This document shows, piece by piece, positions 1 to 64,000 of a stretch of DNA of 64,000 nt. Every line of letters starts with the position of its first letter. Position 1 is the stretch's first letter. The notes under the pieces are model-generated. The model made no database searches and was not told where the DNA came from. It saw nothing but the letters and a program-made list of their open reading frames with translations. The stretch is from Woeseiaceae bacterium (lineage in GTDB: Bacteria > Pseudomonadota > Gammaproteobacteria > Steroidobacterales > Woeseiaceae), in contig JAJFKS010000005.1 of the NCBI GenBank assembly GCA_021773115.1, forward strand, positions 62,001-126,000. The letters are read 5' to 3'. A program made the position numbers and the translations under genes.

Positions 1-415
1 AATAATTGATCGTTTGTTTAAAAACTCATGAACTTACACCTCAATTATCAACTCGTTGTGAGCGCTCTGGATTATCACGCCATAACAGGATTACTATAGA
101 CCCACTCTTTTGGGCTTTTAACTAAAGTTATTTAAAAACAACAGATTAACTGGTCTTTTCTTCAATTTTGATTTGTGATTTGGACAGGACCTTCCGGATT
201 ACACTTACCGGAATGTTACCTGTCGGCTCGTTCTTGTTCTTTTCAAGAGCGGTCTTGTCGAAAAAGTATTTGACTAACAGATCAAAAATAATTATCTTCA
301 GCAATAGCAGACATCATAATTTGACGCAGCAAAAAATACTTTATAGACACAGGGGAATTATTCATGGAATACAGACGCAACTCTGAACCAATTCCATATA
401 GTTCATCTGGCGTAA
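1..415. other. Intergenic stretch, no convincing gene
   Basis: A+T-rich sequence at the left edge. A 72-codon open frame starting at 168 has no family resemblance and a composition unlike the genes around it, so I do not call it. I see no clear promoter, repeat or RNA gene here. Confidence 0.4.
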
Positions 416-592
416 CAAACGATCAGCGTCACGAGAAAAATAATTGGCGACTTGTTCCGTTCGGTGCAGATGAGACTCTGCAATATCACAGAAGTTACCG
501 ATGCAACGCCAGACGATGCACGTGTACTTAATCTAGACGAAATCACCCGCATGATAGCGGAGCCTAATTTTATCGATCAGGGCAATCAATAA
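416..592 (+). pseudogene. Coding-like C-terminal fragment before TonB receptor
   Basis: A 58-codon open frame between an in-frame stop at 413-415 and TAA at 590-592, directly upstream of the receptor gene. The last third reads like a real acidic protein tail (TEVTDATPDDARVLNLDEI, then ending in FIDQGNQ). There is no start codon near its 5' end, only internal ATGs at about 467 and 551. It may be the remains of a gene whose 5' part was lost, or a short leader. I do not recognise a family, and it could be chance. Confidence 0.2.
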
Positions 593-604
593 AGGGGATT
601 ACAA

Positions 605-2809
605 GTGAACTCCAAAAATTCGTCGTTGCTATTTTCGCGACTTGGTCAATATTTCGTCCGATTTTTAACGGGCACCCTCTTGTTTACGCTGTGTGGTGTA
701 AACATCGCATCTGCGCAAAATGATGCGCCCTCAGCTTCTGCGTTTGAAGAGATCGTCGTGACCGCTAGAAAACGGGAGGAAAGTTTACAGGATGTACCTC
801 TTGCCATTACCGCGTTTACAGAGAAGGATATCGAGGCACGTGGCATGGCAGATCTGATGGATACTGGTAAGTTTACGCCAAACTTTACGTTCAGCAGTTT
901 CGGAAATGGTAACAATACACATGCCGCACTATTTATGCGTGGAATTGGTCAGGCCGATCACTTTATCACTGTTGATGCGCCTGTAGGCATCTACATAGAC
1001 GGCGTCTATTTGGGTCGAACAATGGGCGGAAACATGGACATAGCCAATATTGATCGCATCGAAATACTGCGCGGTCCGCAAGGAACATTATTTGGAAGAA
1101 ATACGCTGGGCGGTGCGCTCAATGTCATTACTAAAAAGCCATCTGGCGAAAACGTATTTCGTTTCGATGTCAAGGCCGGCAGCATGTCGCGTTTTGATTC
1201 TTCGTTCTACGCGGATTTTGCATTGTCAGACAATGTATTCATTAACGCTACCGGTGGTTTTAGATCTCGGGACGGCGTTGGGGATTATATCAATATGCCA
1301 AATACATCATTCGAACTGGGTGATGAACATGCGGAATTTGGACGTGTGGCAATTAGATGGGAGGTGTCCGATTCGTTTGACTTACTATTTACAGGCGATG
1401 TATCAGTTACAAATCAGGCTGGCACACCAGTCTTTACAACACCGATAAATACAACCGGCCGTTTTGTAACCACCCCGGGATATCTCGATTCTCTTGCTAG
1501 CGATCCCGATGATAGTGCGAGCACGGCTGCGGACCTAATTATCGGAAGCTCAGACGTTTCTGGCGGTTCAGTCACTGCTACATGGGATTTTAATGACAAT
1601 TTGTCGGCAAAGCTTATAGCAGCTGTGCGCAAGAATGAATATACGTCAGGTAATGACGCCGATCGTAGTCCGATGATATTAGTAGAGGCCCCGGATAACG
1701 GAGACTCAACGCAGAAATCTGTTGAGTTTCAATTGCTCGGTGACCAGGCTTGGGGAGATTGGGTAGCAGGCGCGTACTTCTTTAACGAGGACGGAGAGTC
1801 GAATCTCAATATCAGGGTAAATCCTACATTTACAATTCTTGCTCCAGCTTCTCAAGAACAAGACAGCGTTGCCGTGTTTGGACATGCGAATATTCATCTT
1901 ACTGAAAGATTGACGTTTGGCGGAGGCGTCCGTTGGACCGAGGATGACAAGGACTTTCTGTTTGCGAGGAGTAATTTTCCAGCTCCAGTAAAAGAAAAAA
2001 TGAGTTGGAGTGAGACCACCTGGAATGCAACTTTGATATTTGCTGCGACTGAAGATCTAAATGTCTACGGCACGGCATCTACAGGTTATTTGTCAGGTCT
2101 ATTTAATGCGAGAACTCCAAGTCAGAGTGCGGCAATGACGCCTGTTAGCCCTTCTTTTGTTGACTCCTATGAAGTTGGTTTCAAAGGTACAATTTCTAAT
2201 CGATTGAGATTCGATCTGGTTACCTTTTTTGCTAAGTATTCGGATTTGGTCACACCGTTTACTGAGCCAGGCCCATCGGGCGGTACTATTCTGGAGAACA
2301 CTGCAGAGGCTGAAGCTACAGGTATAGAACTACAAGCAGACTTGCATGCCACTGATAATTTGGATTTTCAACTATCTGTCGGCTACATCGATACTGAAGT
2401 TACCAGTCTGCGCGCAGGAGCTGTACCCGGTGATGCCACTCCAAACCTGGGCGACCGGTTGCGGTTAACACCAAAATGGACAATCGCCTTTGCTCCGCAA
2501 TATACCCACACAACTAAAGGTGGTGCCACTGTGGTGGCACGCCTGGATTATTCTCATCGAAGTGATATGTTCGGACAGCCGAATAATGTTGCGCTTGAGC
2601 GGATAGACTCTCGTGACATCATAGATCTCAAGCTAACATATGAACAACGAACAGGTGACTGGAGTGCTACATTGTATGTGGACAATGTTGCAGACGAAGA
2701 ATACGACAATCTGATTCTCGCTCAGGTAAACAACGGAGTTGCGCAACATTTTAGAAATGTCGATCGACGCGAAATCGGAATTCAGTTGACTAAGACTTTT
2801 GGGTTTTAA
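605..2809 (+). CDS. TonB-dependent receptor
   Basis: Outer-membrane, TonB/ExbBD-powered importer, 734 aa. It starts at GTG 605 behind a strong AGGGGA site. A signal peptide ends near SAQ (about residue 38) and is followed by a TonB-box-like EEIVVTARKR. The plug domain (about 50-165) shows the typical IEILRGPQGTLFGRNTLGGA segment, and a beta-barrel runs to the C terminus, which ends in the aromatic residue expected for BAM insertion (KTFGF). Sequence style is that of the large 'iron complex outer-membrane receptor' group of marine gammaproteobacteria, where such receptors often import carbohydrates or small natural products. The next gene downstream is a DUF3604 lipoprotein, so the substrate may be what that enzyme acts on. 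Substrate unknown. Confidence 0.92.
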   Translation: MNSKNSSLLFSRLGQYFVRFLTGTLLFTLCGVNIASAQNDAPSASAFEEIVVTARKREESLQDVPLAITAFTEKDIEARGMADLMDTGKFTPNFTFSSFGNGNNTHAALFMRGIGQADHFITVDAPVGIYIDGVYLGRTMGGNMDIANIDRIEILRGPQGTLFGRNTLGGALNVITKKPSGENVFRFDVKAGSMSRFDSSFYADFALSDNVFINATGGFRSRDGVGDYINMPNTSFELGDEHAEFGRVAIRWEVSDSFDLLFTGDVSVTNQAGTPVFTTPINTTGRFVTTPGYLDSLASDPDDSASTAADLIIGSSDVSGGSVTATWDFNDNLSAKLIAAVRKNEYTSGNDADRSPMILVEAPDNGDSTQKSVEFQLLGDQAWGDWVAGAYFFNEDGESNLNIRVNPTFTILAPASQEQDSVAVFGHANIHLTERLTFGGGVRWTEDDKDFLFARSNFPAPVKEKMSWSETTWNATLIFAATEDLNVYGTASTGYLSGLFNARTPSQSAAMTPVSPSFVDSYEVGFKGTISNRLRFDLVTFFAKYSDLVTPFTEPGPSGGTILENTAEAEATGIELQADLHATDNLDFQLSVGYIDTEVTSLRAGAVPGDATPNLGDRLRLTPKWTIAFAPQYTHTTKGGATVVARLDYSHRSDMFGQPNNVALERIDSRDIIDLKLTYEQRTGDWSATLYVDNVADEEYDNLILAQVNNGVAQHFRNVDRREIGIQLTKTFGF

Positions 2810-3101
2810 AAGATAAAAAAAGTCGTGTTTGGTCGGGAGCTAACGATCTAAGGAAGCTCTGACTAATTCACGAGTTGGTTTCACAAAACAGCTCATTGTA
2901 TTAAGCCGAGCGGAGTGCACGCCGATGCGTCAAAAAACACTCGCCAATTGGCGTGGAACGGATATTGAGTATTCAATTCTTTCTGCAATGCCGGGTCAAT
3001 CTGCCAGATGCGGAGGTTAAAGAGGCTCTACACTACGGAATCAGCGATGCCAGATAACATGTGGTGAGGCAGTTATGGGGCCGATTAGCAGGACTACGTT
3101 C

Positions 3102-5072
3102 ATGAAAAACTTTCGGGTAGTTAGTATTGGGCTCCTGGTATTAGTTCTACCCTTTGGCCTGGGTGCCTGTTCAAAATATGATGCGAATGAGCAAGAAGAC
3201 GAGCAACCGCTGGGGTCGGAAGATAGTTCCGGCTCAATAGCTAGCCATGATCAAAGTGACCCTGTACGTCAGGCGTTTTTTGGCGACCTCCATATCCATA
3301 CTGGATATTCACTCGATAGCTTTATTCGTTTCATTGATACTGATCCACGGGATGCGTATCAATTTGCGCAAGGCAAAGAAATCCTTTTGTCTGATAATAC
3401 TAAGCATCAAATTGATCGGCCCCTCGATTTTGCTGCCGTAACAGAGCATTCGGAGTATCTCGGCGAATTAGATCTATGCCTGGACGCAAAAGCGCCTCAA
3501 TACGAACTTGCAATGTGCAATGATTTTCGAAATGAGAGTCGTGATCTATCAACTTTATTAAAGGTATTTCGGGTTCCGATATTGAGGGACCTGTGGGGCA
3601 AGAATCCTGAAAGGGAAAGCGAGTTATGTGGGAAAAATGGAAAGGCATGTGAACGTGCAAGCATGTCAGTGTGGCAAGAGTTACAGCAAATTGCGGACGA
3701 GTACTACAAGCCGGGTGAGTTTACGACTTTTGTTGGATATGAATGGACCGCGGGAGCAAATCAGAGACCAATTCACCGCAATGTCATTTTCCGCAACGAA
3801 CACGTGCCGAAGTTGCCATTTAGTTATTTCGAGGCAAAAACGGCAGAAAAATTAAGGGCGCTTCTCAGGCGCGACTGCAATACGGACTGTGACTTGATAA
3901 TCATACCGCACAACTCGAATCTGAGCCGGGGTGCCATGTTCGAGTTGTTTAACGAAGACGGATCTGAATTAACCCGCGAACAAGCCAGGTTACGAGCAGA
4001 GCTTGAACCGCTGATGGAAATTTTTCAGTCAAAAGGGTCATCAGAGTGTTTTACTGGGATTAACACAAGCGACGAACAATGTAACTTCGAAATTGAAGAA
4101 GCGCTGCCTGTTTGTTCAGGGAAAGAAGATGAGCAAGATTGCGTCACACCTTGCGACGCGAATGGAGAACCGGACGGCTGCAAATGGGGTCGGGATTATG
4201 CGCGGAACGTGCTCAAGATGGGGCTGGTTCTGCAAGACAAGCTGGGCGCAAATCCATACAAATTGGGCTTTATCGCCAGTACTGATACTCACAACAGCAC
4301 CCCAGGTGCCACTGTCGAGAGTAACTATAAGGGGCACTACGGTGTCTTTGATGCGTCACCGGAGACACGACTTCAGAGTTCATTGATCAAGCGCTTTAAG
4401 CCGCCACGCAGACAAGGTCCAGGGGGGCTGGCCGGAGTTTGGTCGGAGGAGAATACAAGGGACAGTATATTCGATGCCCTTAAACGAAAAGAAACATTTG
4501 GTACAAGTGGCACGCGAATCAAAGTACGTGTTTTTGGTGGTTGGAAGTTCCCTGCGACAATTGACTCCACTGATGAGCTGGCAACACTGGGCTATGCAAA
4601 CGGCGTGCCCATGGGCGGTACTCTGCGAGCAGTTGGGTCGCGGATCTCGCCACAGTTTCTTGTTTGGGCCCTAAAGGCACCAGACGGCGCGAATCTGCAA
4701 AAGATACAAATCATCAAGGGATGGGTAGAAGACGGTCTAGATTACGAACGGGTTTTCGACGTTATTTGTTCCGGCGGAAATATCCCGGATCCAGATACTC
4801 ACCGTTGCCCCGATAACGGCGCGAATGTGAATATTGAAACATGTGATATTCCAAAAGACCTTGGCGATGTGATGCTGCAAGGAGTCTGGACAGACCCACT
4901 CTTCAATCCTGGTAACCAGGCATTTTATTACACGCGAGTCCTTGAAAATCCTACTTGCAGGTGGTCGACATGGGAAGCAAATAGAAATGGGTGGGAAATT
5001 TCGTCAAGCGTACCATCGACAATACAAGAGCGTGCGTGGTCATCACCCATTTGGTACGTCCCCGGGAAATAG
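3102..5072 (+). CDS. DUF3604 family lipoprotein (PHP-like metal hydrolase)
   Basis: 656 aa from ATG 3102; an in-frame ATG at 3075 is possible and has its own GAGG site, but 3102 gives a standard lipoprotein signal (MKNFRVV..., lipobox LGAC). The mature part opens with FGDLHIHTGYSLDSF, the metal-binding DLHxHT signature of DUF3604 (PF12228), followed by VTEHSEYLG, IIPHNSNLS and STDTHNSTPG, which supply further His/Asp ligands. The fold is PHP-like, so hydrolysis of a phosphate or similar ester is the usual guess; no reaction is well established for the family. Cys-rich insertions (about residues 330-370) suggest disulfides in a periplasmic setting. It follows a TonB receptor by about 290 bp on the same strand, a pairing common in marine proteobacteria. 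Confidence 0.85.
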   Translation: MKNFRVVSIGLLVLVLPFGLGACSKYDANEQEDEQPLGSEDSSGSIASHDQSDPVRQAFFGDLHIHTGYSLDSFIRFIDTDPRDAYQFAQGKEILLSDNTKHQIDRPLDFAAVTEHSEYLGELDLCLDAKAPQYELAMCNDFRNESRDLSTLLKVFRVPILRDLWGKNPERESELCGKNGKACERASMSVWQELQQIADEYYKPGEFTTFVGYEWTAGANQRPIHRNVIFRNEHVPKLPFSYFEAKTAEKLRALLRRDCNTDCDLIIIPHNSNLSRGAMFELFNEDGSELTREQARLRAELEPLMEIFQSKGSSECFTGINTSDEQCNFEIEEALPVCSGKEDEQDCVTPCDANGEPDGCKWGRDYARNVLKMGLVLQDKLGANPYKLGFIASTDTHNSTPGATVESNYKGHYGVFDASPETRLQSSLIKRFKPPRRQGPGGLAGVWSEENTRDSIFDALKRKETFGTSGTRIKVRVFGGWKFPATIDSTDELATLGYANGVPMGGTLRAVGSRISPQFLVWALKAPDGANLQKIQIIKGWVEDGLDYERVFDVICSGGNIPDPDTHRCPDNGANVNIETCDIPKDLGDVMLQGVWTDPLFNPGNQAFYYTRVLENPTCRWSTWEANRNGWEISSSVPSTIQERAWSSPIWYVPGK

Positions 5073-5367
5073 TGCTACTCATTGCGAGGAAAGTACGGAG
5101 CCATCCAGTTATTCTCTATAGATGCAATTAACCAAAAGTCACGACAATTCGATGGCAATCAACTGTTTTCTCCGCAGCACCTTCTACGCATCGAAAGAAA
5201 ATACGGCTTAAACTAACAGTCTCATCCGGACCAGAAATTGCGGGCACGTCAAACTTGTACCGAGTCCATTCGATCAACGAGACAATAGATACTATAAGAC
5301 ATATGCTTGCTCGCTTAAGCCACTATTTTACCTTCACCTTCAACTCACTAGCTCAATAACTGCCCCT

Positions 5368-6624
5368 ATGAAAACACATACTAAATTTCGACCACAGTTC
5401 TTTTCTCGCTTCCTTGTTTCTTTGTCATTCTCACTAGCGCTCGGCACAGCTTCAGTTTTCGCCCAGGGCAACGAGCCCATTGCTACGCCAGCCTTATTAC
5501 TCGGTCAGGGTGATCAGCTCCCGCGGGTGAGAGCGGAGATTGCAGCAGGCAATCCGGTCTTTGTGTCCGCTTTGGAGGAAATCGTCGCAGAAGCCGATGC
5601 GGCACTGAAACAACCTGTCGCCAATGTAGTTGACGAGGGCGCCCTACCGCCCAGCGGCGACGCTCACGACTACTTTAGTTACAGCACTTATTGGTGGCCG
5701 GATCCTGACAATCCAGATGGCCCCTACATTTGGCGCGACGGGGAAGTAACCCCCGATCGGTATACCTCTGATGTCTCGCGGATTGAAGCGATGGCAGATA
5801 CAGTCACCTCACTGGTTCCTGCCTGGTATTTCACTGGCGATGTTCGCTATGCGGAAAGCGCGGCGAAACGTCTCCGCGCATGGTTCCTGGATCCCGCAAC
5901 GAGGATGAATCCCAATATGCGGTTCGGTCAGAAACGCCGTGGTCACAATTACAACAGCCATTCAGGAATCATAGAAGCATTGCGCATGCGTTGGGTAGTC
6001 GATTGCGCCTTATTGCTGGAATCCTATCCAGGATGGACAGAAGAAGATGCAAACAGTTTGCGGAATTGGTTTGGTGAATTTTCGACCTGGTTGGTTGAAA
6101 GCCCTGAAGGTCGCGAGGAGGCCATGCAACCGAACAACCATGGCACCTGGTATAACTACCAGCTCGTTCTTTTTTCACTCTATGGTGGAAAACCTGAACT
6201 TGCGCGCACCCACCTCGAGCAAATGCCAGCACGCATTTTTGGACAGGTTTTCATGGACGGGCGCCAACCACAGGAACTCATACGAACGCGCACACTGAGC
6301 TATAGCATCTACAATGCGAGGGCACTCGTTGGTGTTGCCCGCCTCGGTCGTCATCTCGACTTCGACCTGTTTGCATTTCGGAGCACTGAAGGTCGCAGCA
6401 TCCGACTTGCCATAGACTATCTGACGCCGTTTATCCTCGGCGAGAAAGAGTGGCCCGCTATGCAAATTCGCCCCAACGACACTGGCGGTTCCGCGCAGAT
6501 GTATTGGGCGGCGGCGATTGGCTTTCAGGATCGCGAATTCGCCGAAATTCTCCGCAGACTTCCGGAATCCCCTCGTCCATCGCCCATTGTGCAGTTACTC
6601 GATCCACTGCCGCACGGTTGGTAA
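5368..6624 (+). CDS. PF05426-type alginate lyase family protein
   Basis: Secreted or periplasmic protein of 418 aa with a signal peptide ending near VFAQ (residues 1-33). The all-helical toroid of the alginate_lyase domain (PF05426; PL5/PL38-like) is indicated by YWWPDP (about 108-113), FGQKRRGHNYNSHSG (about 186-200) and the conserved NNHGTWY (256-262), whose Asn-His match the charge-neutralising and catalytic positions of PL5 enzymes, plus a later RTRTLSYSIYN helix holding the expected Arg and Tyr. It should cleave uronic-acid polymers or oligomers by beta-elimination; whether it prefers mannuronan, mixed alginate or glucuronan cannot be told. No PL15 or PL17 gene is present, so this protein may make the monomers for the pathway. 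It converges on the beta-hydroxyacid dehydrogenase gene. Confidence 0.85.
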   Translation: MKTHTKFRPQFFSRFLVSLSFSLALGTASVFAQGNEPIATPALLLGQGDQLPRVRAEIAAGNPVFVSALEEIVAEADAALKQPVANVVDEGALPPSGDAHDYFSYSTYWWPDPDNPDGPYIWRDGEVTPDRYTSDVSRIEAMADTVTSLVPAWYFTGDVRYAESAAKRLRAWFLDPATRMNPNMRFGQKRRGHNYNSHSGIIEALRMRWVVDCALLLESYPGWTEEDANSLRNWFGEFSTWLVESPEGREEAMQPNNHGTWYNYQLVLFSLYGGKPELARTHLEQMPARIFGQVFMDGRQPQELIRTRTLSYSIYNARALVGVARLGRHLDFDLFAFRSTEGRSIRLAIDYLTPFILGEKEWPAMQIRPNDTGGSAQMYWAAAIGFQDREFAEILRRLPESPRPSPIVQLLDPLPHGW

Positions 6625-6694
6625 GCCCTGGTCCGGCCCCGGCGACGAATGCGGGGGCAGTACACTGGCGCCCGCTATCTGAACCCAATTCTCT

Positions 6695-7570
6695 TCATTT
6701 CAGTTTCAAAAAATAATCGAGAATTTCAGGGACGTTGCCATCGCCCATACCGGCATCCACCGCGGCCTGAAGGTTTGACGAGGTGCCTTCAGCAATCTGC
6801 GAGCGTGTATCCAAATCCTCAACCATCTTGAGGAAGTATCCCAGATCCTTGTTGGCGTTATTAATTGAAAAGCCGAGATCGCTGACGTTGTCCACGGCGT
6901 AGTTCTTGCAGAAATGCATGAACGGTGAATTGGATGGACCGGTCGACATAATGTCAAACAATTGCTGGCGGTCGACCCCGGCGAGATCGGCAACTGCGAA
7001 TGCCTGTGACATCGCACAGACGGTGGTCATGCCCAAAAAGTTATTGATGAGCTTGGTCGTGTGACCGGCGCCAAGCGCTCCAAGGTAGAAGACATTCTCG
7101 CCTTGCATATCGAGGATCGGTTTCACCTTGTCGAACGTATCCTGATCCCCGGCTGCCATGATGTTGAGTAATCCATCTTTCGCATGAGCAGGTGTACGGC
7201 CGAGAGGAGCATCGATCATGCCCGCACCTTTCTTGGCGAGGTCTGCCCCAATTTTGCAAGTAGAGGACGGAATCGACGTTCCAAAGTCAATCAATACAGC
7301 ACCGGATTTTACGCCGGCGAGGATGCCATCCTCGGCATAAACCAGTTTCTCAACCACTGCAGAGGTCGTGAGGCAAAGCATGATGATGTCGCTGGCCGCC
7401 GCGAGCTCGGCTGCTGAACCTGCCTCAGATCCGCCGCGTGCGACAACTGCGGAAACAGCATCCTTGTTGAGGTCCATTACAATTGGCTGAAATCCTCTTT
7501 TTTGCAGGTTTTCAACCATGTTGCCGCCCATGAGGCCGAGGCCTATGAAACCGATGACGGGTTTTGTCAT
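6695..7570 (-). CDS. Beta-hydroxyacid dehydrogenase, candidate DEH reductase
   Basis: 291 aa, cytoplasmic. The N-terminal Rossmann motif GFIGLGLMGGNM binds NAD(P); the substrate loop DAPLGRTPAHAKDG (about 120-133) and catalytic Lys in GHTTKLINNFLG (about 172) place it in the 3-hydroxyisobutyrate dehydrogenase superfamily. The GRTPA loop resembles that of sulfolactaldehyde reductase (YihU) more than the SGG loop of classical members. From memory, DEH reductases of marine Vibrio alginate pathways also belong to this superfamily; position between an alginate-lyase-like gene and PL7 makes reduction of 4-deoxy-L-erythro-5-hexoseulose uronate (DEH) to KDG the best guess. Tartronate-semialdehyde or sulfolactaldehyde reduction are alternatives. 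It lies about 110 bp downstream of PL7 on the same strand and may be co-transcribed. Confidence 0.85.
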   Translation of the reverse strand: MTKPVIGFIGLGLMGGNMVENLQKRGFQPIVMDLNKDAVSAVVARGGSEAGSAAELAAASDIIMLCLTTSAVVEKLVYAEDGILAGVKSGAVLIDFGTSIPSSTCKIGADLAKKGAGMIDAPLGRTPAHAKDGLLNIMAAGDQDTFDKVKPILDMQGENVFYLGALGAGHTTKLINNFLGMTTVCAMSQAFAVADLAGVDRQQLFDIMSTGPSNSPFMHFCKNYAVDNVSDLGFSINNANKDLGYFLKMVEDLDTRSQIAEGTSSNLQAAVDAGMGDGNVPEILDYFLKLK

Positions 7571-7681
7571 TACTGAGACTCCTGATGAAATAGTATTGTG
7601 TCTAAAGGATAAGGAGGATAGAAAGCGGACAGGACAAACAAACGCCCGACGTGGACTTCCCCAGTACGTATGACACTTAAA

Positions 7682-8806
7682 TTACTGGGGGTCCGACTCG
7701 CTCACGACCAACCTTGAGAAGGTAACTTGTGAATAGTTGCCTTCTGCGAGGTCTTTTTCCAGATCGCCGGTTCCAGGACATGCTGGATATCTAAATGTGG
7801 GCGCATCCTTGGTACTGCATTGGTTGTAATTTCCTGCTTTGAAGTACAGATAGTCACCCGTGTAGCCGTTTGGGTGATCCAGTGCATCAACGACGCCGTT
7901 CGCATCGACATTATCGGAGAGGTCAATTTCATATTTTACGGTGTCCAGTCGATCGCTCTCGAAAGTAAGGTACATCGTGTTTTCATGTACATTCACGGTG
8001 TAACTAAACTCTTCTCCGAGAGCAATACCGCTTTCACCAGGATCGGACGCGTCGGTCCAATGGCTGCCCCAAACTAAATATTCAACATCAATGCGGTTCG
8101 GGTCATCAAAATCCAGATTGCGTTCGTACTGCCAGAAGACCGAACCCATTTCGTGGTTTGGCCATTTCTTGTATGAGATCTTAAGAGGTTCGTTCCCCCA
8201 GCCGTATCCGTGATCCTGGCTCTCAAACTGATACGCGTGAATTTGTCCGATCACGGTAGAATAAGCGGGTTCTTTGTCGGGATATCCTGCATTCAAGGAC
8301 ACATGATCAACATGCAAGGTTGCCTCCATCTTGCCACCAATAGCAGCAAACTGATCTGCGTCTTCTTTAGCCGCTAACGCCCAATTGTTTCGCGGGTCAG
8401 CTTCCTCGATAGACATATCTGAGCCGCGACTCTCATACCTTAACTCGCTGCGCGTATTGGTAGAGGTCACTTCAGTCGCCGCTTTGTTAGGGCTGGTGAA
8501 AACCAGTTGCCCCTCATCATTCAGATAGAAATAGTCCGGGTGAACATAGGTCTGTAGTTCGGGTACCTGGATGATATCAGCACCGTCGCCACCTCTTTCA
8601 GAAATCGGCAAAGTCAGTGACCAATGACTCAGGTCAAATTTGCTTGCGGGGTATTCGACAGGTTTAGCAACGTCGGCCCGAACCTCCTCCGCTACATTTT
8701 CCGCGGCAGGAGAGGACTCATTTTCTGAAGAACAACCCACTCCGATAATGGTGACCAGTGGTAGAGCTGCGAGCCCGACAAGTAAACTTTTCCTGGCTTT
8801 CGTCAT
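7682..8806 (-). CDS. PL7 alginate lyase, lipoprotein
   Basis: 374 aa from ATG 8806, preferred to an upstream in-frame start at 8866 because it gives a proper lipoprotein signal (MTKARKSLLVG..., lipobox VGCSS) and has a GGGGA ribosome site. Alginate_lyase2 (PF08787) beta-jelly-roll with all PL7 signatures: FDLSHWSLTLP at the domain start, NTRSELR (catalytic Arg strand), GQIHAY (catalytic Gln-His; the QIH form is usually linked to guluronate-containing substrates) and YFKAGNYNQC with the catalytic Tyr. It should act as an outer-membrane-anchored endolyase giving unsaturated oligo-alginate. It is a close paralogue of the second PL7 in this window. It shares its upstream region, which carries a GTCAC direct repeat, with the divergent PL6 gene. 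Confidence 0.95.
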   Translation of the reverse strand: MTKARKSLLVGLAALPLVTIIGVGCSSENESSPAAENVAEEVRADVAKPVEYPASKFDLSHWSLTLPISERGGDGADIIQVPELQTYVHPDYFYLNDEGQLVFTSPNKAATEVTSTNTRSELRYESRGSDMSIEEADPRNNWALAAKEDADQFAAIGGKMEATLHVDHVSLNAGYPDKEPAYSTVIGQIHAYQFESQDHGYGWGNEPLKISYKKWPNHEMGSVFWQYERNLDFDDPNRIDVEYLVWGSHWTDASDPGESGIALGEEFSYTVNVHENTMYLTFESDRLDTVKYEIDLSDNVDANGVVDALDHPNGYTGDYLYFKAGNYNQCSTKDAPTFRYPACPGTGDLEKDLAEGNYSQVTFSRLVVSESDPQ

Positions 8807-8985
8807 TTCAAATCCCCTGACTGTTTTGGCCCGGCTCGCGGCCGATCTGTGCATTGTAACGCGCATGAAGTGCGGTTGCAGCTTCTGCGCTACCTTCCTG
8901 CCTGGCCAGTGCCGCCGGATATCTGACAGTATCCGGAGAACGCCGTAATTCGAGATCAGCCGGACCGTGCAGGCTGGTGATGCGT

Positions 8986-9001
8986 GTCACAATTGAGTCA
9001 C
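8986..9001 (+). promoter_or_regulatory. 11-bp-phased direct repeat GTCAC-N6-GTCAC (site B)
   Basis: GTCAC at 8986-8990 and again at 8997-9001, exactly one helical turn apart, between divergent PL7 and PL6. An exact 11-nt gap separates the second repeat from TAATCT (9013-9018), a plausible -10 box for PL6. Direct repeats with this phasing are typical of OmpR/PhoB-type response regulators. The same layout is found at 23126-23141 and 12652-12667. Confidence 0.6.
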
Positions 9002-9100
9002 ATGACGCCGGCTAATCTTTCCGCCAGCATGCGCTGAGCCCGCTTGCGCCATGATCATTTGCGAAACTTGACCACACATTTCGATTTTGAAGGTGGAAAA

Positions 9101-10450
9101 ATGACTGACAAAAAGAACCCTGCGTTTCCACGTATCCGACTCGCTTCGCAGATCGCCTGTCTCCTGGTTGTCTTGTTCACCAGCCAGGCAATGGCGGAAA
9201 ATTTCCTTGTCGGCACACAGCAAGATTACGCAAAGGCAGTCGAGGCGGCACAGCCGGGCGACACGATTGCGCTGGCCAGTGGCGAGTGGCGCGACTTCGA
9301 AATCCTTTTTAGCGGTGAAGGAACGGCAGAACAGCCGATTACCCTGACCGCAGAGACAAAGGGGGAGGTCGTAATCGCAGGCCGCTCCAATTTGCGGCTC
9401 GCGGGTAATTACCTTGTCGTTTCGGGTTTGGTGTTCAAGGATGGCCATTCGCCGGGGAGTTCCGTTATTGCATTTCGAGCTGCCGAGGACGATCTCGCTA
9501 ACTACTCCCGGGTAACGGAGGTGGTCGTCGAAGACTTCAACAAGCCGGGCGAGCGTGACCGGGACTCCTGGGTGCACATGTACGGCAAGCATAATCGCCT
9601 CGACCACAGCTACTTCGCGGGCAAGACCAACCTCGGCTCCACGATTGGCGTAGAACTGAATGACGAAGGCAGCCTGAAGAATCACCATCGGATCGATCAC
9701 AACTTCTTCGGACCGAGGCCGGAGCTCGGTTTCAACGGTGGGGAGACTATCCGGATCGGCAACAGCTGGTCTTCGATGAATGATTCATTGACCTTGGTTA
9801 AAAACAACCTGTTTTATCGCTGCGATGGGGAACACGAGATCATCTCGAACAAATCAGGCGGCAATATTTATCGTGGCAATCTTTTTCTCGAGTCGCGGGG
9901 CACGCTGACAATGCGACACGGCAACAACACCTTGGTCGAGAGGAACGTTTTTATTGGCAATCAGGTTCCTGACACCGGGGGTGTTCGCGTCATCAACAAA
10001 GGCCAGGTTGTACGCAACAATTACATGCATGGCCTGACCGGGGAGCGGTTCCGCGGTGGCCTGGTGGTTATGAATGGCGTCCCGAATTCACCGTTGAATC
10101 GTTATCACCAGGTTGACAATGCCCTGATCGAGAATAACTCGATCATCGACGTCAATTTCGTTGAGTTCGCAGCTGGCAGTGACGAGGAGCGCACGCTGCC
10201 GCCGATCAACAGCGTCTTTCACGCGAATCTGGTTTTCAATGCCGATGGACGGGATAACGTCAGAAAGCATGACGACATCTCCGGCATCAAATTCACCGGC
10301 AACTCGATCCACCAGGACATCGAACTGGTGACAGCCGCGAATGGGCTTCTTTACCCGGCCGACCCGGCGCTTGCGAGCGTTGGAGCCGCTAAGAATCTCA
10401 AGGTTCTCGACAGGTCGGATGTCGGACCATCCTGGTATGCCAAGCCCTGA
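9101..10450 (+). CDS. PL6 alginate lyase
   Basis: 449 aa from ATG 9101, which has a GGTGG site and a clean Sec signal peptide ending SQAMA (residue 32); the longer frame from 9044 would hide that signal. It is a right-handed parallel beta-helix of the PL6/chondroitinase-B family, recognisable by EQPITLTAE, the Ca-site segment CDGEHEIISNKSGGN (about 241-255) and TLTMRHGN (about 268-275). K251 and R272 occupy the positions of the catalytic Lys and Arg. PL6 enzymes cut alginate, often poly-MG or poly-G, in the periplasm. The single-domain length fits the ordinary PL6 class rather than two-domain forms. Its stop abuts that of the convergent TonB receptor with no gap. Confidence 0.93.
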   Translation: MTDKKNPAFPRIRLASQIACLLVVLFTSQAMAENFLVGTQQDYAKAVEAAQPGDTIALASGEWRDFEILFSGEGTAEQPITLTAETKGEVVIAGRSNLRLAGNYLVVSGLVFKDGHSPGSSVIAFRAAEDDLANYSRVTEVVVEDFNKPGERDRDSWVHMYGKHNRLDHSYFAGKTNLGSTIGVELNDEGSLKNHHRIDHNFFGPRPELGFNGGETIRIGNSWSSMNDSLTLVKNNLFYRCDGEHEIISNKSGGNIYRGNLFLESRGTLTMRHGNNTLVERNVFIGNQVPDTGGVRVINKGQVVRNNYMHGLTGERFRGGLVVMNGVPNSPLNRYHQVDNALIENNSIIDVNFVEFAAGSDEERTLPPINSVFHANLVFNADGRDNVRKHDDISGIKFTGNSIHQDIELVTAANGLLYPADPALASVGAAKNLKVLDRSDVGPSWYAKP

Positions 10451-12592
10451 TTAGAACTGCCCTCGCAACCCTAGGATGTACTCCCGTCCGTTTAGTCTTT
10501 CACGCCACTCGTCTCGCAGTGGGATTCCATCTGCGATGTGCCCATCGTACCGGGTCCTTTCCCGGACATTAGCGACCTCTATGGAGTTGCGCACCTGGAA
10601 ATAGATCGTCAGCGGGCCATCGGTCGGTCGATACTGCAGGGTAAAATTAACCTTTGGATCTTTCCGCAATTCCCGTTGACTGTAGTCAATATCAGTATCG
10701 TATCTATAACTGCGCCACCCGATGTCGAAGAGGTAGTTGAGGCGCCACCTGGTAATTTCGTGGCGAAAGCTCAAATCGACTTCGTGTTTGGCAGTGTCGT
10801 TCATTACTCTGCTGTTGCCCGTGAAGGCGTCGACCGTATTTGAATCGCGACGCATGTATACAAGGTCAACCACCGCACCTCGTACGCCGATATTGTCCAG
10901 TCTGAAGCTTCCTTTCAGTTCGACTCCGTAAACTTCCGCGTCATCAATATTGCCAGGCCCGGATACGTCGGGCAGGATCTCGATGAGGTCAATGTGGTCT
11001 TCAATGTTGTTGAAGAAACCTTTGGCGCTAACGACTCCCAGATCTCCGCCGAGGCGGTGTTCGTAGGTAACGGCATACTCCCACGCCTTCTCCGGCTCGA
11101 GGTTCGGATTGCCGCCGACAATTCGATTCTCATCTGCGTCGAAGCTCACGATGAAGTCGCCGAAGTCCAGTTGGCTAACGGTTCTTTCTACCGTGGCACG
11201 CACTTGATCGCTGCCGTTCAGGTCCCATCGGAAGTCCAACCGTGGCTTGTAATATGTAAATTCCCTCGAGTTGTCCACATCCAGGCCGAGCTGCTCAATC
11301 TGCGAACGTTCGATGTTCAGCGCGCTTTCGAGAACCATGTTGCTCGCCGGGATCCAGAAAAACGTTGCGAACAGTTCGTAACGATCTTCAATCACTTCGG
11401 AATCGGAGTTACTTAGAGGAATTTCCACGAGACCGCCGTCGGGCTCTTGTTCAAACAGGCGCACTGACTTCTCAAGTGAATTGGCGGCACCTTCCAGGCC
11501 GACCTCAAAGCTGTTGCTTTGTGCGACCGGCCAGCTGTAGGAACTGCGTATTATCTTTTCTGTTTGCTTTTCCTGCTCCTCAACTAACGCGTCACCCGGA
11601 AGGCTGCCCAAAGTACTCGACGTCCGGGAAACGGAGTTGAAACTGTCGCCGTCCTCACTGGTGAGAATTACTCGTGTTTTCAGCTGGCCCGGCCCGAATT
11701 TGTTAACCAGGTCTCCGCCAAACTCCCAACCGAATTCGTCGCTCTCCTCAACCTCCAGGGTGGAAATCGTTTCGCCGCTTTCGGGAATCATTGCTACCCG
11801 GTACCGATCTTCGGTTTCCTTTTCGTTGCCTGCCTGCCCATTGAGGTTCAATACATCGGAGTTCCCGAAGGTCCACGACCCCGATGCATTCAGCTTGGTT
11901 GCATCGTGGGCCTTTGGCATGACCGAATGGCGTGTTTTGGTAATCGTGCCAGTCAAAGCATCTCTGAACTCCTCGGCCTCGTAACTGGTGTCCCCGCGGT
12001 TATAGGGCCCATATTCTGCGCTGAGCAGGTAATTCAGGCTGCCACGGGAACCACTATAGGAAACCAGCCCGTCACCCCGCACTTGTCCTTTGCCGTAGTT
12101 TCCCAAGTGGGCTTGCCAGGATCCGCTTCCGCTTGCAGCGCTTTCGGACAGAATGATGTTGATCAGAATTCCGTCACTGCGAACGTCGAGCCCGGAAGCG
12201 GTACCTCGAATGAGGTCGATCCGAGTGACATTGCGAGCTTGAATTCGTTGCAACGCAGTCGAGATGCTAATGCTCTTTCCGGAAAAGCGCTTGCCGTTAA
12301 TCAGAACCTGATCACCGCCCGAACCGAAGCCGCGATCTGGCCCACCTCCACCACCGCCTCCGCTTTCGTCCGGCACGATATCGGCGGTGCCCGGAATCCA
12401 CCGCAGCATGTCCTGGGCGGTAATCGGGCTGTACTGATCGAAAAACCGCGCATCGTAGGAGACCGTTGCGCCGTCCTCAGACGTAGTTACCCCGCCCAGC
12501 GAAACATCATCAGCCGAGAGTGCCGCAGTTGTAATAAGCAGTAGCGTAGCCGCCGATATCGATCGTATAGCAGCAGTGATTGTTCCTTCCAT
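10451..12592 (-). CDS. TonB-dependent receptor with Gly-rich plug loop
   Basis: 713 aa from ATG 12592. A longer frame begins at GTG 12634, but that lies only 18 bp from a putative regulatory repeat and upstream of a possible -10 (TACGAT, 12631-12626), and the shorter start gives a standard signal peptide ending ALSADD. The plug contains QDMLRWIPGTADIV, then a run of seven glycines and GFGSGGDQVLINGKR, then RIDLIRGTASGLDVRSDG; the barrel ends in a C-terminal Phe (LRGQF). Lying between PL6 and GntP in the alginate block, it is the best candidate for uptake of alginate oligomers across the outer membrane (inference). The Gly-rich insertion in the plug is unusual. Confidence 0.9.
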   Translation of the reverse strand: MEGTITAAIRSISAATLLLITTAALSADDVSLGGVTTSEDGATVSYDARFFDQYSPITAQDMLRWIPGTADIVPDESGGGGGGGPDRGFGSGGDQVLINGKRFSGKSISISTALQRIQARNVTRIDLIRGTASGLDVRSDGILINIILSESAASGSGSWQAHLGNYGKGQVRGDGLVSYSGSRGSLNYLLSAEYGPYNRGDTSYEAEEFRDALTGTITKTRHSVMPKAHDATKLNASGSWTFGNSDVLNLNGQAGNEKETEDRYRVAMIPESGETISTLEVEESDEFGWEFGGDLVNKFGPGQLKTRVILTSEDGDSFNSVSRTSSTLGSLPGDALVEEQEKQTEKIIRSSYSWPVAQSNSFEVGLEGAANSLEKSVRLFEQEPDGGLVEIPLSNSDSEVIEDRYELFATFFWIPASNMVLESALNIERSQIEQLGLDVDNSREFTYYKPRLDFRWDLNGSDQVRATVERTVSQLDFGDFIVSFDADENRIVGGNPNLEPEKAWEYAVTYEHRLGGDLGVVSAKGFFNNIEDHIDLIEILPDVSGPGNIDDAEVYGVELKGSFRLDNIGVRGAVVDLVYMRRDSNTVDAFTGNSRVMNDTAKHEVDLSFRHEITRWRLNYLFDIGWRSYRYDTDIDYSQRELRKDPKVNFTLQYRPTDGPLTIYFQVRNSIEVANVRERTRYDGHIADGIPLRDEWRERLNGREYILGLRGQF

Positions 12593-12625
12593 CAGAAATC
12601 TTTTGACACCTGTCCAAAAGCCGTC

Positions 12626-12631
12626 ATCGTA
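12626..12631 (-). promoter_or_regulatory. Possible -10 box of the TonB receptor gene
   Basis: On the minus strand the sequence reads TGTACGAT, an extended -10-like element, 22 nt beyond the proximal GTCAC of site C. It would place transcription initiation just downstream of GTG 12634 and so supports the ATG 12592 start. Evidence is by eye only. Confidence 0.25.
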
Positions 12632-12651
12632 CACTCACGTCGCAAATTCCC

Positions 12652-12667
12652 GTGACAAACGTGTGAC
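12652..12667 (-). promoter_or_regulatory. 11-bp-phased direct repeat GTCAC-N6-GTCAC (site C)
   Basis: On the plus strand GTGAC occurs at 12652-12656 and 12663-12667; read toward the TonB receptor gene this is GTCAC-N6-GTCAC, within a longer repeat TTTGTCAC. It has the same phasing and reading direction as sites A and B. Likely bound by the OmpR-type regulator encoded at 23383 (inference); a PhoB-type Pho box is an alternative reading. Confidence 0.55.
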
Positions 12668-12687
12668 AAAACGACTCGCCAGATGGG

Positions 12688-14046
12688 CTATACGAGCGGC
12701 AGAAGCCAGGACATCAAAACGACCTGAAGAAGTCCAACCAGGGAAATCGTCGCGAGTAAGAACGTCCAGGTCTGCAACGCTTCTTTTTCAGTAAATCCGC
12801 TCATTCGGGCAACGATCCAAAAACCACTGTCATTCATCCACGAGATAGTCATCGAGCCGAATCCAATGGACAGCAAGATGTATACGGGGTGGTACGCAAG
12901 CTCGGCATCCGGGCCGATCAAGGCGGCCATGATCGCGCTTGATGTGATCATTGAAACAGTGCTGGAGCCTTGCGCAGTCTTCATGACTGCAGCAATCAAC
13001 CAGGCAAGAAGTATGTAATGTATGCTGAAACCGTCAGTGGCCAGTCTTATCGCGTCGCCAATTCCGCTGTGCTTAATCATTGCTCCGTATGCACCACCGG
13101 CGCTTGTTATCAATATGATAATCCCCGCAATCTGCAGCGGTTTCGATATCTCCCGCCAGAGCTCCTGGCTTCCGAGTTTTTGCGTCGAAGCCCACAGATA
13201 CAAAGCGATGATCGCGCCTACGCTCATTGCAAGATTCTTATTCCCAAGGATAGCTACCCAATCGGGCAGATCGCCTGTCAAAACATTGACGATAGACGCA
13301 AGACTAATCATCGCAATCGGCATCACGATCGGAAGCATGGAAAGCAGTATTGAAGGCGGATGCTGAACTGTCGCAACACTCGCATCTGCGACTCTTACGG
13401 GGATATTCAATTTTTCATTGAGTCGTTTTGCAACTTTCAGCGTTACCACCACCGGTAAAATCCCGGCGAGGAGTCCCGCCAAAATTACAACGCCCAGATC
13501 AATGCTCAGCGCTTCAGCCATTATTAACGGGCCAGGAGTTGGTGGAACAATGCTGTGAGAAATAGCCGCGCCGCCGCAGATCGCCGTGACGTATAGTACG
13601 AAGTCCTTGCCAGTCTTTAGGGCAAGCGTAATACCCAGCGGGATGAGCAGGAAGAAAACCGTATCAAAGAAGACCGGGATTGACAGGACAAAGCCACCGA
13701 TAACCAGTGCCAGCGCAGCCCTGCTGGCCCCAAGAGTTTTCAGCAGCCAATTTACAATTTGTTCTGCCGCTCCGCTTTTCATCATGGCGGTACCGATTAC
13801 AGCGGCCAGTGCAATTACCCATGCTATTTTTCCAGCCACTACACCAAATTCTTGCATGGGCAATTCGAGAGCCGTAATCGCAGAGATCTGCCCAGCGATA
13901 ACGGGCAGTGCCGGAGAAATCAGGCCTACAAATATTGCAGTCAGGATGAGCGCAATAAACGGATGGAAGCGTAGTTTGGTAATCAGGTAGACAACTACAA
14001 CTAAGCTTGTAGCAAGTACAGCAAAGGGCCAATAATCAGAATTCAT
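12688..14046 (-). CDS. GntP family sugar-acid:H+ permease
   Basis: 452-aa polytopic inner-membrane protein with about 12 to 14 hydrophobic segments. Family landmarks are RFHPFIALILTAIFVGL near the N terminus, IPVFFDTVFFLLIPLG, HSIVPPTPGPL (a conserved GntP loop) and AQGSSTVSMITSSAI. GntP members carry D-gluconate, fructuronate, glycerate or related acids with protons. Given its place between the alginate receptor and the SDR/hydratase operon, the substrate could be KDG, DEH or a product of these; gluconate is equally possible because gluconokinase and Gnd are encoded later in the window. The start at 14046 has a GGAG site. It reads toward the TonB receptor gene, whose start lies about 95 bp away. 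Confidence 0.9.
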   Translation of the reverse strand: MNSDYWPFAVLATSLVVVVYLITKLRFHPFIALILTAIFVGLISPALPVIAGQISAITALELPMQEFGVVAGKIAWVIALAAVIGTAMMKSGAAEQIVNWLLKTLGASRAALALVIGGFVLSIPVFFDTVFFLLIPLGITLALKTGKDFVLYVTAICGGAAISHSIVPPTPGPLIMAEALSIDLGVVILAGLLAGILPVVVTLKVAKRLNEKLNIPVRVADASVATVQHPPSILLSMLPIVMPIAMISLASIVNVLTGDLPDWVAILGNKNLAMSVGAIIALYLWASTQKLGSQELWREISKPLQIAGIIILITSAGGAYGAMIKHSGIGDAIRLATDGFSIHYILLAWLIAAVMKTAQGSSTVSMITSSAIMAALIGPDAELAYHPVYILLSIGFGSMTISWMNDSGFWIVARMSGFTEKEALQTWTFLLATISLVGLLQVVLMSWLLPLV

Positions 14047-14169
14047 ATTCGCTTCATCTCCTCGATGCGATCACGATCGACAATGCGTATATTCGTGGAC
14101 GCTTTAAACTGACGTATTCGAGATAAACACTATCGTGCGAATGTAGAGTTTTTGGAAACGAATCGTCTC
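14047..14169. other. Upstream region of GntP permease
   Basis: Divergent spacer between the GntP start and the broken tRNA. No clear palindrome or coding frame is seen; the promoter of GntP must lie here. Confidence 0.4.
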
Positions 14170-14227
14170 GCGGGTGTGGTTCAACGGTGGGACATCAGCT
14201 TCCCAGGCTGAGAATGAGGGTTCGATT
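14170..14227 (+). pseudogene. Truncated tRNA-Gly (anticodon CCC)
   Basis: Reads as the 5' three-quarters of a tRNA-Gly: acceptor 5' strand GCGGGTG (14170-14176), D stem GTTC/GGAC around AACGGTG, anticodon stem TCAGC/GCTGA with loop TTCCCAG (anticodon CCC, 14102+100 to 14104+100, i.e. 14202-14204), 5' T-stem strand GAGGG (14216-14220) and T loop TTCGATT (14221-14227). The 3' T-stem strand and the 3' acceptor strand, expected as CCCTC and CACCCGC, are missing: the sequence continues ACAGTCAGTG. The molecule could not fold into a working tRNA. Loss exactly at the T loop is where tRNA-targeting integrases cut, so this may be a recombination scar. Confidence 0.75.
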
Positions 14228-14382
14228 ACAGTCAGTGCTCAATGTCATCGAGAGATTCTTGTTGATTTTCGTCGGCGCTGTGTATCCGAGGACAGAGTTG
14301 TAGGAAATTCAATGGCTGATATAGTACAGGCATGGTAAATTGGGCTGAACAAACAGTCAACCAATTTATCAGAAAGCCGCTC

Positions 14383-14400
14383 AAATTGGTATACACAATT
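14383..14400. promoter_or_regulatory. UxuR/ExuR-like operator
   Basis: AAATTGGTATACACAATT matches the gammaproteobacterial UxuR/ExuR consensus AAATTGGTATACCAATTT at 15 of 18 positions, including the whole left half and centre. It lies just upstream of the hydratase/SDR/ABC operon. The FadR/UxuR-type protein at 49681-50442 is the likely ligand-responsive repressor (inference). Confidence 0.6.
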
Positions 14401-14424
14401 GGTCTAGAGATGTTGAGATTGCAA

Positions 14425-15270
14425 ATGAACTCAGAAATCAAGAAGAACGTTTATGAGGTTGCCTCACTCTCGGAGCGAGACGACGCGATCTCCGCATGTC
14501 TGGTTGAGGCTCGACTGAGTGCCAGCCCTTTGGCCGATTTTCCCGACCGCCTACCTGAGACTCTCGGGCAGGCCTATGCGATTCAGGCTGCTTCGATCGG
14601 TCGGTGGCCGGAAGAGGTCGCGGGTTGGAAAGTCGCCATGATGCCCCCGGCGGATCGTGAGCGATTTCCAGATGAGCGTCTGGCCGGGCCTGTTTTTAGC
14701 TCCTCGTTTCACCGGGTGGAGGGCAGTTCGTGCAAGTCGACGCCGGTCTACGAGGGCGGATTTGCGGCGGTCGAAGCCGAGTTTGTCCTGGAACTGGGTA
14801 CAACGGTGCCTCCGCTGGGCCGCGGCTATTCCGATGAAGAATTGAGCGAACTTGTAGCAGCAGCTTATTGCGGTGCAGAAATAGCGAGCAGCCCCATGGC
14901 CGGAGCCAACAAGAACGGAGCGATGTCGATCATCTCCGATTTCGGTTGTAATGCCGGCGTGATGGTCGGTCCGGAAATACCGGACTGGGCTTTGCGACCT
15001 TTGGACTCTATGCCCGTCACTGTCACCGTGGACGACGCCGTCGTTGGTGAGAAGACTGCCGCGGCGATTCCGGGAGGCCCGCTGCAGGCGCTGCGGTTCC
15101 TGCTCGGCCACTGCGCCGCTCGGGGCATCGAGCTTCCCGCCGGTGCTCGGGTTTCCTCCGGCGCGGTTACGGGCGTGCACGCTGTGCAATTGAACTCGTT
15201 GGCGCGGGTCGACTTCGGGCCATTCGGCTGGTTTGAGCTTACCTTCGAGCCGATGAGTCCTCGGAAGTAG
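14425..15270 (+). CDS. 2-keto-4-pentenoate hydratase / FAH-superfamily enzyme
   Basis: 281 aa from ATG 14425; in-frame ATGs at 14410 and 14332 also exist, but the latter would put the operator inside the gene. Cytoplasmic, MhpD-like: GWKVAMM (about 66-72), AVEAEFVLEL with the acidic metal ligands (about 117-126), AAYCGAEIASS, SDFGCNAGVMVG and SSGAVTGVHAV near the end. Family reactions are metal-dependent hydration or C-C cleavage of 2-oxo acids. Directly followed by an SDR, it recalls the non-phosphorylative route in which a 2-keto-3-deoxy sugar acid is oxidised by an SDR and the diketo acid cleaved by an FAH-type hydrolase; that would offer a KdgK/Eda-free path for KDG. This role is inference. 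Confidence 0.8.
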   Translation: MNSEIKKNVYEVASLSERDDAISACLVEARLSASPLADFPDRLPETLGQAYAIQAASIGRWPEEVAGWKVAMMPPADRERFPDERLAGPVFSSSFHRVEGSSCKSTPVYEGGFAAVEAEFVLELGTTVPPLGRGYSDEELSELVAAAYCGAEIASSPMAGANKNGAMSIISDFGCNAGVMVGPEIPDWALRPLDSMPVTVTVDDAVVGEKTAAAIPGGPLQALRFLLGHCAARGIELPAGARVSSGAVTGVHAVQLNSLARVDFGPFGWFELTFEPMSPRK

Positions 15271-15323
15271 CGTGCGTTACATCTCAATCATTTCAATCAC
15301 AGATGAACCGGGGAGGGAATTTT

Positions 15324-16082
15324 ATGGACATGTTTAGTCTCGAAGGACGAACGGCGCTGATTACAGGTGCTTCGCGCGGCATCGGGTATGCGCTCGCGAG
15401 CGCTTTGGCGAACGCCGGCGCCGCCGTGGTCCTGAACGGCAGGTCCGAAGCTGCGTTGGAAGACGCGGCCGAAACCCTGCGTGCCACAGGAGCTGAAGTC
15501 AGTATTGAGTTGTTCGATGTCACCGACGCTGCTGCCATTCGAGCTGGCGTGGCGCGAATCGAGGAGCGCTCACCAATCAATATACTGGTTAACAACGCCG
15601 GTATGCAGCGCCGCGCACCGCTGGAGTCTTTCGACGACGACGATTGGCGGGCGATAATGTCAACGAATCTCGACGGTGTTTATTACGTCAGCAAGTCAGT
15701 CGCGCCGTTTATGATCGCGCGCGGCAGCGGCAAGATCATCAACATTGGCAGTGTACAGTGCGGGCTTGGGCGGCCGACTATTGCCCCGTACACGGCGTCC
15801 AAAGGTGCGGTTCGGACGCTTACCATGGGCATGTGCGCCGATTGGGCGAAGCACGGCATCCAGGCGAACGTGATCGCGCCCGGCTACTTCGATACAACAC
15901 TCAACAAGGCCTTGGTCGAAGACAAGGATTTCGATGAGTGGCTCCGAAAGCGGACGCCGGCAGGACGATGGGGAAAGCTGGAAGACCTGCATGGTGCGGC
16001 GGTATTTCTTGCCTCGCCTGCCGCCGACTTCATCAATGGCCAGACGATCTATGTCGATGGTGGCATCGTGGCCGTAGTCTAG
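15324..16082 (+). CDS. SDR oxidoreductase (gluconate 5-dehydrogenase-like)
   Basis: 252 aa from ATG 15324, which has a GGAGGG site; an upstream in-frame ATG (15303) precedes that site. Classical SDR: cofactor motif TGASRGIG, NNAG, catalytic Ser in INIGSVQC, YTASKGA (Tyr-x3-Lys) and the C-terminal DGGI. Closest in style to gluconate 5-dehydrogenase and 2-deoxy-gluconate 3-dehydrogenase (KduD) enzymes. The sugar-acid setting suggests oxidation or reduction of KDG, DEH or gluconate. It lies about 50 bp after the hydratase and 10 bp before the ABC binding-protein gene, so all are probably one transcript under the UxuR-like operator. Confidence 0.88.
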   Translation: MDMFSLEGRTALITGASRGIGYALASALANAGAAVVLNGRSEAALEDAAETLRATGAEVSIELFDVTDAAAIRAGVARIEERSPINILVNNAGMQRRAPLESFDDDDWRAIMSTNLDGVYYVSKSVAPFMIARGSGKIINIGSVQCGLGRPTIAPYTASKGAVRTLTMGMCADWAKHGIQANVIAPGYFDTTLNKALVEDKDFDEWLRKRTPAGRWGKLEDLHGAAVFLASPAADFINGQTIYVDGGIVAVV

Positions 16083-16092
16083 GGAGACTCTG

Positions 16093-18030
16093 ATTAATTC
16101 TCGTTGCACACGTTGTGGGCTGGTCCTGATAAGTGCATCGATATTGGCGATAGCACTGCCCGCATTTGCGCTGGAATACAAAGAAGCCCCGGAACTTGCT
16201 GCCGCCGTGGCAGCCGGCGAATTGCCGCCTGTTGCCGATCGACTTCCCGACGAACCGCAAGTCGTCGCCCCGTTTAACGCTATTGGCAAGTATGGAAACG
16301 AGCTGCGATTTGGTCTTTCCGGACAGGCCAATCACGATCCTATTCGAGCCTGGGGAAATATGGGGCTCGTTCAGCATGACTACGACAGTAATTATACGGA
16401 GGTCATTCCACACGTCGCTGAGTCCTTCGATGTTAACGACGACAACACGGTATTCACTTTCTACCTGCGTAAAGGAATGAAGTGGTCCGATGGCACACCG
16501 TTCACAGCGGAGGATATTGAATTCGCGGTAAACGACATTCTACTTCACGAAGACTTGCAACCCGTGTCGCCGGTCTGGAGTGCAGGTGGTGAGGTTGTTG
16601 AATTCCGAAAGATTGACGACTACACCGTCGAATTCTCATTCACGGTTCCTTACAGCGAATTCCTCTACGTATTGGCTGATCGCCGCTATCTTCAACCCAC
16701 GCTGTATCAGAAAGCTTATTGTTCCAGAGCCCACCCTGACTACAACCCAAATCTCGAGGCAGAGCTGGAAGCGAACAACCTGACTGATTGGCGTGACTAT
16801 CTACGCAAGCTTTCCGGCGATCCCCACATCGTTGGCATACGCTTTGAGAACCCCGATCGACCTACACTTGAGGCGTGGAAAATCGTCGTGCCTTACAAGG
16901 GCGGTTCAACCCAGGTAATTCTCGAGAGAAACCCCTTTTTCTGGCAGGTCGACACCGAAGGTAATCAACTTCCGTATATCAATAAGCTCGTCGGGCTTAT
17001 CTATGGAGATCCTGAAGGGATGCTGCTGGGAGCGATTGGTGGCGACAATGACCTGGGATATACCATTATCGGCACGCCGGCCAATCGCCCATTGCTGGCG
17101 AAAACAGCAAAACACCATGGCTCGGAACTCTATCCGGCTACGGCCATAGGTGGTACCAGTTTGCTATTCCAGTTGAATCTGACGCACAAAGATCCCGAAC
17201 TTCGGGCGCTGTTCAACGAGAAGAATTTTCGCGTAGCGCTCTCAATTGGCTTCGATCGTCAGGAAGTTATCGATACCGCCCTGTTTGGCGACGGTGTTCC
17301 ATGGCACAACGCGCCGTTTGAAGATAGCCCTATGTATCACGAGCGATATGCTACGCAGTATCTGAAATTCGATAAGAACGAGGCTAACAGCTTACTTGAC
17401 GGAATCGGCCTGGGCGAACGAAACTCCGACGGCATCAGGCTCTTGCCGAGTGGTCGACCTGTGCATTTCGTTGTGGAAGCGATCGACCGTCCGCCAGAGC
17501 GTATTGACCAACTCGAAATGATGACGCAACAGTGGCGCGATAATCTTGGTGTCGACGTTCGGCCGAATATCACAGAGACCTCACTGATGTTTTCACGAGT
17601 CAACAACAATAATCATGATGCGGCCATTTGGTCCGACTTCGCGAGTTGGCTGCAGGGACGGGTCCCCTACAGTTTGGTCCCGCTCGAGTTTGACTCCCGC
17701 TGGGGTATCGCCTGGGTGGATTGGTACAAGAGCGATGGCAAGCGCGGCGAAGAACCACCCGATCACATCAAAAAGCGTGTTTATCTTTATCAAATGTCCA
17801 AGGGCGCGCCGACCGCTGAAGCCCGAATAGACTACTTCCAGCAAATAGCCGAGATTGCCGCAGATCAATTTGAGACTTTCGGAGTTTCAAAGAACATGAC
17901 GAACTACGGGCTCAAAAAAATCGCACTGAAAAACGTCCGTCCAAGCAACCCTGGCTCGAACCAGTACCCTTTGTCACTTCAGCGCCCCTGGACTTACTTC
18001 TGGGACACCGAATCAGGTAACCGTCCATAA
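16093..18030 (+). CDS. ABC transporter oligomer-binding protein (SBP_bac_5), AUU start
   Basis: 645 aa. Periplasmic binding protein of the peptide/nickel/oligosaccharide family: VIPHVAESFDVNDDNTVFTFYLRKGMKWSDG-type motif, then VDTEGNQLPYIN and FRVALSIGFDRQEV. Unusually long for the family (ordinary DppA is about 535 aa), like the larger binding proteins used for oligosaccharides. Start choice: an in-frame TAG at 16075-16077 limits the gene; the first usual start, TTG 16144, would remove the signal peptide core. ATT at 16093 lies 6 nt after GGGAG and gives a full signal peptide (N-S-R-C-T-R..., ending ALPAFA). CTG 16090 is the only near alternative. First gene of a four-gene import cassette, probably for uronate oligomers. 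Confidence 0.88.
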   Translation: MNSRCTRCGLVLISASILAIALPAFALEYKEAPELAAAVAAGELPPVADRLPDEPQVVAPFNAIGKYGNELRFGLSGQANHDPIRAWGNMGLVQHDYDSNYTEVIPHVAESFDVNDDNTVFTFYLRKGMKWSDGTPFTAEDIEFAVNDILLHEDLQPVSPVWSAGGEVVEFRKIDDYTVEFSFTVPYSEFLYVLADRRYLQPTLYQKAYCSRAHPDYNPNLEAELEANNLTDWRDYLRKLSGDPHIVGIRFENPDRPTLEAWKIVVPYKGGSTQVILERNPFFWQVDTEGNQLPYINKLVGLIYGDPEGMLLGAIGGDNDLGYTIIGTPANRPLLAKTAKHHGSELYPATAIGGTSLLFQLNLTHKDPELRALFNEKNFRVALSIGFDRQEVIDTALFGDGVPWHNAPFEDSPMYHERYATQYLKFDKNEANSLLDGIGLGERNSDGIRLLPSGRPVHFVVEAIDRPPERIDQLEMMTQQWRDNLGVDVRPNITETSLMFSRVNNNNHDAAIWSDFASWLQGRVPYSLVPLEFDSRWGIAWVDWYKSDGKRGEEPPDHIKKRVYLYQMSKGAPTAEARIDYFQQIAEIAADQFETFGVSKNMTNYGLKKIALKNVRPSNPGSNQYPLSLQRPWTYFWDTESGNRP

Positions 18031-18045
18031 TTTGAGGCGTGCATA

Positions 18046-19029
18046 ATTCTTGAATTCATCATCAAGCGTATTCTCTGGACGATTCCAATCCTGTTCCTGG
18101 TTTCGTTACTTGCGTTCGCAATTATGCAAGCACCGCCCGGTGACTTCGTTACCGCATTGAGTGCCTCCCTGACGGCGCGGGGGGAGCAAGTCGACCTTGT
18201 TCAACTCGAGTCAATTCGTGAGCGCTTCGGTCTCGATCAGCCGTTCCTCGTTCAATACTGGAAGTGGATCAGCGGTGTACTGGTTGGCGACTTTGGTGTG
18301 TCGTTCGAGTGGCGCCAGCCAGTCGGCGAACTTATTGGAGAGCGAATGGCACTGTCGCTGATACTGGCACTTGCGACGGTGCTTTTTACATGGGCAGTCG
18401 CGCTGCCAATCGGCGTTTATTCGGCGGTTAAAAAATACACGATCGGTGACTACCTCATTACGACGATCGGATTTATTGGCCTCGCGACGCCCAATTTCTT
18501 GCTGGCACTTGTCCTCATGTATGTCGGCGTTGTTCACTTTGGAAGCGACGTCACAGGATTGTTTTCTCCCGAGTTTCGAAATGCCCCCTGGTCATTCGCG
18601 AGGTTCAAGGACCTTCTGGCTCACTTGTGGATCCCCGTTGTCATCCTTGGCACGTCATCATCCGCGAGCATCATTCGAATTATGCGGGCCAATTTGCTTG
18701 ATGAGCTTCCCAAGCCCTATGTCACAACAGCGAGGGCGAAAGGTCTCTCCGAGTTCAAACTTCTGATGACCTATCCGGTTCGTGTCGCATTGAGTCCCTT
18801 TATTTCAACGATTGGATGGATGTTCCCTCAAATTATTAGCGGTTCCGTCATTGTGTCGATCGTGTTATCCCTGCCGACAGCCGGTCCCATGTTGTTGACC
18901 TCACTCAAAGCGCAAGACATGTACCTGGCGGGCTCATTTGTCCTGCTTCTCAGTATTCTCTCGGTTCTGGGAATGTTGGTCTCAGACGTTTTGCTTGCAC
19001 TTGTCGATCCGCGAGTTCGAAGAAGATAG
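18046..19029 (+). CDS. ABC transporter permease 1 (DppB-type), AUU start
   Basis: 327 aa. Inner-membrane permease of the oligopeptide/oligosaccharide class: six predicted membrane spans, the EAA-loop segment YVTTARAKGL (about 225) and the typical N terminus LEFIIKRILWTIPILF leading to QAPPGDF. The first ATG in frame (18124) falls inside the conserved end of helix 1 and would delete that helix. ATT 18046 stands 8 nt after GAGG and aligns with the Met of the usual ML-FI-KRLLW start; ATA 18043 is the only near alternative. It follows the binding-protein gene by 15 bp. Two successive genes with apparent AUU initiation are striking. Confidence 0.88.
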   Translation: MLEFIIKRILWTIPILFLVSLLAFAIMQAPPGDFVTALSASLTARGEQVDLVQLESIRERFGLDQPFLVQYWKWISGVLVGDFGVSFEWRQPVGELIGERMALSLILALATVLFTWAVALPIGVYSAVKKYTIGDYLITTIGFIGLATPNFLLALVLMYVGVVHFGSDVTGLFSPEFRNAPWSFARFKDLLAHLWIPVVILGTSSSASIIRIMRANLLDELPKPYVTTARAKGLSEFKLLMTYPVRVALSPFISTIGWMFPQIISGSVIVSIVLSLPTAGPMLLTSLKAQDMYLAGSFVLLLSILSVLGMLVSDVLLALVDPRVRRR

Positions 19030-19036
19030 ATGACGA

Positions 19037-20185
19037 ATGACTGACATCGACAAAGAAACGGCAGTCGAAAATTCGCCGCAGGCAACCCTTGCTCACGCGT
19101 CGCAATGGCGACTGATGTGGTACAACTTTCGCCAGCACCGGCTGGCGGTGTTCGGCGGAATCATCATCCTGATTCTGTATATCGTCGCCTTGTTTGCAGA
19201 ATTCATTGCGCCCTTTGATCCACATTCGTCGACGTCGAAGAATGTCTATCACCCGCCGCAACTCATTAAGTTTATAGATCACGACGAAGATGGTGGCTGG
19301 TCATTTCGACCGCATGTTCAACAGATGGAGCTGAACCGGGACCGTGTCACCCTTGAAGGGAACTATACGCCGGTGTCTGGCCGGAAAGTTTATCTGAGGC
19401 TGTTCGGAAAGGGCGATCCCTATAAGTTATGGGGCAAATTTGAGATGAGCCGACACCTGATCGCCCCTGCTAATCCTGGAGAACGATTTTATCTGCTCGG
19501 CGCGGATCGCCTGGGGCGCGATATGCTAAGCCGCACAATTACCGGCACGAGAGTATCCATGTCCATTGGACTTGTCGGCGTAACCCTGAGTCTGGTCATC
19601 GGAATTTTTCTGGGTGGTATATCCGGCTATTATCGTGGAGCGATTGATACGGTAGTGCAGCGTACTATCGAGATCATGATCGCGCTGCCGACGATTCCGT
19701 TGTGGCTGGCCCTGAGTGCAGCGATGCCGAAGGACTGGGACACGGTAACCCGGTATTTCGCCATAACCATAATTCTGTCACTAGTGGGGTGGACGGAACT
19801 CGCCCGCGTAGTCAGGGGACGCTTTTTGTCGCTACGAGCCGAAGACTACGTGACGGCTGCGCGACTTGATGGGGGTTCACAATCCCGCATCATTTTCCGA
19901 CATATATTGCCCTCCATGACCAGTCACATTATCGCCGCAGTGACGCTTGCGATTCCTGCGATGATTATGGCGGAAACCGCGCTTTCGTTTCTCGGTCTTG
20001 GGTTGTTGCCGCCTGCAGTTTCGTGGGGCGTACTTCTGCTGGAAGTGCAGAATATCCGATCGATCGCAGCAGGCCCATGGCTATTCTTGCCGGGCGGAAT
20101 GGTTCTGATAACGGTTCTTGCCTTTAACTTTCTTGGCGACGGACTGCGTGATGCAGCAGATCCTTATGCATCCAAAGGGCATTGA
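19037..20185 (+). CDS. ABC transporter permease 2 (DppC-type)
   Basis: 382 aa, ATG 19037, only 7 bp after permease 1. N-terminal helix (VFGGIIILILYIVALFAEFIAPFDP) is followed by a roughly 100-residue soluble insertion (about 65-150, with HVQQMELNRDRV and KVYLRLFGKGDPY) before the transport domain, a form seen in the longer DppC-like permeases. The core shows GADRLGRDMLSR, TRVSMSIG and the EAA loop DYVTAARLDGGSQ. It forms the channel heterodimer with permease 1. It ends just before, or overlapping a possible TTG of, the ATPase gene. Confidence 0.92.
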   Translation: MTDIDKETAVENSPQATLAHASQWRLMWYNFRQHRLAVFGGIIILILYIVALFAEFIAPFDPHSSTSKNVYHPPQLIKFIDHDEDGGWSFRPHVQQMELNRDRVTLEGNYTPVSGRKVYLRLFGKGDPYKLWGKFEMSRHLIAPANPGERFYLLGADRLGRDMLSRTITGTRVSMSIGLVGVTLSLVIGIFLGGISGYYRGAIDTVVQRTIEIMIALPTIPLWLALSAAMPKDWDTVTRYFAITIILSLVGWTELARVVRGRFLSLRAEDYVTAARLDGGSQSRIIFRHILPSMTSHIIAAVTLAIPAMIMAETALSFLGLGLLPPAVSWGVLLLEVQNIRSIAAGPWLFLPGGMVLITVLAFNFLGDGLRDAADPYASKGH

Positions 20186-20190
20186 TCAAC

Positions 20191-21942
20191 ATGAATGACC
20201 TATCTGCAGAAAATGCCAACAACATCGTTTTGGAAATCAAGAACCTCGTAACTGAGTTTCCAACGCGAGACGGAACATTCCGTGCAGTGGATGATGTCAG
20301 TTTCTCACTTAAGGCCGGGAAGACGCTCTGCGTTGTTGGTGAGAGCGGAAGTGGCAAAAGCGTTACCGCCCGTTCCATTCTGCAGATACTTGATTCACCT
20401 GGACGAATTGTCTCAGGTCAAATTCTACTTCACAGCTTACGTGGAATAGCGAGCGACGCTGATGGTCCCACAGACCTGGCCAGGCTAAAGCCGCGATCCA
20501 ATATAATACGGTCGATCCGAGGCCGTGAAATCGCCATGATCTTCCAGGAGCCGATGAGTTCATTGTCCCCGGTTCACCGCATCGGAAATCAAATCGCTGA
20601 AGTGCTGCGTTTGCATGAAGGGATGTCGAAAAAGCAGGCATGGGCACAAAGCGTAAATTTGCTGGATCAGGTCGGAATATCCGATCCTGCAGCGGCGGCT
20701 GATCGCTTCTCTTTCGAGTTCTCCGGCGGAATGCGGCAGCGCGCGATGATCGCTATGGCGCTGGCCTGCAACCCTTCGGTACTTATCGCAGATGAGCCGA
20801 CAACAGCGCTGGATGTCACGACCCAGGCCGAAGTTCTCGACCTCATCAAATCAATCCAGGCTGAACGGGATATGGCGGTTTTGTTCATCACCCATGATAT
20901 CGGGGTCGTCGCACAAATTGCCGATGAGGTTGTTGTCATGCGACAGGGCAAAGTCCTTGAACAGGGCGACGTATTCGGCATGTTCGAAAACCCAGGCCAC
21001 CCGTATACACGAGAGCTCATTTCTGGCGCTCGAGACCTCGACCAGCCCGCGGCCCAGCGCCTCGCAGCACGGGCGAGCCGAGATATTGGCGAGCTGATAC
21101 TGACAGCGACGGATGTTCGGAAAGAATTTACGATTTCAAAAAGCCTGTTCGGTTTGAGGCCCGACAAGATCGCGGTCGGGTTGAAAGATGCCAGTCTCGA
21201 ACTCTACGCGGGCGAAAACTTAGGGATAGTCGGTGAGAGCGGTTCCGGCAAAACGACGTTGGCTCGTTGTTTGCAGCGCGTCTATGACCTTAGCTCCGGA
21301 ACAATTCGCTATAGCGACCGAAACGGTGAGTCGGTGGATCTGGGATCCTTGCCGTCAAGCCAACTGCGGCCTTACTGGCGCGATATTCGCACGGTTTTTC
21401 AAGATCCATTTGGTTCGCTCAACCCGCGAATGACCGTCGCCGAAATTGTCGGTGAACCCATGCTCGTTTCAGGAGAACTGTCAGGTCGCGATCTGCAAAT
21501 GCGAGTTGAAGAACTACTCGAACTTGTGGGCCTTCCGGCATCAGCCGCTCAACGCTACCCTCACGCCTTTTCTGGTGGCCAGCGACAACGTGTCGCAATT
21601 GCACGGGCGATTGGTCCGCGGCCGAGGATTATCATTGCGGACGAACCGACCTCGGCTCTTGATCTGAGCTTGCGCGCGAAAACACTCGATTTACTGCTTA
21701 GCTTGCAAGAGCAAATGGATCTTAGTTTCGTTTTCGTAACCCATGATATCGCCGTCGTGCGCTACTTTTGCGATCGCGTAGCCGTAATGTACAAAGGCGG
21801 GATTGTCGAAGTGGGTGACTCGGAGACGATTTGCTCCGACCCACAGCACCCGTATACACAATCTCTGTTATCCGCTGTCCCTCGCCCGGACCCGCTGCAA
21901 CGCGGTAATACTCGTGTGCGCTATTCTGAATCGGTCGATTAG
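20191..21942 (+). CDS. ABC transporter fused dual ATPase (DppD-DppF-like)
   Basis: 583 aa from ATG 20191 (TTG 20182 is also in frame). Two complete nucleotide-binding domains in one chain, each with Walker A GESGSGKS/T (about 44-51 and 348-355), signature FSGGMRQR and FSGGQRQR, and Walker B LIADEPTT and IIADEPTS; each ends with the HPYT segment typical of peptide-type ATPases. It powers import through the two permeases. YejF/GsiA-like domain fusion removes the need for two separate ATPase genes. Its TAG stop overlaps the TAA of the convergent PL7 gene in the four bases 21939-21942. Confidence 0.93.
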   Translation: MNDLSAENANNIVLEIKNLVTEFPTRDGTFRAVDDVSFSLKAGKTLCVVGESGSGKSVTARSILQILDSPGRIVSGQILLHSLRGIASDADGPTDLARLKPRSNIIRSIRGREIAMIFQEPMSSLSPVHRIGNQIAEVLRLHEGMSKKQAWAQSVNLLDQVGISDPAAAADRFSFEFSGGMRQRAMIAMALACNPSVLIADEPTTALDVTTQAEVLDLIKSIQAERDMAVLFITHDIGVVAQIADEVVVMRQGKVLEQGDVFGMFENPGHPYTRELISGARDLDQPAAQRLAARASRDIGELILTATDVRKEFTISKSLFGLRPDKIAVGLKDASLELYAGENLGIVGESGSGKTTLARCLQRVYDLSSGTIRYSDRNGESVDLGSLPSSQLRPYWRDIRTVFQDPFGSLNPRMTVAEIVGEPMLVSGELSGRDLQMRVEELLELVGLPASAAQRYPHAFSGGQRQRVAIARAIGPRPRIIIADEPTSALDLSLRAKTLDLLLSLQEQMDLSFVFVTHDIAVVRYFCDRVAVMYKGGIVEVGDSETICSDPQHPYTQSLLSAVPRPDPLQRGNTRVRYSESVD

Positions 21943-23030
21943 TTCGCCGAGGATTCACTCACGACCAGGCTGTGGAAGGTTGTTTGGGCGTAATTCCCGT
22001 TGGCTTGATCCGTTTCCCAGACGCCTGTTCCGGGGCATGCAGGATAGCGCCAGCTTTCATTCACACTGGCACTGCATTGATTGTAGGTGCCCGCTTTGAA
22101 GTAGAGCGGATCACCAGCATAGCCTCGCGGATGGTCAGCATCATCGACGTATCCGTTTGCGTCGACATTGTCAGCGAGATTGATTTCGTGTCGAACGGTA
22201 CCTTTACTATCATTCTCAAAGACGAGATACATCGTGTCCTGGTGCACATTAACGGTGTAACTAAACACCTCACCCAAAGCGATGCCGCGGTCACCAGGAT
22301 CGTCCGGATTATCCCAGCTGTTTCCCCATACCGCATAGGCTATGTCAGTCCGGTTTGGGTCCTCTGTAGGAAGGTTTCTTTCATAGGCCCAAAAGACCGA
22401 GCCATTTTCATGTTGCGGCCACTTCTTGTAAAAAATCTTGAGAGGTTCGTTGCCGTAACCGAAGCCATCTGTTTTCTCATCCAGTTTTTGTGCATGAATC
22501 TGGCCAACTACCACAGAGTAAGCAGGGGGTTTGTGGGAGTGATCCGCATTCAGTGAGACGTGATCCACTTGCAAGGTCGCCACCATCTTGCTGCCTATAG
22601 AGGCATAGAGATCTGAATCCTCGTGAGAGGCTAAGACAAAATTGCTGGCCGGCGACGATGAACTGATGGAAGTGTCTGATCCGCCGCTCCTATAGTGCAA
22701 TTCGCTGCGCGTATTGGTGGACGTTGGGGAAGTTGTTGCCTTGTTTGGGCTGGTGAACACAATGTGGTCATTCTCATCGAGATAGAAAAAGTCGGGATGT
22801 GAATAGGTTTGAAGCTCCGTGACGCCGATGTTATCGGCCCGCTCATCCCCGTCCATATCCAGCGGCAAAGTTATTGACCAATGACTCAGGTCGAAAACGC
22901 TCGCCGGGACCCGCGCCGGTTCATTGGCGACTGACTTTTGTGCCTGTGAGCTAGTGGGCTCGGAACAGGCAACTCCCAGACAAGCGCTCGCGGTTAGAGC
23001 CAGTAGATTTACTTTCTTAGTGTTAAACAT
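21939..23030 (-). CDS. PL7 alginate lyase 2, lipoprotein
   Basis: 363 aa, ATG 23030 with GGGA site; lipoprotein signal with lipobox GVACS. Alginate_lyase2 fold with FDLSHWSITLP, NTRSELH, GQIHAQ and YFKAGTYNQC. It aligns along its whole length with the first PL7, roughly 60 percent identical by eye, so the two arose by duplication. One difference lies in the first conserved strand, where the second Arg of RSELR is His here; the catalytic first Arg is kept. That may alter substrate length or M/G preference. Its upstream region contains direct-repeat site A, with a -10-like TATTCT 11 nt beyond it, the same spacing as for PL6. Confidence 0.95.
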   Translation of the reverse strand: MFNTKKVNLLALTASACLGVACSEPTSSQAQKSVANEPARVPASVFDLSHWSITLPLDMDGDERADNIGVTELQTYSHPDFFYLDENDHIVFTSPNKATTSPTSTNTRSELHYRSGGSDTSISSSSPASNFVLASHEDSDLYASIGSKMVATLQVDHVSLNADHSHKPPAYSVVVGQIHAQKLDEKTDGFGYGNEPLKIFYKKWPQHENGSVFWAYERNLPTEDPNRTDIAYAVWGNSWDNPDDPGDRGIALGEVFSYTVNVHQDTMYLVFENDSKGTVRHEINLADNVDANGYVDDADHPRGYAGDPLYFKAGTYNQCSASVNESWRYPACPGTGVWETDQANGNYAQTTFHSLVVSESSAN

Positions 23031-23125
23031 TATAAGATTCCCGACGTCAGTTTCACCGCCTCATACCAGGATCAATACCGGGACAGGTTGGCGATCCTGA
23101 ACCAAACCAGAATAAACCAGCTATT

Positions 23126-23141
23126 GTGACGTGATTGTGAC
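23126..23141 (-). promoter_or_regulatory. 11-bp-phased direct repeat GTCAC-N6-GTCAC (site A)
   Basis: Plus strand carries ATTGTGAC twice (23123-23130 and 23134-23141), 11 bp apart; toward PL7 this reads GTCAC-N6-GTCAC. After the proximal repeat, 11 nt separate it from TATTCT, a -10-like hexamer. A further inverted pair, GTGAC-N6-GTCAC, lies at about 23203-23218 nearer the regulator gene. Likely operator of the adjacent OmpR-type regulator for the lyase gene and perhaps for itself. Confidence 0.6.
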
Positions 23142-23382
23142 ACGTCGCTGTGGTGAGCCTCAGCACGCATACCCCGCCTGCAGCTTTGAGCACACCGTCT
23201 CAAGTGACAAACAGGTCACAATCGATCGTTCAGTCTATACCCTGATCTATATTTCCTGAGAATTGAAGGATGACGCTCAAGCAAGACCTTTTCGTGTTCC
23301 GGACCTGCATAGCCGGCGTCGTTGACGCCACCGTATCCGAACTTAAAGCAAAGGTCGGATATACTTTCCGCTTCTGAATGGT

Positions 23383-24090
23383 ATGAGCGCTATCTCGATG
23401 AGCCCTCGCGAAACAACGCCAATTCTCCTGGTGGAAGACGATTCCAATCTTGCGGGATCGTTGGCCGACTACCTGGGTGATTGCGACTACGACGTTGACT
23501 TTGCATTCAACGGGGCCAGTTGCCTCGAGCTTGCTCGTCGAAATGAGTACGCTGTGATTATCATGGACGTTTCCATGCCGGTGCTCGATGGTCTGTCGGC
23601 CTGCCAGCAACTGCGAACCGATCTTGAGATTGATACGCCGGTAATTTTTCTGACGGCCCGAGATACACTTGATGACAAAATCGCCGGATACGATTCGGGT
23701 GGCGACGACTATCTTGTGAAACCATTTGCGCCCAAGGAACTGGTGTGCCGAATCGAGGCCCTTCGAAAGCGGCAGTACACGAACCGTAGCGTTGACAGGT
23801 CTATCGGTGGCCTTTCCATTTACCCAAAGCGTCTGCAGGTTAGCTTTGGCGAACAGTTGCTTGAACTTCAGGCCGTGCATATTCAAATACTCATGCTTCT
23901 TGCCGATGCAGCACCCGCGGTGGTCAGCAAGAGGGCGCTCGAAATCGCGTTGTGGCCCGATCAAACGCCACGGAGTAACCCACTTCGTACACATATCTAT
24001 CGACTTCGACGGCAACTGGACGAAAAGTTTGGTTACCACTTTATCGAAACAGTGCATGGCCTGGGATATCGAATTGACGTTCCTGACTAG
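23383..24090 (+). CDS. OmpR-family response regulator
   Basis: 235 aa (ATG 23398 is an alternative start). Receiver domain at residues 13-125 with acidic pocket VEDD, phospho-acceptor D62 in IIMDVSMP, Thr in FLTARD and Lys in LVKPFAPKE; C-terminal Trans_reg_C winged helix (about 140-232) ending THIYRLRRQLDEKFG...VHGLGYRID. DNA-binding response regulator that partners the kinase encoded immediately downstream with overlapping ends. It lies divergently from the second PL7. OmpR-type proteins bind direct repeats spaced by one helical turn, matching sites A, B and C upstream of lyases and the TonB receptor; hence it probably senses alginate breakdown products or a related cue and activates the block (inference). 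Confidence 0.93.
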   Translation: MSAISMSPRETTPILLVEDDSNLAGSLADYLGDCDYDVDFAFNGASCLELARRNEYAVIIMDVSMPVLDGLSACQQLRTDLEIDTPVIFLTARDTLDDKIAGYDSGGDDYLVKPFAPKELVCRIEALRKRQYTNRSVDRSIGGLSIYPKRLQVSFGEQLLELQAVHIQILMLLADAAPAVVSKRALEIALWPDQTPRSNPLRTHIYRLRRQLDEKFGYHFIETVHGLGYRIDVPD

Positions 24091-25276
24091 CACATTGTTT
24101 CGCCGGGCGTTGTTGGTGTTGTTGCCGTTTACGGCGTTGGTTATCTATTTCTATAGCGAACTCATCGTAGATTCGATGCTGGTCGCTGAAAATCGCACTG
24201 TGCAGGACTACTTGCAATACGAGTATTCCCAATTCGAGGAGCGCTTTGCTGAATCAACGTCCGAGCCGTTACCATCAACGTTGTACCTCGACGCGTGGTG
24301 GGAGGATGACGCGGCTTTGCCCGAGTCAGTTGCCGCGTATCCACCGGGCATTCACGGGCTGAAGAACAGCCGCCATTTGTTGGTCGCCGAACCTGCAGGC
24401 AGCGATCGGCGTGTTTATTTCGTGCTGCGGGAGCCCGGGCACAGTACAGGCCAGACATTCCGTTCCGAGATGGAATCGACCATATACATATCCGCAGCGC
24501 TGGTTTTCCTCGCATGTGGACTACTCGCTGTTCTGATCGCGCGATTGTTATCCAGACCGATTCAAGCGCTTGCCGATGATGTCGAGGCACAATGGACCCC
24601 CGGAAAGAAAATGCGGGGTCACGATCGCAATGACGAGATCGGAGTACTGAGTCGCGCGATGGAGAAACTCATCAACCGAATGGACGCCGCGCTTAGCCGC
24701 GAAAAAATGGTAACTCGTTACGCTAGTCATGACATGCGAACTCCGGTTTCCGTCATTCGAATTGCGGTGTCTGTTCTCAGTATGCCGGTCTGCGATGTCG
24801 AAAAACGCGAGCGGAATCTGCGTCGAATAGATGACGCTTGTGCCGACATTGAGAACCTCATAGAAGTCCATCTCTGCCTGGCGCGGGAGGCGGCGGAGTT
24901 GCCGGAGGAGATAGTTCCCGTTCGAGCGTTAGTGATGGACGAACTTGCGAAGCATGCGAATACGATCGAGGCCAAAAATCTGGCTACGTCAGTAGTCGGC
25001 CACGATCAGAATATTCGAGTTGTACGCTCAATGCTGAAGGTCGTATTGGGCAACCTCATTCAGAACGCCGTCAGATTTTCAGATAAGTCTATTCTCGTTT
25101 CGATAGACGCAGACAGCATTGTTATCGAAAACTCAAGCGACCCGGATGAGGCACAATCGAGTACAGATGGACTGGGTCTCGAAATTGTCGAGCGAGTGTG
25201 CAATCGTCTCGGATGGGTGCTAATCACGGAGCAACAAGACGACGTGTTTATCACGCAGGTACTGTTTACAAAATAG
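24056..25276 (+). CDS. Sensor histidine kinase
   Basis: 406 aa from ATG 24056, overlapping the regulator by 35 bp, though TTG 24074 is possible; the reading frame is open far upstream but inside the regulator. Two membrane helices (about 14-33 and 143-163) enclose a small periplasmic sensor of about 110 residues with several Trp/Tyr/acidic residues. A short HAMP-like linker precedes the H box RYASHDMRTP (H225). The ATPase part has the N box GNLIQNAVRFS and GLGLEIV, but the usual DxGxG lid segment between them is short (ENSSDPDEAQSSTDGLGL), a compact variant. Cytoplasmic domain should phosphorylate the adjacent response regulator. Confidence 0.9.
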   Translation: MAWDIELTFLTSTLFRRALLVLLPFTALVIYFYSELIVDSMLVAENRTVQDYLQYEYSQFEERFAESTSEPLPSTLYLDAWWEDDAALPESVAAYPPGIHGLKNSRHLLVAEPAGSDRRVYFVLREPGHSTGQTFRSEMESTIYISAALVFLACGLLAVLIARLLSRPIQALADDVEAQWTPGKKMRGHDRNDEIGVLSRAMEKLINRMDAALSREKMVTRYASHDMRTPVSVIRIAVSVLSMPVCDVEKRERNLRRIDDACADIENLIEVHLCLAREAAELPEEIVPVRALVMDELAKHANTIEAKNLATSVVGHDQNIRVVRSMLKVVLGNLIQNAVRFSDKSILVSIDADSIVIENSSDPDEAQSSTDGLGLEIVERVCNRLGWVLITEQQDDVFITQVLFTK

Positions 25277-25365
25277 ATTTGACGAGCCGCCATTGGCGAC
25301 CGGCGTTCAATATTGTCCCAGATGGTTTTTGCTTGGAAATAACTTGGATTCAGGAGCACAAATTA

Positions 25366-25947
25366 ATGAAACACGATCAAATGGACCGTCGAGATTTCGT
25401 AAAGCGGCTTTCGGCCGGAATGGGTGTTGCGCTGTCGCCCGGCGTCTTTGCCGCCATTCTGTCTGGATGTGAGCCAGAACCGAAAGCCAGTGGGCTGCTT
25501 ACGACGGGCGAACTGGATGTTCTGGGAAGCCTGGCCGACGCGATCATTCCCCAAACTGACACGCCAGGTGCCCGCGAATCGGGTGTGCCACAGTACATCG
25601 AGATGATACTGGCCGAATTCACGCCAGCCGATGATGTCGAGACGTTTCGGTCCCAGCTTGCCTGGGTATCGAGCTGGATCTCGCAACAAAATGCCCGCAG
25701 CCTGGAGAGTGTGGCCGAAGAAAAGCGTAACGCGCTTCTTGTCGCGCTTGACGAGCAGGCTTTTGGGGCCGGGACATCCAACGAACTGCCACCAGGAGCA
25801 CCTGCCTTGTTCGCTATTCTGAAACCGCTAACGGTTGCCGGTTACTACACATCTGAAATTGGTGCTACGCAGGAACTGCATCAAACACCCTTTGGGACCT
25901 TTAAGGGCGATATACCGTACGAGGAAGTCGGGAGGTCGTGGTCATGA
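25366..25947 (+). CDS. Gluconate 2-dehydrogenase subunit 3-like Tat protein
   Basis: 193 aa, ATG 25366 with CAGGAG site. Twin-arginine signal MDRRDFVKRL followed by a hydrophobic stretch ending in a lipobox-like LSGC. Gluconate_2-dh3 family (PF13618): LDVLGSLADAIIPQTDTPGARESGVPQYIE is the diagnostic helix-loop, and TPFGTFKGDIPYEE ends the protein. These gamma subunits act as Tat 'hitch-hiker' chaperones that escort a GMC-type FAD subunit lacking its own signal to the periplasm. It overlaps the GMC gene by 4 bp (ATGA), as expected for a fixed-ratio complex. Known relatives serve gluconate, glucose, fructose and glucoside 3-dehydrogenases. Confidence 0.88.
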   Translation: MKHDQMDRRDFVKRLSAGMGVALSPGVFAAILSGCEPEPKASGLLTTGELDVLGSLADAIIPQTDTPGARESGVPQYIEMILAEFTPADDVETFRSQLAWVSSWISQQNARSLESVAEEKRNALLVALDEQAFGAGTSNELPPGAPALFAILKPLTVAGYYTSEIGATQELHQTPFGTFKGDIPYEEVGRSWS

Positions 25948-27620
25948 GTGATTATGACGCTATTGTTGTCGGCACCGGCATGACTGGTGGCTGGGCCATG
26001 CGGGTTCTCTGCGAAGCCGGACTGAAAACACTTGCGCTTGATCGAGGCAAGATGGTCGAGCACGGCAAAGACTACGTAAATGAGCACAAGCAGCCCTGGA
26101 ACATGCCCTGGCGCGACGGCATGGTGCATCCGGATGAGGTGAAAGCCAACCCGAAACAAAGCCGGCATTACCTCTTCAATGAATACACCCGAAACTGGTT
26201 GATCAAAGACGCTGATTCACCGTATGTCGAGGAACTGCCTTACGACTGGATTCAGCCAGATGTCGTCGGTGGCAAGGCTCTCCTCTGGGCCCGCCAGAGT
26301 TGGCGGTGGGGCCCCCAGGATTTTCTCGCGAATCTCGAAGACGGACACGGGGAAGACTGGCCGATTCGTTACGAAGATCTGGCTCCCTGGTATGACCATG
26401 TGGAAAAAACGATCGGCGTGAGCGGTTCGATGGACGGGCTGCCACAATTGCCCGACGGTATCTTTCAAAAACCCATGGAAATGAGCGCTGCTGAGAAAGT
26501 ATTGAAGGCGGCAGCCGCGGAGAAGTATCCGGATCGGCATGTAATCATAGGTAGAGTTGCAGTGCTTACCGAGCAACTCGGCGATCGGCTCCCCTGCCAC
26601 TATTGCGGACCCTGTGCCCGCGGGTGCTCTACGGGTTCTTACTACTCCACGCAATCCAGCGCGCTGCCCGCTGCTCGAAAAACGGGCAACCTGACACTGG
26701 AGTCCCGGAAACTCGTGGAAAGCGTCCTGCAAAAGGATGGCCGAGCGACGGGTGTGCGTGTGATCGACATGCTGACGGGTGAGGTTGAAGAACATACAGC
26801 GCGCGTGGTTTTCATGTGCGCATCGGCACCCTCGACAGTCCGCGTTCTACTCAACTCCAAAAGTGCAGAGTTCCCCGATGGTATCGCCAATTCGTCCGGC
26901 GTATTGGGGCACTACATGTTGAATCACAATTCGAGAGTTGGGGCGCGCGGTACCTTGAGTGGTCTCAAGGACCGCTATTACCAGGGCAATCGCCCGGCTA
27001 CTGTCTACGTGCCACGATTCCGAAATCTCGACGAGAAGAGCCGTCACCCCGATTTTGTGCGTGGCTATTCTTTATCAGGTCGAGGTACCAGGGCAGGTTG
27101 GGACCGAAGTGAAAACATGCTCGGATTCGGCGCTTCTTTCAAAGAAAATTTGCGAGATCCAGGCGAGTGGAGTCTCAGGTTGGGCGGTATGGGTGAGGTA
27201 CTTCCCTACAAGGATAACTACATGAAGCTGGATGACGAACTCACCGATAAATGGGGTATGCCTGCCGTGCGCTTCCACATACAGCGGCACGAAAACGAGT
27301 GGGCTATGCGTAAGGACATGGCGGTAACCGCAGCGGAAATGCTCGAAGCGGCCGGTGCGAAAAACATTGAGATCAGCGACAGAAAGCATATTCCACTCGG
27401 CAACAATAATCACGAGATGGGCGGCGCGCGCATGGGACGTGATCCGAAGACGTCCGTTCTGAACGCGTGGAACCAATGCCATGACATCCCAAACCTGTTC
27501 GTCACGGACGGCGCCTGCATGGCGTCATCAGCCAATCAGAATCCGTCACTGACTTACATGGCACTTACCGCCCGGGCGGCTCACTATGCAGTTGATAAGC
27601 TCAAGACGCGATCGCTGTGA
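25944..27620 (+). CDS. GMC-family FAD oxidoreductase with Fe-S Cys motif
   Basis: 558 aa from ATG 25944, 8 nt after GGGAGG. N-terminal FAD fold VVGTGMTGGWA (8-18); C-terminal active-site region with His in GNNNHEMGGARMG and Asn in SSANQNPSLTYMAL. A cysteine cluster CHYCGPCARGC (C218, C221, C224, C228) corresponds to the Fe-S site of bacterial FAD-dependent glucose and gluconate dehydrogenases. It has no signal peptide and should cross the membrane with its Tat partner encoded just upstream. The usual third subunit, a multihaem cytochrome c, is not next to it; electrons may go to another carrier. Reaction: oxidation of a sugar, sugar acid or glycoside hydroxyl, possibly at C3 as in glucoside 3-dehydrogenases; not decidable from sequence. 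Confidence 0.88.
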   Translation: MSDYDAIVVGTGMTGGWAMRVLCEAGLKTLALDRGKMVEHGKDYVNEHKQPWNMPWRDGMVHPDEVKANPKQSRHYLFNEYTRNWLIKDADSPYVEELPYDWIQPDVVGGKALLWARQSWRWGPQDFLANLEDGHGEDWPIRYEDLAPWYDHVEKTIGVSGSMDGLPQLPDGIFQKPMEMSAAEKVLKAAAAEKYPDRHVIIGRVAVLTEQLGDRLPCHYCGPCARGCSTGSYYSTQSSALPAARKTGNLTLESRKLVESVLQKDGRATGVRVIDMLTGEVEEHTARVVFMCASAPSTVRVLLNSKSAEFPDGIANSSGVLGHYMLNHNSRVGARGTLSGLKDRYYQGNRPATVYVPRFRNLDEKSRHPDFVRGYSLSGRGTRAGWDRSENMLGFGASFKENLRDPGEWSLRLGGMGEVLPYKDNYMKLDDELTDKWGMPAVRFHIQRHENEWAMRKDMAVTAAEMLEAAGAKNIEISDRKHIPLGNNNHEMGGARMGRDPKTSVLNAWNQCHDIPNLFVTDGACMASSANQNPSLTYMALTARAAHYAVDKLKTRSL

Positions 27621-27648
27621 TGTCCGCGCAATCTACGACGTTACGGAC

Positions 27649-29049
27649 GTGAAATCGTGGTGCCGCAGTGTCTGTGTGTTTTTCGGATTCGTTCTGGCAG
27701 CGAGTGCCGCATCGGGCGACGAATACATGCTCAATGCGTTGGCGCCGGACATAGAGCCAAGTCCAATACGTCTGGAGTTGGAACCATTCCTGCAATTGCC
27801 GCCGACGTCGGAGGAACTGCCTCGAACCAAGATCAACATGCTCAAGCCCTTTGGGGATGGCAGTGGACGTCTGGCGGTGAGCGATTTGCGCGGCCCTCTC
27901 TACATCGTGAGCGAAAGGTCAGCTGGCATTTACCTGGACCTGTCCACGGAGTTCGGTGAATTTTACGACAAGCGCGGTCTGGGAGTAGGTTTCGCGTCCT
28001 TCGCGTTTCACCCTGATTTTGCCAGGAACGGACTGTTCTATACGACGCATAACGAGCCCCCGCAAACAGCTCCGGCTGATTTCGCGGCTGCCCGCGCCTT
28101 GAACAGCCCGAGAGGAGTGCAAGCAGTACTGACTGAGTGGAAGGCCGTGGAACCCGGCAAGGCGGTGTTTGCAGGAAGCCGGCGAGAACTGATGCGTTTC
28201 GAATATCGGGGCACTGCTCACGGCATTCAGGAAATCGCCTTCAATCCGAACCTTCTGCCGGGCGATCCGGACTACGGGAACTTGTACGTGTGTGTGGGTG
28301 AAGGATCGTCCAGGCGTCTTGGGCTCGACGGACAGCAGAGAGCGGCTCACGGCTATGGCTCAGTCTTGCGAATTGATCCACTGGGCAGGGACAGCGACAA
28401 TGGTCAATACGGTATCCCGGCCACCAATCCCTGGGCGAATGACGATGATCCGGAGACCCGTGGCGAAGTATACGCGTACGGATTTCGCAACCCGCATCGA
28501 CTCACGTGGGATTCGGCCGGAGACGGGAAGGCGATTGTCACCGAAATTGGCGAATCCAATATAGAAGAAGTCAATATCCTTAAACCGGGCCTGAACTATG
28601 GCTGGAGTCAACGCGAAGGGACATTTCGAATAGAACCGTCGGTGTCGCAAGTGAAGGTCTATGACCTCGAAGACGGGGAAGACGCGAACAATGGCTTCTC
28701 ATTCACTTATCCGGTTGCGCAGTACGATCATGGTGAGGGAATGGCCATTTCCGGAGGGGCGGTTTATCGAGGTGCGGCTATACCGATGCTGCAGGGGGCT
28801 TATGTTTTCGGCGACATTGTGAAGGGGCGGGTTTTCGGCGTAAATGCCGATGAACTTGAGCTGGGCAAACAGTCTGAAATTTACGAGCTGTTGCTGGAGA
28901 TCGATGGAAAACCTGTGCACTTTCTGGAAGATATTGGCGTTGGGCGCGTGGATTTGAGAATCGGCACAGACCTGGAAGGTGAGCTATACCTGATGGAAAA
29001 AATGCACGGCAACATTTACAAGGTTGTGGGCGCGAGGCGCGTCGACTAG
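27649..29049 (+). CDS. Glucose/sorbosone dehydrogenase-type beta-propeller
   Basis: 466 aa, tentative GTG 27649 start giving a signal peptide (VKSWCRSVCVFFGFVLAASAASG); the frame is open further up into the GMC gene. GSDH domain (PF07995): GLGVGFASFAFHPDFARNGLFYTTHNE, IQEIAFNPN, GHGSVLRIDPLG-like segment (GYGSVLRIDPLG), YAYGFRNPHRLTWD and a C-terminal blade ending GELYLMEKMHGNIYKVV. These motifs fit six-bladed propellers of soluble aldose dehydrogenases, which use PQQ, though non-enzymatic relatives exist. Exported and co-directional with the FAD dehydrogenase pair, so both probably oxidise periplasmic sugars. Its TAG stop and the TAG of the convergent lipoprotein gene share the CTAG at 29046-29049. 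Confidence 0.83.
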   Translation: MKSWCRSVCVFFGFVLAASAASGDEYMLNALAPDIEPSPIRLELEPFLQLPPTSEELPRTKINMLKPFGDGSGRLAVSDLRGPLYIVSERSAGIYLDLSTEFGEFYDKRGLGVGFASFAFHPDFARNGLFYTTHNEPPQTAPADFAAARALNSPRGVQAVLTEWKAVEPGKAVFAGSRRELMRFEYRGTAHGIQEIAFNPNLLPGDPDYGNLYVCVGEGSSRRLGLDGQQRAAHGYGSVLRIDPLGRDSDNGQYGIPATNPWANDDDPETRGEVYAYGFRNPHRLTWDSAGDGKAIVTEIGESNIEEVNILKPGLNYGWSQREGTFRIEPSVSQVKVYDLEDGEDANNGFSFTYPVAQYDHGEGMAISGGAVYRGAAIPMLQGAYVFGDIVKGRVFGVNADELELGKQSEIYELLLEIDGKPVHFLEDIGVGRVDLRIGTDLEGELYLMEKMHGNIYKVVGARRVD

Positions 29050-29879
29050 TCGAGAACCTGCTTGATTGCCCGATCAACTACTGAATAATCTGACGACTCG
29101 ATGAAACCTATCGAGAAAATTTTCGGCGTATCTAGATATTTGTTTCCGTCGTTGCGACCGAATCCGAATACGGTCATGTACGGTCGCATATAGTATTCGT
29201 CCAGGTTTTCATCATCTTCATGTTGTAGCACGTAAAGTACTCGTGGCGACCTGGTGTCTCCGAAAGCCATCCACTCAGGCGCAGGAAGATCTCCACTAAA
29301 TGGCTCATGGATTTCGTGGATCTGATCGTCGATGGACGAAAGCCAGAAATCAGTTTCGTTTATCTCGCCGTTGGGAACGCCTTCATACAGAACCCAGTAA
29401 TTGAAACCCTCACTCACTTTGTTCATCGTGAAGTCGCATCGGTCGGCGTAAAAGTCCCACTGACCTTCCCATTGTCCATTCCCTGATGTAAACGTGATCT
29501 GAACATGCTCTTCAGACTCTATGTTTACGACAGATGATGAAGGGTCGGTCCCCGCATTCATGGCATGAAAATAGCTGCCATCTTGCCGGTGTATAGAGTT
29601 TGGAAAACCTCTGTATTCCCCTTTCCAGCCCGTGCCTTCTTCTTCTTTGAAGCCCAGCCAGTCCACGCCGTCCGGGTCGAGCATACTCGACAATCCACCA
29701 CCTTCCTTTTCAAGATAGTAGATGGCAGCAGGCGTCGAGATGATGTACGCCTGCCCACCCCCCGCAGTTTCATCCGTACCGTGAGTGAGTCGAACGGACT
29801 GTTCGGTCTGTGTAACGCATGCGCCAAGCCAAAGTGTGAATACAAAAAATGCTGCTATTTTTTTCAGTAACATGGTCAT
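29046..29879 (-). CDS. Uncharacterised lipoprotein in uronate cluster
   Basis: 277 aa from ATG 29879 (29873 and 29906 also in frame). Lipoprotein signal MLLKKIAAFFVFTLWLGAC. I do not recognise the family. The mature part is rich in Trp, Tyr, Gly and acidic residues and predicted as mostly beta strand: AAIYYLEKEGGGLSSM, GVDWLGF, GKGEYRGFPN-like segment (WKGEYRGFPNSIH), GQWEGQWDFYADRCDF and YEGVPNG. The style recalls carbohydrate-active beta-sandwich proteins, where a structured Glu/Tyr/Arg groove could bind glycans. It is the last gene of an SDR/GH88-like/lipoprotein run with only tens of bases between frames. It may be a surface glycan-binding protein or a new lyase/hydrolase; both are guesses. 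Confidence 0.75.
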   Translation of the reverse strand: MTMLLKKIAAFFVFTLWLGACVTQTEQSVRLTHGTDETAGGGQAYIISTPAAIYYLEKEGGGLSSMLDPDGVDWLGFKEEEGTGWKGEYRGFPNSIHRQDGSYFHAMNAGTDPSSSVVNIESEEHVQITFTSGNGQWEGQWDFYADRCDFTMNKVSEGFNYWVLYEGVPNGEINETDFWLSSIDDQIHEIHEPFSGDLPAPEWMAFGDTRSPRVLYVLQHEDDENLDEYYMRPYMTVFGFGRNDGNKYLDTPKIFSIGFIESSDYSVVDRAIKQVLD

Positions 29880-29906
29880 ATTCCATTTTGGCCAAAAACG
29901 TCCCAA

Positions 29907-31295
29907 TTACCAGGCCGCGAATCGGTGGTAGCCGTTATTGGCAATGCGTTTAATCAGGACCGCAAGCTCCATGGCGTGGTAGTCGCCCCACATTGTTGCT
30001 TCATGGCAGGGGATGGATTGCCCTTCGGGGATGTTGTCCCAGCCGTTCGGGCGGTGATACACGGAATGGAGTATCAAGCCGTGATGTTCCGGGTCGGTGG
30101 CGAGGTAAGGCTCCTCGAAAAGACGCCCTGCAACGGTTAGTCCCGCTTGAATGTATCGATCCGCGCCGGCTTCGCCCGCTGCTGCCAGATTCGTGCCGAG
30201 GCGGATAAGGCCCTGCGCCGAGATCGCCGCGGAGGAACTGTCGACAGGCTCGAAAGCATTGTATGGCTCGGCCGGTCGAGCCCGGTAGTCGCCCATTTGT
30301 GCCAGGCCGGGTGCCCCGGTATCCCAGTAAGGAATACCATCGGTGGGTGTTTCATTGATAAAGTGTTCCGCGCTAGCGATCGCTACCTCGCGTAAACGTT
30401 TGATGACGGCCGTCTTGTCATTGAAAAGTGGCAGGTCGAGCTTTTCGAATTCCTCTGCTGGAACGTCTTCCATAAACTCAAGCTGCTCAGGGAAGCCGCT
30501 CAAGATCCATGCCTGACCGCGAGTCCACGTCGTGAACGGGGAGTAACCCTGTTGTGTGCTCGGGCAGCGGTAAAGGCCGTCGTTCAAATTGAATATCGAT
30601 TCGTGAACGACTCGCCCGTACTCGTCATACAGATCTCTGCCCTCACCAAAATAGACGTTGTAGCGTGCGGTCGCCTCCGCATGTTTAAGCGTGCGTCCGA
30701 GAAGGTTGTGGACTTCGTCATGCTCTCCCTGGAGTACATGACCCAGTGCGTGACTCCAGGTGACTGCCCGCATGGTGCGAATGGTGTCAGAGAACAGCGA
30801 CTGCGGACCATTGAAAGAATAGACATAGCCCAGGCCGTCGGGAAGGTCTGTCCAGCGGGACGCCTGTACGGCGCCGGAGACCTTGATGGCCATTTCGTAA
30901 AAGCTTTTTTGCCATTCGTCAGCAGTGATGCGGCCTTCGTTGATGAAGCGGAGCAAATTCCCGTAAGTGCTGACGTTATTAAAACCGTGATCGTGCACGC
31001 CGGTATGCGTCAGGTGAGGCGCCATTAGTTCGATGGTGCGCTGTCGCCCGAGATCCAGAAATTCTTCATCGTCTGTCGCATCAAACTGAAGCAGTGAGCA
31101 ACCGAACTGAAAGCCCTGGGTCCATTCCGTCCATCCGCGAGTTGCGTATTTGCCGTCGATGGTGAAAACGGGACTGCCTTGTCCCCTGTCCCACTCTTTA
31201 TCCAGCAGCCGAATCTTGTCTCCGGCCAGACTGAAGAACTGGTCAAGTTTGGGTAGCAGTGCCTTTGCCGTAAGCTCGTTATCGATATTGATCAT
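29907..31295 (-). CDS. GH88-like unsaturated glucuronyl hydrolase
   Basis: 462 aa, no signal peptide, so cytoplasmic. (Alpha/alpha)6 barrel of glycosyl hydrolase family 88: VHDHGFNN (D102) and SLFSDTIRT (D170) supply the two catalytic Asp seen in UGL enzymes; TTWTRGQAWILSG, VDSSSAAISAQG and CHEATMWGDYHAMEL are other family landmarks. GH88 removes the unsaturated uronic acid left at the non-reducing end after a polysaccharide lyase cut, by hydrating its double bond. This implies that oligosaccharides bearing a 4,5-unsaturated uronate linked to another sugar are imported, which is more like glucuronan, ulvan or mixed glycans than pure alginate. It starts 9 bp after the SDR stop. Confidence 0.85.
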   Translation of the reverse strand: MINIDNELTAKALLPKLDQFFSLAGDKIRLLDKEWDRGQGSPVFTIDGKYATRGWTEWTQGFQFGCSLLQFDATDDEEFLDLGRQRTIELMAPHLTHTGVHDHGFNNVSTYGNLLRFINEGRITADEWQKSFYEMAIKVSGAVQASRWTDLPDGLGYVYSFNGPQSLFSDTIRTMRAVTWSHALGHVLQGEHDEVHNLLGRTLKHAEATARYNVYFGEGRDLYDEYGRVVHESIFNLNDGLYRCPSTQQGYSPFTTWTRGQAWILSGFPEQLEFMEDVPAEEFEKLDLPLFNDKTAVIKRLREVAIASAEHFINETPTDGIPYWDTGAPGLAQMGDYRARPAEPYNAFEPVDSSSAAISAQGLIRLGTNLAAAGEAGADRYIQAGLTVAGRLFEEPYLATDPEHHGLILHSVYHRPNGWDNIPEGQSIPCHEATMWGDYHAMELAVLIKRIANNGYHRFAAW

Positions 31296-31304
31296 AATTG
31301 TGTC

Positions 31305-32108
31305 CTAGAAATGCCGAATCTGAAGGCCACCGTCGATGTCGATGATGGTGCCCGTGGAGAAAGGAAAGTCACCGTCGACCAGCGACGTGACTGCGAGGCC
31401 GACATCTTCCGCCGTACCCCAGCGGCGCTGGGGCACGAGCTCACCTTCGGCGATCACTCCATCGTATTTGTCCTTAACCTTGTCGGTCATGTCTGAGGCC
31501 ATGATGCCGGGGCGCAATTCGTAGACGGGGATCCCCTCAGCCGCGAGGCGAACGGACCAAAGCTTCGCTGACATGGAAAGGCCGGCTTTGGAAATACAGT
31601 ACTCACCCCGGTTAGGACTGGCCGTGTTTGCTGAAACGCTGGTCACGAAAACGATGCAGAACCCGCCGGAAAGTAAGGGCTCCGGTTTTTCCTGCAGCCA
31701 GTACCGGGCGACCGTCTGCGTCACGAAATGCGGACCTTTGAGATTGATTCCTACTACCCGGTCGTAGGACTCTTCGCCCATTTCGACGATGTCGTCCCTG
31801 GTATCTGGCGCGACGCCGGCATTGTTGACCAGGCAGTCCAGACGGCCGAAGTGATCCAGAACCTCCGCAAGCAGGCGCTGCCGATCGTCCGCGTTCGACA
31901 CGTCCGCTTGCACCGCATGGAATTGTTGATCGTCGTGCTGGCGGACAGCGTCGCAAAGTGCCAGGGCTTCATCCGCCGCCTTTGTGTTTCCAGCGTAGTT
32001 GATCGCCACAGAGTAGCCGCTCCCGGCCAGTTGCAGCGCGATGCCACGTCCAAGTCCCCGACTGGATCCTGTAACCAGTATGACCGGATTTGTGCTTCTA
32101 TTTGTCAT
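31305..32108 (-). CDS. SDR family oxidoreductase
   Basis: 267 aa from ATG 32108; the open frame extends to 32177 but that would run through the operator. Classical SDR: VTGSSRGLGRGIA, CLVNNAGVA, VTSVSANTAS (catalytic Ser), YCISKAGLS (Tyr-x3-Lys) and IDGG near the end. In the FabG/3-ketoacyl-reductase style; several uronate-pathway reductases have this look. Upstream gene of a run with the GH88-like hydrolase and the unknown lipoprotein; probably reduces or oxidises the keto sugar released by GH88. A near-perfect UxuR-type palindrome lies 11 bp upstream of its start, between it and the divergent Gfo/Idh gene. Confidence 0.87.
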   Translation of the reverse strand: MTNRSTNPVILVTGSSRGLGRGIALQLAGSGYSVAINYAGNTKAADEALALCDAVRQHDDQQFHAVQADVSNADDRQRLLAEVLDHFGRLDCLVNNAGVAPDTRDDIVEMGEESYDRVVGINLKGPHFVTQTVARYWLQEKPEPLLSGGFCIVFVTSVSANTASPNRGEYCISKAGLSMSAKLWSVRLAAEGIPVYELRPGIMASDMTDKVKDKYDGVIAEGELVPQRRWGTAEDVGLAVTSLVDGDFPFSTGTIIDIDGGLQIRHF

Positions 32109-32118
32109 TAATTCGCCC

Positions 32119-32136
32119 CAATTGGTGTACCAATTT
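32119..32136. promoter_or_regulatory. UxuR/ExuR-like operator (best copy)
   Basis: CAATTGGTGTACCAATTT matches the AAATTGGTATACCAATTT consensus at 16 of 18 positions; the core AATTGGT-N2-ACCAATT is a perfect inverted repeat. It sits immediately upstream of the SDR start and in the divergent gap to the Gfo/Idh gene. Probable operator for the FadR/UxuR-type regulator encoded at 49681. Confidence 0.7.
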
Positions 32137-32237
32137 TTTCTTCGCGCCAGAGGCCAGATTGAGCATACGACCGTCATGGCGACTTGTTATGGTTGCATAT
32201 ACTACACAAAGAGTGGATGCTATGGGCGAATCATTCA

Positions 32238-32246
32238 TACCAATTT
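32238..32246. promoter_or_regulatory. UxuR-like half site
   Basis: TACCAATTT is an exact right half of the UxuR-type palindrome, 20 bp before the Gfo/Idh start and about 110 bp from the full site at 32119. It may form a looped or auxiliary site; it could also be chance. Confidence 0.3.
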
Positions 32247-32266
32247 ACCTATCCGGAGAAGAATCA

Positions 32267-33418
32267 ATGGCCGAGACCCGACTCGGAATTATCATGCACG
32301 GCGTGACCGGTCGCATGGGAATGAACCAGCACCTGATACGCTCGATCCTGGCGATTCGCGAACAAGGGGGTGTGACCCTTTCAAACGGTGATCGCGTCAT
32401 CGTTGATCCCATACTCGTTGGTCGAAACGCTGAAAAGATGGAGGCGCTTGCCAGCACGCACGGCGTCGAACGCTGGACAGCCGATATTGATGCCGCATTG
32501 GCAAATCCCGAAGACACCGTGTTCTTCGATGCGGCCACGACCCAGCTCCGCGCCGGTCTTCTGAAGAAGGCAATGGATGCGGGCAAACACGTCTATAGCG
32601 AAAAGCCTACCGCTGAGACACTCGAAGATGCCCTTGATCTCGCGCGCTATGCGAAGGCCAGGGGCGCAAAGAACGGTGTGGTGCATGACAAACTGTATCT
32701 TCCCGGCCTCGTGAAACTGCGCAACTTGCGAGAGAGTGGCTTCTTTGGCCGAATTCTGTCAGTCCGCGGTGAATTCGGTTACTGGGTGTTCGAGGGGGAC
32801 CGGCAAAAGGCCCAGCGTCCCAGCTGGAACTATCGCAAGGATGACGGCGGCGGCATGATTCTCGATATGCTGCCCCATTGGCGCTACGTGCTGGATCATA
32901 CGATCGGCCCGATCAGGTCCGTAAACTGTCTTGGCGTCACTCATATCGACAAGCGTTGGGATGAACAAGACCGCGAATACACCGCGGATGCCGACGACGC
33001 GGCTTATGCGACGTTTGAGCTGGATGGCGGCGTGATCGTGCAGATGAACAGCTCCTGGTGTACGCGCGTCAATCGCGAGGATCTGGTCACTTTCCACGTG
33101 GATGGCACACACGGCTCCGCTGTCGCGGGCTTACACGGCTGCAAAGTCCAGTCTTACGACGACGCGCCATGCCCCGTCTGGAATCCTGACAATCCGCAAA
33201 CCATGAATTTCCGTGACGACTGGGTCGAAGTCGAAGACGACACGCAGTATGACAACGGTTTCAAAGTGCAATGGGAAGAATTCATTCGCCACGTCGTCGA
33301 AGACGGGCCCTGGGAATACGACTTGCTCTCGGGCGCCAAGGGAGTGCAGTTGGCGGAACTGGGTTACCGCAGTTCCGAGGAGCGCAGGTGGCTGGACGTA
33401 CCTGAACTGGAGGCCTGA
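32267..33418 (+). CDS. Gfo/Idh/MocA family oxidoreductase
   Basis: 383 aa from ATG 32267, chosen for its GGAGAAG site; upstream in-frame codons overlap the operator region. N-terminal Rossmann fold begins LGIIMHGVTGRMG (NAD(P) site with an atypical GVTGRMG instead of GxGxxG), catalytic-type dyad region HVYSEKPTAE (EKP motif) and later HDKLYLPG, LDMLPHWRYVLDH. Members oxidise or reduce sugars, often at C3 or C2. It overlaps the TIM-barrel isomerase gene by one base (TGATG), a pair often found where 3-keto sugars are made and then isomerised or cleaved. Likely induced with the divergent SDR operon through the shared operator. Confidence 0.88.
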   Translation: MAETRLGIIMHGVTGRMGMNQHLIRSILAIREQGGVTLSNGDRVIVDPILVGRNAEKMEALASTHGVERWTADIDAALANPEDTVFFDAATTQLRAGLLKKAMDAGKHVYSEKPTAETLEDALDLARYAKARGAKNGVVHDKLYLPGLVKLRNLRESGFFGRILSVRGEFGYWVFEGDRQKAQRPSWNYRKDDGGGMILDMLPHWRYVLDHTIGPIRSVNCLGVTHIDKRWDEQDREYTADADDAAYATFELDGGVIVQMNSSWCTRVNREDLVTFHVDGTHGSAVAGLHGCKVQSYDDAPCPVWNPDNPQTMNFRDDWVEVEDDTQYDNGFKVQWEEFIRHVVEDGPWEYDLLSGAKGVQLAELGYRSSEERRWLDVPELEA

Positions 33419-34257
33419 TGCGCGACCTGTCCACGGATACGTCTTTGCTGTCGCTGAATACCGCCACGGTCAAACAGCAATGGAACCTTGAACAAATGAT
33501 CGACGGTTGTGTCCGTCACCGGATCGGTGCTATTTCACCCTGGCGTGACCAGGTTGAAGCCTGTGGACTGGGAGAGGCCGCTGCCCGGATCAGGGACGCC
33601 GGACTCCGCGTTTCCGGATTATGCAGAGGTGGCATGTTTCCGGCGGCAGATGCGGCCGGGCTGCAGGCGAATATCGACGACAATCGTCGTGCAATCGATG
33701 AAGCGGTAACGCTTGGGGCCGAATGCCTGGTATTAGTGGTTGGTGGCCTGCCCGAGGGGTCGCGAGATATCGCGAGGGCCCGTGAGCAGGTCTTTGACGG
33801 CATGTCCGCGATATTAGAGCATGCCAGATCGAACCAGATGCCGTTGGCGATCGAACCACTGCACCCTATGTATGCCGCGGAGAGAGCCTGCGTCAACACG
33901 ATGCAGCAGGCACTGGACATCTGTGACCGGCTCGGCGATGGCACGGGCGTCGCATTGGACGTCTATCACGTCTGGTGGGACCCGGATCTGGAAGCACAGA
34001 TCGCCCGGGCAGGGCAGCAAGGTCAATTGCTCGCCTATCACGTTTGCGACTGGCTCATCCCAACCAGAGACCTGCTGCTGGACCGGGGCATGATGGGCGA
34101 TGGCGTCATCGAGCTGAAGAAGATCAGGGGCTGGGTCGAAGCCGCCGGATATGACGGTTGCTGCGAGGTCGAAATATTCTCCAGCCTTGATTGGTGGAAG
34201 AAAGACCCGGACGACGTCCTGGCGACCTGCGTCGAACGTCACCAAAACGTAGTCTAG
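33418..34257 (+). CDS. Sugar phosphate isomerase/epimerase (AP_endonuc_2 TIM barrel)
   Basis: 279 aa, starts in the TGATG junction with Gfo/Idh, indicating translational coupling. Xylose-isomerase-like TIM barrel (PF01261): CLVLVVGGLPEGSRD, LAIEPLHPM (Glu metal ligand), VALDVYHVWWDPD (Asp/His ligands), LAYHVCDW and GCCEVEIFS (final Glu ligand). No signal peptide. It probably isomerises, epimerises or cleaves the keto sugar made by its partner; related proteins perform beta-elimination on 3-keto glycosides. The substrate cannot be read from sequence. Confidence 0.87.
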   Translation: MRDLSTDTSLLSLNTATVKQQWNLEQMIDGCVRHRIGAISPWRDQVEACGLGEAAARIRDAGLRVSGLCRGGMFPAADAAGLQANIDDNRRAIDEAVTLGAECLVLVVGGLPEGSRDIARAREQVFDGMSAILEHARSNQMPLAIEPLHPMYAAERACVNTMQQALDICDRLGDGTGVALDVYHVWWDPDLEAQIARAGQQGQLLAYHVCDWLIPTRDLLLDRGMMGDGVIELKKIRGWVEAAGYDGCCEVEIFSSLDWWKKDPDDVLATCVERHQNVV

Positions 34258-34316
34258 AAAACATGCCGTGCCGGACGACCTGAGCTTTGGGTCGAACGGC
34301 CGAATTTTTGCAAATA

Positions 34317-34332
34317 GTAACCGGTTGGTTAC
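34317..34332. promoter_or_regulatory. GTAACC-N4-GGTTAC palindrome (TetR-type operator, copy 1)
   Basis: A 6-bp-arm inverted repeat in the 148-bp gap before the Tat TIM-barrel gene. It shares GTAACY-N4-RGTTAC with the palindrome at 41735-41752 in the divergent promoter of the TetR gene. The two sites define a likely local TetR regulon covering 34406-41020 and the Nramp-fold transporter. Confidence 0.6.
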
Positions 34333-34405
34333 AATGCTAAATAAAAGCGAATGAAGCAGCTTTCCTGCCAAATACAGACGTTTTTCACCCTTTTGGAGAA
34401 ATGAA

Positions 34406-35365
34406 ATGTCAAAAAAATATGGTCGTCGCGACTTTATTAAGCACAGCATCGTAACGGGTGCGTTAATGCCAATGACTCCTTTGTCTGCGTTGGCCGCTTC
34501 TCCCAAATCGGTCCCAGGCAGTGACGAGCTGCAGGTGAGTATTTTTTCCAAGCATCTCCAGTTCCTGGGCTACAAAGATATGTCTGCAGTCACTGCCGAT
34601 ATGGGTTTTGACGGGGTTGAGCTATCCGTCAGGAACGGCGGGCATGTATTGCCCGAAAACGTTGCGAAAGATTTGCCCAGAGCCGTTGCCGCGGTAAGGG
34701 AAGCGGGTCTTGCGTCAGACATGATGGTGTCTGACGTGAAGGAATTGAATCCGCTGTCCAAGACCGTTTTGGAGACGGCTGCAAATCAAGGCATCAAGAA
34801 TTATCGCATGGGTTACCTTCGCTATCCCGAGACGGGCACGATCCCTGAGGCGCTCGCCTATTTTAACGGGAAGGTGAGAGAACTGGCGGAATTTAATCAA
34901 AACATTGGGATTCAGGGTTGCTACCAAAATCATAACGGCAGAGGTGTCGGCAGTAACGTATGGGAATTGTGGGAACTGTTGCAAGGTTCGGAACAGGAAG
35001 CAATGGGCGCGCAATACGATATTTATCACGCCGTCATAGAAGGTGGTCGTTCCTGGCCCAATGGGATTCGACTGCTGAAAGATCGCATCGCCAATATTGT
35101 TATCAAGGATTTCAGGTGGGAAAAAATTGATGGCAACTGGCAGGTTTACAAAACGCCATTGGGAGAAGGAATGGTCGATTTTGATGCTTACTTCAAAATC
35201 TTGAAAGGACTTGGGATTAGTGTTCCTGTTGCCATGCATTTCGAATACGACCTGTTCGGAGCCGAAAGGGGGAATAGGGATATAGCTCTGTCAAATCGGC
35301 CGATAATTTACGAGGCCATGCACAAAGACTTGCAGCTATTACGAAAAATGTGGCGCGAGGCGTGA
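34406..35365 (+). CDS. Tat-exported TIM-barrel sugar isomerase/epimerase-like protein
   Basis: 319 aa, ATG 34406 with a GGAG site. Twin-arginine signal KKYGRRDFIKHSIVTGA, so it is folded in the cytoplasm with its metal and exported. TIM-barrel of the AP_endonuc_2/xylose-isomerase-like family: FDGVELSVRNGG, YRMGYLRYP, CYQNHNGRGVG (His/Asn region), QYDIYHAVIEGG (Asp/His metal ligands), IVIKDFRW and VAMHFEYD (Glu ligand). A periplasmic member suggests chemistry on an imported glycoside before it reaches the cytoplasm, for example elimination from a 3-keto intermediate. First gene of a four-gene run behind a TetR-type operator. Confidence 0.85.
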   Translation: MSKKYGRRDFIKHSIVTGALMPMTPLSALAASPKSVPGSDELQVSIFSKHLQFLGYKDMSAVTADMGFDGVELSVRNGGHVLPENVAKDLPRAVAAVREAGLASDMMVSDVKELNPLSKTVLETAANQGIKNYRMGYLRYPETGTIPEALAYFNGKVRELAEFNQNIGIQGCYQNHNGRGVGSNVWELWELLQGSEQEAMGAQYDIYHAVIEGGRSWPNGIRLLKDRIANIVIKDFRWEKIDGNWQVYKTPLGEGMVDFDAYFKILKGLGISVPVAMHFEYDLFGAERGNRDIALSNRPIIYEAMHKDLQLLRKMWREA

Positions 35366-35499
35366 GTTGCCGAATCACTCGCTAATCATCGAATGCAGGC
35401 TCTATGACTATTTCTGCGAACAGAGCATTCCGAATATTCCCAGAGCTGACACCTTCAACGGCCAGTGATTTCGAACATAAGGACTCAACACAATTCTCC

Positions 35500-37833
35500 A
35501 TGAATATTCCTGCTAACAGATTATTTCGACTATCACGTCAGGTAGTGTCACTTTCTATCTGCTGCTTTTTCCTCACCGGGTGCGAACCGGAGACAGCCGT
35601 CTTCGAAAGAGACAGGGATCCCTGGGTGATGCGTTCCGTTCTGGACGAGGAAATAAGAATGGTCACCCTGGCCCTTCACAAGGATGGCTATGCCGCCTAC
35701 AACACAGCGAATTGTGCATTGTATAAAGTGTGGAGGGGCGGTGTGCACTGGGACGGAGCTGTTTTTAACAACGTTAAAACGGTTCAACCTGTAAGTTGGG
35801 GGGATGCTTATTTGCAAAAGCCTTCCAACGACAAACCCTGGAAAATTCAGCAGAACGGTGACTCGATCGCTGTTGAGCCTCAGTGTAAGGGTTACTTTTT
35901 GGAGAACAATCAGCTTACATTTCAATATCAGTTGCGTGTCTCCGAAGACCAGATAGTCACCATCTTCGAGCAACCTGAATTTCTTCCGCTCAAGAACGGA
36001 AAGGTGGGATTTCAAAGAACCTTTCGGACAGCAGGGGTGCAAGACAACCTGACAATCTGGAACGGAGATATTCAACTGCCCGCTAATGGCGAAGAGGTTT
36101 TTGCAGAATACTTTGAACCCTTTCCGTCAAATGATGCTAACTCAGTGCAGCAAAGTTTAGCCTCACAGAATTTATTGGATCGCCACGGTTGCAATACCTG
36201 CCACGAGCCCGATGAGCAGACAATCGGCCCTTCATACCGACAGTTGGCTGCAAAATATGGCTCTGAACCGGACCGCGAAACCTTCGGGCAATTGAGACAA
36301 AAGGTGATTGAAGGCGGATCCGGTGCCTGGGGCGATGTGCCCATGCTGCCTCACCCTAATATCAGCCGTGATGTCATCACGGGACTGATCTACCAGATAT
36401 TGGCGTACGAGCCTGACTATGATGACCTGGCCGCCGCCAATGACCGGGTCATAGATTCTGACTCGGGGACCGCTCCCGGGACACCGGGATTTGGTAGTGC
36501 GCTGGAAGGCCTCCATCCGGGTCTACGGGTGCAGACGATTCGCCCTGAGGGGTTTAAACCAAGAGTTGGCGGACTGGATTTCTTATCGGACGGTCGTCTT
36601 TTGGTTTCAACCTGGGACGAGGTCGGTGCGGTCTACGCATTGGATGGTGTCCAAACAGGGGATCCCGGTCAGATTCAGATAAAGAGAATTGCCGAAGGCC
36701 TGGCCGAACCTCTGGGTCTAAAGGTGGTTAATGATGAAATCTTTGTTCTTCAAAAACAAGAACTTACTCAACTCGTCGATCATGATGGGGATGGCATAAC
36801 GGATGAATACCGCAGCGTTTCCAACGCATGGGACGCAACGACAGATTTCCACGAATTCTCCTATGGGCTCCAATACAAGGACGGTTTTTTTTACGCAAGT
36901 CTGGGACTGGCCCAGAGGCTTAAGGAAACCGAGCTGAATGTGCCTGATCGCGGATCTGTCATCAAAATCGCCAAAGATGGCACTTTTGAAAAAGTGATAA
37001 TTGGCCTGAGACAGCCGAACGGTATTGGGTTTGGTCCGGAGAATGAATTATTCATTACCGATAATCAGGGGCAGTGGGTACCGGCAAGTAAATTGATTCA
37101 TGTCCAGGAAGGGCAATTTCACGGTAGCCAGCACAGGAGAGGCGACGCTTACAAGAATCTGAAAATGAGCTCTCCCACCGTTTGGTTGCCTCAGGATGAA
37201 ATTGGAAACTCGCCCAGTCAGCCCGTATTGATTCCCGAAGGCACCTACCACGGACAAATGCTGCATGGTGACGTCACTCACGGTGGGTTGAAGCGTGTGT
37301 TTCTGGAAAAGGTTAACGGATCCTACCAGGGAGCGGTCTTCAGGTTTACTCAAGGTCTTGAAGCCGGAATAAATCGTGTCGTCTGGGGGCCTGACAAGGC
37401 GCTCTATGTGGGCGGTGTCGGTATGACGAGCAACTGGGGCTGGAACGGAGCACAGTATGGATTGCAACGATTGGAATTCACCAACGACATAGCTTTTGAA
37501 GTGCTCAGGATTCAAGCTACGCCAACAGGATTTGCTCTAACGTTCACCGAGCCGCTGGCCGAGGGCCACGGGGAAAAACCGGACGACTATACTTTGCAGC
37601 AATGGTGGTATGAAACAACCTCAAGATACGGTGGTGACAAAATGGACCTGGAATCCTTATCCCCCAGCAAAGTGACGGTCTCCGCGGACAGAGAAACAGT
37701 GCATCTCGAAATTCCCGGCCTGAGTGAAAATTCGGTCGTCTATTTTCTCTTGAATGATGAGCTTCGAAGTTCATCCGGGCAGTCATTGTGGGCTGGTGAG
37801 GCCTGGTACACCTTGAATAGTATTCCGAATTGA
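35500..37833 (+). CDS. Lipoprotein: cytochrome c domain fused to beta-propeller
   Basis: 777 aa from ATG 35500, which gives a lipoprotein signal (lipobox LTGC); a longer start at ATG 35404 is open and has a closer AGG site. Three parts: an N-terminal beta-rich domain (about 30-220), a class I cytochrome c domain with haem motif CNTCH (C231, C234, H235) and a candidate Met ligand in DVPMLPHP, then a GSDH/NHL-like propeller (about 320-680: GGLDFLSDGRLLVST, LVDHDGDGITDEY, LRQPNGIGFGPENELFITDNQG, HGDVTHGG). Comparable modular haem-propeller proteins are common in planctomycetes and verrucomicrobia but rarer in gammaproteobacteria. It probably oxidises a sugar and passes electrons through its own haem. 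It overlaps the enolase-family gene by one base. Confidence 0.85.
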   Translation: MNIPANRLFRLSRQVVSLSICCFFLTGCEPETAVFERDRDPWVMRSVLDEEIRMVTLALHKDGYAAYNTANCALYKVWRGGVHWDGAVFNNVKTVQPVSWGDAYLQKPSNDKPWKIQQNGDSIAVEPQCKGYFLENNQLTFQYQLRVSEDQIVTIFEQPEFLPLKNGKVGFQRTFRTAGVQDNLTIWNGDIQLPANGEEVFAEYFEPFPSNDANSVQQSLASQNLLDRHGCNTCHEPDEQTIGPSYRQLAAKYGSEPDRETFGQLRQKVIEGGSGAWGDVPMLPHPNISRDVITGLIYQILAYEPDYDDLAAANDRVIDSDSGTAPGTPGFGSALEGLHPGLRVQTIRPEGFKPRVGGLDFLSDGRLLVSTWDEVGAVYALDGVQTGDPGQIQIKRIAEGLAEPLGLKVVNDEIFVLQKQELTQLVDHDGDGITDEYRSVSNAWDATTDFHEFSYGLQYKDGFFYASLGLAQRLKETELNVPDRGSVIKIAKDGTFEKVIIGLRQPNGIGFGPENELFITDNQGQWVPASKLIHVQEGQFHGSQHRRGDAYKNLKMSSPTVWLPQDEIGNSPSQPVLIPEGTYHGQMLHGDVTHGGLKRVFLEKVNGSYQGAVFRFTQGLEAGINRVVWGPDKALYVGGVGMTSNWGWNGAQYGLQRLEFTNDIAFEVLRIQATPTGFALTFTEPLAEGHGEKPDDYTLQQWWYETTSRYGGDKMDLESLSPSKVTVSADRETVHLEIPGLSENSVVYFLLNDELRSSSGQSLWAGEAWYTLNSIPN

Positions 37834-39149
37834 TGAAGAAAATGGTCCCCATCAAAATAGACCAGGTAAATTCAGATTTTGAGCGTGAGGTACTTCGCAG
37901 GCCATTTGGCTTCAAAGGCGGCGCTATGACCAACGTCTGGCAAACGATGGCTTGCCTGCAAAGTGAATCCGGAATACGGAAGATCGGCCTTGGAACTCAA
38001 AATGTACTTTGGTCTGATTCCACAGTGTTTAGCAATCACTCGGAGAGCGGTGGCAACGCGTTGATGTATGCCATGAGCGAAAGAGCTCTTCAATTGATCA
38101 AGGGCGCTTCGTTCACTTCACCCATTGAACTGCTTGATGAAATACTTCCGGAAATCCTGTCTTACGGAAAACAGATAAGCAGTAATCCGGACCTCCGAAC
38201 GACGTTTGCCCTGAATGCCCTGGTGGGTATTGATAACGCATTGTGGCTGCTCTACGCGGCTGAAAATGGAATGACCAATTTTGACGAAATGATCCCGGAG
38301 GCTTATCGGCCTGGGTTGTCGGCAAGACACGACAAGGTAGCCAGTATTCCTGCCCTGGGCTATGGCACAAGCCTGGAAGAAATTAAGGGTCTGGTAGACG
38401 ATGGATTCTTTATCCTGAAGATCAAGATTGGGGCTCCCGGCGATCAGGACCAAATGCTCGAAAAGGACAAGGAGTTCCTGAGCGATATTCATAAGAGCAT
38501 TGGACATTACGAAACACCGTATTCGAACAACGGCAAAATCCCTTATTACTTCGATGCTAATGGCAGATATGAAAAGAAGGAAACGCTGTTACGTTTTCTG
38601 GATCATGCCGAAAAAATTGGTGCCCTGGAGCAGATATCGGTTTTGGAAGAACCGTTCTGGGAGCAGAACGAGGAAGACGTCAGGGATATAACGGCGAGAG
38701 ATCTTTTCGTTGCAGCCGATGAAAGCGCTCATACGGATAAAGATGCCCTTATCCGAATAGAGCAGGGATACAGCACAATCGCACTGAAGGCCATAGCAAA
38801 AACCTTGAGCATGACGTTGAAGATTGCTCAGTTAGCGCATGAAAAGAATATCCAGTGCTTCTGTGCTGACCTTACCGTCAATCCCATACTGGTTGATTGG
38901 AACAAATCGGTTGCTGCCCGCTTGCCGGCGTTGTCGGGAATCAATTTGGGTCTGCTGGAAACCAACGGTTGGCAAAATTATCGTGACTGGAGCAGGATGA
39001 AAGGCTATCTCCCACTCCAAAATGCTTCCTGGACTGAGACGGTAGATGGCGTCTACTCGACCGGGAAAGACTTCTTTGAACTAAGCGGCGGGATTCTTAT
39101 GCAATCGCCGCACTACGAGAAGATGTTTGAAGAAAACCAATGCCAGTAA
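37833..39149 (+). CDS. Enolase superfamily (mandelate racemase/muconate lactonising) enzyme
   Basis: 438 aa; ATG 37833 overlaps the upstream TGA (TGATG). Cytoplasmic. Barrel motifs are present: ILKIKIG (general base Lys), YYFDANGRY (Asp ligand), SVLEEPF (Glu ligand), VAADES (Glu ligand) and, on the far side, TIALKAIAKT (second Lys). Enolase-superfamily members with Lys on both strands include epimerases and syn-dehydratases; acid-sugar dehydratases use other bases, so this enzyme may epimerise or dehydrate the product of the two exported enzymes before it. No close subgroup recognised. Its last 10 bases overlap the start of the TonB receptor gene. Confidence 0.87.
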   Translation: MKKMVPIKIDQVNSDFEREVLRRPFGFKGGAMTNVWQTMACLQSESGIRKIGLGTQNVLWSDSTVFSNHSESGGNALMYAMSERALQLIKGASFTSPIELLDEILPEILSYGKQISSNPDLRTTFALNALVGIDNALWLLYAAENGMTNFDEMIPEAYRPGLSARHDKVASIPALGYGTSLEEIKGLVDDGFFILKIKIGAPGDQDQMLEKDKEFLSDIHKSIGHYETPYSNNGKIPYYFDANGRYEKKETLLRFLDHAEKIGALEQISVLEEPFWEQNEEDVRDITARDLFVAADESAHTDKDALIRIEQGYSTIALKAIAKTLSMTLKIAQLAHEKNIQCFCADLTVNPILVDWNKSVAARLPALSGINLGLLETNGWQNYRDWSRMKGYLPLQNASWTETVDGVYSTGKDFFELSGGILMQSPHYEKMFEENQCQ

Positions 39150-41020
39150 GACTTGTTGTATTAGTCACCTTCATATCTCTTGTATTCCAGGCGGGCATTT
39201 CCAAAGCCGATGAGCCGCTCACTGTAATCAAGGTTACGGGCACACTTGCGAAAAACGACTCTGCTGCGTCGCGAGTGCCAAAGCATATCGTAACGCGTGA
39301 CGATATCGATTTGATGGCACCCTCGAATACCCTGGATATTTTGAGAAGTATACCGGGCGTCAACGTGACCCAAATGGGTGGTAGCGGTGGCCTTACTTTC
39401 GTCAGGCTGAGGGGTGGAGATACCAACTACACCGTAGTGATGATTGATGGCGTGAACGTCAATGACCCGACTAACTCACGTGGGGGTGGCTTCGACTTCA
39501 CCAGTCTGGATCCGTATGTAATAGAAAAAATTGAGGTGTATTACGGGAGCTATTCATCCGTCTATGGGTCGGACGCTCTGGGTGGCGTTATCAGCATAAC
39601 AACCAGTGATTTAGCCGCTAGCAGAAAGAGTCTGTACACCGAGATCGGGACCGACAATCTGTATGCATTCGGAACCCGATTAGCCGGCAATCTGGGTGAA
39701 CGGCATCACGCTTCCCTGGTTGCGGTCAGGCGAAACGGGAGTGAGTCAGTTTCGGGTAGTGCTCTGTCACGAAACCAACTGAGCCTGAACATTGGAAGCG
39801 TAAAAGCGAACAGTCCTACAAATTGGACATTATCTGCGTTGCTGACCGAAGGCGAATCAACATCATTCCCAGAAGACAGTGGTGGAGACAGATTAGCCAG
39901 TATTCGCACTGTAGAAGGTAAGGAATTTGAGCAGCAAAATATGAGCCTGGGCGTCGAATCGCAACTCACACAAAATTGGCATGCGAACTTTCTGGCTGGT
40001 TGGGTAATGCGTAACGAGAACATTGATAACCCGGGAATTGCAGATGGCGAATTAAATGGAATTCCTCCGCTACTGAGCGACAGTACCTATGAGAAAATTA
40101 ATGCAAGTATTATAAATTCTCTGAAACTCGGGAAAAATGCGACTGCCAGCTTTGGTCTCAAGGCCGAGAATGAATCCGGGGATATTGATGCGCTGATTGA
40201 TTTCGGTGTTTTGATTCCGGCAGATTTTTCGGAATCCCGCGAGATTATGTCAGTGTTCGGTGAACTCGCATTTCCAATAGGACCGGTCTACCTTATTACC
40301 GGGCTTCGTTACGATGACGCAGGCGAAATTGACAGTACGACAGGCCGCATCAGCGCGAATATGGACCTCGGGCAGACGGGAATATGGGTAACGGTTGAAG
40401 AAGGCTTCAAGTTACCGAGCTTATTCGCCCTTGGTCACCCGCTGATTGGAAACCAAGACCTGAAACCAGAACAAAGCCTTTACACCGAGATTAGAGTTGA
40501 GCAACAGGTTCTGAATGACTCCAGTCACGTATCCCTGAGTCTCTTTCATACGAAATACAAGGACTTAATAGACTTTGACCCCGACCTGTTTACAAACATT
40601 AACGTCAATGAAGTAGACGTTCGAGGCGTAAACCTGATTACAAAACTGGCACTGAATGAAAATTTATCGGTCAGTGGCTCTATATCAACAATGGATTTCA
40701 AATCACGCGACAGCTCCTTAAAGCCGCGCCGGCTTCCCGATCTGCAAACGCAATTAGGCGTTTCGTACGTAGTAAGTGATCGCCTGAAGGCAGCGTTGAC
40801 CCATACCTACAGTGGGCAATTCTACGATAGCTCAATTCCCACGTCTCTCATCGAGATGTCATCCTTTCACCGAATCAATTTCAGTATCAGGTGGCAAGCG
40901 CTGGATAGGTTGCAGCTCAACTTGATGGGCGACAACCTGTTTAATAGCGGGTATCAAGAAGCAGTAGGATTTTCGAATCCAGGCCGCCAGTTTCGAGTTT
41001 CAATGACAATCGATTTATAG
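39140..41020 (+). CDS. TonB-dependent receptor, BtuB-like
   Basis: 626 aa, ATG 39140 inside the end of the previous gene, implying translational coupling. Signal peptide ending GISKADEP; plug with DDIDLMAPSNTLDILRSIPGVNV-type segment, VMIDGVNVNDPT and IEKIEVYYGSYSSVYGSDALGGVISITT (each typical of BtuB/CirA-like receptors), then a 22-strand barrel ending QFRVSMTIDL. BtuB-like in size and plug, but the coupling to sugar enzymes suggests a glycoside or oligosaccharide ligand rather than cobalamin (inference). Last gene of the TetR-controlled run; it converges on the TetR gene. Confidence 0.9.
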   Translation: MPVRLVVLVTFISLVFQAGISKADEPLTVIKVTGTLAKNDSAASRVPKHIVTRDDIDLMAPSNTLDILRSIPGVNVTQMGGSGGLTFVRLRGGDTNYTVVMIDGVNVNDPTNSRGGGFDFTSLDPYVIEKIEVYYGSYSSVYGSDALGGVISITTSDLAASRKSLYTEIGTDNLYAFGTRLAGNLGERHHASLVAVRRNGSESVSGSALSRNQLSLNIGSVKANSPTNWTLSALLTEGESTSFPEDSGGDRLASIRTVEGKEFEQQNMSLGVESQLTQNWHANFLAGWVMRNENIDNPGIADGELNGIPPLLSDSTYEKINASIINSLKLGKNATASFGLKAENESGDIDALIDFGVLIPADFSESREIMSVFGELAFPIGPVYLITGLRYDDAGEIDSTTGRISANMDLGQTGIWVTVEEGFKLPSLFALGHPLIGNQDLKPEQSLYTEIRVEQQVLNDSSHVSLSLFHTKYKDLIDFDPDLFTNINVNEVDVRGVNLITKLALNENLSVSGSISTMDFKSRDSSLKPRRLPDLQTQLGVSYVVSDRLKAALTHTYSGQFYDSSIPTSLIEMSSFHRINFSIRWQALDRLQLNLMGDNLFNSGYQEAVGFSNPGRQFRVSMTIDL

Positions 41021-41034
41021 ATTGGATCTCCGGT

Positions 41035-41688
41035 CTATATTGCGTCGGGCAACAGGCTGCCCAGCGCAGCTCGTTTGGCATAGTCCAGGGTAAGTAGCAT
41101 GTCTTTCCTCGAATTCGTGTCGACGCCAAGAAACGCTTTGAGCGTGGCACGATTTGAAATCGGGAAGTAGCAAACGCTGGCAACCGTGATGTAAAAGTGA
41201 GCGGGGTTAACGTCTTGCCGAAACAGTCCAGCCGCAGCGCCACGGTCCAGAGTGTCGGAAATGGTATCCAGCAAATTCATGCGCAAGCGGGCAATGGATT
41301 TGGAATTCTCCATATGCCTGGCATTGTGCAGGTTTTCGTCGTTCAGTAATCGGACTGCTTCAACGTTGTTATGGAAGTACCAGAAGGTGTGTTCGACCAA
41401 CAGGTTGATGGCATCTAGCGGGGAATGCTGTTCCAGATTGAGCCTGGCTTCGTGGGCTCGCAATTCGGCATAAACATTTTCCAGAACGGCTTTGTACAAG
41501 TCGTCTTTGTTTCCAAAATAGTGATATATCATTCGCTTGTTAGCACCCGAACGATTCGCAATACCATCCACTCTCCCACCTTCCAGACCGCTTCGCGCAA
41601 ATTCCTCACGAGCTGCTCGCAAGATTTTTTCCTTGGTGGATTGGGGTCGTCGAGCCAGGTCTTGTACGTCTGTTTCGGAGTCTGCCAT
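41035..41688 (-). CDS. TetR family transcriptional regulator
   Basis: 217 aa. N-terminal TetR_N helix-turn-helix (about 17-63) with IANRSGANKRMIYHYFGNKDDLY, followed by a helical ligand-binding domain of the YcdC/TetR_C_13-like type (FWYFHNNVEAVRLLNDENLHNARHM). It lies between the module at 34406-41020 and the divergent Nramp-fold transporter. A 7-bp-arm palindrome upstream of its start and a second copy before 34406 indicate autoregulation and control of both neighbours. TetR proteins usually repress until a small ligand, here probably the module's sugar or an intermediate, releases them. Confidence 0.92.
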   Translation of the reverse strand: MADSETDVQDLARRPQSTKEKILRAAREEFARSGLEGGRVDGIANRSGANKRMIYHYFGNKDDLYKAVLENVYAELRAHEARLNLEQHSPLDAINLLVEHTFWYFHNNVEAVRLLNDENLHNARHMENSKSIARLRMNLLDTISDTLDRGAAAGLFRQDVNPAHFYITVASVCYFPISNRATLKAFLGVDTNSRKDMLLTLDYAKRAALGSLLPDAI

Positions 41689-41734
41689 TTTTTGGGCTCA
41701 CTAACTGTCAATTGGAAAGGGTTAATTTCTTAAT

Positions 41735-41752
41735 TGTAACTAAGCAGTTACA
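41735..41752. promoter_or_regulatory. TGTAACT-N4-AGTTACA palindrome (TetR-type operator, copy 2)
   Basis: Perfect 7-bp arms with a 4-bp spacer in the 125-bp divergent gap between TetR and the Nramp-fold transporter. It shares GTAACY-N4-RGTTAC with 34317-34332. Its position fits autorepression plus control of the transporter. Confidence 0.7.
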
Positions 41753-41813
41753 CAGGGTATGCTTAACTACGTCGTTATATTGCACGCTGAGTCGATAATT
41801 TAAAGGGTAATAC

Positions 41814-43484
41814 ATGTCTGGTATCAGTACTTCCGACCTGGCGCAGGCCGAATCTGCTCGAGGATTGGGCAAAGTTTTTGCCTATTTCCGTTTATCCGGT
41901 CCCGCCTGGGTCCAAAGTGCCATTACTTTGGGGGGCGGTACCCTCGCTGGTGCGTTGTACCTGGGAATCATAGGCGGCTACTCGATGTTGTGGGTGCAGC
42001 CCGTCGCTGTTGCCCTCGGTGTGGTGTTACTGGCTGCGATTGCCTATGTCACCCTTTCGATAGAACGCTCGCCATTTGAAGCCATCCGGACGGAGATCAA
42101 TCCTGCCCTGGCCTGGTTGTGGCTGATTGCGTCCGTCGTCGCCTGTGCCGTGTGGACCATTCCCCAATTCGCGTTGTCCTATGCGGTGATTAGTCAAAAC
42201 CTGATACCCAGCGCCATTCCTGATCCAGATGGGAGCCTGACCAAACTCGTGGTCACAGCCCTGGTTTTCGTCGGTATAGGCGGACTGACCTTGAGATTTG
42301 GCCGCGATCAAAAGGGATTGCGAGTTTATGAAAATGTCTTGAAGTTACTGATAGCTCTGGTGGTACTGGCATTCATGGTCGTGGTGATTAAGCTGGCGAC
42401 CAGCAGTCCGGGGCTGCCATGGGGCACAATATTTGCCGGATTCATACCCGATTTCTCCCAATTCGTTGATCCCATCGCTGGCTACGAGAATGTGCTGTCG
42501 CAGATAGAGGACCTCGCAGCCCGAGAGTACTGGCGCGCTGAGTTGGTTGATGCACAGCGGCTTAGAATTATCGGCGCTGCCTCCGCGGCGGTCGGTATTA
42601 ACATGACTTTTGTATTGCCATTTACCCTGCTAAGACAAAATTGGGGCCGCGCTCATCGGCGCTTTGCGATTTTCGATCTCGTTGTGGGGATGATTGTGCC
42701 ATTCATCATAGCGACCGCTTGCCTCGTCGTCGTATCCGCTTCTGTGTACCACACTCAACCTTTCGAGGGACTATTGGTCGACAATGGCACGACTGCTCAG
42801 ATTGACGAGGCATCGCCAGGCTCAGGGGCTTACAATCGCCTGATGGCGGCAAGGACGAACGATCTGGCGGTCGCTACGGCAAGCATCGTTCCAGCAGAGC
42901 GGCAAATTGCATCGATGTTAGTTAATCGCGATGCCGCTCAATTGGCCCGCTCATTGGATCAGTTGACCAGTAACCCGGTGGTGGCCAATTCGGTATTTGG
43001 TTTTGGTGTTCTGGCGATGGGACTGTCGTCGATTTCTGCTCTGATGTTGATATCATCGTTCGCCTTCCAGGCGGCGTTTCCAAATATGGCAAAGGAAAAT
43101 GCTCATCGCCTGGGTGTCGGCCTGGGGGCCACGGGCCTGTTGTGGCCTTTTGTTTGGCAGGGTGATGCTCAGGTATTCCTGGCGGTTTCTGCCTCGGCGC
43201 TTAATTACGTGATGCTGCCGATCGCAGCCATTGCCTTTTGGATAATAATGAACTCCAAACGAGTATTGGGGGATGCGCTGCCGACCGGGAAAGCCAAATG
43301 GATATGGAATATTTTACTCGGCATTTCGACATTGGTGATTGGTTCCGGTGCTTTGTACACAGCGGCGAGCAAAAAATTAATGATCGCCGGACACGTTCTG
43401 CCGGTAGGAATGATAGCGATGGTAGTGATGGCAGTGCTTATTATCGTATTTCAACGCTGGCATCCAAAAGAACAAGCCGAATAG
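41814..43484 (+). CDS. Nramp-fold transporter lacking metal motifs (TetR-linked)
   Basis: 556-aa polytopic inner-membrane protein. The overall pattern is Nramp-like (LSGPAWVQSAITLGGGTLAGALYLG in helix 1, GINMTFVLPFTLLRQNWG in helix 6), but the DPGN of helix 1 is replaced by GGGT and the MPH of helix 6 is absent; these residues bind Mn/Fe in true Nramp carriers. A long extra loop (about 320-390, SPGSGAYNRLMAARTNDL) precedes the last helices. Related divergent Nramp proteins occur in carbohydrate clusters of Bacteroidetes and Planctomycetes. Transport of a sugar or sugar acid coupled to protons or sodium is the best guess. Divergent from, and probably repressed by, the adjacent TetR. Confidence 0.82.
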   Translation: MSGISTSDLAQAESARGLGKVFAYFRLSGPAWVQSAITLGGGTLAGALYLGIIGGYSMLWVQPVAVALGVVLLAAIAYVTLSIERSPFEAIRTEINPALAWLWLIASVVACAVWTIPQFALSYAVISQNLIPSAIPDPDGSLTKLVVTALVFVGIGGLTLRFGRDQKGLRVYENVLKLLIALVVLAFMVVVIKLATSSPGLPWGTIFAGFIPDFSQFVDPIAGYENVLSQIEDLAAREYWRAELVDAQRLRIIGAASAAVGINMTFVLPFTLLRQNWGRAHRRFAIFDLVVGMIVPFIIATACLVVVSASVYHTQPFEGLLVDNGTTAQIDEASPGSGAYNRLMAARTNDLAVATASIVPAERQIASMLVNRDAAQLARSLDQLTSNPVVANSVFGFGVLAMGLSSISALMLISSFAFQAAFPNMAKENAHRLGVGLGATGLLWPFVWQGDAQVFLAVSASALNYVMLPIAAIAFWIIMNSKRVLGDALPTGKAKWIWNILLGISTLVIGSGALYTAASKKLMIAGHVLPVGMIAMVVMAVLIIVFQRWHPKEQAE

Positions 43485-43502
43485 ATTTAGATAATTCGGC
43501 TT
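43474..43502. terminator. 9-bp inverted repeat across convergent gene ends
   Basis: AAGCCGAAT (43474-43482) and ATTCGGCTT (43494-43502) form a perfect stem with an 11-base loop; it spans both stop codons of the Nramp-fold and aldo/keto reductase genes. No long T run follows on either strand, so it may only stabilise messages or act as a weak two-way terminator. Confidence 0.4.
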
Positions 43503-44476
43503 GGCTCTGCCCACATGTCCGGACTGAGTCCCATTAGATCTTTCAGGGGGTCTGTTGCTTCTGTTGCAGCCCTCAGCGCGTCAGCGATAAGGTCAGATCG
43601 AACGGCATCGATGTTTTGCTTTGCCTGTTGGGCATTTCTGGCGCCTACCAAGACGGATGTAACCGCAGCTTGGGCAAGGAGCCACTTCAGGGCCAAGGTT
43701 CCCATCGGTAAATCATGCGCTTCACTAATGTTTCTCAATGCGTCGAGAGCCGCAAAGGTTTCTTTCTCAAACCCATCTCCACCATGACGTACCAAAGGTC
43801 GATTGTCTTTCGAAAAGTGACGGGTTCTTGCCCGACCCTCCGGTACGTCTTCAACTGTCTTGAATTTTCCTGTCAACAAGCCTTGCATCATCGAGCTGTA
43901 ACATAGAATTCCTACATTGGCTTTTTCACAAATTGGAATGACTTCTTTCTCAACAGTGCGCCAAAGCAGGTTATAAGCCATTTGATTGCTTACCACATTC
44001 CCTAGACTCAGGGCTTCGGTCGCATCCTGTTTTCCAAAATTGGAAACTCCATACGATCGAATCTTCCCTTCAGCTTGCAATCGTTCAAACGCCTCAATCG
44101 TTTCTTCTAACGGAGTTTCCCGGTCAGGCCAATGAATCTGGTACAGATCAATGTAATCTGTATTCAATCGTTTCAGGCTTTTTTCACATTCCCGAAGTAC
44201 GTCTTCTTTTCTCAAAGAGCCATTGATTTTAGTGGCGACTATTACGTCGTTTCTGCGAGGCCCTAGTGCTTTCCCCAAAAGAACCTCTGATGCACCATCT
44301 CCATACCCTGGCGCTGTATCAAAAAAATTGATTCCTTCTGAAAGACTTACGTTAATCGCTTCTATCGAATCTTTTTCTGACTGGCTGTCGCTATTGATAT
44401 CATTGACAATCGACATGCAGCCAAAAGTCATCTCCGTGACTTCGATACCCGAGTTTCCCAACTTACGGTAGTTCAT
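43487..44476 (-). CDS. Aldo/keto reductase
   Basis: 329 aa from ATG 44476 (MNYRKLGNSGIEVTEMTFGC); an upstream frame extends to 44554 but the inner Met matches the family start. NADPH-dependent (beta/alpha)8 barrel with the tetrad D and Y in FFDTAPGYGDGASE, K in VIVATKING and H in YQIHWPD. Similar to YajO/Tas-type general reductases. It probably reduces an aldehyde or keto sugar arising in the cluster. The gene converges on the Nramp-fold transporter and is separated from the following genes by a remnant region. Confidence 0.9.
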   Translation of the reverse strand: MNYRKLGNSGIEVTEMTFGCMSIVNDINSDSQSEKDSIEAINVSLSEGINFFDTAPGYGDGASEVLLGKALGPRRNDVIVATKINGSLRKEDVLRECEKSLKRLNTDYIDLYQIHWPDRETPLEETIEAFERLQAEGKIRSYGVSNFGKQDATEALSLGNVVSNQMAYNLLWRTVEKEVIPICEKANVGILCYSSMMQGLLTGKFKTVEDVPEGRARTRHFSKDNRPLVRHGGDGFEKETFAALDALRNISEAHDLPMGTLALKWLLAQAAVTSVLVGARNAQQAKQNIDAVRSDLIADALRAATEATDPLKDLMGLSPDMWAEPSRII

Positions 44477-44560
44477 GTTTTTTTTTACATCCCCAAGAAA
44501 ATCAGTTAGCCACCAAAAAGCAAGCGGAGCAGCACTTTTGATACGGTTTGCCACGATACA

Positions 44561-45009
44561 ATGACAAACGCGTCGAGTTCAAGCCAACGACTAGTCGGGA
44601 GAAATAGTCAGACGAGAAGAAGAACATTTGTGCAATCCTTGGGCGGTGTCGCTGTCGCAACGGGCTTAGGCAAACTTTCTGTGGCAGCAACCGTAGCAGC
44701 GATCAACAAGCGGGACGCTCTTCATGAGTTCAAGTTCCCTTTCTAAAATCCCTCACGGACTATCCAGCCGACGTCACTAACTGCGGATTGCAGCTGCGCG
44801 ACTCGACGGTCAGCCCTCGAGAGTTGTATAGTCAATTGAAGAAGCCGTTCATGGGCGGCTTTGATCACGAGGGTGATATTGTTGGCGGACCCGACGAGGA
44901 TATCGATCATCTGAATTTGAGGTGCCTGGGGCAGGCAATCGTGACACCCCGGAGAATGAGACAGAAACGCGAACGCAGAACGGAGTCGCATAATGAACGT
45001 CCGGAGTAG
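44561..45009 (+). pseudogene. Broken Tat protein; tail resembles uroporphyrinogen-decarboxylase family
   Basis: A 61-codon frame (44561-44746) has a Tat signal, TRRRTFVQSLGGVAVATG, and stops after HEFKFPF. One base out of step, a second frame continues without a gap in sense: FLKSLTDYPADVTNCG, then SPRELYSQLKKPFMGGFDHEG and DIVGGPDEDID, up to about TAG 45009. The PFMGGFDxxG...GGPDED pattern recalls the last strands and helix of URO-D-type TIM barrels found with Tat signals in some sugar-use clusters. Together they are far shorter than a URO-D (about 350 aa), so I read this as a gene with a frameshift in a short T/A run plus a large internal deletion. The family match is tentative. Confidence 0.4.
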
Positions 45010-45403
45010 CTTGATACTCGTCACAGCGACCGCAATGGGCGCTTGTGCTTCCGAGCCGACCGAGACGGTCCCGGCCAAGCAGGGCGCGGATCTGTTGGTT
45101 CATGACGTCATCGCGGCCAGGGAGCTTAAGGAAATCAAGCGTATACGAGGGACTGACCGGAAGAGATGGGAGAAACTTACGCCGGGGTACATTATATACA
45201 AAGTGCGGCGCGATGAGTTTCTGGTCGAATTCGACCGACCTTGCTATGAAATTTGGTCAAATACGCAACTGTCGGCCGACGGTACTTTAATACCCAATAC
45301 CATTCGTGCCCGATATGACAATATCCGTGGTTGCCGCATTGAAAGAATCTTTGAGTTGACGAAAGAAGATGCCGTCGAGCTCAAGCTGCTCGGCGGGAGG
45401 TAG
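44993..45403 (+). CDS. Small lipoprotein, DUF6491-like
   Basis: 136 aa, ATG 44993 with lipobox MGACASE. The mature part holds two Cys (FDRPCYEIW and NIRGCRIERIF) that could pair, an EFLVEFDRPC strand and a C-terminal ELTKEDAVELKLLGG. The pattern resembles small lipoproteins of the DUF6491 type in gammaproteobacteria; I recall this only from sequence style. Function unknown. It stands alone between a broken gene and a convergent Gfo/Idh gene. Confidence 0.65.
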   Translation: MNVRSSLILVTATAMGACASEPTETVPAKQGADLLVHDVIAARELKEIKRIRGTDRKRWEKLTPGYIIYKVRRDEFLVEFDRPCYEIWSNTQLSADGTLIPNTIRARYDNIRGCRIERIFELTKEDAVELKLLGGR

Positions 45404-45453
45404 GCAGCGCAAACTGATTGGCTGTTTGCCAGGTAATGCTTACAGCCAGCGGA

Positions 45454-46596
45454 TCAAAGCAGGTGGCTCACGTCCACCCATCGATCATTCTTGCGAATCA
45501 AGTCGATGATCTGTTGATACTGGCAGCCTTCCCTGAACGTTGGATATTTGTCGACCGGGATTCCTTGAATATCTTTGACGAACTCACGAATCAGGTAGGT
45601 CCAGTTGCGCTCGGTGTCTCCTGCTATGTCGGGTACTCTTGCGGCTATGTCACTGGGCAAGGGAGTCTCGTGCCATTCCCCGCTGTCGCCATAAATGTAG
45701 AGTGGGCCGCTTCCATAATGACCCTTGATGTATATCGCCCCTTCACTACCGTAGAAGACAATGTGGTCCTCGTGAAACCTTGGATGCAGCCCCCCGTGCC
45801 TGAACAAAACTGATACGGGATGTTTAGCCGGAGATCGGCTCTCCAACTGCGCGAGAACGGTGTAAGACCATTCCACATCAGTCTCGCCCCACTCGAGATC
45901 TGGGCTATCGATATTTTCCGGGATGAATTCCCGTCGTGTCTTAAAGTTATGCACACCGTCGACGATCGGAGCTTTTCCCATATCGTTTCTGACTTCGCCA
46001 CTTATGGCCAGGATCTTGTCGCCGATGACGGACGTCGCAATCGATAACAGGTGAGTGAAATTGTTGTTGAGGCGACCGCCACCGGCCTCCCTCCGATGCG
46101 ACCAGCCAAAGGGAATGTATCGCTCCAGGTTGAAGTGCGAGATGAATTCAACTTCGAGAGGTTCACCAATGACGCCGTCTGCTACAAGCTTCTTTGCATG
46201 CAGTATTTCCGGCATGTAGCAGAAACTTGCGGCATACGCTGTCTTCACTCCTTTGGCTGCAGCGAGGTCATTCAGCGCCTTGGCGCTATCACCTTCTGCG
46301 GTAAGCGGCTTATCACAGTGAATATGACATCCGTGTTCGATCGCCTGCGTGATCGCCTCATAGTGGGCGCCGCCCGGCGTCGCGATGGAAACGATGTCCG
46401 GCTTGCAATCCTGCAGTGCTTGCCGCCAATTAATACCAGAGTAGGGTATAGCCATTTTCCTGGCCACCTCATCCACGACACTCTCATTTCTGCCAACGAT
46501 TCCAACCACCTCAGCGCCGGCATACCGGAAGGCGTCAGAATGGCCCTGACCTGCAAATCCGACACCATAAACTAACACTTTCAATTGCTTATCCAT
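45454..46596 (-). CDS. Gfo/Idh/MocA family oxidoreductase 2
   Basis: 380 aa; its ATG overlaps the end of the SSS symporter gene by 8 bp. N-terminal NAD(P) fold VLVYGVGFAGQGHSDAF (GVGFAGQGH), VSIATPGGAHYE, CDKPLTAEG (EKP-like, here DKP) and a C-terminal beta-sheet domain with FNLERYIPFGWSHRREAGGGRLNNNFTHLLS-type segment. Cytoplasmic sugar dehydrogenase or reductase. As third gene of ManD-SSS-Gfo/Idh, it may interconvert a keto-aldonate or hexuronate with mannonate to feed ManD, a job done by UxuB in Escherichia coli (inference). Confidence 0.88.
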   Translation of the reverse strand: MDKQLKVLVYGVGFAGQGHSDAFRYAGAEVVGIVGRNESVVDEVARKMAIPYSGINWRQALQDCKPDIVSIATPGGAHYEAITQAIEHGCHIHCDKPLTAEGDSAKALNDLAAAKGVKTAYAASFCYMPEILHAKKLVADGVIGEPLEVEFISHFNLERYIPFGWSHRREAGGGRLNNNFTHLLSIATSVIGDKILAISGEVRNDMGKAPIVDGVHNFKTRREFIPENIDSPDLEWGETDVEWSYTVLAQLESRSPAKHPVSVLFRHGGLHPRFHEDHIVFYGSEGAIYIKGHYGSGPLYIYGDSGEWHETPLPSDIAARVPDIAGDTERNWTYLIREFVKDIQGIPVDKYPTFREGCQYQQIIDLIRKNDRWVDVSHLL

Positions 46597-48358
46597 TCAA
46601 ATATTCACTCTTTGTCTGTTCTTGTGTGGTGCTTTTTTGCAATAGCGTACCGAGCGTGAAAATAATCAGTCCGCAAACGATAAACATCGCTCGGCCCCAC
46701 AAGGGGTTCGGTATCAGGCACATTAACGTCACGCCTGTCCCCATGATCCTTACGATCAAACCCAGTTTGTGGCGCTGTTGTCGATCGAATTCGTCTTGTT
46801 CATCATCGGCGATAACGGGCGTTTCCAGATCCTCGAAAAAGCGGTCAGTTTCGACTTTGTTTTTGTCCTTCGAGGCATCGTAGAAAAATGAGGTCGCGTA
46901 AAAAAAGGCCGCGGTGATAAACAGATGGCCGCCAATCGTTAGAATAATATTCAGGTCAATAATTTCACGATTCGTTAGCGCATCGATTCCGATCATGGCT
47001 GCAAAAACTTCCGCCGTGAAAACATTCGCTACAAACCAGGAAACCGTAAAGCCAACGGCGATAGTCGCCCAAGGCGCCCACGGCGGCGTCTTCTTCACGA
47101 TAACGCCAAGCAGCAGCGGCACCAGCAATGGCACCTGAACCAATGTTGAAACAGACATCATTAGCTCGAATAGACTGAGTTCTTTGAGCGAGGAGAAATA
47201 CAGGGCGGCGACGACAACGCCTATTCCGCTTATGAAGCTTATTGCCTGGCTAAGGCGCAATAACTTCTTGTCGTCGGTTTGCCTGTTCCGCTTCGCAATA
47301 TAAGGTTGATAGATACTTCGAATAAAAATCCCGGCGTTTTTGTTCAATGCCGAATCCATTGACGACATGGACGCCGCAAAAAGACCGGCCATCAACAAAC
47401 CCACGGTACCAACGGGCATGGCATTGCGAGCGAACTCCAGATACACGGCGTCAGCGGCCTTGTTGCCAAGCTGCGCGTAGCCGGCGGCGGCATCCGGATA
47501 CAAGGTCGCGGCAGCCCACGGCGGGATAAACCAAATGATGGTTCCGAAACCCATCAACGTCATGGCTAGCAAAGCCGCTTTTCGGGCGTTAACAGAATCC
47601 TTGGCGGTGATGAAACGAAATGAATCGTGCATATTCATCATCGTAGCTATCTGTTTCGGCAAGAAGAAGATAAAGGTCCCGAATAGAATCAGGGGGTAAT
47701 TCATATTCGGGCCAATGAAAAAACCACCCGGGAAGTTACTGACCAGGTTGACCGGGCCGCCAACCTTAAGCAAAGCGACGACGGCGCAGGCCACTGAAAC
47801 GACAGCGACGACCAAGGTTTGTACAAAGTCCGATGCAACAACACCCCAGGCCCCGGAAAGCACAGATACAAAAATGACCGTCAGACCGATCGCAATGATG
47901 GTGAGGTTGATATCCGCCTCGAATACGGCGCTGGTAAACACTCCCAGCGCGTTTAGCCATACTCCGGCGTTGAGGAAGGAAAACGCAATCAGCGTCCAGG
48001 AAAAAAACAGCTCATTCCCGGGACCAAATCGCCGTCTTATTCCTTCGGTGGGCGTATCCACTCTCATTTGTCGATAGCGATGCGCAAAGAATGCCCATCC
48101 GCAGAAAAACGCAAAAGTATTGCCGATATAAACAAGGCTGATTGCGAAGCCGTCGGCGAAGGCTTTGCCTGCTGCGCCAGTGAAAGTCACGGCTGAAAAT
48201 TGCGCCATAAATGCGGTCGAGCCCACCATCCACCACAACATTCTGCCGCCGCCACGAAAATAATCGCTCGTAGAGTTCTCTGCCATTCGGGCAAATACAG
48301 CACCAATCGAGAGAATCAACACAAAGTAGAGACCTATAACCAGGTAGTCATAAAACAC
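46589..48358 (-). CDS. Sodium:solute symporter (SSS family)
   Basis: 589-aa inner-membrane carrier with about 13 to 14 helices. SSS family pattern: SGAWGVVASDFVQTLV, GFGTIIWFIPPWAA, GLFAASMSSMDSALNKNAGIFIRSIYQPY (helix 8 with the Na2-site SS/D region) and a hydrophilic C-terminal region rich in Asp/Glu before two last helices. SSS members in alginate and uronate clusters (ToaA-like) import DEH or hexuronates with Na+, fitting a marine host. It lies between ManD and Gfo/Idh in one transcript, so its cargo is probably a hexuronate, aldonate or DEH. Confidence 0.9.
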   Translation of the reverse strand: MFYDYLVIGLYFVLILSIGAVFARMAENSTSDYFRGGGRMLWWMVGSTAFMAQFSAVTFTGAAGKAFADGFAISLVYIGNTFAFFCGWAFFAHRYRQMRVDTPTEGIRRRFGPGNELFFSWTLIAFSFLNAGVWLNALGVFTSAVFEADINLTIIAIGLTVIFVSVLSGAWGVVASDFVQTLVVAVVSVACAVVALLKVGGPVNLVSNFPGGFFIGPNMNYPLILFGTFIFFLPKQIATMMNMHDSFRFITAKDSVNARKAALLAMTLMGFGTIIWFIPPWAAATLYPDAAAGYAQLGNKAADAVYLEFARNAMPVGTVGLLMAGLFAASMSSMDSALNKNAGIFIRSIYQPYIAKRNRQTDDKKLLRLSQAISFISGIGVVVAALYFSSLKELSLFELMMSVSTLVQVPLLVPLLLGVIVKKTPPWAPWATIAVGFTVSWFVANVFTAEVFAAMIGIDALTNREIIDLNIILTIGGHLFITAAFFYATSFFYDASKDKNKVETDRFFEDLETPVIADDEQDEFDRQQRHKLGLIVRIMGTGVTLMCLIPNPLWGRAMFIVCGLIIFTLGTLLQKSTTQEQTKSEYLNG

Positions 48359-48379
48359 AGTTGTACCTCTTGCTGATCT

Positions 48380-49597
48380 CTACCAGTTCCACAAAGTCCC
48401 ATCCTCCAATCGGCTGACCGGGAGATAGGAACGTTTGTACGGATAGTCGCTTGCCGCGCTTTCGTCATATTCCACACCCAGGCCCGGTGCATCGCTGAGG
48501 TACGCCATGCCGTCCTCAAGTCGCGTGTCATGCTGGAAAACTCGCCTGATCTGTTCGTTACCAAAACCAACGAATTCCTGGATGCCGAAATTTGGCGTAC
48601 AGATATCGAGGTGCATATGTGCCGCAAAGCATATCGGCGAAAGGTCAGGTGCGCCGTGAGGTGCCGTCTTTACATTGTAAATGGCGGCAAAATCAGCGAT
48701 GCGCTTCATGGCTGTAACGCCGCCGCCATGCGTGGCGGCGACACGTATATAGTCTATTAGTTGGTTCTCGATCAAATACTTGCAGTCCCACAGGGAGTTA
48801 TATGTCTCGCCGATAGCGAGCGGTATGCTGGTGTGCTGGCGAATGACGTCATAGCTTTGTTGATTTTCTGCCATCGACGCATCTTCGAGAAACAACAGCT
48901 CATATTTTTCGAGCAGCTTGCCAAGCCTGGCGGACTCGATGGGCGTCAGCCGACTATGCACATCGTGCACAAGGTGAATGTCACGGCCAAGGCGTTCTCT
49001 GGCTTCTTTGAACAGCCCCTCGATCATGTTGAAGTACTTTTGCGTTGACCATGTCTCTTCGGGAGGAAGTGGCCTGTTTCCCTGCATGTCGTAGTAGTCT
49101 TTCTTGTCGCCAAGGACTCCGTAGGTCACGGGCAGTCCGGGTATGGCGGATTGAAGCCTGATCGCTTTGAACCCCTGGCTCACCAGCGCTTCTGCCTTGT
49201 CAATCGTATCGTCGACATTCTCTCCATTGGCGTGGGCATACAAAGTGACACCGCGCCGACTTTTGCCACCTAACAACTGGTAGAGGGGCAATCCCGCTAC
49301 TTTGCCTTTGATGTCCCATAGCGCCATATCGATAGCAGCGATGGCCGCCATGGTGATGGGTCCCCGCCGCCAATAGGTGCCGCGGTAGAGATATTGCCAG
49401 ACGTCTTCGATGGCGTGAGCATCGCGCCCGATCAGGCACGGCACGACATGTTCTTTCAGATAAGCCACCACGGCCATCTCGCGACCATTAACGGTGGCAT
49501 CACCGAGCCCGTGGACTCCGTCGTCGGTGACGACCTTGACTGTGACAAAGTTCCTGCCGGGGCAGCAGACAAATACTTCGACGTTTTTTATTTTCAA
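48380..49597 (-). CDS. manD: D-mannonate dehydratase family (ManD, enolase superfamily)
   Basis: 405 aa, start ATG 49597. ManD hallmarks: GRDAHAIEDVWQYLYRGTYWRRGP, LWDIKGKVAGLPLYQLLGG, HLVHDVHSRLTP (metal Asp and catalytic His region), LLFLEDAS (Glu ligand), AIGETYNS (Glu ligand), THGGGVTAMKR and the C-terminal signature RLEDGTLWNW. ManD enzymes remove water from D-mannonate, some also from D-gluconate, giving KDG. High-activity and low-activity members cannot be told apart here. This ties the block to uronate breakdown and produces the same KDG as the alginate branch. First gene after the regulator on the same strand; an inverted repeat at 49635-49659 separates them. Confidence 0.9.
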   Translation of the reverse strand: MKIKNVEVFVCCPGRNFVTVKVVTDDGVHGLGDATVNGREMAVVAYLKEHVVPCLIGRDAHAIEDVWQYLYRGTYWRRGPITMAAIAAIDMALWDIKGKVAGLPLYQLLGGKSRRGVTLYAHANGENVDDTIDKAEALVSQGFKAIRLQSAIPGLPVTYGVLGDKKDYYDMQGNRPLPPEETWSTQKYFNMIEGLFKEARERLGRDIHLVHDVHSRLTPIESARLGKLLEKYELLFLEDASMAENQQSYDVIRQHTSIPLAIGETYNSLWDCKYLIENQLIDYIRVAATHGGGVTAMKRIADFAAIYNVKTAPHGAPDLSPICFAAHMHLDICTPNFGIQEFVGFGNEQIRRVFQHDTRLEDGMAYLSDAPGLGVEYDESAASDYPYKRSYLPVSRLEDGTLWNW

Positions 49598-49634
49598 TAG
49601 CTAAGCCTGGATTTGTCATTTCGAAAGGTGGGTT

Positions 49635-49659
49635 GGTCAGAACCGGGCTCGGTCTGACC
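49635..49659. other. Strong inverted repeat between regulator and ManD genes
   Basis: GGTCAG (49635-49640) pairs with CTGACC (49654-49659), and inner ACCG with CGGT around a GGCT loop, leaving one bulged A. There is no T run, so it may be an attenuator or an RNA-stability element between the regulator gene and the ManD operon, or a dyad binding site. Confidence 0.35.
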
Positions 49660-49680
49660 GCGGATGAATACTGCTACCAG

Positions 49681-50442
49681 CTACGCCTGACGACGCCGTT
49701 TTTCGCTGGCCAGATATCGTTCACGACTTTCAGTCGCCGATTTGCGATGTCGTTCAACGGCCTTTGCTTCGGTCAAGTCGATCATAGACTCAAGCAGTCG
49801 CGTGAAGTGTTCCTGCATGGCTTCGCGGGCTGCAATCGGATCGTGGTCACGGAGCGCAGCCAAGATAGCAGCGTGCTCATCGTGACGTCCGGTCGCGTCT
49901 TCTATTTCGCAGATAGCTGCATATACTTCCGCTACGCTTTGCTGCTCATTGCGAATTTTCCACAGGTTTTCAATGGTGTATTTGACCGCCTCATTGCCAG
50001 ATGCGGCCGCAATGGCGAGGTGAAATTCGCGATCTGCCTTTTGCGAGGCATCTTCGCCATTTGGGTTGTCGTGCGCAATTTTCTGAACCAGCTCTTCCAG
50101 GTGCACCAGTTCTTCATCGCTAATGTGAAGCGCAGCCAGTGACGCTGCCTCGGACTCGAATAGCAATCGGGCCTGAGTCAGATCGAACGCGCTGATATCC
50201 GGAAGTCCCCGGCCATCCTTTTCCGCAATATTCTGAACATAGACACCGGAACCTGTCTTGATGCTTATGTAGCCTAAGGCTTGCAGGCCGATCTCTGCAT
50301 CTCGAACCGTAACCCGGCTGACGTTGAACCGCTCAGCAAGCTCTCGTTCACCCGGGAGACGGCTTCCCGGCGGGAATGCGCCATCTTTAATCAGGCCTTT
50401 GATTTTCTCCGCGACCTCGTGATACAGGCGTTTATCCGACAT
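49681..50442 (-). CDS. GntR/FadR-subfamily regulator, UxuR/ExuR-like
   Basis: 253 aa from ATG 50442 (MSDKRLYHEVAEKIKGLI); the longer frame from 50502 contains the putative autoregulatory site. N-terminal GntR winged helix (about 5-72) with LPGERELAERFNVSRVTVRDAEIGLQALGYI and KTGSGVYVQ; C-terminal FCD domain with the metal/ligand triad pattern DEHAAILAALRDHDPIAAREAMQEHF. FCD regulators of this kind answer to uronates, aldonates or KDG. Operator-like sites matching the UxuR/ExuR consensus occur upstream of its own gene, the TonB receptor, the SDR/Gfo-Idh pair and the hydratase operon, giving a likely regulon that joins three parts of the window. Confidence 0.9.
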   Translation of the reverse strand: MSDKRLYHEVAEKIKGLIKDGAFPPGSRLPGERELAERFNVSRVTVRDAEIGLQALGYISIKTGSGVYVQNIAEKDGRGLPDISAFDLTQARLLFESEAASLAALHISDEELVHLEELVQKIAHDNPNGEDASQKADREFHLAIAAASGNEAVKYTIENLWKIRNEQQSVAEVYAAICEIEDATGRHDEHAAILAALRDHDPIAAREAMQEHFTRLLESMIDLTEAKAVERHRKSATESRERYLASEKRRRQA

Positions 50443-50458
50443 TTTTATTATCCCTTGA

Positions 50459-50476
50459 AAATTGGTATGGGAGATT
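50459..50476. promoter_or_regulatory. UxuR-like site upstream of the regulator
   Basis: AAATTGGTATGGGAGATT keeps the complete left half and centre (AAATTGGTAT) of the consensus, 13 of 18 overall. It lies 16 bp before the regulator start, as expected for autorepression. Confidence 0.45.
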
Positions 50477-50616
50477 ATGCATACCTGCCAGTAACCAATC
50501 ATTTACCTGCGCAACCCGAAACCAAATGCGGCCCATACCGCATGGCCTGGGGAAAAACACCAGCGACAGTCTTCGGAATCGTTCCTGTGGGGCCGCTAAG
50601 CCAAGTTGATAATTGA

Positions 50617-50634
50617 CAATATCCATACCAATTG
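50617..50634. promoter_or_regulatory. UxuR-like site upstream of TonB receptor
   Basis: CAATATCCATACCAATTG holds an intact right half (ATACCAATT) of the consensus, 12 of 18 overall, about 100 bp before the receptor start in the divergent gap to the regulator. A further AATTGGT half lies at 50675-50681. Confidence 0.35.
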
Positions 50635-50737
50635 AAACTTATCGGACAGACCAACAGGTTGACAAACCAGACGCAATTGGTTACTAAGGACGCAGATATC
50701 AAAAACAATGAGCCGCATTACTACGGGGGAGCAAATC

Positions 50738-53700
50738 GTGAAAAGCAAGCGTTTATTAGGCCTGACAGCATTGTCTGCATGTACATTGGGTTTCGCAGCA
50801 TTGGCCGCTGCACAAGAGGATCCGGGCGCGGATCAGGCGGAGGCGATTGATGAGATTGTCACCGTGGACGAAGAGCGGGACCGGGCGATTGAAGAGATCG
50901 TCGCTGTTGGCATTCGCGGCAGTATGCAAGCTGCGGCAGATATCAAACGCAACGACTCACGCATCGTCGATGCCATTGTTGCGACAGATATCGGTAAATT
51001 GCCGGACAACAATATCGCTGAAGCACTTCAGCGCATCACCGGCGTTTCACTATCATCTGATTTCGGTATTGGTGAAAGCGTCTCGATTCGTGGTTTGCCA
51101 CAAAACCGAGTCGAGCTAAATGGACGAACCACATCAGGTGCGGGCCGCGACGGCATCAGCCTGGACGACTTTCCCTCAAGCTTTTTGAGTTCTGTTGAGG
51201 TTATTAAGTCACCAACGGCAGATATGATCGAAGGTGCACTCGGTGGCACCGTTCGAATGAATACCGTTCGCCCTCTGGATTTGAAAGGCCGGACTATCGC
51301 TGGTTCTCTGGACTATGAATATGCGGACAAGACTGAAGAATGGGCGCCAATATTCAATGCGTCAGTTGGTGATGTCTGGGACCTTGCCAACGGTGGCTCA
51401 TTCGGCATCATAGGTAATCTCTCCTATCAGGATCGTACTATTCGTCGGGACGTGTTCAATGACAGGGAAGAAATGTTTGACGCTTCGGCAAATCTGGGCG
51501 GCCTCACGTCTAATGGGCCAAGCAGTCTTTTCCTGATCCGCAACCAGAATACGGTTGAGCAAGACTTGGAAAATCGGGAACGTACGGCTCTGAATCTAAC
51601 CATGCAGTGGGCACCTGCGTCCGAAGATGGAAGCATTTTCCTGGATGTGACTTTGGCTGACAGAGGGGGGTCGAACAAAAGTAACTCAATTCTCGAGGTA
51701 GGCGACCCAAATAACCTTCCCATTGGTGATCCCCGCTCGAGTTTTGACAGTACTACTTTCCAGGATCAATACGGGGTCATTCAGAACATGAGACTTGTCG
51801 ACACCTTTGCGATTCCTAAAGCCCAGGTGGACTTTCGTGAAACGAAGACTTTGTCAACAGCGCTCGGTTTTGATTTTGACGTGTCCGAAAGGCTCAATAT
51901 TTCAGGCGAGGTTGCTATCTCTAATTCTGAGACAACGGGTGTGGGCTCTAATTTTGACATGCGCCCTATAAACCAGGCGAATTGGGATTCTTGGGTAGCC
52001 TCATTTGCTGATGGCGATGAATTCATTGAGGCGTTTGATCAGGACGGTGTGAATGACCGGCTTGATGGTGATGGTGATCCAATATCTCGAAACAATGCCT
52101 ATGATGATGATTGTCGTATTAACTACGCTTGTCGAAATGTATTTGACCTGATCCAATTCAATAGCGGCAGCAGCGTCCCGAGCGTCAACTTCCTTGGATC
52201 TGATGCACAAACAAACGGTGCAAATCTGGCCGTTCGTGCATACGGTTATGGCGAGGAGCTTATCGACAATGAAGAGGTGGCAACGCGGCTTGATATCGAT
52301 CTGGCGGAGCCATTTGGTGGTTTGGAATACGTGTCATCTTTGAAGGCTGGTATCCGCTTCACTGAAAACACCTACGAATTCAAAGAAGTCGAATTCGCTA
52401 CCGGCAGCAGTACTTATCGGCGCGCTTTCGACGACGCAACCGGTCTGCCTGTTGTTGCATTTGCTGATGAATGGGAGCAGATGTTCCCGGGAAGTTTCAG
52501 TCTTATCAGTCATCCCAACACATTCAATCAGCACGGCCTCTCAGGTCAGAATGATTTGCTTAATTACTATATTTATGACGATCTTTCAGATCCTGAGGTT
52601 GTTTTCTCGCAATTCCAGGCAATGTTTGCAGGAACCAACTTCGCATTCCCCGGTACGCTGAGGGATAACATGTCTCTGGATCAGAACTCGTTTCGCGATA
52701 TTGTAGAGGAAACGGGGGCACTCTATGTGTCGGCCGAGCTTGATTTCGAACGGATCAGCGCCGTGGTTGGTGCGCGCTATGTTACGACCGATATCGAATC
52801 CACTACTTTCGTGGATGGCAGTTTGGTGTCGGGCACAAACAGCTACAGTGATCTTCTGCCAAGCTTGAATGCCACGCTCGCTGTTACAGAGCAGACTCAA
52901 GTGCGTTTTGCTGCAGCGAAGGTCATGCGTCGTCCTGAGTACGATATCTTGAGCTCTGCATTTGAGATAAATGGCAATCTCGTTACCGGCAGTCGAGGGG
53001 CTCTGGATCTGGAACCATTCCGTGCAACGCAGTTTGACGTGTCTGTTGAGCATTACTTTGAGGAAGGCGGTCTGGTGTCCTTTGCTCTGTTTTACAAAGA
53101 TGTTGAATCATTCCTGACGGGCACCGTCACCTGTTTGGCTAACCCTCTTACTACCGGTAATCCCCCGCAAAACGTTACTGAGTGGAAAGACGTTTGTCTA
53201 CTACCGTCGCCCGGCACAGACACCACTACGCTGGTGTTCGCTGATCCATCTATGGATGGTACAACCGGGTTTAATACGGTGCGCGATCTTCGAGATCAGG
53301 GCCTTACAGGCATTGAGACTCAGCAAACAGCAAACGGTGAAAACGGTACCATTCAAGGTTTTGAGCTGGGTTACCAGCAGCACATGGAATTCCTGCCGGG
53401 TATATGGTCTGGTCTGGGTGTAAGCCTGAACTATACCTATGCGGATAGTGAACAGCCCAACGGTAATCCTTTGCTGGACATTTCGGAGAACACCTACAAT
53501 GCGCAGGTATATTGGGAGGGTGAGACCTTCCAGGCTCGACTCGCGTACAACTACCGTGACCGATATCTGGACACGGAAAATGAAAAGCGCATTTCATCCA
53601 TTGGTGCCCTTGGACTGGGTCAAACCGGCGATGATCCGTCGGCCGGTAACAACTATCGTGGTGACAGAGGTCAGCTCGATTTCTCGGCCAGTTGGGACGT

Positions 53701-53845
53701 AACTGAGAGCTTAACTTTGGTAGGCAACGTGGTTAACCTGTTAGAGGAAGGTAATACTCAACTGACTGAACTTGGAAATACCTGGCAGTGGAGAGAAGCG
53801 GATCGCCGCATGTCAGTGGGCGTTAGAATGAATTTCGGAGAATAA
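50738..53845 (+). CDS. Large TonB-dependent receptor (TIGR01782-like)
   Basis: 1035 aa from GTG 50738, which stands 6 bp after GGGGGAG; ATG 50708 in the same frame lies before that site. Signal peptide KSKRLLGLTALSACTLGFA...AAA. A TonB-box-like repeat appears twice (IDEIVTVDEE and IEEIVAVGIRGS), then a plug with IGKLPDNNIAEALQRITGVS and VEVIKSPTADMIEGALGGTV, typical of the TIGR01782 group that imports carbohydrates in Xanthomonas and Caulobacter relatives. The barrel ends RMSVGVRMNFG. Being divergent from the UxuR-like regulator and upstream of a sugar-acid transporter, gluconokinase and Gnd, it probably takes up a uronate- or aldonate-containing oligomer. A clear terminator follows. Confidence 0.93.
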   Translation: MKSKRLLGLTALSACTLGFAALAAAQEDPGADQAEAIDEIVTVDEERDRAIEEIVAVGIRGSMQAAADIKRNDSRIVDAIVATDIGKLPDNNIAEALQRITGVSLSSDFGIGESVSIRGLPQNRVELNGRTTSGAGRDGISLDDFPSSFLSSVEVIKSPTADMIEGALGGTVRMNTVRPLDLKGRTIAGSLDYEYADKTEEWAPIFNASVGDVWDLANGGSFGIIGNLSYQDRTIRRDVFNDREEMFDASANLGGLTSNGPSSLFLIRNQNTVEQDLENRERTALNLTMQWAPASEDGSIFLDVTLADRGGSNKSNSILEVGDPNNLPIGDPRSSFDSTTFQDQYGVIQNMRLVDTFAIPKAQVDFRETKTLSTALGFDFDVSERLNISGEVAISNSETTGVGSNFDMRPINQANWDSWVASFADGDEFIEAFDQDGVNDRLDGDGDPISRNNAYDDDCRINYACRNVFDLIQFNSGSSVPSVNFLGSDAQTNGANLAVRAYGYGEELIDNEEVATRLDIDLAEPFGGLEYVSSLKAGIRFTENTYEFKEVEFATGSSTYRRAFDDATGLPVVAFADEWEQMFPGSFSLISHPNTFNQHGLSGQNDLLNYYIYDDLSDPEVVFSQFQAMFAGTNFAFPGTLRDNMSLDQNSFRDIVEETGALYVSAELDFERISAVVGARYVTTDIESTTFVDGSLVSGTNSYSDLLPSLNATLAVTEQTQVRFAAAKVMRRPEYDILSSAFEINGNLVTGSRGALDLEPFRATQFDVSVEHYFEEGGLVSFALFYKDVESFLTGTVTCLANPLTTGNPPQNVTEWKDVCLLPSPGTDTTTLVFADPSMDGTTGFNTVRDLRDQGLTGIETQQTANGENGTIQGFELGYQQHMEFLPGIWSGLGVSLNYTYADSEQPNGNPLLDISENTYNAQVYWEGETFQARLAYNYRDRYLDTENEKRISSIGALGLGQTGDDPSAGNNYRGDRGQLDFSASWDVTESLTLVGNVVNLLEEGNTQLTELGNTWQWREADRRMSVGVRMNFGE

Positions 53846-53864
53846 CCCCGATCCCCCGCGATGG

Positions 53865-53898
53865 CGCCGGGCGTAGAGATACGCTCGGCGTTTTTTTT
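53865..53898 (+). terminator. Rho-independent terminator after TonB receptor
   Basis: An 11-bp stem (CGCCGGGCGTA with TACGCTCGGCG, one G-U pair) closes a GAGA tetraloop and is followed by eight T residues at 53891-53898. This separates the receptor transcript from the transporter/gluconokinase/Gnd genes, or sets their relative level. Confidence 0.88.
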
Positions 53899-54015
53899 GC
53901 GTTTGTAGGCTGGGGCAGCCCTCAGCCTGGCGGTGTCGAAAGAGCAGTTGACCCAGTACACGGCCTGTGCAGTGCGGCCGCTTGAGACAATGTTATCTCT
54001 TAGAGTAGAAGATCA

Positions 54016-55263
54016 ATGTCAAAAATAATAAAAGCAATCTTAGGTTTTGGTCCGGGCATTTTTGCGATCGGGTATACGATCGGAACGGGCAGTGTGACGT
54101 CGATGATTGTGGCAGGCAGCACCTTCGGGATGGATTTGTTGTGGGTCTTGCTACTGAGTTGCCTGTTTTCCGGAGCACTGATCCATGCGTATGGAAATTT
54201 CGCACTGGTGACCGGCGAGACCGCGCTGCATGCATTCAAGAAGTACCTGCCGTACGGAAGGTTGATCGGAATTTTAATTATTGTTGGCGTGTCCTTCGGT
54301 CAATGGAATTCTCTCATTGGTATTCTTGGCATTTCCTCGAACATCATCTACGAGCTCCTGGCACTCTATTTCCCCGCAGTTGCCCCGCATAAATACGGTG
54401 TTGTTCTCACCATCGCAACGATAGTCATTGGCGTCATGTACGCGATAATGCTGAAAGGCAATTACTCACTGTTCGAAAAAGTTCTGGTGTTTTTCGTGAC
54501 CATTATGGGTTTTTCGTTCGTTGTTTCGTTGGTGTTCGTGCACCCCTTACCTGTTGAAGTGATAAGGGGGCTGGTTCCAACCATCCCCGATGTGCCGGGC
54601 GGAAAGATGATGGTCGCAGCCTTCGTAGGAACAACCATGGCGGCAGCCACTTTTCTCTCCAGGCCGCTGTTTATACAAGGCAAGGGCTGGACTATGGATA
54701 ACCAGAGTCAACAGAAGAACGATGCGATCGTAGCCGCGGTATTGGTGTTCCTCGTAAGCGCATCGGTCATGTCGGTAGCGCACGGCGCCCTGTATCATCA
54801 ACAAAAACCGATTACCGATGTATTGGGCATGGTGCAGGCGCTGGAACCGGTCGCCGGAAAGCTATCTCTGACGCTGTTCTTTTTTGGCACGCTCAGCGCA
54901 GGATTATCATCGGTATTTCCTTGCATGCTGATTGCGCCGCTATTGATTGAAGACTACCGCTCCGGGAAGTTGGATACCAAGTCCAGGCAGTTTCGTATTA
55001 TTACCGGGTTTGCTGCCATACTGGCACTGACGATCCCGGTGTTCGGTTTCAATCCGATCAAAGGTCAACTCCTGACCCAGGTATTCAATGTATTTGTTTT
55101 ACCGCTGGTCGTTGCTGGAATTGTCGTTGTCATCAATAACAAGAAGCTTATGGGGGCTCATGCTGCAGGTTTTCTTCTGAATGCGACGCTGGGACTGGCG
55201 TTCCTGTTTTCAGTAGTAATTTCCTACAACGGGGCGCTTGCCATTTACGGACAAATGGGCTGA
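54016..55263 (+). CDS. Nramp-fold transporter lacking metal motifs (gluconate operon)
   Basis: 415 aa, about 11 membrane helices, ATG 54016. Helix 1 reads GFGPGIFAIGYTIGTGSVTSMIVAGS, aligned with GPGxxxxxxxIDPGN of Nramp carriers but with GTGS instead of DPGN; helix 6 (VAAFVGTTMAAATFLSRP) lacks MPH. Thus transition-metal transport is unlikely. It lies 6 bp before gluconokinase, so import of gluconate or a related aldonate is a good guess. Shorter than, and not closely similar to, the TetR-linked Nramp-like protein. Confidence 0.82.
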   Translation: MSKIIKAILGFGPGIFAIGYTIGTGSVTSMIVAGSTFGMDLLWVLLLSCLFSGALIHAYGNFALVTGETALHAFKKYLPYGRLIGILIIVGVSFGQWNSLIGILGISSNIIYELLALYFPAVAPHKYGVVLTIATIVIGVMYAIMLKGNYSLFEKVLVFFVTIMGFSFVVSLVFVHPLPVEVIRGLVPTIPDVPGGKMMVAAFVGTTMAAATFLSRPLFIQGKGWTMDNQSQQKNDAIVAAVLVFLVSASVMSVAHGALYHQQKPITDVLGMVQALEPVAGKLSLTLFFFGTLSAGLSSVFPCMLIAPLLIEDYRSGKLDTKSRQFRIITGFAAILALTIPVFGFNPIKGQLLTQVFNVFVLPLVVAGIVVVINNKKLMGAHAAGFLLNATLGLAFLFSVVISYNGALAIYGQMG

Positions 55264-55269
55264 CTGCGC

Positions 55270-55761
55270 ATGTCACTGGTTGTTTGCGGCGTCTCAGGCT
55301 CGGGGAAAACTACGATAGGTAAACTATTGGCTGACGCGCTGGGCATGCCGTTTTTTGACGCGGATGACTTTCATCCGCCATCGAACATAGAAAAGATGGC
55401 GAGCGGGGTGCCACTTGATGACCGGGACAGGCAGTCCTGGCTCGCGACGCTTGCCACTAATTTATCGTCGTGGGAGAAAGATGGCGGTGCGGTACTCGCC
55501 TGCTCGGCGCTTAAGGAGTCCCATCGTGCGGCTCTTGGATCATGTTGCGACGAGCAGCCGAATTGGGTCGTCCTTCGCGCGTCCGAGGCCGTACTTGCTG
55601 ACCGTCTTGCATCGCGCAAGGGACACTTCTTTGACAAAGAATTACTGAAGTCGCAACTCGATGTGCTTGAAGTCCCTGACTACGGATGGGTGATTGATTC
55701 TCAAGCCCCACCGCAAGAAATCGTGAACGACGTTCTTACAAGGTTGCGCGAAAGTGGATGA
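55270..55761 (+). CDS. gntK: Gluconokinase
   Basis: 163 aa, ATG 55270, 6 bp after the transporter. P-loop GVSGSGKTTIG (about 7-17), FFDADDFHPPSNIEKMASGVPLDD-type substrate segment (DADDFHPPSN is diagnostic of thermoresistant gluconokinase), LACSALKESHR and KGHFFDKELLKSQ. Cytoplasmic; phosphorylates D-gluconate to 6-phosphogluconate with ATP. Length is normal for GntK/IdnK. The next gene uses its product. Confidence 0.94.
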   Translation: MSLVVCGVSGSGKTTIGKLLADALGMPFFDADDFHPPSNIEKMASGVPLDDRDRQSWLATLATNLSSWEKDGGAVLACSALKESHRAALGSCCDEQPNWVVLRASEAVLADRLASRKGHFFDKELLKSQLDVLEVPDYGWVIDSQAPPQEIVNDVLTRLRESG

Positions 55762-55773
55762 GGTGCAGATGAA

Positions 55774-57291
55774 ATGACTGACCAGCAAATGTCCGATGTT
55801 GGCCTCGTGGGCCTCGCCGTCATGGGCCAGAATCTCGTGCTCAACATGGCCGATCACGGTTACCACGTGTCCGCCTACAACCGTACGACATCAAAAATGA
55901 CGGCGTTCGTTGACAGGGTAGAGAGCGAAGAGCCCAGCAAGGAACGCGTCCACGGCTTCGATACGCTCGAGGAGTTCGTCGCGTCGATAAAGCGACCGCG
56001 CAAGATCATCTTGCTCGTCCAGGCCGGGCGTGGCACGGATGCAACGATTGACGGGCTGTTACCTCATCTTGAGGAAGGCGACATTGTCATTGACGGCGGC
56101 AACGCGCATTGGCTGGACACGATCCGGCGCGAGAAGGAAATGCGGGAAAAGGGCCTGCACTTCATGGGCTCGGGCGTCAGTGGAGGCGAGCTTGGCGCCC
56201 GATTCGGGCCGTCGCTGATGCCCGGCGGATCGGAACAGGCGTGGGAGTCGCTCAAGCCAATCTGGGAGTCCATTGCCGCCAAGGTCGACCCGGACACAGG
56301 GAAGCCTCTCGAAGACTACGCGGCCGGCCGGCCTGTGACCGAGGGTATACCATGTACGACGTACATCGGGACCGACGGCGCCGGGCACTATGTGAAGATG
56401 GTGCATAACGGCATTGAATACATCGACATGCAGTTGATATGCGAGTCCTACTTCCTGATGAAGGAATTGCTGGGGATGCGGCCGGACGAGATTGCGGCTG
56501 TGTTCGAAAAGTGGAACGCCGGTGTGCTCGATTCCTATCTCATTGAAATTACAGCGGACATCCTGGCGCAAAAAGACCCTCGCGACGGCAGTAAGTTCCT
56601 CGTTGATCAGGTCCTTGATACCGCAGGACAGAAGGGAACCGGCAAGTGGACCAGCATCAGTGCGCTCGACCTCGGAGTCACGGCTAATGCCATGGCCGAG
56701 GCGGTGTTCGCCCGTTACCTCTCGGCGCTCAAGGAGGAACGCCAGGCGGCAAGCGGAATATTGCGCGGCCCCGCCGTGACCTTTACCGGGGATCGGGAGG
56801 CATTCCTTGAGTCAATACGCCAGGCGCTCTACAGCAGCAAGATCTGTGCCTACGCGCAAGGCTTTGCACTGATGGAGGAGGCGCAGAAGGAATATGATTG
56901 GAAACTCGATTTCGGAATGATAGCCCAGGTCTGGCGCGGCGGCTGTATCATCAGGGCCCGATTTCTGCAGAAGATCACAGAGGCGTTCAATCAAGACCCG
57001 ACGCTTGCAAATCTACTGCTGGACCCGTATTTCACAGACGCGTTGCATGAAGGGCAATCGGCCTGGCGCAGCGTTGTGGCCACGGCTGCGCAGAATGGAA
57101 TATCAGTGCCGGCATTCATGTCAGCACTGTCCTACTTCGACGGATATCGGAGTGCGGTACTACCGGCGAACCTGCTACAGGCACAGCGCGACTACTTTGG
57201 TGCGCACACGTACGAGCGTGTTGATGAGGAGCGGGGACGCTTTTTCCACACGGATTGGCCAGTTGCTGGTCGTCCGGAGTCGGACGTCTAG
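55774..57291 (+). CDS. gnd: 6-phosphogluconate dehydrogenase (decarboxylating)
   Basis: 505 aa, ATG 55774, 12 bp after gntK. N-terminal NADP fold [22 protein letters not shown], catalytic-region [46 protein letters not shown] (catalytic Lys/His/Asn) and C-terminal [18 protein letters not shown]. Oxidises 6-phosphogluconate to ribulose 5-phosphate, CO2 and NADPH. The long form of the enzyme. With the transporter and gntK it forms a complete gluconate-to-pentose-phosphate unit. The last Met-adjacent region [14 protein letters not shown] ends the protein normally. Confidence 0.95.
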
Positions 57292-57478
57292 ATACTGCGG
57301 CATCGATCCTCACGGAAATGCCTATAACTGCTAGTGACCGAAGGCTGGAACCGAGTCTATCGATTCGGCCGACTGATTCTCTTCTAACCGGCCATCTTAT
57401 GAACCAGGTTACAGGTCACATGAATACACTTTCCGAATGATCGCCGTTCAAGACCTGCATACCATTCATGACGATTCC

Positions 57479-58441
57479 CTAACGAGCCTGCACGCCCTTG
57501 ATAGCACCTTCTATAAGATTGAGTGCTGCCCGTCGGCTGACGCCGTCAGGATCAAGATTGAATGACGGTGTGGATGCAATACCGAGTGCGACAGTCTTGG
57601 GGTTCTCGAACATCAATGTCAGTGCCGCGGCCAGGTCTTTGCTGCTTGGACCGTCAGCTACGGCCAGGTCATGCCCTGGTACTTCGACCGGATCGAGCAC
57701 GTCCATATCGATATGAACATAGACCACATCGACCCGGTCGGCGAGGTCATCTATTTGCTTTCTCAGGTTGGCGGACAGCTCACGCACATCCTGCACGGAA
57801 AATTGCTGGACCTCATACTCGGTAAAACGATCAGCCTCGAGTGGGTCCAGGTCACGTACGCCACCCCAGACGATGTCACTCATAGGCAACGGTTCTGTCA
57901 GTCCAGTCGTCTTGCGAACATTATGCAGTGCATGTCCTGCAGCAATTGCCACGGGCATGCCACCGAGCATTCCAGACAGCGTGGTTTCCGGAATATTGAA
58001 ATCCCCATGCGCGTCGATAAAGATCAGCCCAACGCGTCGCGCATTACGATCAGAATCGTATTTGAGTCCCGAGAGCATACCGAGCAAATCGTTGCAGTTC
58101 GCTTCCAGACCAATCGTGATCAGACCGTCCTGCAATCCTTCACGAACCGCATCGGCAAAATTGGCGTTCGCGAGCGCCATGCGATTCCATTCGCCATACT
58201 GACGTTCTTGCTCTGCATTGAGGCGAATGTCCTGAATTGGCCGGATCAGCACGCCACCCCATTCGCCGATGAGTCGCTCAAGCCCTGCGGCGTGAATGTA
58301 GTCAGGATTGGTCGACAGTTCCGGCGAATTGCGCGCGCCACTGTACGGGTTCTTGATGACATCGACTTTGACCGCCGCATTTGCGGCGAGCGATAGACTA
58401 GCGCTCAAAATAGCAACCAGGCAAAAGTGATTAAGTTTCAC
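57479..58441 (-). CDS. Exported arginase-family protein with altered metal site
   Basis: 320 aa with a Sec signal peptide ending ANA (residue 22), so periplasmic, unlike ordinary arginases. Ureohydrolase fold: FIDAHGDFN (about 141-149) and VHIDMDVLDP (about 245-254) give most Mn ligands, but the GGDHS motif that supplies the first His reads EANCN (C116 at the His place). The Mn-A site is therefore modified. Related exported proteins may bind ligands or hydrolyse other guanidino or amide substrates. It is not linked to sugar use. The LysR gene lies about 490 bp upstream on the same strand. Confidence 0.85.
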   Translation of the reverse strand: MKLNHFCLVAILSASLSLAANAAVKVDVIKNPYSGARNSPELSTNPDYIHAAGLERLIGEWGGVLIRPIQDIRLNAEQERQYGEWNRMALANANFADAVREGLQDGLITIGLEANCNDLLGMLSGLKYDSDRNARRVGLIFIDAHGDFNIPETTLSGMLGGMPVAIAAGHALHNVRKTTGLTEPLPMSDIVWGGVRDLDPLEADRFTEYEVQQFSVQDVRELSANLRKQIDDLADRVDVVYVHIDMDVLDPVEVPGHDLAVADGPSSKDLAAALTLMFENPKTVALGIASTPSFNLDPDGVSRRAALNLIEGAIKGVQAR

Positions 58442-58525
58442 AGTTCAATCCCCTAAATTATCTGCAAAGACACTACCGAGCATACTCGCCATCCGGCTTC
58501 GATTACGACACTCTAGCGCCGCCCG

Positions 58526-58861
58526 ATGGTATCGCCAACAACGAACTCGTGCCGTGGTAGCCCTCATTTATGGGTGAAATGTCGATACACCGGTCAGGAC
58601 ACGGCCCTCGCGCCAGTCAAAGCAAAAAATCCGTGTTCGCCGCTCCCTGATTCAGACCCAGGATCACTCGAGCATAGAGGCAAGTACTATTCAAAATATA
58701 CAGACTACGTGCTTTTTAAAGATGAGCCAGTAAAAGGAGCAGATGCAGCGACATTTGAGGTATTTGAGGCAGTTGTTCATAAGGGTCGATACCGTGCCAG
58801 GGACGCGAACAGAACCTGCAAAACTCAAAGAATTGGCGTTCCCGAATTCTACAGATATTAA
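58526..58861 (+). pseudogene. Possible DKNYY-domain remnant
   Basis: In a 490-bp gap, an open frame of 111 codons whose second half reads KYYSKYTDYVLFKDEPVKGA, then DAATFEVF and GRYRARDANRTC. This resembles the 'DKNxVYY-GxxIKGADPxTFEVL' repeat of the DKNYY family (PF13644). The first 45 residues are Cys/Pro-rich and unlike a protein. There is no signal peptide or ribosome site. I regard it as a decayed fragment, with low certainty. Confidence 0.3.
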
Positions 58862-58931
58862 ATTGTTGGCGACCGCACTGCAGACTGAACCGACCACGGG
58901 TTCTTACATCCGTAGAAAGGGGCCGAATCAA

Positions 58932-59891
58932 TTATCCGGGAACTGACAAGTTAACTTCCCGAGTCGCACGATTTCGCACAGACGTGGCGGAGTTGAAATC
59001 CCGGGCTTTGCAAAGCTCAATGAAGGACCGGATGCGGGACCTCACCTGCCCACCGCGATGATGGCTCGCCGTAAGTCGCAATGCGGATGGGCACCATGAC
59101 GCAAGAACTCTTCTTAGTTTGCCGCTCCGGAGTGCGGCCCCGCAGAGATAGTCCGGCAGGTTAGCAATCCCGAGCCCGGATATGCAGGCTTCACGACAAG
59201 CCACAAGACTGGGCACGCGGAACCGCGGCAGCACTCGTACCGTGAAAGTGCGCTGTTCGAAAATCAGTTGCCAGTTCTCGGCGCCATCGGTCGCGTCGGA
59301 CATACCGATGCAAGGTAGCTCCTCCACAACACGCGGATTATCAGCGAGCTCATGGTGCTCGAGAAATTCCGGGGCGGCCCACAGACTGCGAGATAGCATC
59401 GCTAGTTCATGGGTCTGAATGCCCGGCTGTCTGCGACCACCAATCTGGATGACGAGGTCGGCGTCATCCGGAATTTTCATGAGAGGCCGCGGCAATAGGG
59501 AAATTACGACGTCAGCACCTGAATTCGATTTAGAAAAATCGTCGGCTACCGGAGCGAGGAACGACCCGGCTTCTTCGAAGTCCGCGAGAACGAAAAGCGT
59601 ATTGAAATCAGGCATTGATTGCCCTGTTATGCAGGATTCGGCTTCCTCTGCCAATTCACGGACGCGATAGCAGTACTTAAGATACGCGCTTCCAACGTCT
59701 GTGAGCTTTATACATTGCCCCGATCGGTCGAACAGCGAAACGCCGACGCGCTCTTCGAGCGCTTTCAACCGTCGGCTCAAAGTAGTTCTCTCCAATCCGG
59801 CCGTCTTACAAGCCGAGGCAATGGAACCACTGTCGAATATCTGGGTAACAAAAATCATGTCTTGCGTATTTTTCGCTATCTTGGACTTCAT
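58932..59891 (-). CDS. LysR family transcriptional regulator
   Basis: 319 aa, ATG 59891. N-terminal HTH (about 9-66): FVTQIFDSGSIASACKTAGLERTTLSRRLKALEERVG. C-terminal LysR_substrate domain: LPRPLMKIPDDADLVIQIGG, PEFLEHHEL, LPRFRVPSLVACREACISGLGIANLPDYL. The HTH and effector region are like the CrgA/AaeR type. It could control the exported arginase-like gene downstream, or a gene outside this view. The tail after about residue 290 is long and Arg-rich. Confidence 0.9.
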   Translation of the reverse strand: MKSKIAKNTQDMIFVTQIFDSGSIASACKTAGLERTTLSRRLKALEERVGVSLFDRSGQCIKLTDVGSAYLKYCYRVRELAEEAESCITGQSMPDFNTLFVLADFEEAGSFLAPVADDFSKSNSGADVVISLLPRPLMKIPDDADLVIQIGGRRQPGIQTHELAMLSRSLWAAPEFLEHHELADNPRVVEELPCIGMSDATDGAENWQLIFEQRTFTVRVLPRFRVPSLVACREACISGLGIANLPDYLCGAALRSGKLRRVLASWCPSALRLTASHHRGGQVRSRIRSFIELCKARDFNSATSVRNRATREVNLSVPG

Positions 59892-60089
59892 CCCTGCTCC
59901 TCATTGCGTAGTTAATGTGGAAACAAAAGCACGTGCTCGTTGTTTCCACGCAATTTCGACACAAGTCGGTGAGGAGAGCTTCTGATAGTTACCTTATATT
60001 TACATGACGGTGCGAGTCTCTAGGCCTGTTCGATCTAACAGAAGTATGACGAAAAGCTGATAAGGCCATTCGAGGGCCGCGCCGTTGCC

Positions 60090-61949
60090 TTATAGCAGCA
60101 TCTGTTGCAGTTTTTTGAATTCGGGAACATCGCGGAGGGTGTCGAACTCAGGGGCGCTTCGTAAGAACAAGGCCGGCGGCTCCCGCTGCTCCACCGCGAG
60201 CTTGAGTTCAGCTATCGCCTCCGCCTGCCTGCCGCACTGCGAATAGTATTTGGCAAGCAGATAATGCAAAACGCCAGTCGCCACATTCCGAACCAGGATT
60301 TCATTTGCACGCAGGCATCCCAGTTCCTGCCACGTAGCCGGAACAGCCTTAAAGTTGTCGAACGCCGTTTCATCAGTCCGACGAATAATATCAATTATGA
60401 TCTGAAGCGCTGCCTGTTCTTCACCCAATTCAAACCGAGCCTGAGCGAGGGCAATCCGAGTTGCTGTATGACGTGGATTCAGTTCCAGAGCGCTCTCGCA
60501 AACGTCGACAGCCTGCCGAAAGTCTCTGTGTAGCACAAGATACCAACAACGATCCGAGCGCACGGCCATTGCTGCAGGATCGAGACGCTCGGCTACTTCG
60601 GCGGACCGAACGGCGCCGCCGGTGTTGCCACTCGCCGCTTGTACTGCTGCGTAGAGGTTGTGTGCTCTTGCGTCTTGCGGTGTGATTAGAAGTGCTGCCT
60701 CGATGCTATTGGACGCCTTGGACAGGTCCCAATCACGATACAATTGAACAAACCCCATGCCCCAGAAGCTTTTTCCACTGTAGATGTTGTTATCAAACAT
60801 GAACTGAGCCGTCTCCTCCATATTGGCGAACGCTCTGTCAGCAGCGCCGGTCCCGCGTCGCCACATACTCAAATCGGCCAGCGACGTCAGTTTTCCTTCG
60901 AGCGCCCACACATGTTTCGGATTAACCACCAACGTTTTTTCGAACCCCTCAACGGCCATCCTGGTATCCGCTAGTGTGTCTCCTTCAAGATGCCAGAAGG
61001 CAGCAACCAAGTTACTGTCCCAGACGGGCTGACTACTTTGCACCAAAGCAGTTCGGCCGCTGTCGTCGTGTAGATCGAGTGCTCCAGAAAGCCAGGCAAC
61101 AATTATCTCCGGCGATTCTCGCAATACAGTTGCCATATCTCCATCCAGCGGTTCTTTGTGGGCTGATAGAATTTCACCATCTGAGTAACGTCGTAATTCG
61201 GCATCGAGCAGATAGGCGTCGCCGCGTCCTAGAATGCGCGTTCTTACAACGTAGTCCGGCGACTTTAGCTGGCCAAGATCTCCTTCGTTGGCAACAAGTT
61301 CGCGCAGACTCCGGCTGTTTATGACCGCCAGTTTATCCGGATGGAGTCGGGCAATCTGCTCAGACGCGATCATGGCGATTCCGTAGCCTGCAGTCGGGTC
61401 CAACGAATGTGTTGCATCGCCCTCAACCGGCAGCACAACGAGTAGCTCCGGCGGCAACGCGTTGTTTGTCCCGGGAAAGATGAGGGCGGCAAGAACAGCC
61501 ACTACTGCAACTGTTACAAACAGTGCCGCGGTCTTTCTGCCGTGCAAGGCCGGCGCGGAAGGGTCGGGTTCCAGTTCGGCAACAAATCGATATCCTCGTT
61601 TAGGCACAGTTTCTATGAAGTGAGAGTCGCCAGCCGAGTCGCCAAGTGCTGCCCGCACCTGCCGCACGCAAGTGTTCAGCGCACCCTCAAATTCGATAAA
61701 CGTGCTATCGCTCCAAAGCTCAGCGCGCAACTCGTCACGAGAAACCAGCCATGGCGAATTGTCGAGCAACATGACAAGCAACTGCGTTGCCTTGGGTGCC
61801 AGCTGAACGCGCTTGTCCGAAGACGTAAGCATTGCGGTACCTCGGTCGAAGCGGAAACCCGAGAAACAATACACGTCGCGACATCGGCGAAGCTGCGCCG
61901 TAGATGCAGAACGACCGGTTTGGTTTGGTTCGTTGCCATTCATAAGCAA
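60090..61949 (-). CDS. CadC/ToxR-like winged-helix regulator with TPR domain
   Basis: 619 aa, membrane protein. Residues about 25-125 form a Trans_reg_C winged helix (LAPKATQLLVMLLDNSPWLVSRDELRAELWSD-type segment, VPKRGYRFVAE); one membrane helix (about 141-158, ALFVTVAVVAVLAALIF) follows, then a periplasmic part with an oligomer/adenylate-cyclase-like N section and several TPR repeats (AHNLYAAVQAASGNTGGAV, RHTATRIALAQARFELG). Such regulators read periplasmic or envelope signals and often lie next to TonB receptors. It is divergent from the Oar-like receptor gene about 530 bp away. Confidence 0.88.
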   Translation of the reverse strand: MLMNGNEPNQTGRSASTAQLRRCRDVYCFSGFRFDRGTAMLTSSDKRVQLAPKATQLLVMLLDNSPWLVSRDELRAELWSDSTFIEFEGALNTCVRQVRAALGDSAGDSHFIETVPKRGYRFVAELEPDPSAPALHGRKTAALFVTVAVVAVLAALIFPGTNNALPPELLVVLPVEGDATHSLDPTAGYGIAMIASEQIARLHPDKLAVINSRSLRELVANEGDLGQLKSPDYVVRTRILGRGDAYLLDAELRRYSDGEILSAHKEPLDGDMATVLRESPEIIVAWLSGALDLHDDSGRTALVQSSQPVWDSNLVAAFWHLEGDTLADTRMAVEGFEKTLVVNPKHVWALEGKLTSLADLSMWRRGTGAADRAFANMEETAQFMFDNNIYSGKSFWGMGFVQLYRDWDLSKASNSIEAALLITPQDARAHNLYAAVQAASGNTGGAVRSAEVAERLDPAAMAVRSDRCWYLVLHRDFRQAVDVCESALELNPRHTATRIALAQARFELGEEQAALQIIIDIIRRTDETAFDNFKAVPATWQELGCLRANEILVRNVATGVLHYLLAKYYSQCGRQAEAIAELKLAVEQREPPALFLRSAPEFDTLRDVPEFKKLQQMLL

Positions 61950-62278
61950 AACACTCGAGTGCCTAATGTAGTAGAGACAGTTTTCCTACATATTGAGTTC
62001 ACACTAACTGACACCAACCCTTTCCCGCCTGGCAGCGTAAAGAATAGGCATCCGAATTATTCCGCGCAACTTATTCATCCTTGGAGCGAAATTCTGCAGG
62101 TCTGACGCCCTTTCTCGTGCGCAAATTGGTGAATTTTGGACGCTAAACAACAGTTTGCTTGCAGATAGAACATGCACCGGCACTTTTTTACGACGGAATT
62201 CTCGGCGTACGAACAACGAGTCACTCGCAAATTGGCCACGCACATCAATTTATTCATCGTCTATACATGACACGTGCG
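61950..62278. other. Divergent gap, no gene seen
   Basis: Spacer between the CadC-like regulator and the Oar-like receptor gene. I see short frames only, with no family match, and no tRNA or terminator. A CadC-like regulator probably binds somewhere in this gap. Confidence 0.4.
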
Positions 62279-62298
62279 GATGTTTCGTACAAAACATC
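62279..62298. promoter_or_regulatory. 20-bp palindrome upstream of Oar-like receptor
   Basis: Arms GATGTTT (62279-62285) and AAACATC (62292-62298) enclose CGTACA, whose GTAC centre is itself palindromic; only one base pair breaks symmetry. It lies 185 bp before the receptor start. A dimeric regulator site is likely; which protein binds is unknown. Confidence 0.45.
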
Positions 62299-62483
62299 TC
62301 GTGCTGTTATCACCTCATATAGCTGACTCGCATCGATTTCGCCGCCAATTGACACCACGCAAGCCTCACTCTTATTTTTCGCGAAACGCGGGTACTGCGT
62401 GCAAACGCGTATTCGATGTCAATAGCCGGCAGCTTGCAGACCCGAAAGGATCGATCCGCTTGTTGCCAAAGGGGGAAACAGTC

Positions 62484-64000
62484 ATGAATAAAACCAGTGG
62501 TTTGACAAGCTTCATACGATCTTCATTTGTGTTGTGTATTGGTCTTGTATTGGGCACTAATGCGCTCGCCGATACAGGCTCTCTCAATGTCGTCGTCGTC
62601 GATAGCAACGGAAACCCCGTTGCCGGGGCGATGGTTATTGCCAAGACCACAGACAGCCTGACGTCAAGATCAGGGGAAACTAATGTGGCAGGCGAAGTCC
62701 GATTGGTCGGTCTCGATCCATCAAACAAATATGTTGTCAGTGTTGCTGCCAGCGGCTACCAGCCGATCAGAAACGAAGGTGTCTTGGTGGTTTCGGAGCG
62801 AACATTCAACGTGCCATTCACGTTGATCGATGGTGGTGAGCAGCTGGAGGAAATAATAACGTATGGGCGTAGCGACTTGGGGCAACTGGTCGATACGACG
62901 TCCGCCCTGCAGTCCACAGATCTAACGCTGGATATCACCGAATCGCTGCCAACCGCTCGGTCGTATCAGAGCTACTTGCAGTTGGCCCCAACCACGAAAC
63001 CATCACAGGATGGCAACGCAGCATCAAAGTCCGGTGTGAACTACTCCGATATCGGTGGCGCAGTTGGATCGTCCACAGACAACGTCTATTACATTGACGG
63101 TATAAACATCACTGACAACCGGTCAGGCGGCTTCGGTGCAGATTTCAACTCCGAGATCATTCAGGAACAGCAAATTATCACCGGTGGTGTACCAGCAGAG
63201 TATGAAGGTGGTCAAGGCCTCATTTCACGTGTGGTTACCAAGTCGGGAAGCAACGAGTTTCACGGTTCGGTGAACTATTATGCACAGAGCGACAGTCTGG
63301 TTGCCGACAACAAGCACATCGCAGATTCCAAATTCTCGACGTTCGATACAGCGTTCACTTTCGGTGGACCGATCGTCAAAGATAAACTCTGGTTCTTTAC
63401 CTCGTATCAGCGTAAAGAGAGGGAGGAAGACGTCATAGATCTGGATACGCAGACTTTCCTCAGGACGGTAACCCGAGTAGAGGATTTGGGGTTCGCGAAG
63501 CTGACATGGCAGCCCACCGATGGCGATAAATTCGTCCTTGAGTATTTCAACGACCCTAGCGACAGAGACGGCTCATTTAGCACGACCACGTTGCAGAATA
63601 GGGACACGTCCCTCGCCACCGGTGGTGACAACTTCAAGTTTGAATACTCACGTACGTTGTTGGACAACCTTTTGCTCTCGGCGGCCTATACTATGCATGA
63701 GGGCGAATTAAGTCAGATTGCTGCAGACAGATCTACACGCAACGACGTTGGCTACACAGGCGCTGCTTTACCGGTGACCAACGTTGATACAGACAAAGGC
63801 GGCGCCGGTTTTGTTACCACTCAATTTCGAAACAAGGACGAGTTTCAGTTGAATCTGGAGTGGTTCGCCGACACTGGATACGGCTCACACGAGATCAAAG
63901 CGGGTTACAGGCGAACCATCAACGAGAGTAACGCCACTACGTTTAATACGGGCGACGGTGCACAGTACACGTCATTGGCATCAGCCAACAGCGGTTTGAC
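62484..64000 (+). CDS. Oar-like TonB-dependent receptor (5' part, runs off window)
   Basis: Open from ATG 62484 (GGGGGA site 7 nt upstream) to the window end, at least 505 codons. Signal peptide MNKTSGLTSFIRSS...ALA, then a carboxypeptidase-regulatory-like beta domain (about 30-115: LNVVVVDSNGNPVAGAMVIA, GYQPIRNEGV), then a plug (about 125-250) with VYYIDGINITDNRSGGFG, PAEYEGGQGLISRVVTKSGSNEFHG and the first barrel strands (FTFGGPIVKDKLWFF). This is the Oar/SusC-like arrangement used for peptides and other large ligands. The adjacent CadC-like regulator is the probable controller. Confidence 0.92.
   Translation, partial: MNKTSGLTSFIRSSFVLCIGLVLGTNALADTGSLNVVVVDSNGNPVAGAMVIAKTTDSLTSRSGETNVAGEVRLVGLDPSNKYVVSVAASGYQPIRNEGVLVVSERTFNVPFTLIDGGEQLEEIITYGRSDLGQLVDTTSALQSTDLTLDITESLPTARSYQSYLQLAPTTKPSQDGNAASKSGVNYSDIGGAVGSSTDNVYYIDGINITDNRSGGFGADFNSEIIQEQQIITGGVPAEYEGGQGLISRVVTKSGSNEFHGSVNYYAQSDSLVADNKHIADSKFSTFDTAFTFGGPIVKDKLWFFTSYQRKEREEDVIDLDTQTFLRTVTRVEDLGFAKLTWQPTDGDKFVLEYFNDPSDRDGSFSTTTLQNRDTSLATGGDNFKFEYSRTLLDNLLLSAAYTMHEGELSQIAADRSTRNDVGYTGAALPVTNVDTDKGGAGFVTTQFRNKDEFQLNLEWFADTGYGSHEIKAGYRRTINESNATTFNTGDGAQYTSLASANSGL

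Follow-up and report, generated by a model that had tools for sequence, protein, structure and literature searches.

The ColR/ColS two-component system of Pseudomonas putida is a described counterpart of the locus presented here. In the account of ColR binding, the sequence TTCAC-N6-TTCAC is reported for three of seven DNase I-footprinted sites, and according to the authors the sites consist of two direct repeats, one of which is less conserved (PMC2689224). One site is flanked by colR and PP0900, a PAP2 gene divergent from colR; the same account describes activation of PP0900, while autoregulation of colR is not clear from it (PMC2689224). The sensor ColS is described as using an ExxE motif for zinc and iron (PMC4074579). 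In Xanthomonas campestris, where the system is called VgrR/VgrS (alias ColR/ColS), direct control of the TonB-dependent receptor gene tdvA was reported (PMC5231390). The CreB/BlrA regulators are associated with the cre/blr tag, TTCAC-N6-TTCAC (PMC4689548).

The regulation of alginate degradation was surveyed for clusters from 32 genomes (PMC7874173). The cluster of a single strain, LMG 21861, was annotated with two two-component systems, for which no box or tested target was seen there. The 29 other regulators were assigned to the GntR (16), LacI (8), TetR (3) and Crp (2) families, and AusR of Zobellia is described as a GntR repressor (PMC7874173). A further alginate cluster is reported with one unspecified regulator (PMC6262041). 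Given the precedent of LMG 21861, alginate genes accompanied by a two-component system are not new. A box, a ColR-like clade and predicted targets for an alginate locus were not found described in open papers, among the matches listed.

Here we describe an alginate locus within a 64-kb stretch of DNA from a Woeseiaceae bacterium (the window). Its two-component system resembles ColR/ColS in having an OmpR-family regulator, a 16-bp box of two half-sites, one such box placed between the gene of the regulator and a divergent predicted target, and predicted targets at the membrane and outer surface (PMC2689224, PMC4074579). It differs from ColR/ColS in that the box contains GTCAC twice, the predicted targets are alginate lyases and a TonB-dependent receptor, and the kinase has no ExxE motif. 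Compared with the published ColR-type box, (T/C)(T/C)NA(C/G)NN(T/C)TTTTT(C/G)AC, the window boxes agree in spacing and in the TCAC core, whereas their halves start with G instead of T/C and the spacer is not T-rich. With VgrR/VgrS the window system has in common a TonB-dependent receptor gene as target, a predicted one in the window, but tdvA is described as repressed in iron shortage, with iron sensed via ExxE (PMC5231390). The half-site and spacing of the cre/blr tag are nearly identical to those of the window box (PMC4689548); CreB of E. coli itself is 32% identical to the window regulator and lies outside its clade. Local regulation of an alginate lyase cluster, as predicted here, is shared with the marine alginate clusters (PMC7874173).

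Results

The locus comprises two PL7 alginate lyase genes, PL7a (7682..8806, minus strand) and PL7b (21939..23030, minus strand), a gene for a PL6 lyase of the Pfam Chondroitinase B family (9101..10450, plus strand) and a TonB-dependent receptor gene (10451..12592, minus strand). These were assigned by Pfam, and the starts of PL7a, PL6 and the receptor gene are inferred. Divergent from PL7b lies the gene of a response regulator (23383..24090, plus strand) with the recognition helix LRTHIYRLR, which is overlapped by the gene of a sensor histidine kinase with a HisKA domain (24074..25276, plus strand, start inferred). Both domains of the regulator, the receiver (PF00072, 88.3 bits) and the winged helix (PF00486, Trans_reg_C, 53.3 bits), scored above their cut-offs, which agrees with the OmpR/PhoB-type family named for it in the initial annotation; the gene set given there (two PL7, PL6, TonB receptor, OmpR-family regulator) is likewise borne out by Pfam. 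The kinase has no ExxE metal-binding motif in its periplasmic part (residues 1-150 covered). Also encoded within the locus (16144-21942) is an ABC importer of the peptide type, with SBP_bac_5, permeases and an oligo_HPY-containing ATPase, which may serve for oligo-alginate.

The direct repeat GTCAC-N6-GTCAC has exactly three exact matches in the window, starting at 8986, 12652 and 23126 (strands plus, minus and minus), all of them intergenic. Box 1 (8986..9001, plus strand) is located in the divergent PL7a/PL6 gap and points toward PL6, with the hexamer TAATCT following 11 nt downstream. Box 2 (12652..12667, minus strand) precedes the likely ATG of the TonB receptor gene by approximately 60 nt and points toward this gene; no -10-like hexamer is present at 11 nt from this box, and the closest passable candidate, TACGAT, follows at 20 nt. 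Box 3 (23126..23141, minus strand) occupies the gap that separates PL7b from the divergent gene of the response regulator and points toward PL7b, with TATTCT 11 nt downstream. In 100 dinucleotide shuffles of the window the repeat occurred with a mean of 0.07 and at most once. The three repeats, with their positions and directions, had been given correctly in the initial annotation, where a simple count led to an estimate of about 0.1 chance copies per 64 kb. Its proposal that the proximal repeat takes the place of the -35 element fits two of the three sites, PL6 and PL7b, but not the receptor site.

A possible fourth, weaker site, GTGAC-N6-GTCAC (inverted, with the same spacing and no strand assigned), is located at 23204..23219, in the stretch that separates box 3 from the gene of the regulator, and may be autoregulatory or a second PL7b site. 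The sequence TTCACCTTCAACTCAC (5333-5348) ranks fourth among the intergenic matches to the clade matrix described below and is followed, 20 nt on, by the ATG of a gene for a PL5-type alginate lyase; it was left out as a box because this distance is too short for a usual activator site. A CRP-type reading (TGTGA-N6-TCACA) was dropped by eye, since the halves of the box are direct and the spacing is different.

Direct repeats of any exact 5-mer were compared in a look-elsewhere test (gaps of 2-11; three or more different letters per 5-mer; genes taken from our own list). At least one window copy was present for 545 families, and GTCAC-N6 was the only one with three intergenic copies; the sole other family with two was the same repeat shifted by one base. 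The whole genome (4.41 Mb) contains nine exact copies of GTCAC-N6-GTCAC versus seven of the pattern read backward, so the word is not enriched genome-wide, and the looser [GT]TCAC-N6-[GT]TCAC, with 21 copies versus 29 for the reversed pattern, gives the box no support from genome-wide enrichment either. Four of the six copies outside the window are inside long ORFs, one is in a gap between a LacI-type and a TonB receptor gene (L003) and one is at a place without an ORF of at least 100 aa (L006). For any three of nine randomly placed copies to fall within 14.2 kb, P = 0.0025. The extended word TGTCAC-N6-GTCAC has four copies in the genome, three in this window and one in an enolase-like ORF. 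By the genome scan, which the initial annotation had proposed as a check, GTCAC-N6-GTCAC is not enriched across the genome and most of its other copies are in long ORFs, but three of the nine are clustered in this locus and placed at promoters. At L003 (G000:C20:48945-48960) the copy GTCACCCGCCTGTCAC is directed toward the TonB receptor gene, which is divergent from the LacI-type regulator gene; only a doubtful 108-aa ORF covers the site.

Among the genomes searched, an orthologue of the window regulator was found only in G032 (61% identity), and a search of genome contigs with the kinase matched only the orthologue in G032. No lyase is visible among the ORFs of the 18-kb contig that carries the G032 orthologue, and the three exact repeats of this genome (84% complete) are all in ORFs. 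An upstream match in G032, GTAACTAGATTGTCAC, was not taken as a box; the end of a Nudix-like ORF overlaps it. A plasmid search with the regulator yielded no informative named relative among the 5000 records covered. We further compared 20 stretches containing PL6 genes, 19 from other species and one around a second PL6 gene of this genome. At an E-value of 1e-5 neither the window regulator nor the kinase has a match in them. They contain three exact repeats, of which none adjoins a lyase gene: two fall within ORFs and one (L110) is in a gap. With no regulator or kinase match and no lyase-side box in these stretches, the orthologous clusters do not confirm the regulon; the cluster comparison suggested in the initial annotation, made with the PL6 stretches and G032, thus did not bear it out. 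The gap site at L110 (15832-15847, G060:C13) is an exact GTCACCAATAAGTCAC from the PL6 locus of another species in the genus; a dehydrogenase-like gene follows after about 200 bp. Only a doubtful 122-aa ORF lies over the site, and the regulator has no match on that 20-kb stretch.

As the orthologous lyase promoters were undecisive, the promoters of the regulator's own clade were examined instead. A first look covered eight relatives (39-61% identity), and TCAC repeats in 11-bp phase were seen upstream of several of them, for example TTCACGTTTTGGTCAC, TTCACGATTATTTCAC and TTCACGTTTGTTTCAC. The clade set was collected by profile searches at the level of the class (369 genomes) and of the order (396 genomes), keeping the best 30 loci per search of many more matches. 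The resulting 58 clade loci correspond to 54 non-redundant upstream regions, or 53 without the window's own. In a tree, the 58 clade rows, that of the window regulator among them, are separated by one branch (100/99) from all 25 control rows; the latter contain CreB and ArcA of E. coli (both on long branches) and the PhoB of this genome. In the upstream comparison, one of 25 control regulators (L019) proved to be clade member L159 and was removed.

Exact [GT]TCAC-N6-[GT]TCAC is present upstream of 11 of the 53 clade members (mean of 0.11 and maximum of 2 in 300 shuffles), and pairs of [GTA]TCAC upstream of 18 (shuffle mean 0.29, maximum 2). When the eight regions of the first look were dropped, the former motif was still found in 8 of 45. 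The box was found upstream of none of the 24 control OmpR-family regulators. A ranking of 4-mer repeats without a preset word placed TCAC with a period of 11 first (19 of 53 regions, runner-up 11). TCAC-N7-TCAC is accordingly present upstream in 19 of the 53 regions; in the 300 bp upstream of the other 34 clade members no such pair is present. The box thus does not always accompany the regulator gene. A half-site matrix built without the window sites gave its top intergenic score to the three window boxes, but three intragenic places equal or exceed this score, so the matrix alone is weak. Five clade loci (L163, L164, L179, L181 and L182) have at least three TCAC-like half-sites in 11-bp phase, suggesting cooperative arrays.

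Four clade regulators from genus g19 of the window's order (L179, L183, L184 and L185) are divergent from a gene judged PAP2-like by eye, and at L179 and L184 GTCAC or ATCAC repeats point toward this gene. PL7b occupies the corresponding place in the window. The window regulator resembles ColR, as far as this analogy reaches, by its box and by the PAP2-like neighbour of some of its clade relatives. Elsewhere in the same genome (L192, G000:C28:13550-13565) TTCACAGAAATGTCAC is located upstream of a PAP2 gene (Pfam) that is divergent from a glycosyltransferase gene. This site is approximately 4 kb away from another OmpR-family regulator gene; PAP2 is a ColR target in Pseudomonas.

Within the clade the recognition helix appears to vary with the first base of the box. 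Regulators with the motif LRSH have T first in the distal half at 15 of 16 sites, as compared to 0 of 6 sites for regulators with LR[AT]H, to which that of the window belongs. At two LRNH regulators all repeats are imperfect, and both kinds occur. We treat this covariation as a lead, since it was noticed after the fact, few independent lineages are represented and the LRNH repeats are mixed.

Discussion

Based on the placement of the boxes and the promoters of related regulators we propose that the alginate locus contains a ColR-like two-component system whose regulator (23383-24090) probably binds the three boxes and activates the lyase and receptor genes. The boxes look like docking sites of the local regulator because many related regulators carry the same type of box beside their own genes. 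That the local system owns the repeats, as the initial annotation had claimed, is supported by the difference between the clade (11 of 53) and the controls (0 of 24) and by the resemblance to the footprinted ColR sites. Binding of the regulator to the boxes, and activation rather than repression, are what we infer from these data.

It is unlikely that another ColR-like or CreB-like regulator of the genome binds or shares the boxes. A candidate would be the clade paralogue at G000:C34:217775 (helix LRTHLSNLR), which also has LRTH, but the 300 bp upstream of it contain no exact or one-mismatch repeat and it is the window regulator that adjoins one of the boxes. A CreB-like owner would be in line with the near-identity of the cre/blr tag (PMC4689548); against it stands the position of E. 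coli CreB, at 32% identity, outside the clade. The window regulator itself scored 127.2 bits with the CreB equivalog, below the cut-off of 273.

The second alternative is that the boxes are Pho boxes (consensus CTGTCAT-N4-CTGTCAT) and that the lyase genes are driven by PhoB, which becomes active when phosphate is short and recognizes TGTCA-N6-TGTCA-like repeats. The half-sites do have GTCA and the 11-bp phase in common with Pho boxes, and a true PhoB is encoded in this genome at G000:C28:242657 (329.7 bits, cut-off 296.2). However, C ends all six half-sites, the window sites match 9-10 of the 14 consensus positions by hand count, and the TCAC repeat belongs to the clade of the window regulator. 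Since the box-adjacent regulator, with 122.2-122.6 bits, fails the PhoB equivalog cut-off of 296.2 and the true PhoB is located elsewhere in the genome, ownership by PhoB is quite improbable, and the position of the Pho box as the main rival, assigned to it in the initial annotation, is weakened. For pstS, the one family searched gave no match in this genome.

Three unrelated chance matches in promoter regions are a highly improbable explanation, for although neither form of the word is enriched genome-wide, the shuffles, the unique standing of the repeat among the 545 families, the orientation and gene context of the boxes and the independent agreement with the motif upstream of the clade regulators all argue against it.

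For control by the local ColR-like system we propose the following mechanism. The kinase (24074-25276) would phosphorylate the regulator in answer to a signal, possibly alginate or its uronate products. A dimer of the regulator would then place one winged helix on each GTCAC half-site, both on one face of the DNA as expected from the 11-bp phase. At the PL6 and PL7b promoters the bound dimer would occupy the place of the -35 element and bring RNA polymerase to the promoter. Recruitment at the promoter of the TonB receptor gene would have to follow a different geometry. PL7a may share the box of the PL7a/PL6 gap.

How the system came to its present place can be suggested only tentatively. A ColR-like system might have been captured by the alginate locus, its kinase having moved from metals to an alginate-derived signal, while recognition helix (Ser to Thr) and box (first base T to G) were retuned together. 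The result would be a dedicated, insulated lyase regulon. We consider this history possible but rather doubtful.

The analysis names a likely regulator and its box for alginate degradation in a gammaproteobacterium. It also yields a rule of wider scope that can be put to the test: within a whole clade of ColR-like regulators, part of the members are marked by an 11-bp-phased TCAC box, whose first base may depend on a single residue in the recognition helix. If this is true, the regulons of many unstudied regulators would become readable from sequence.
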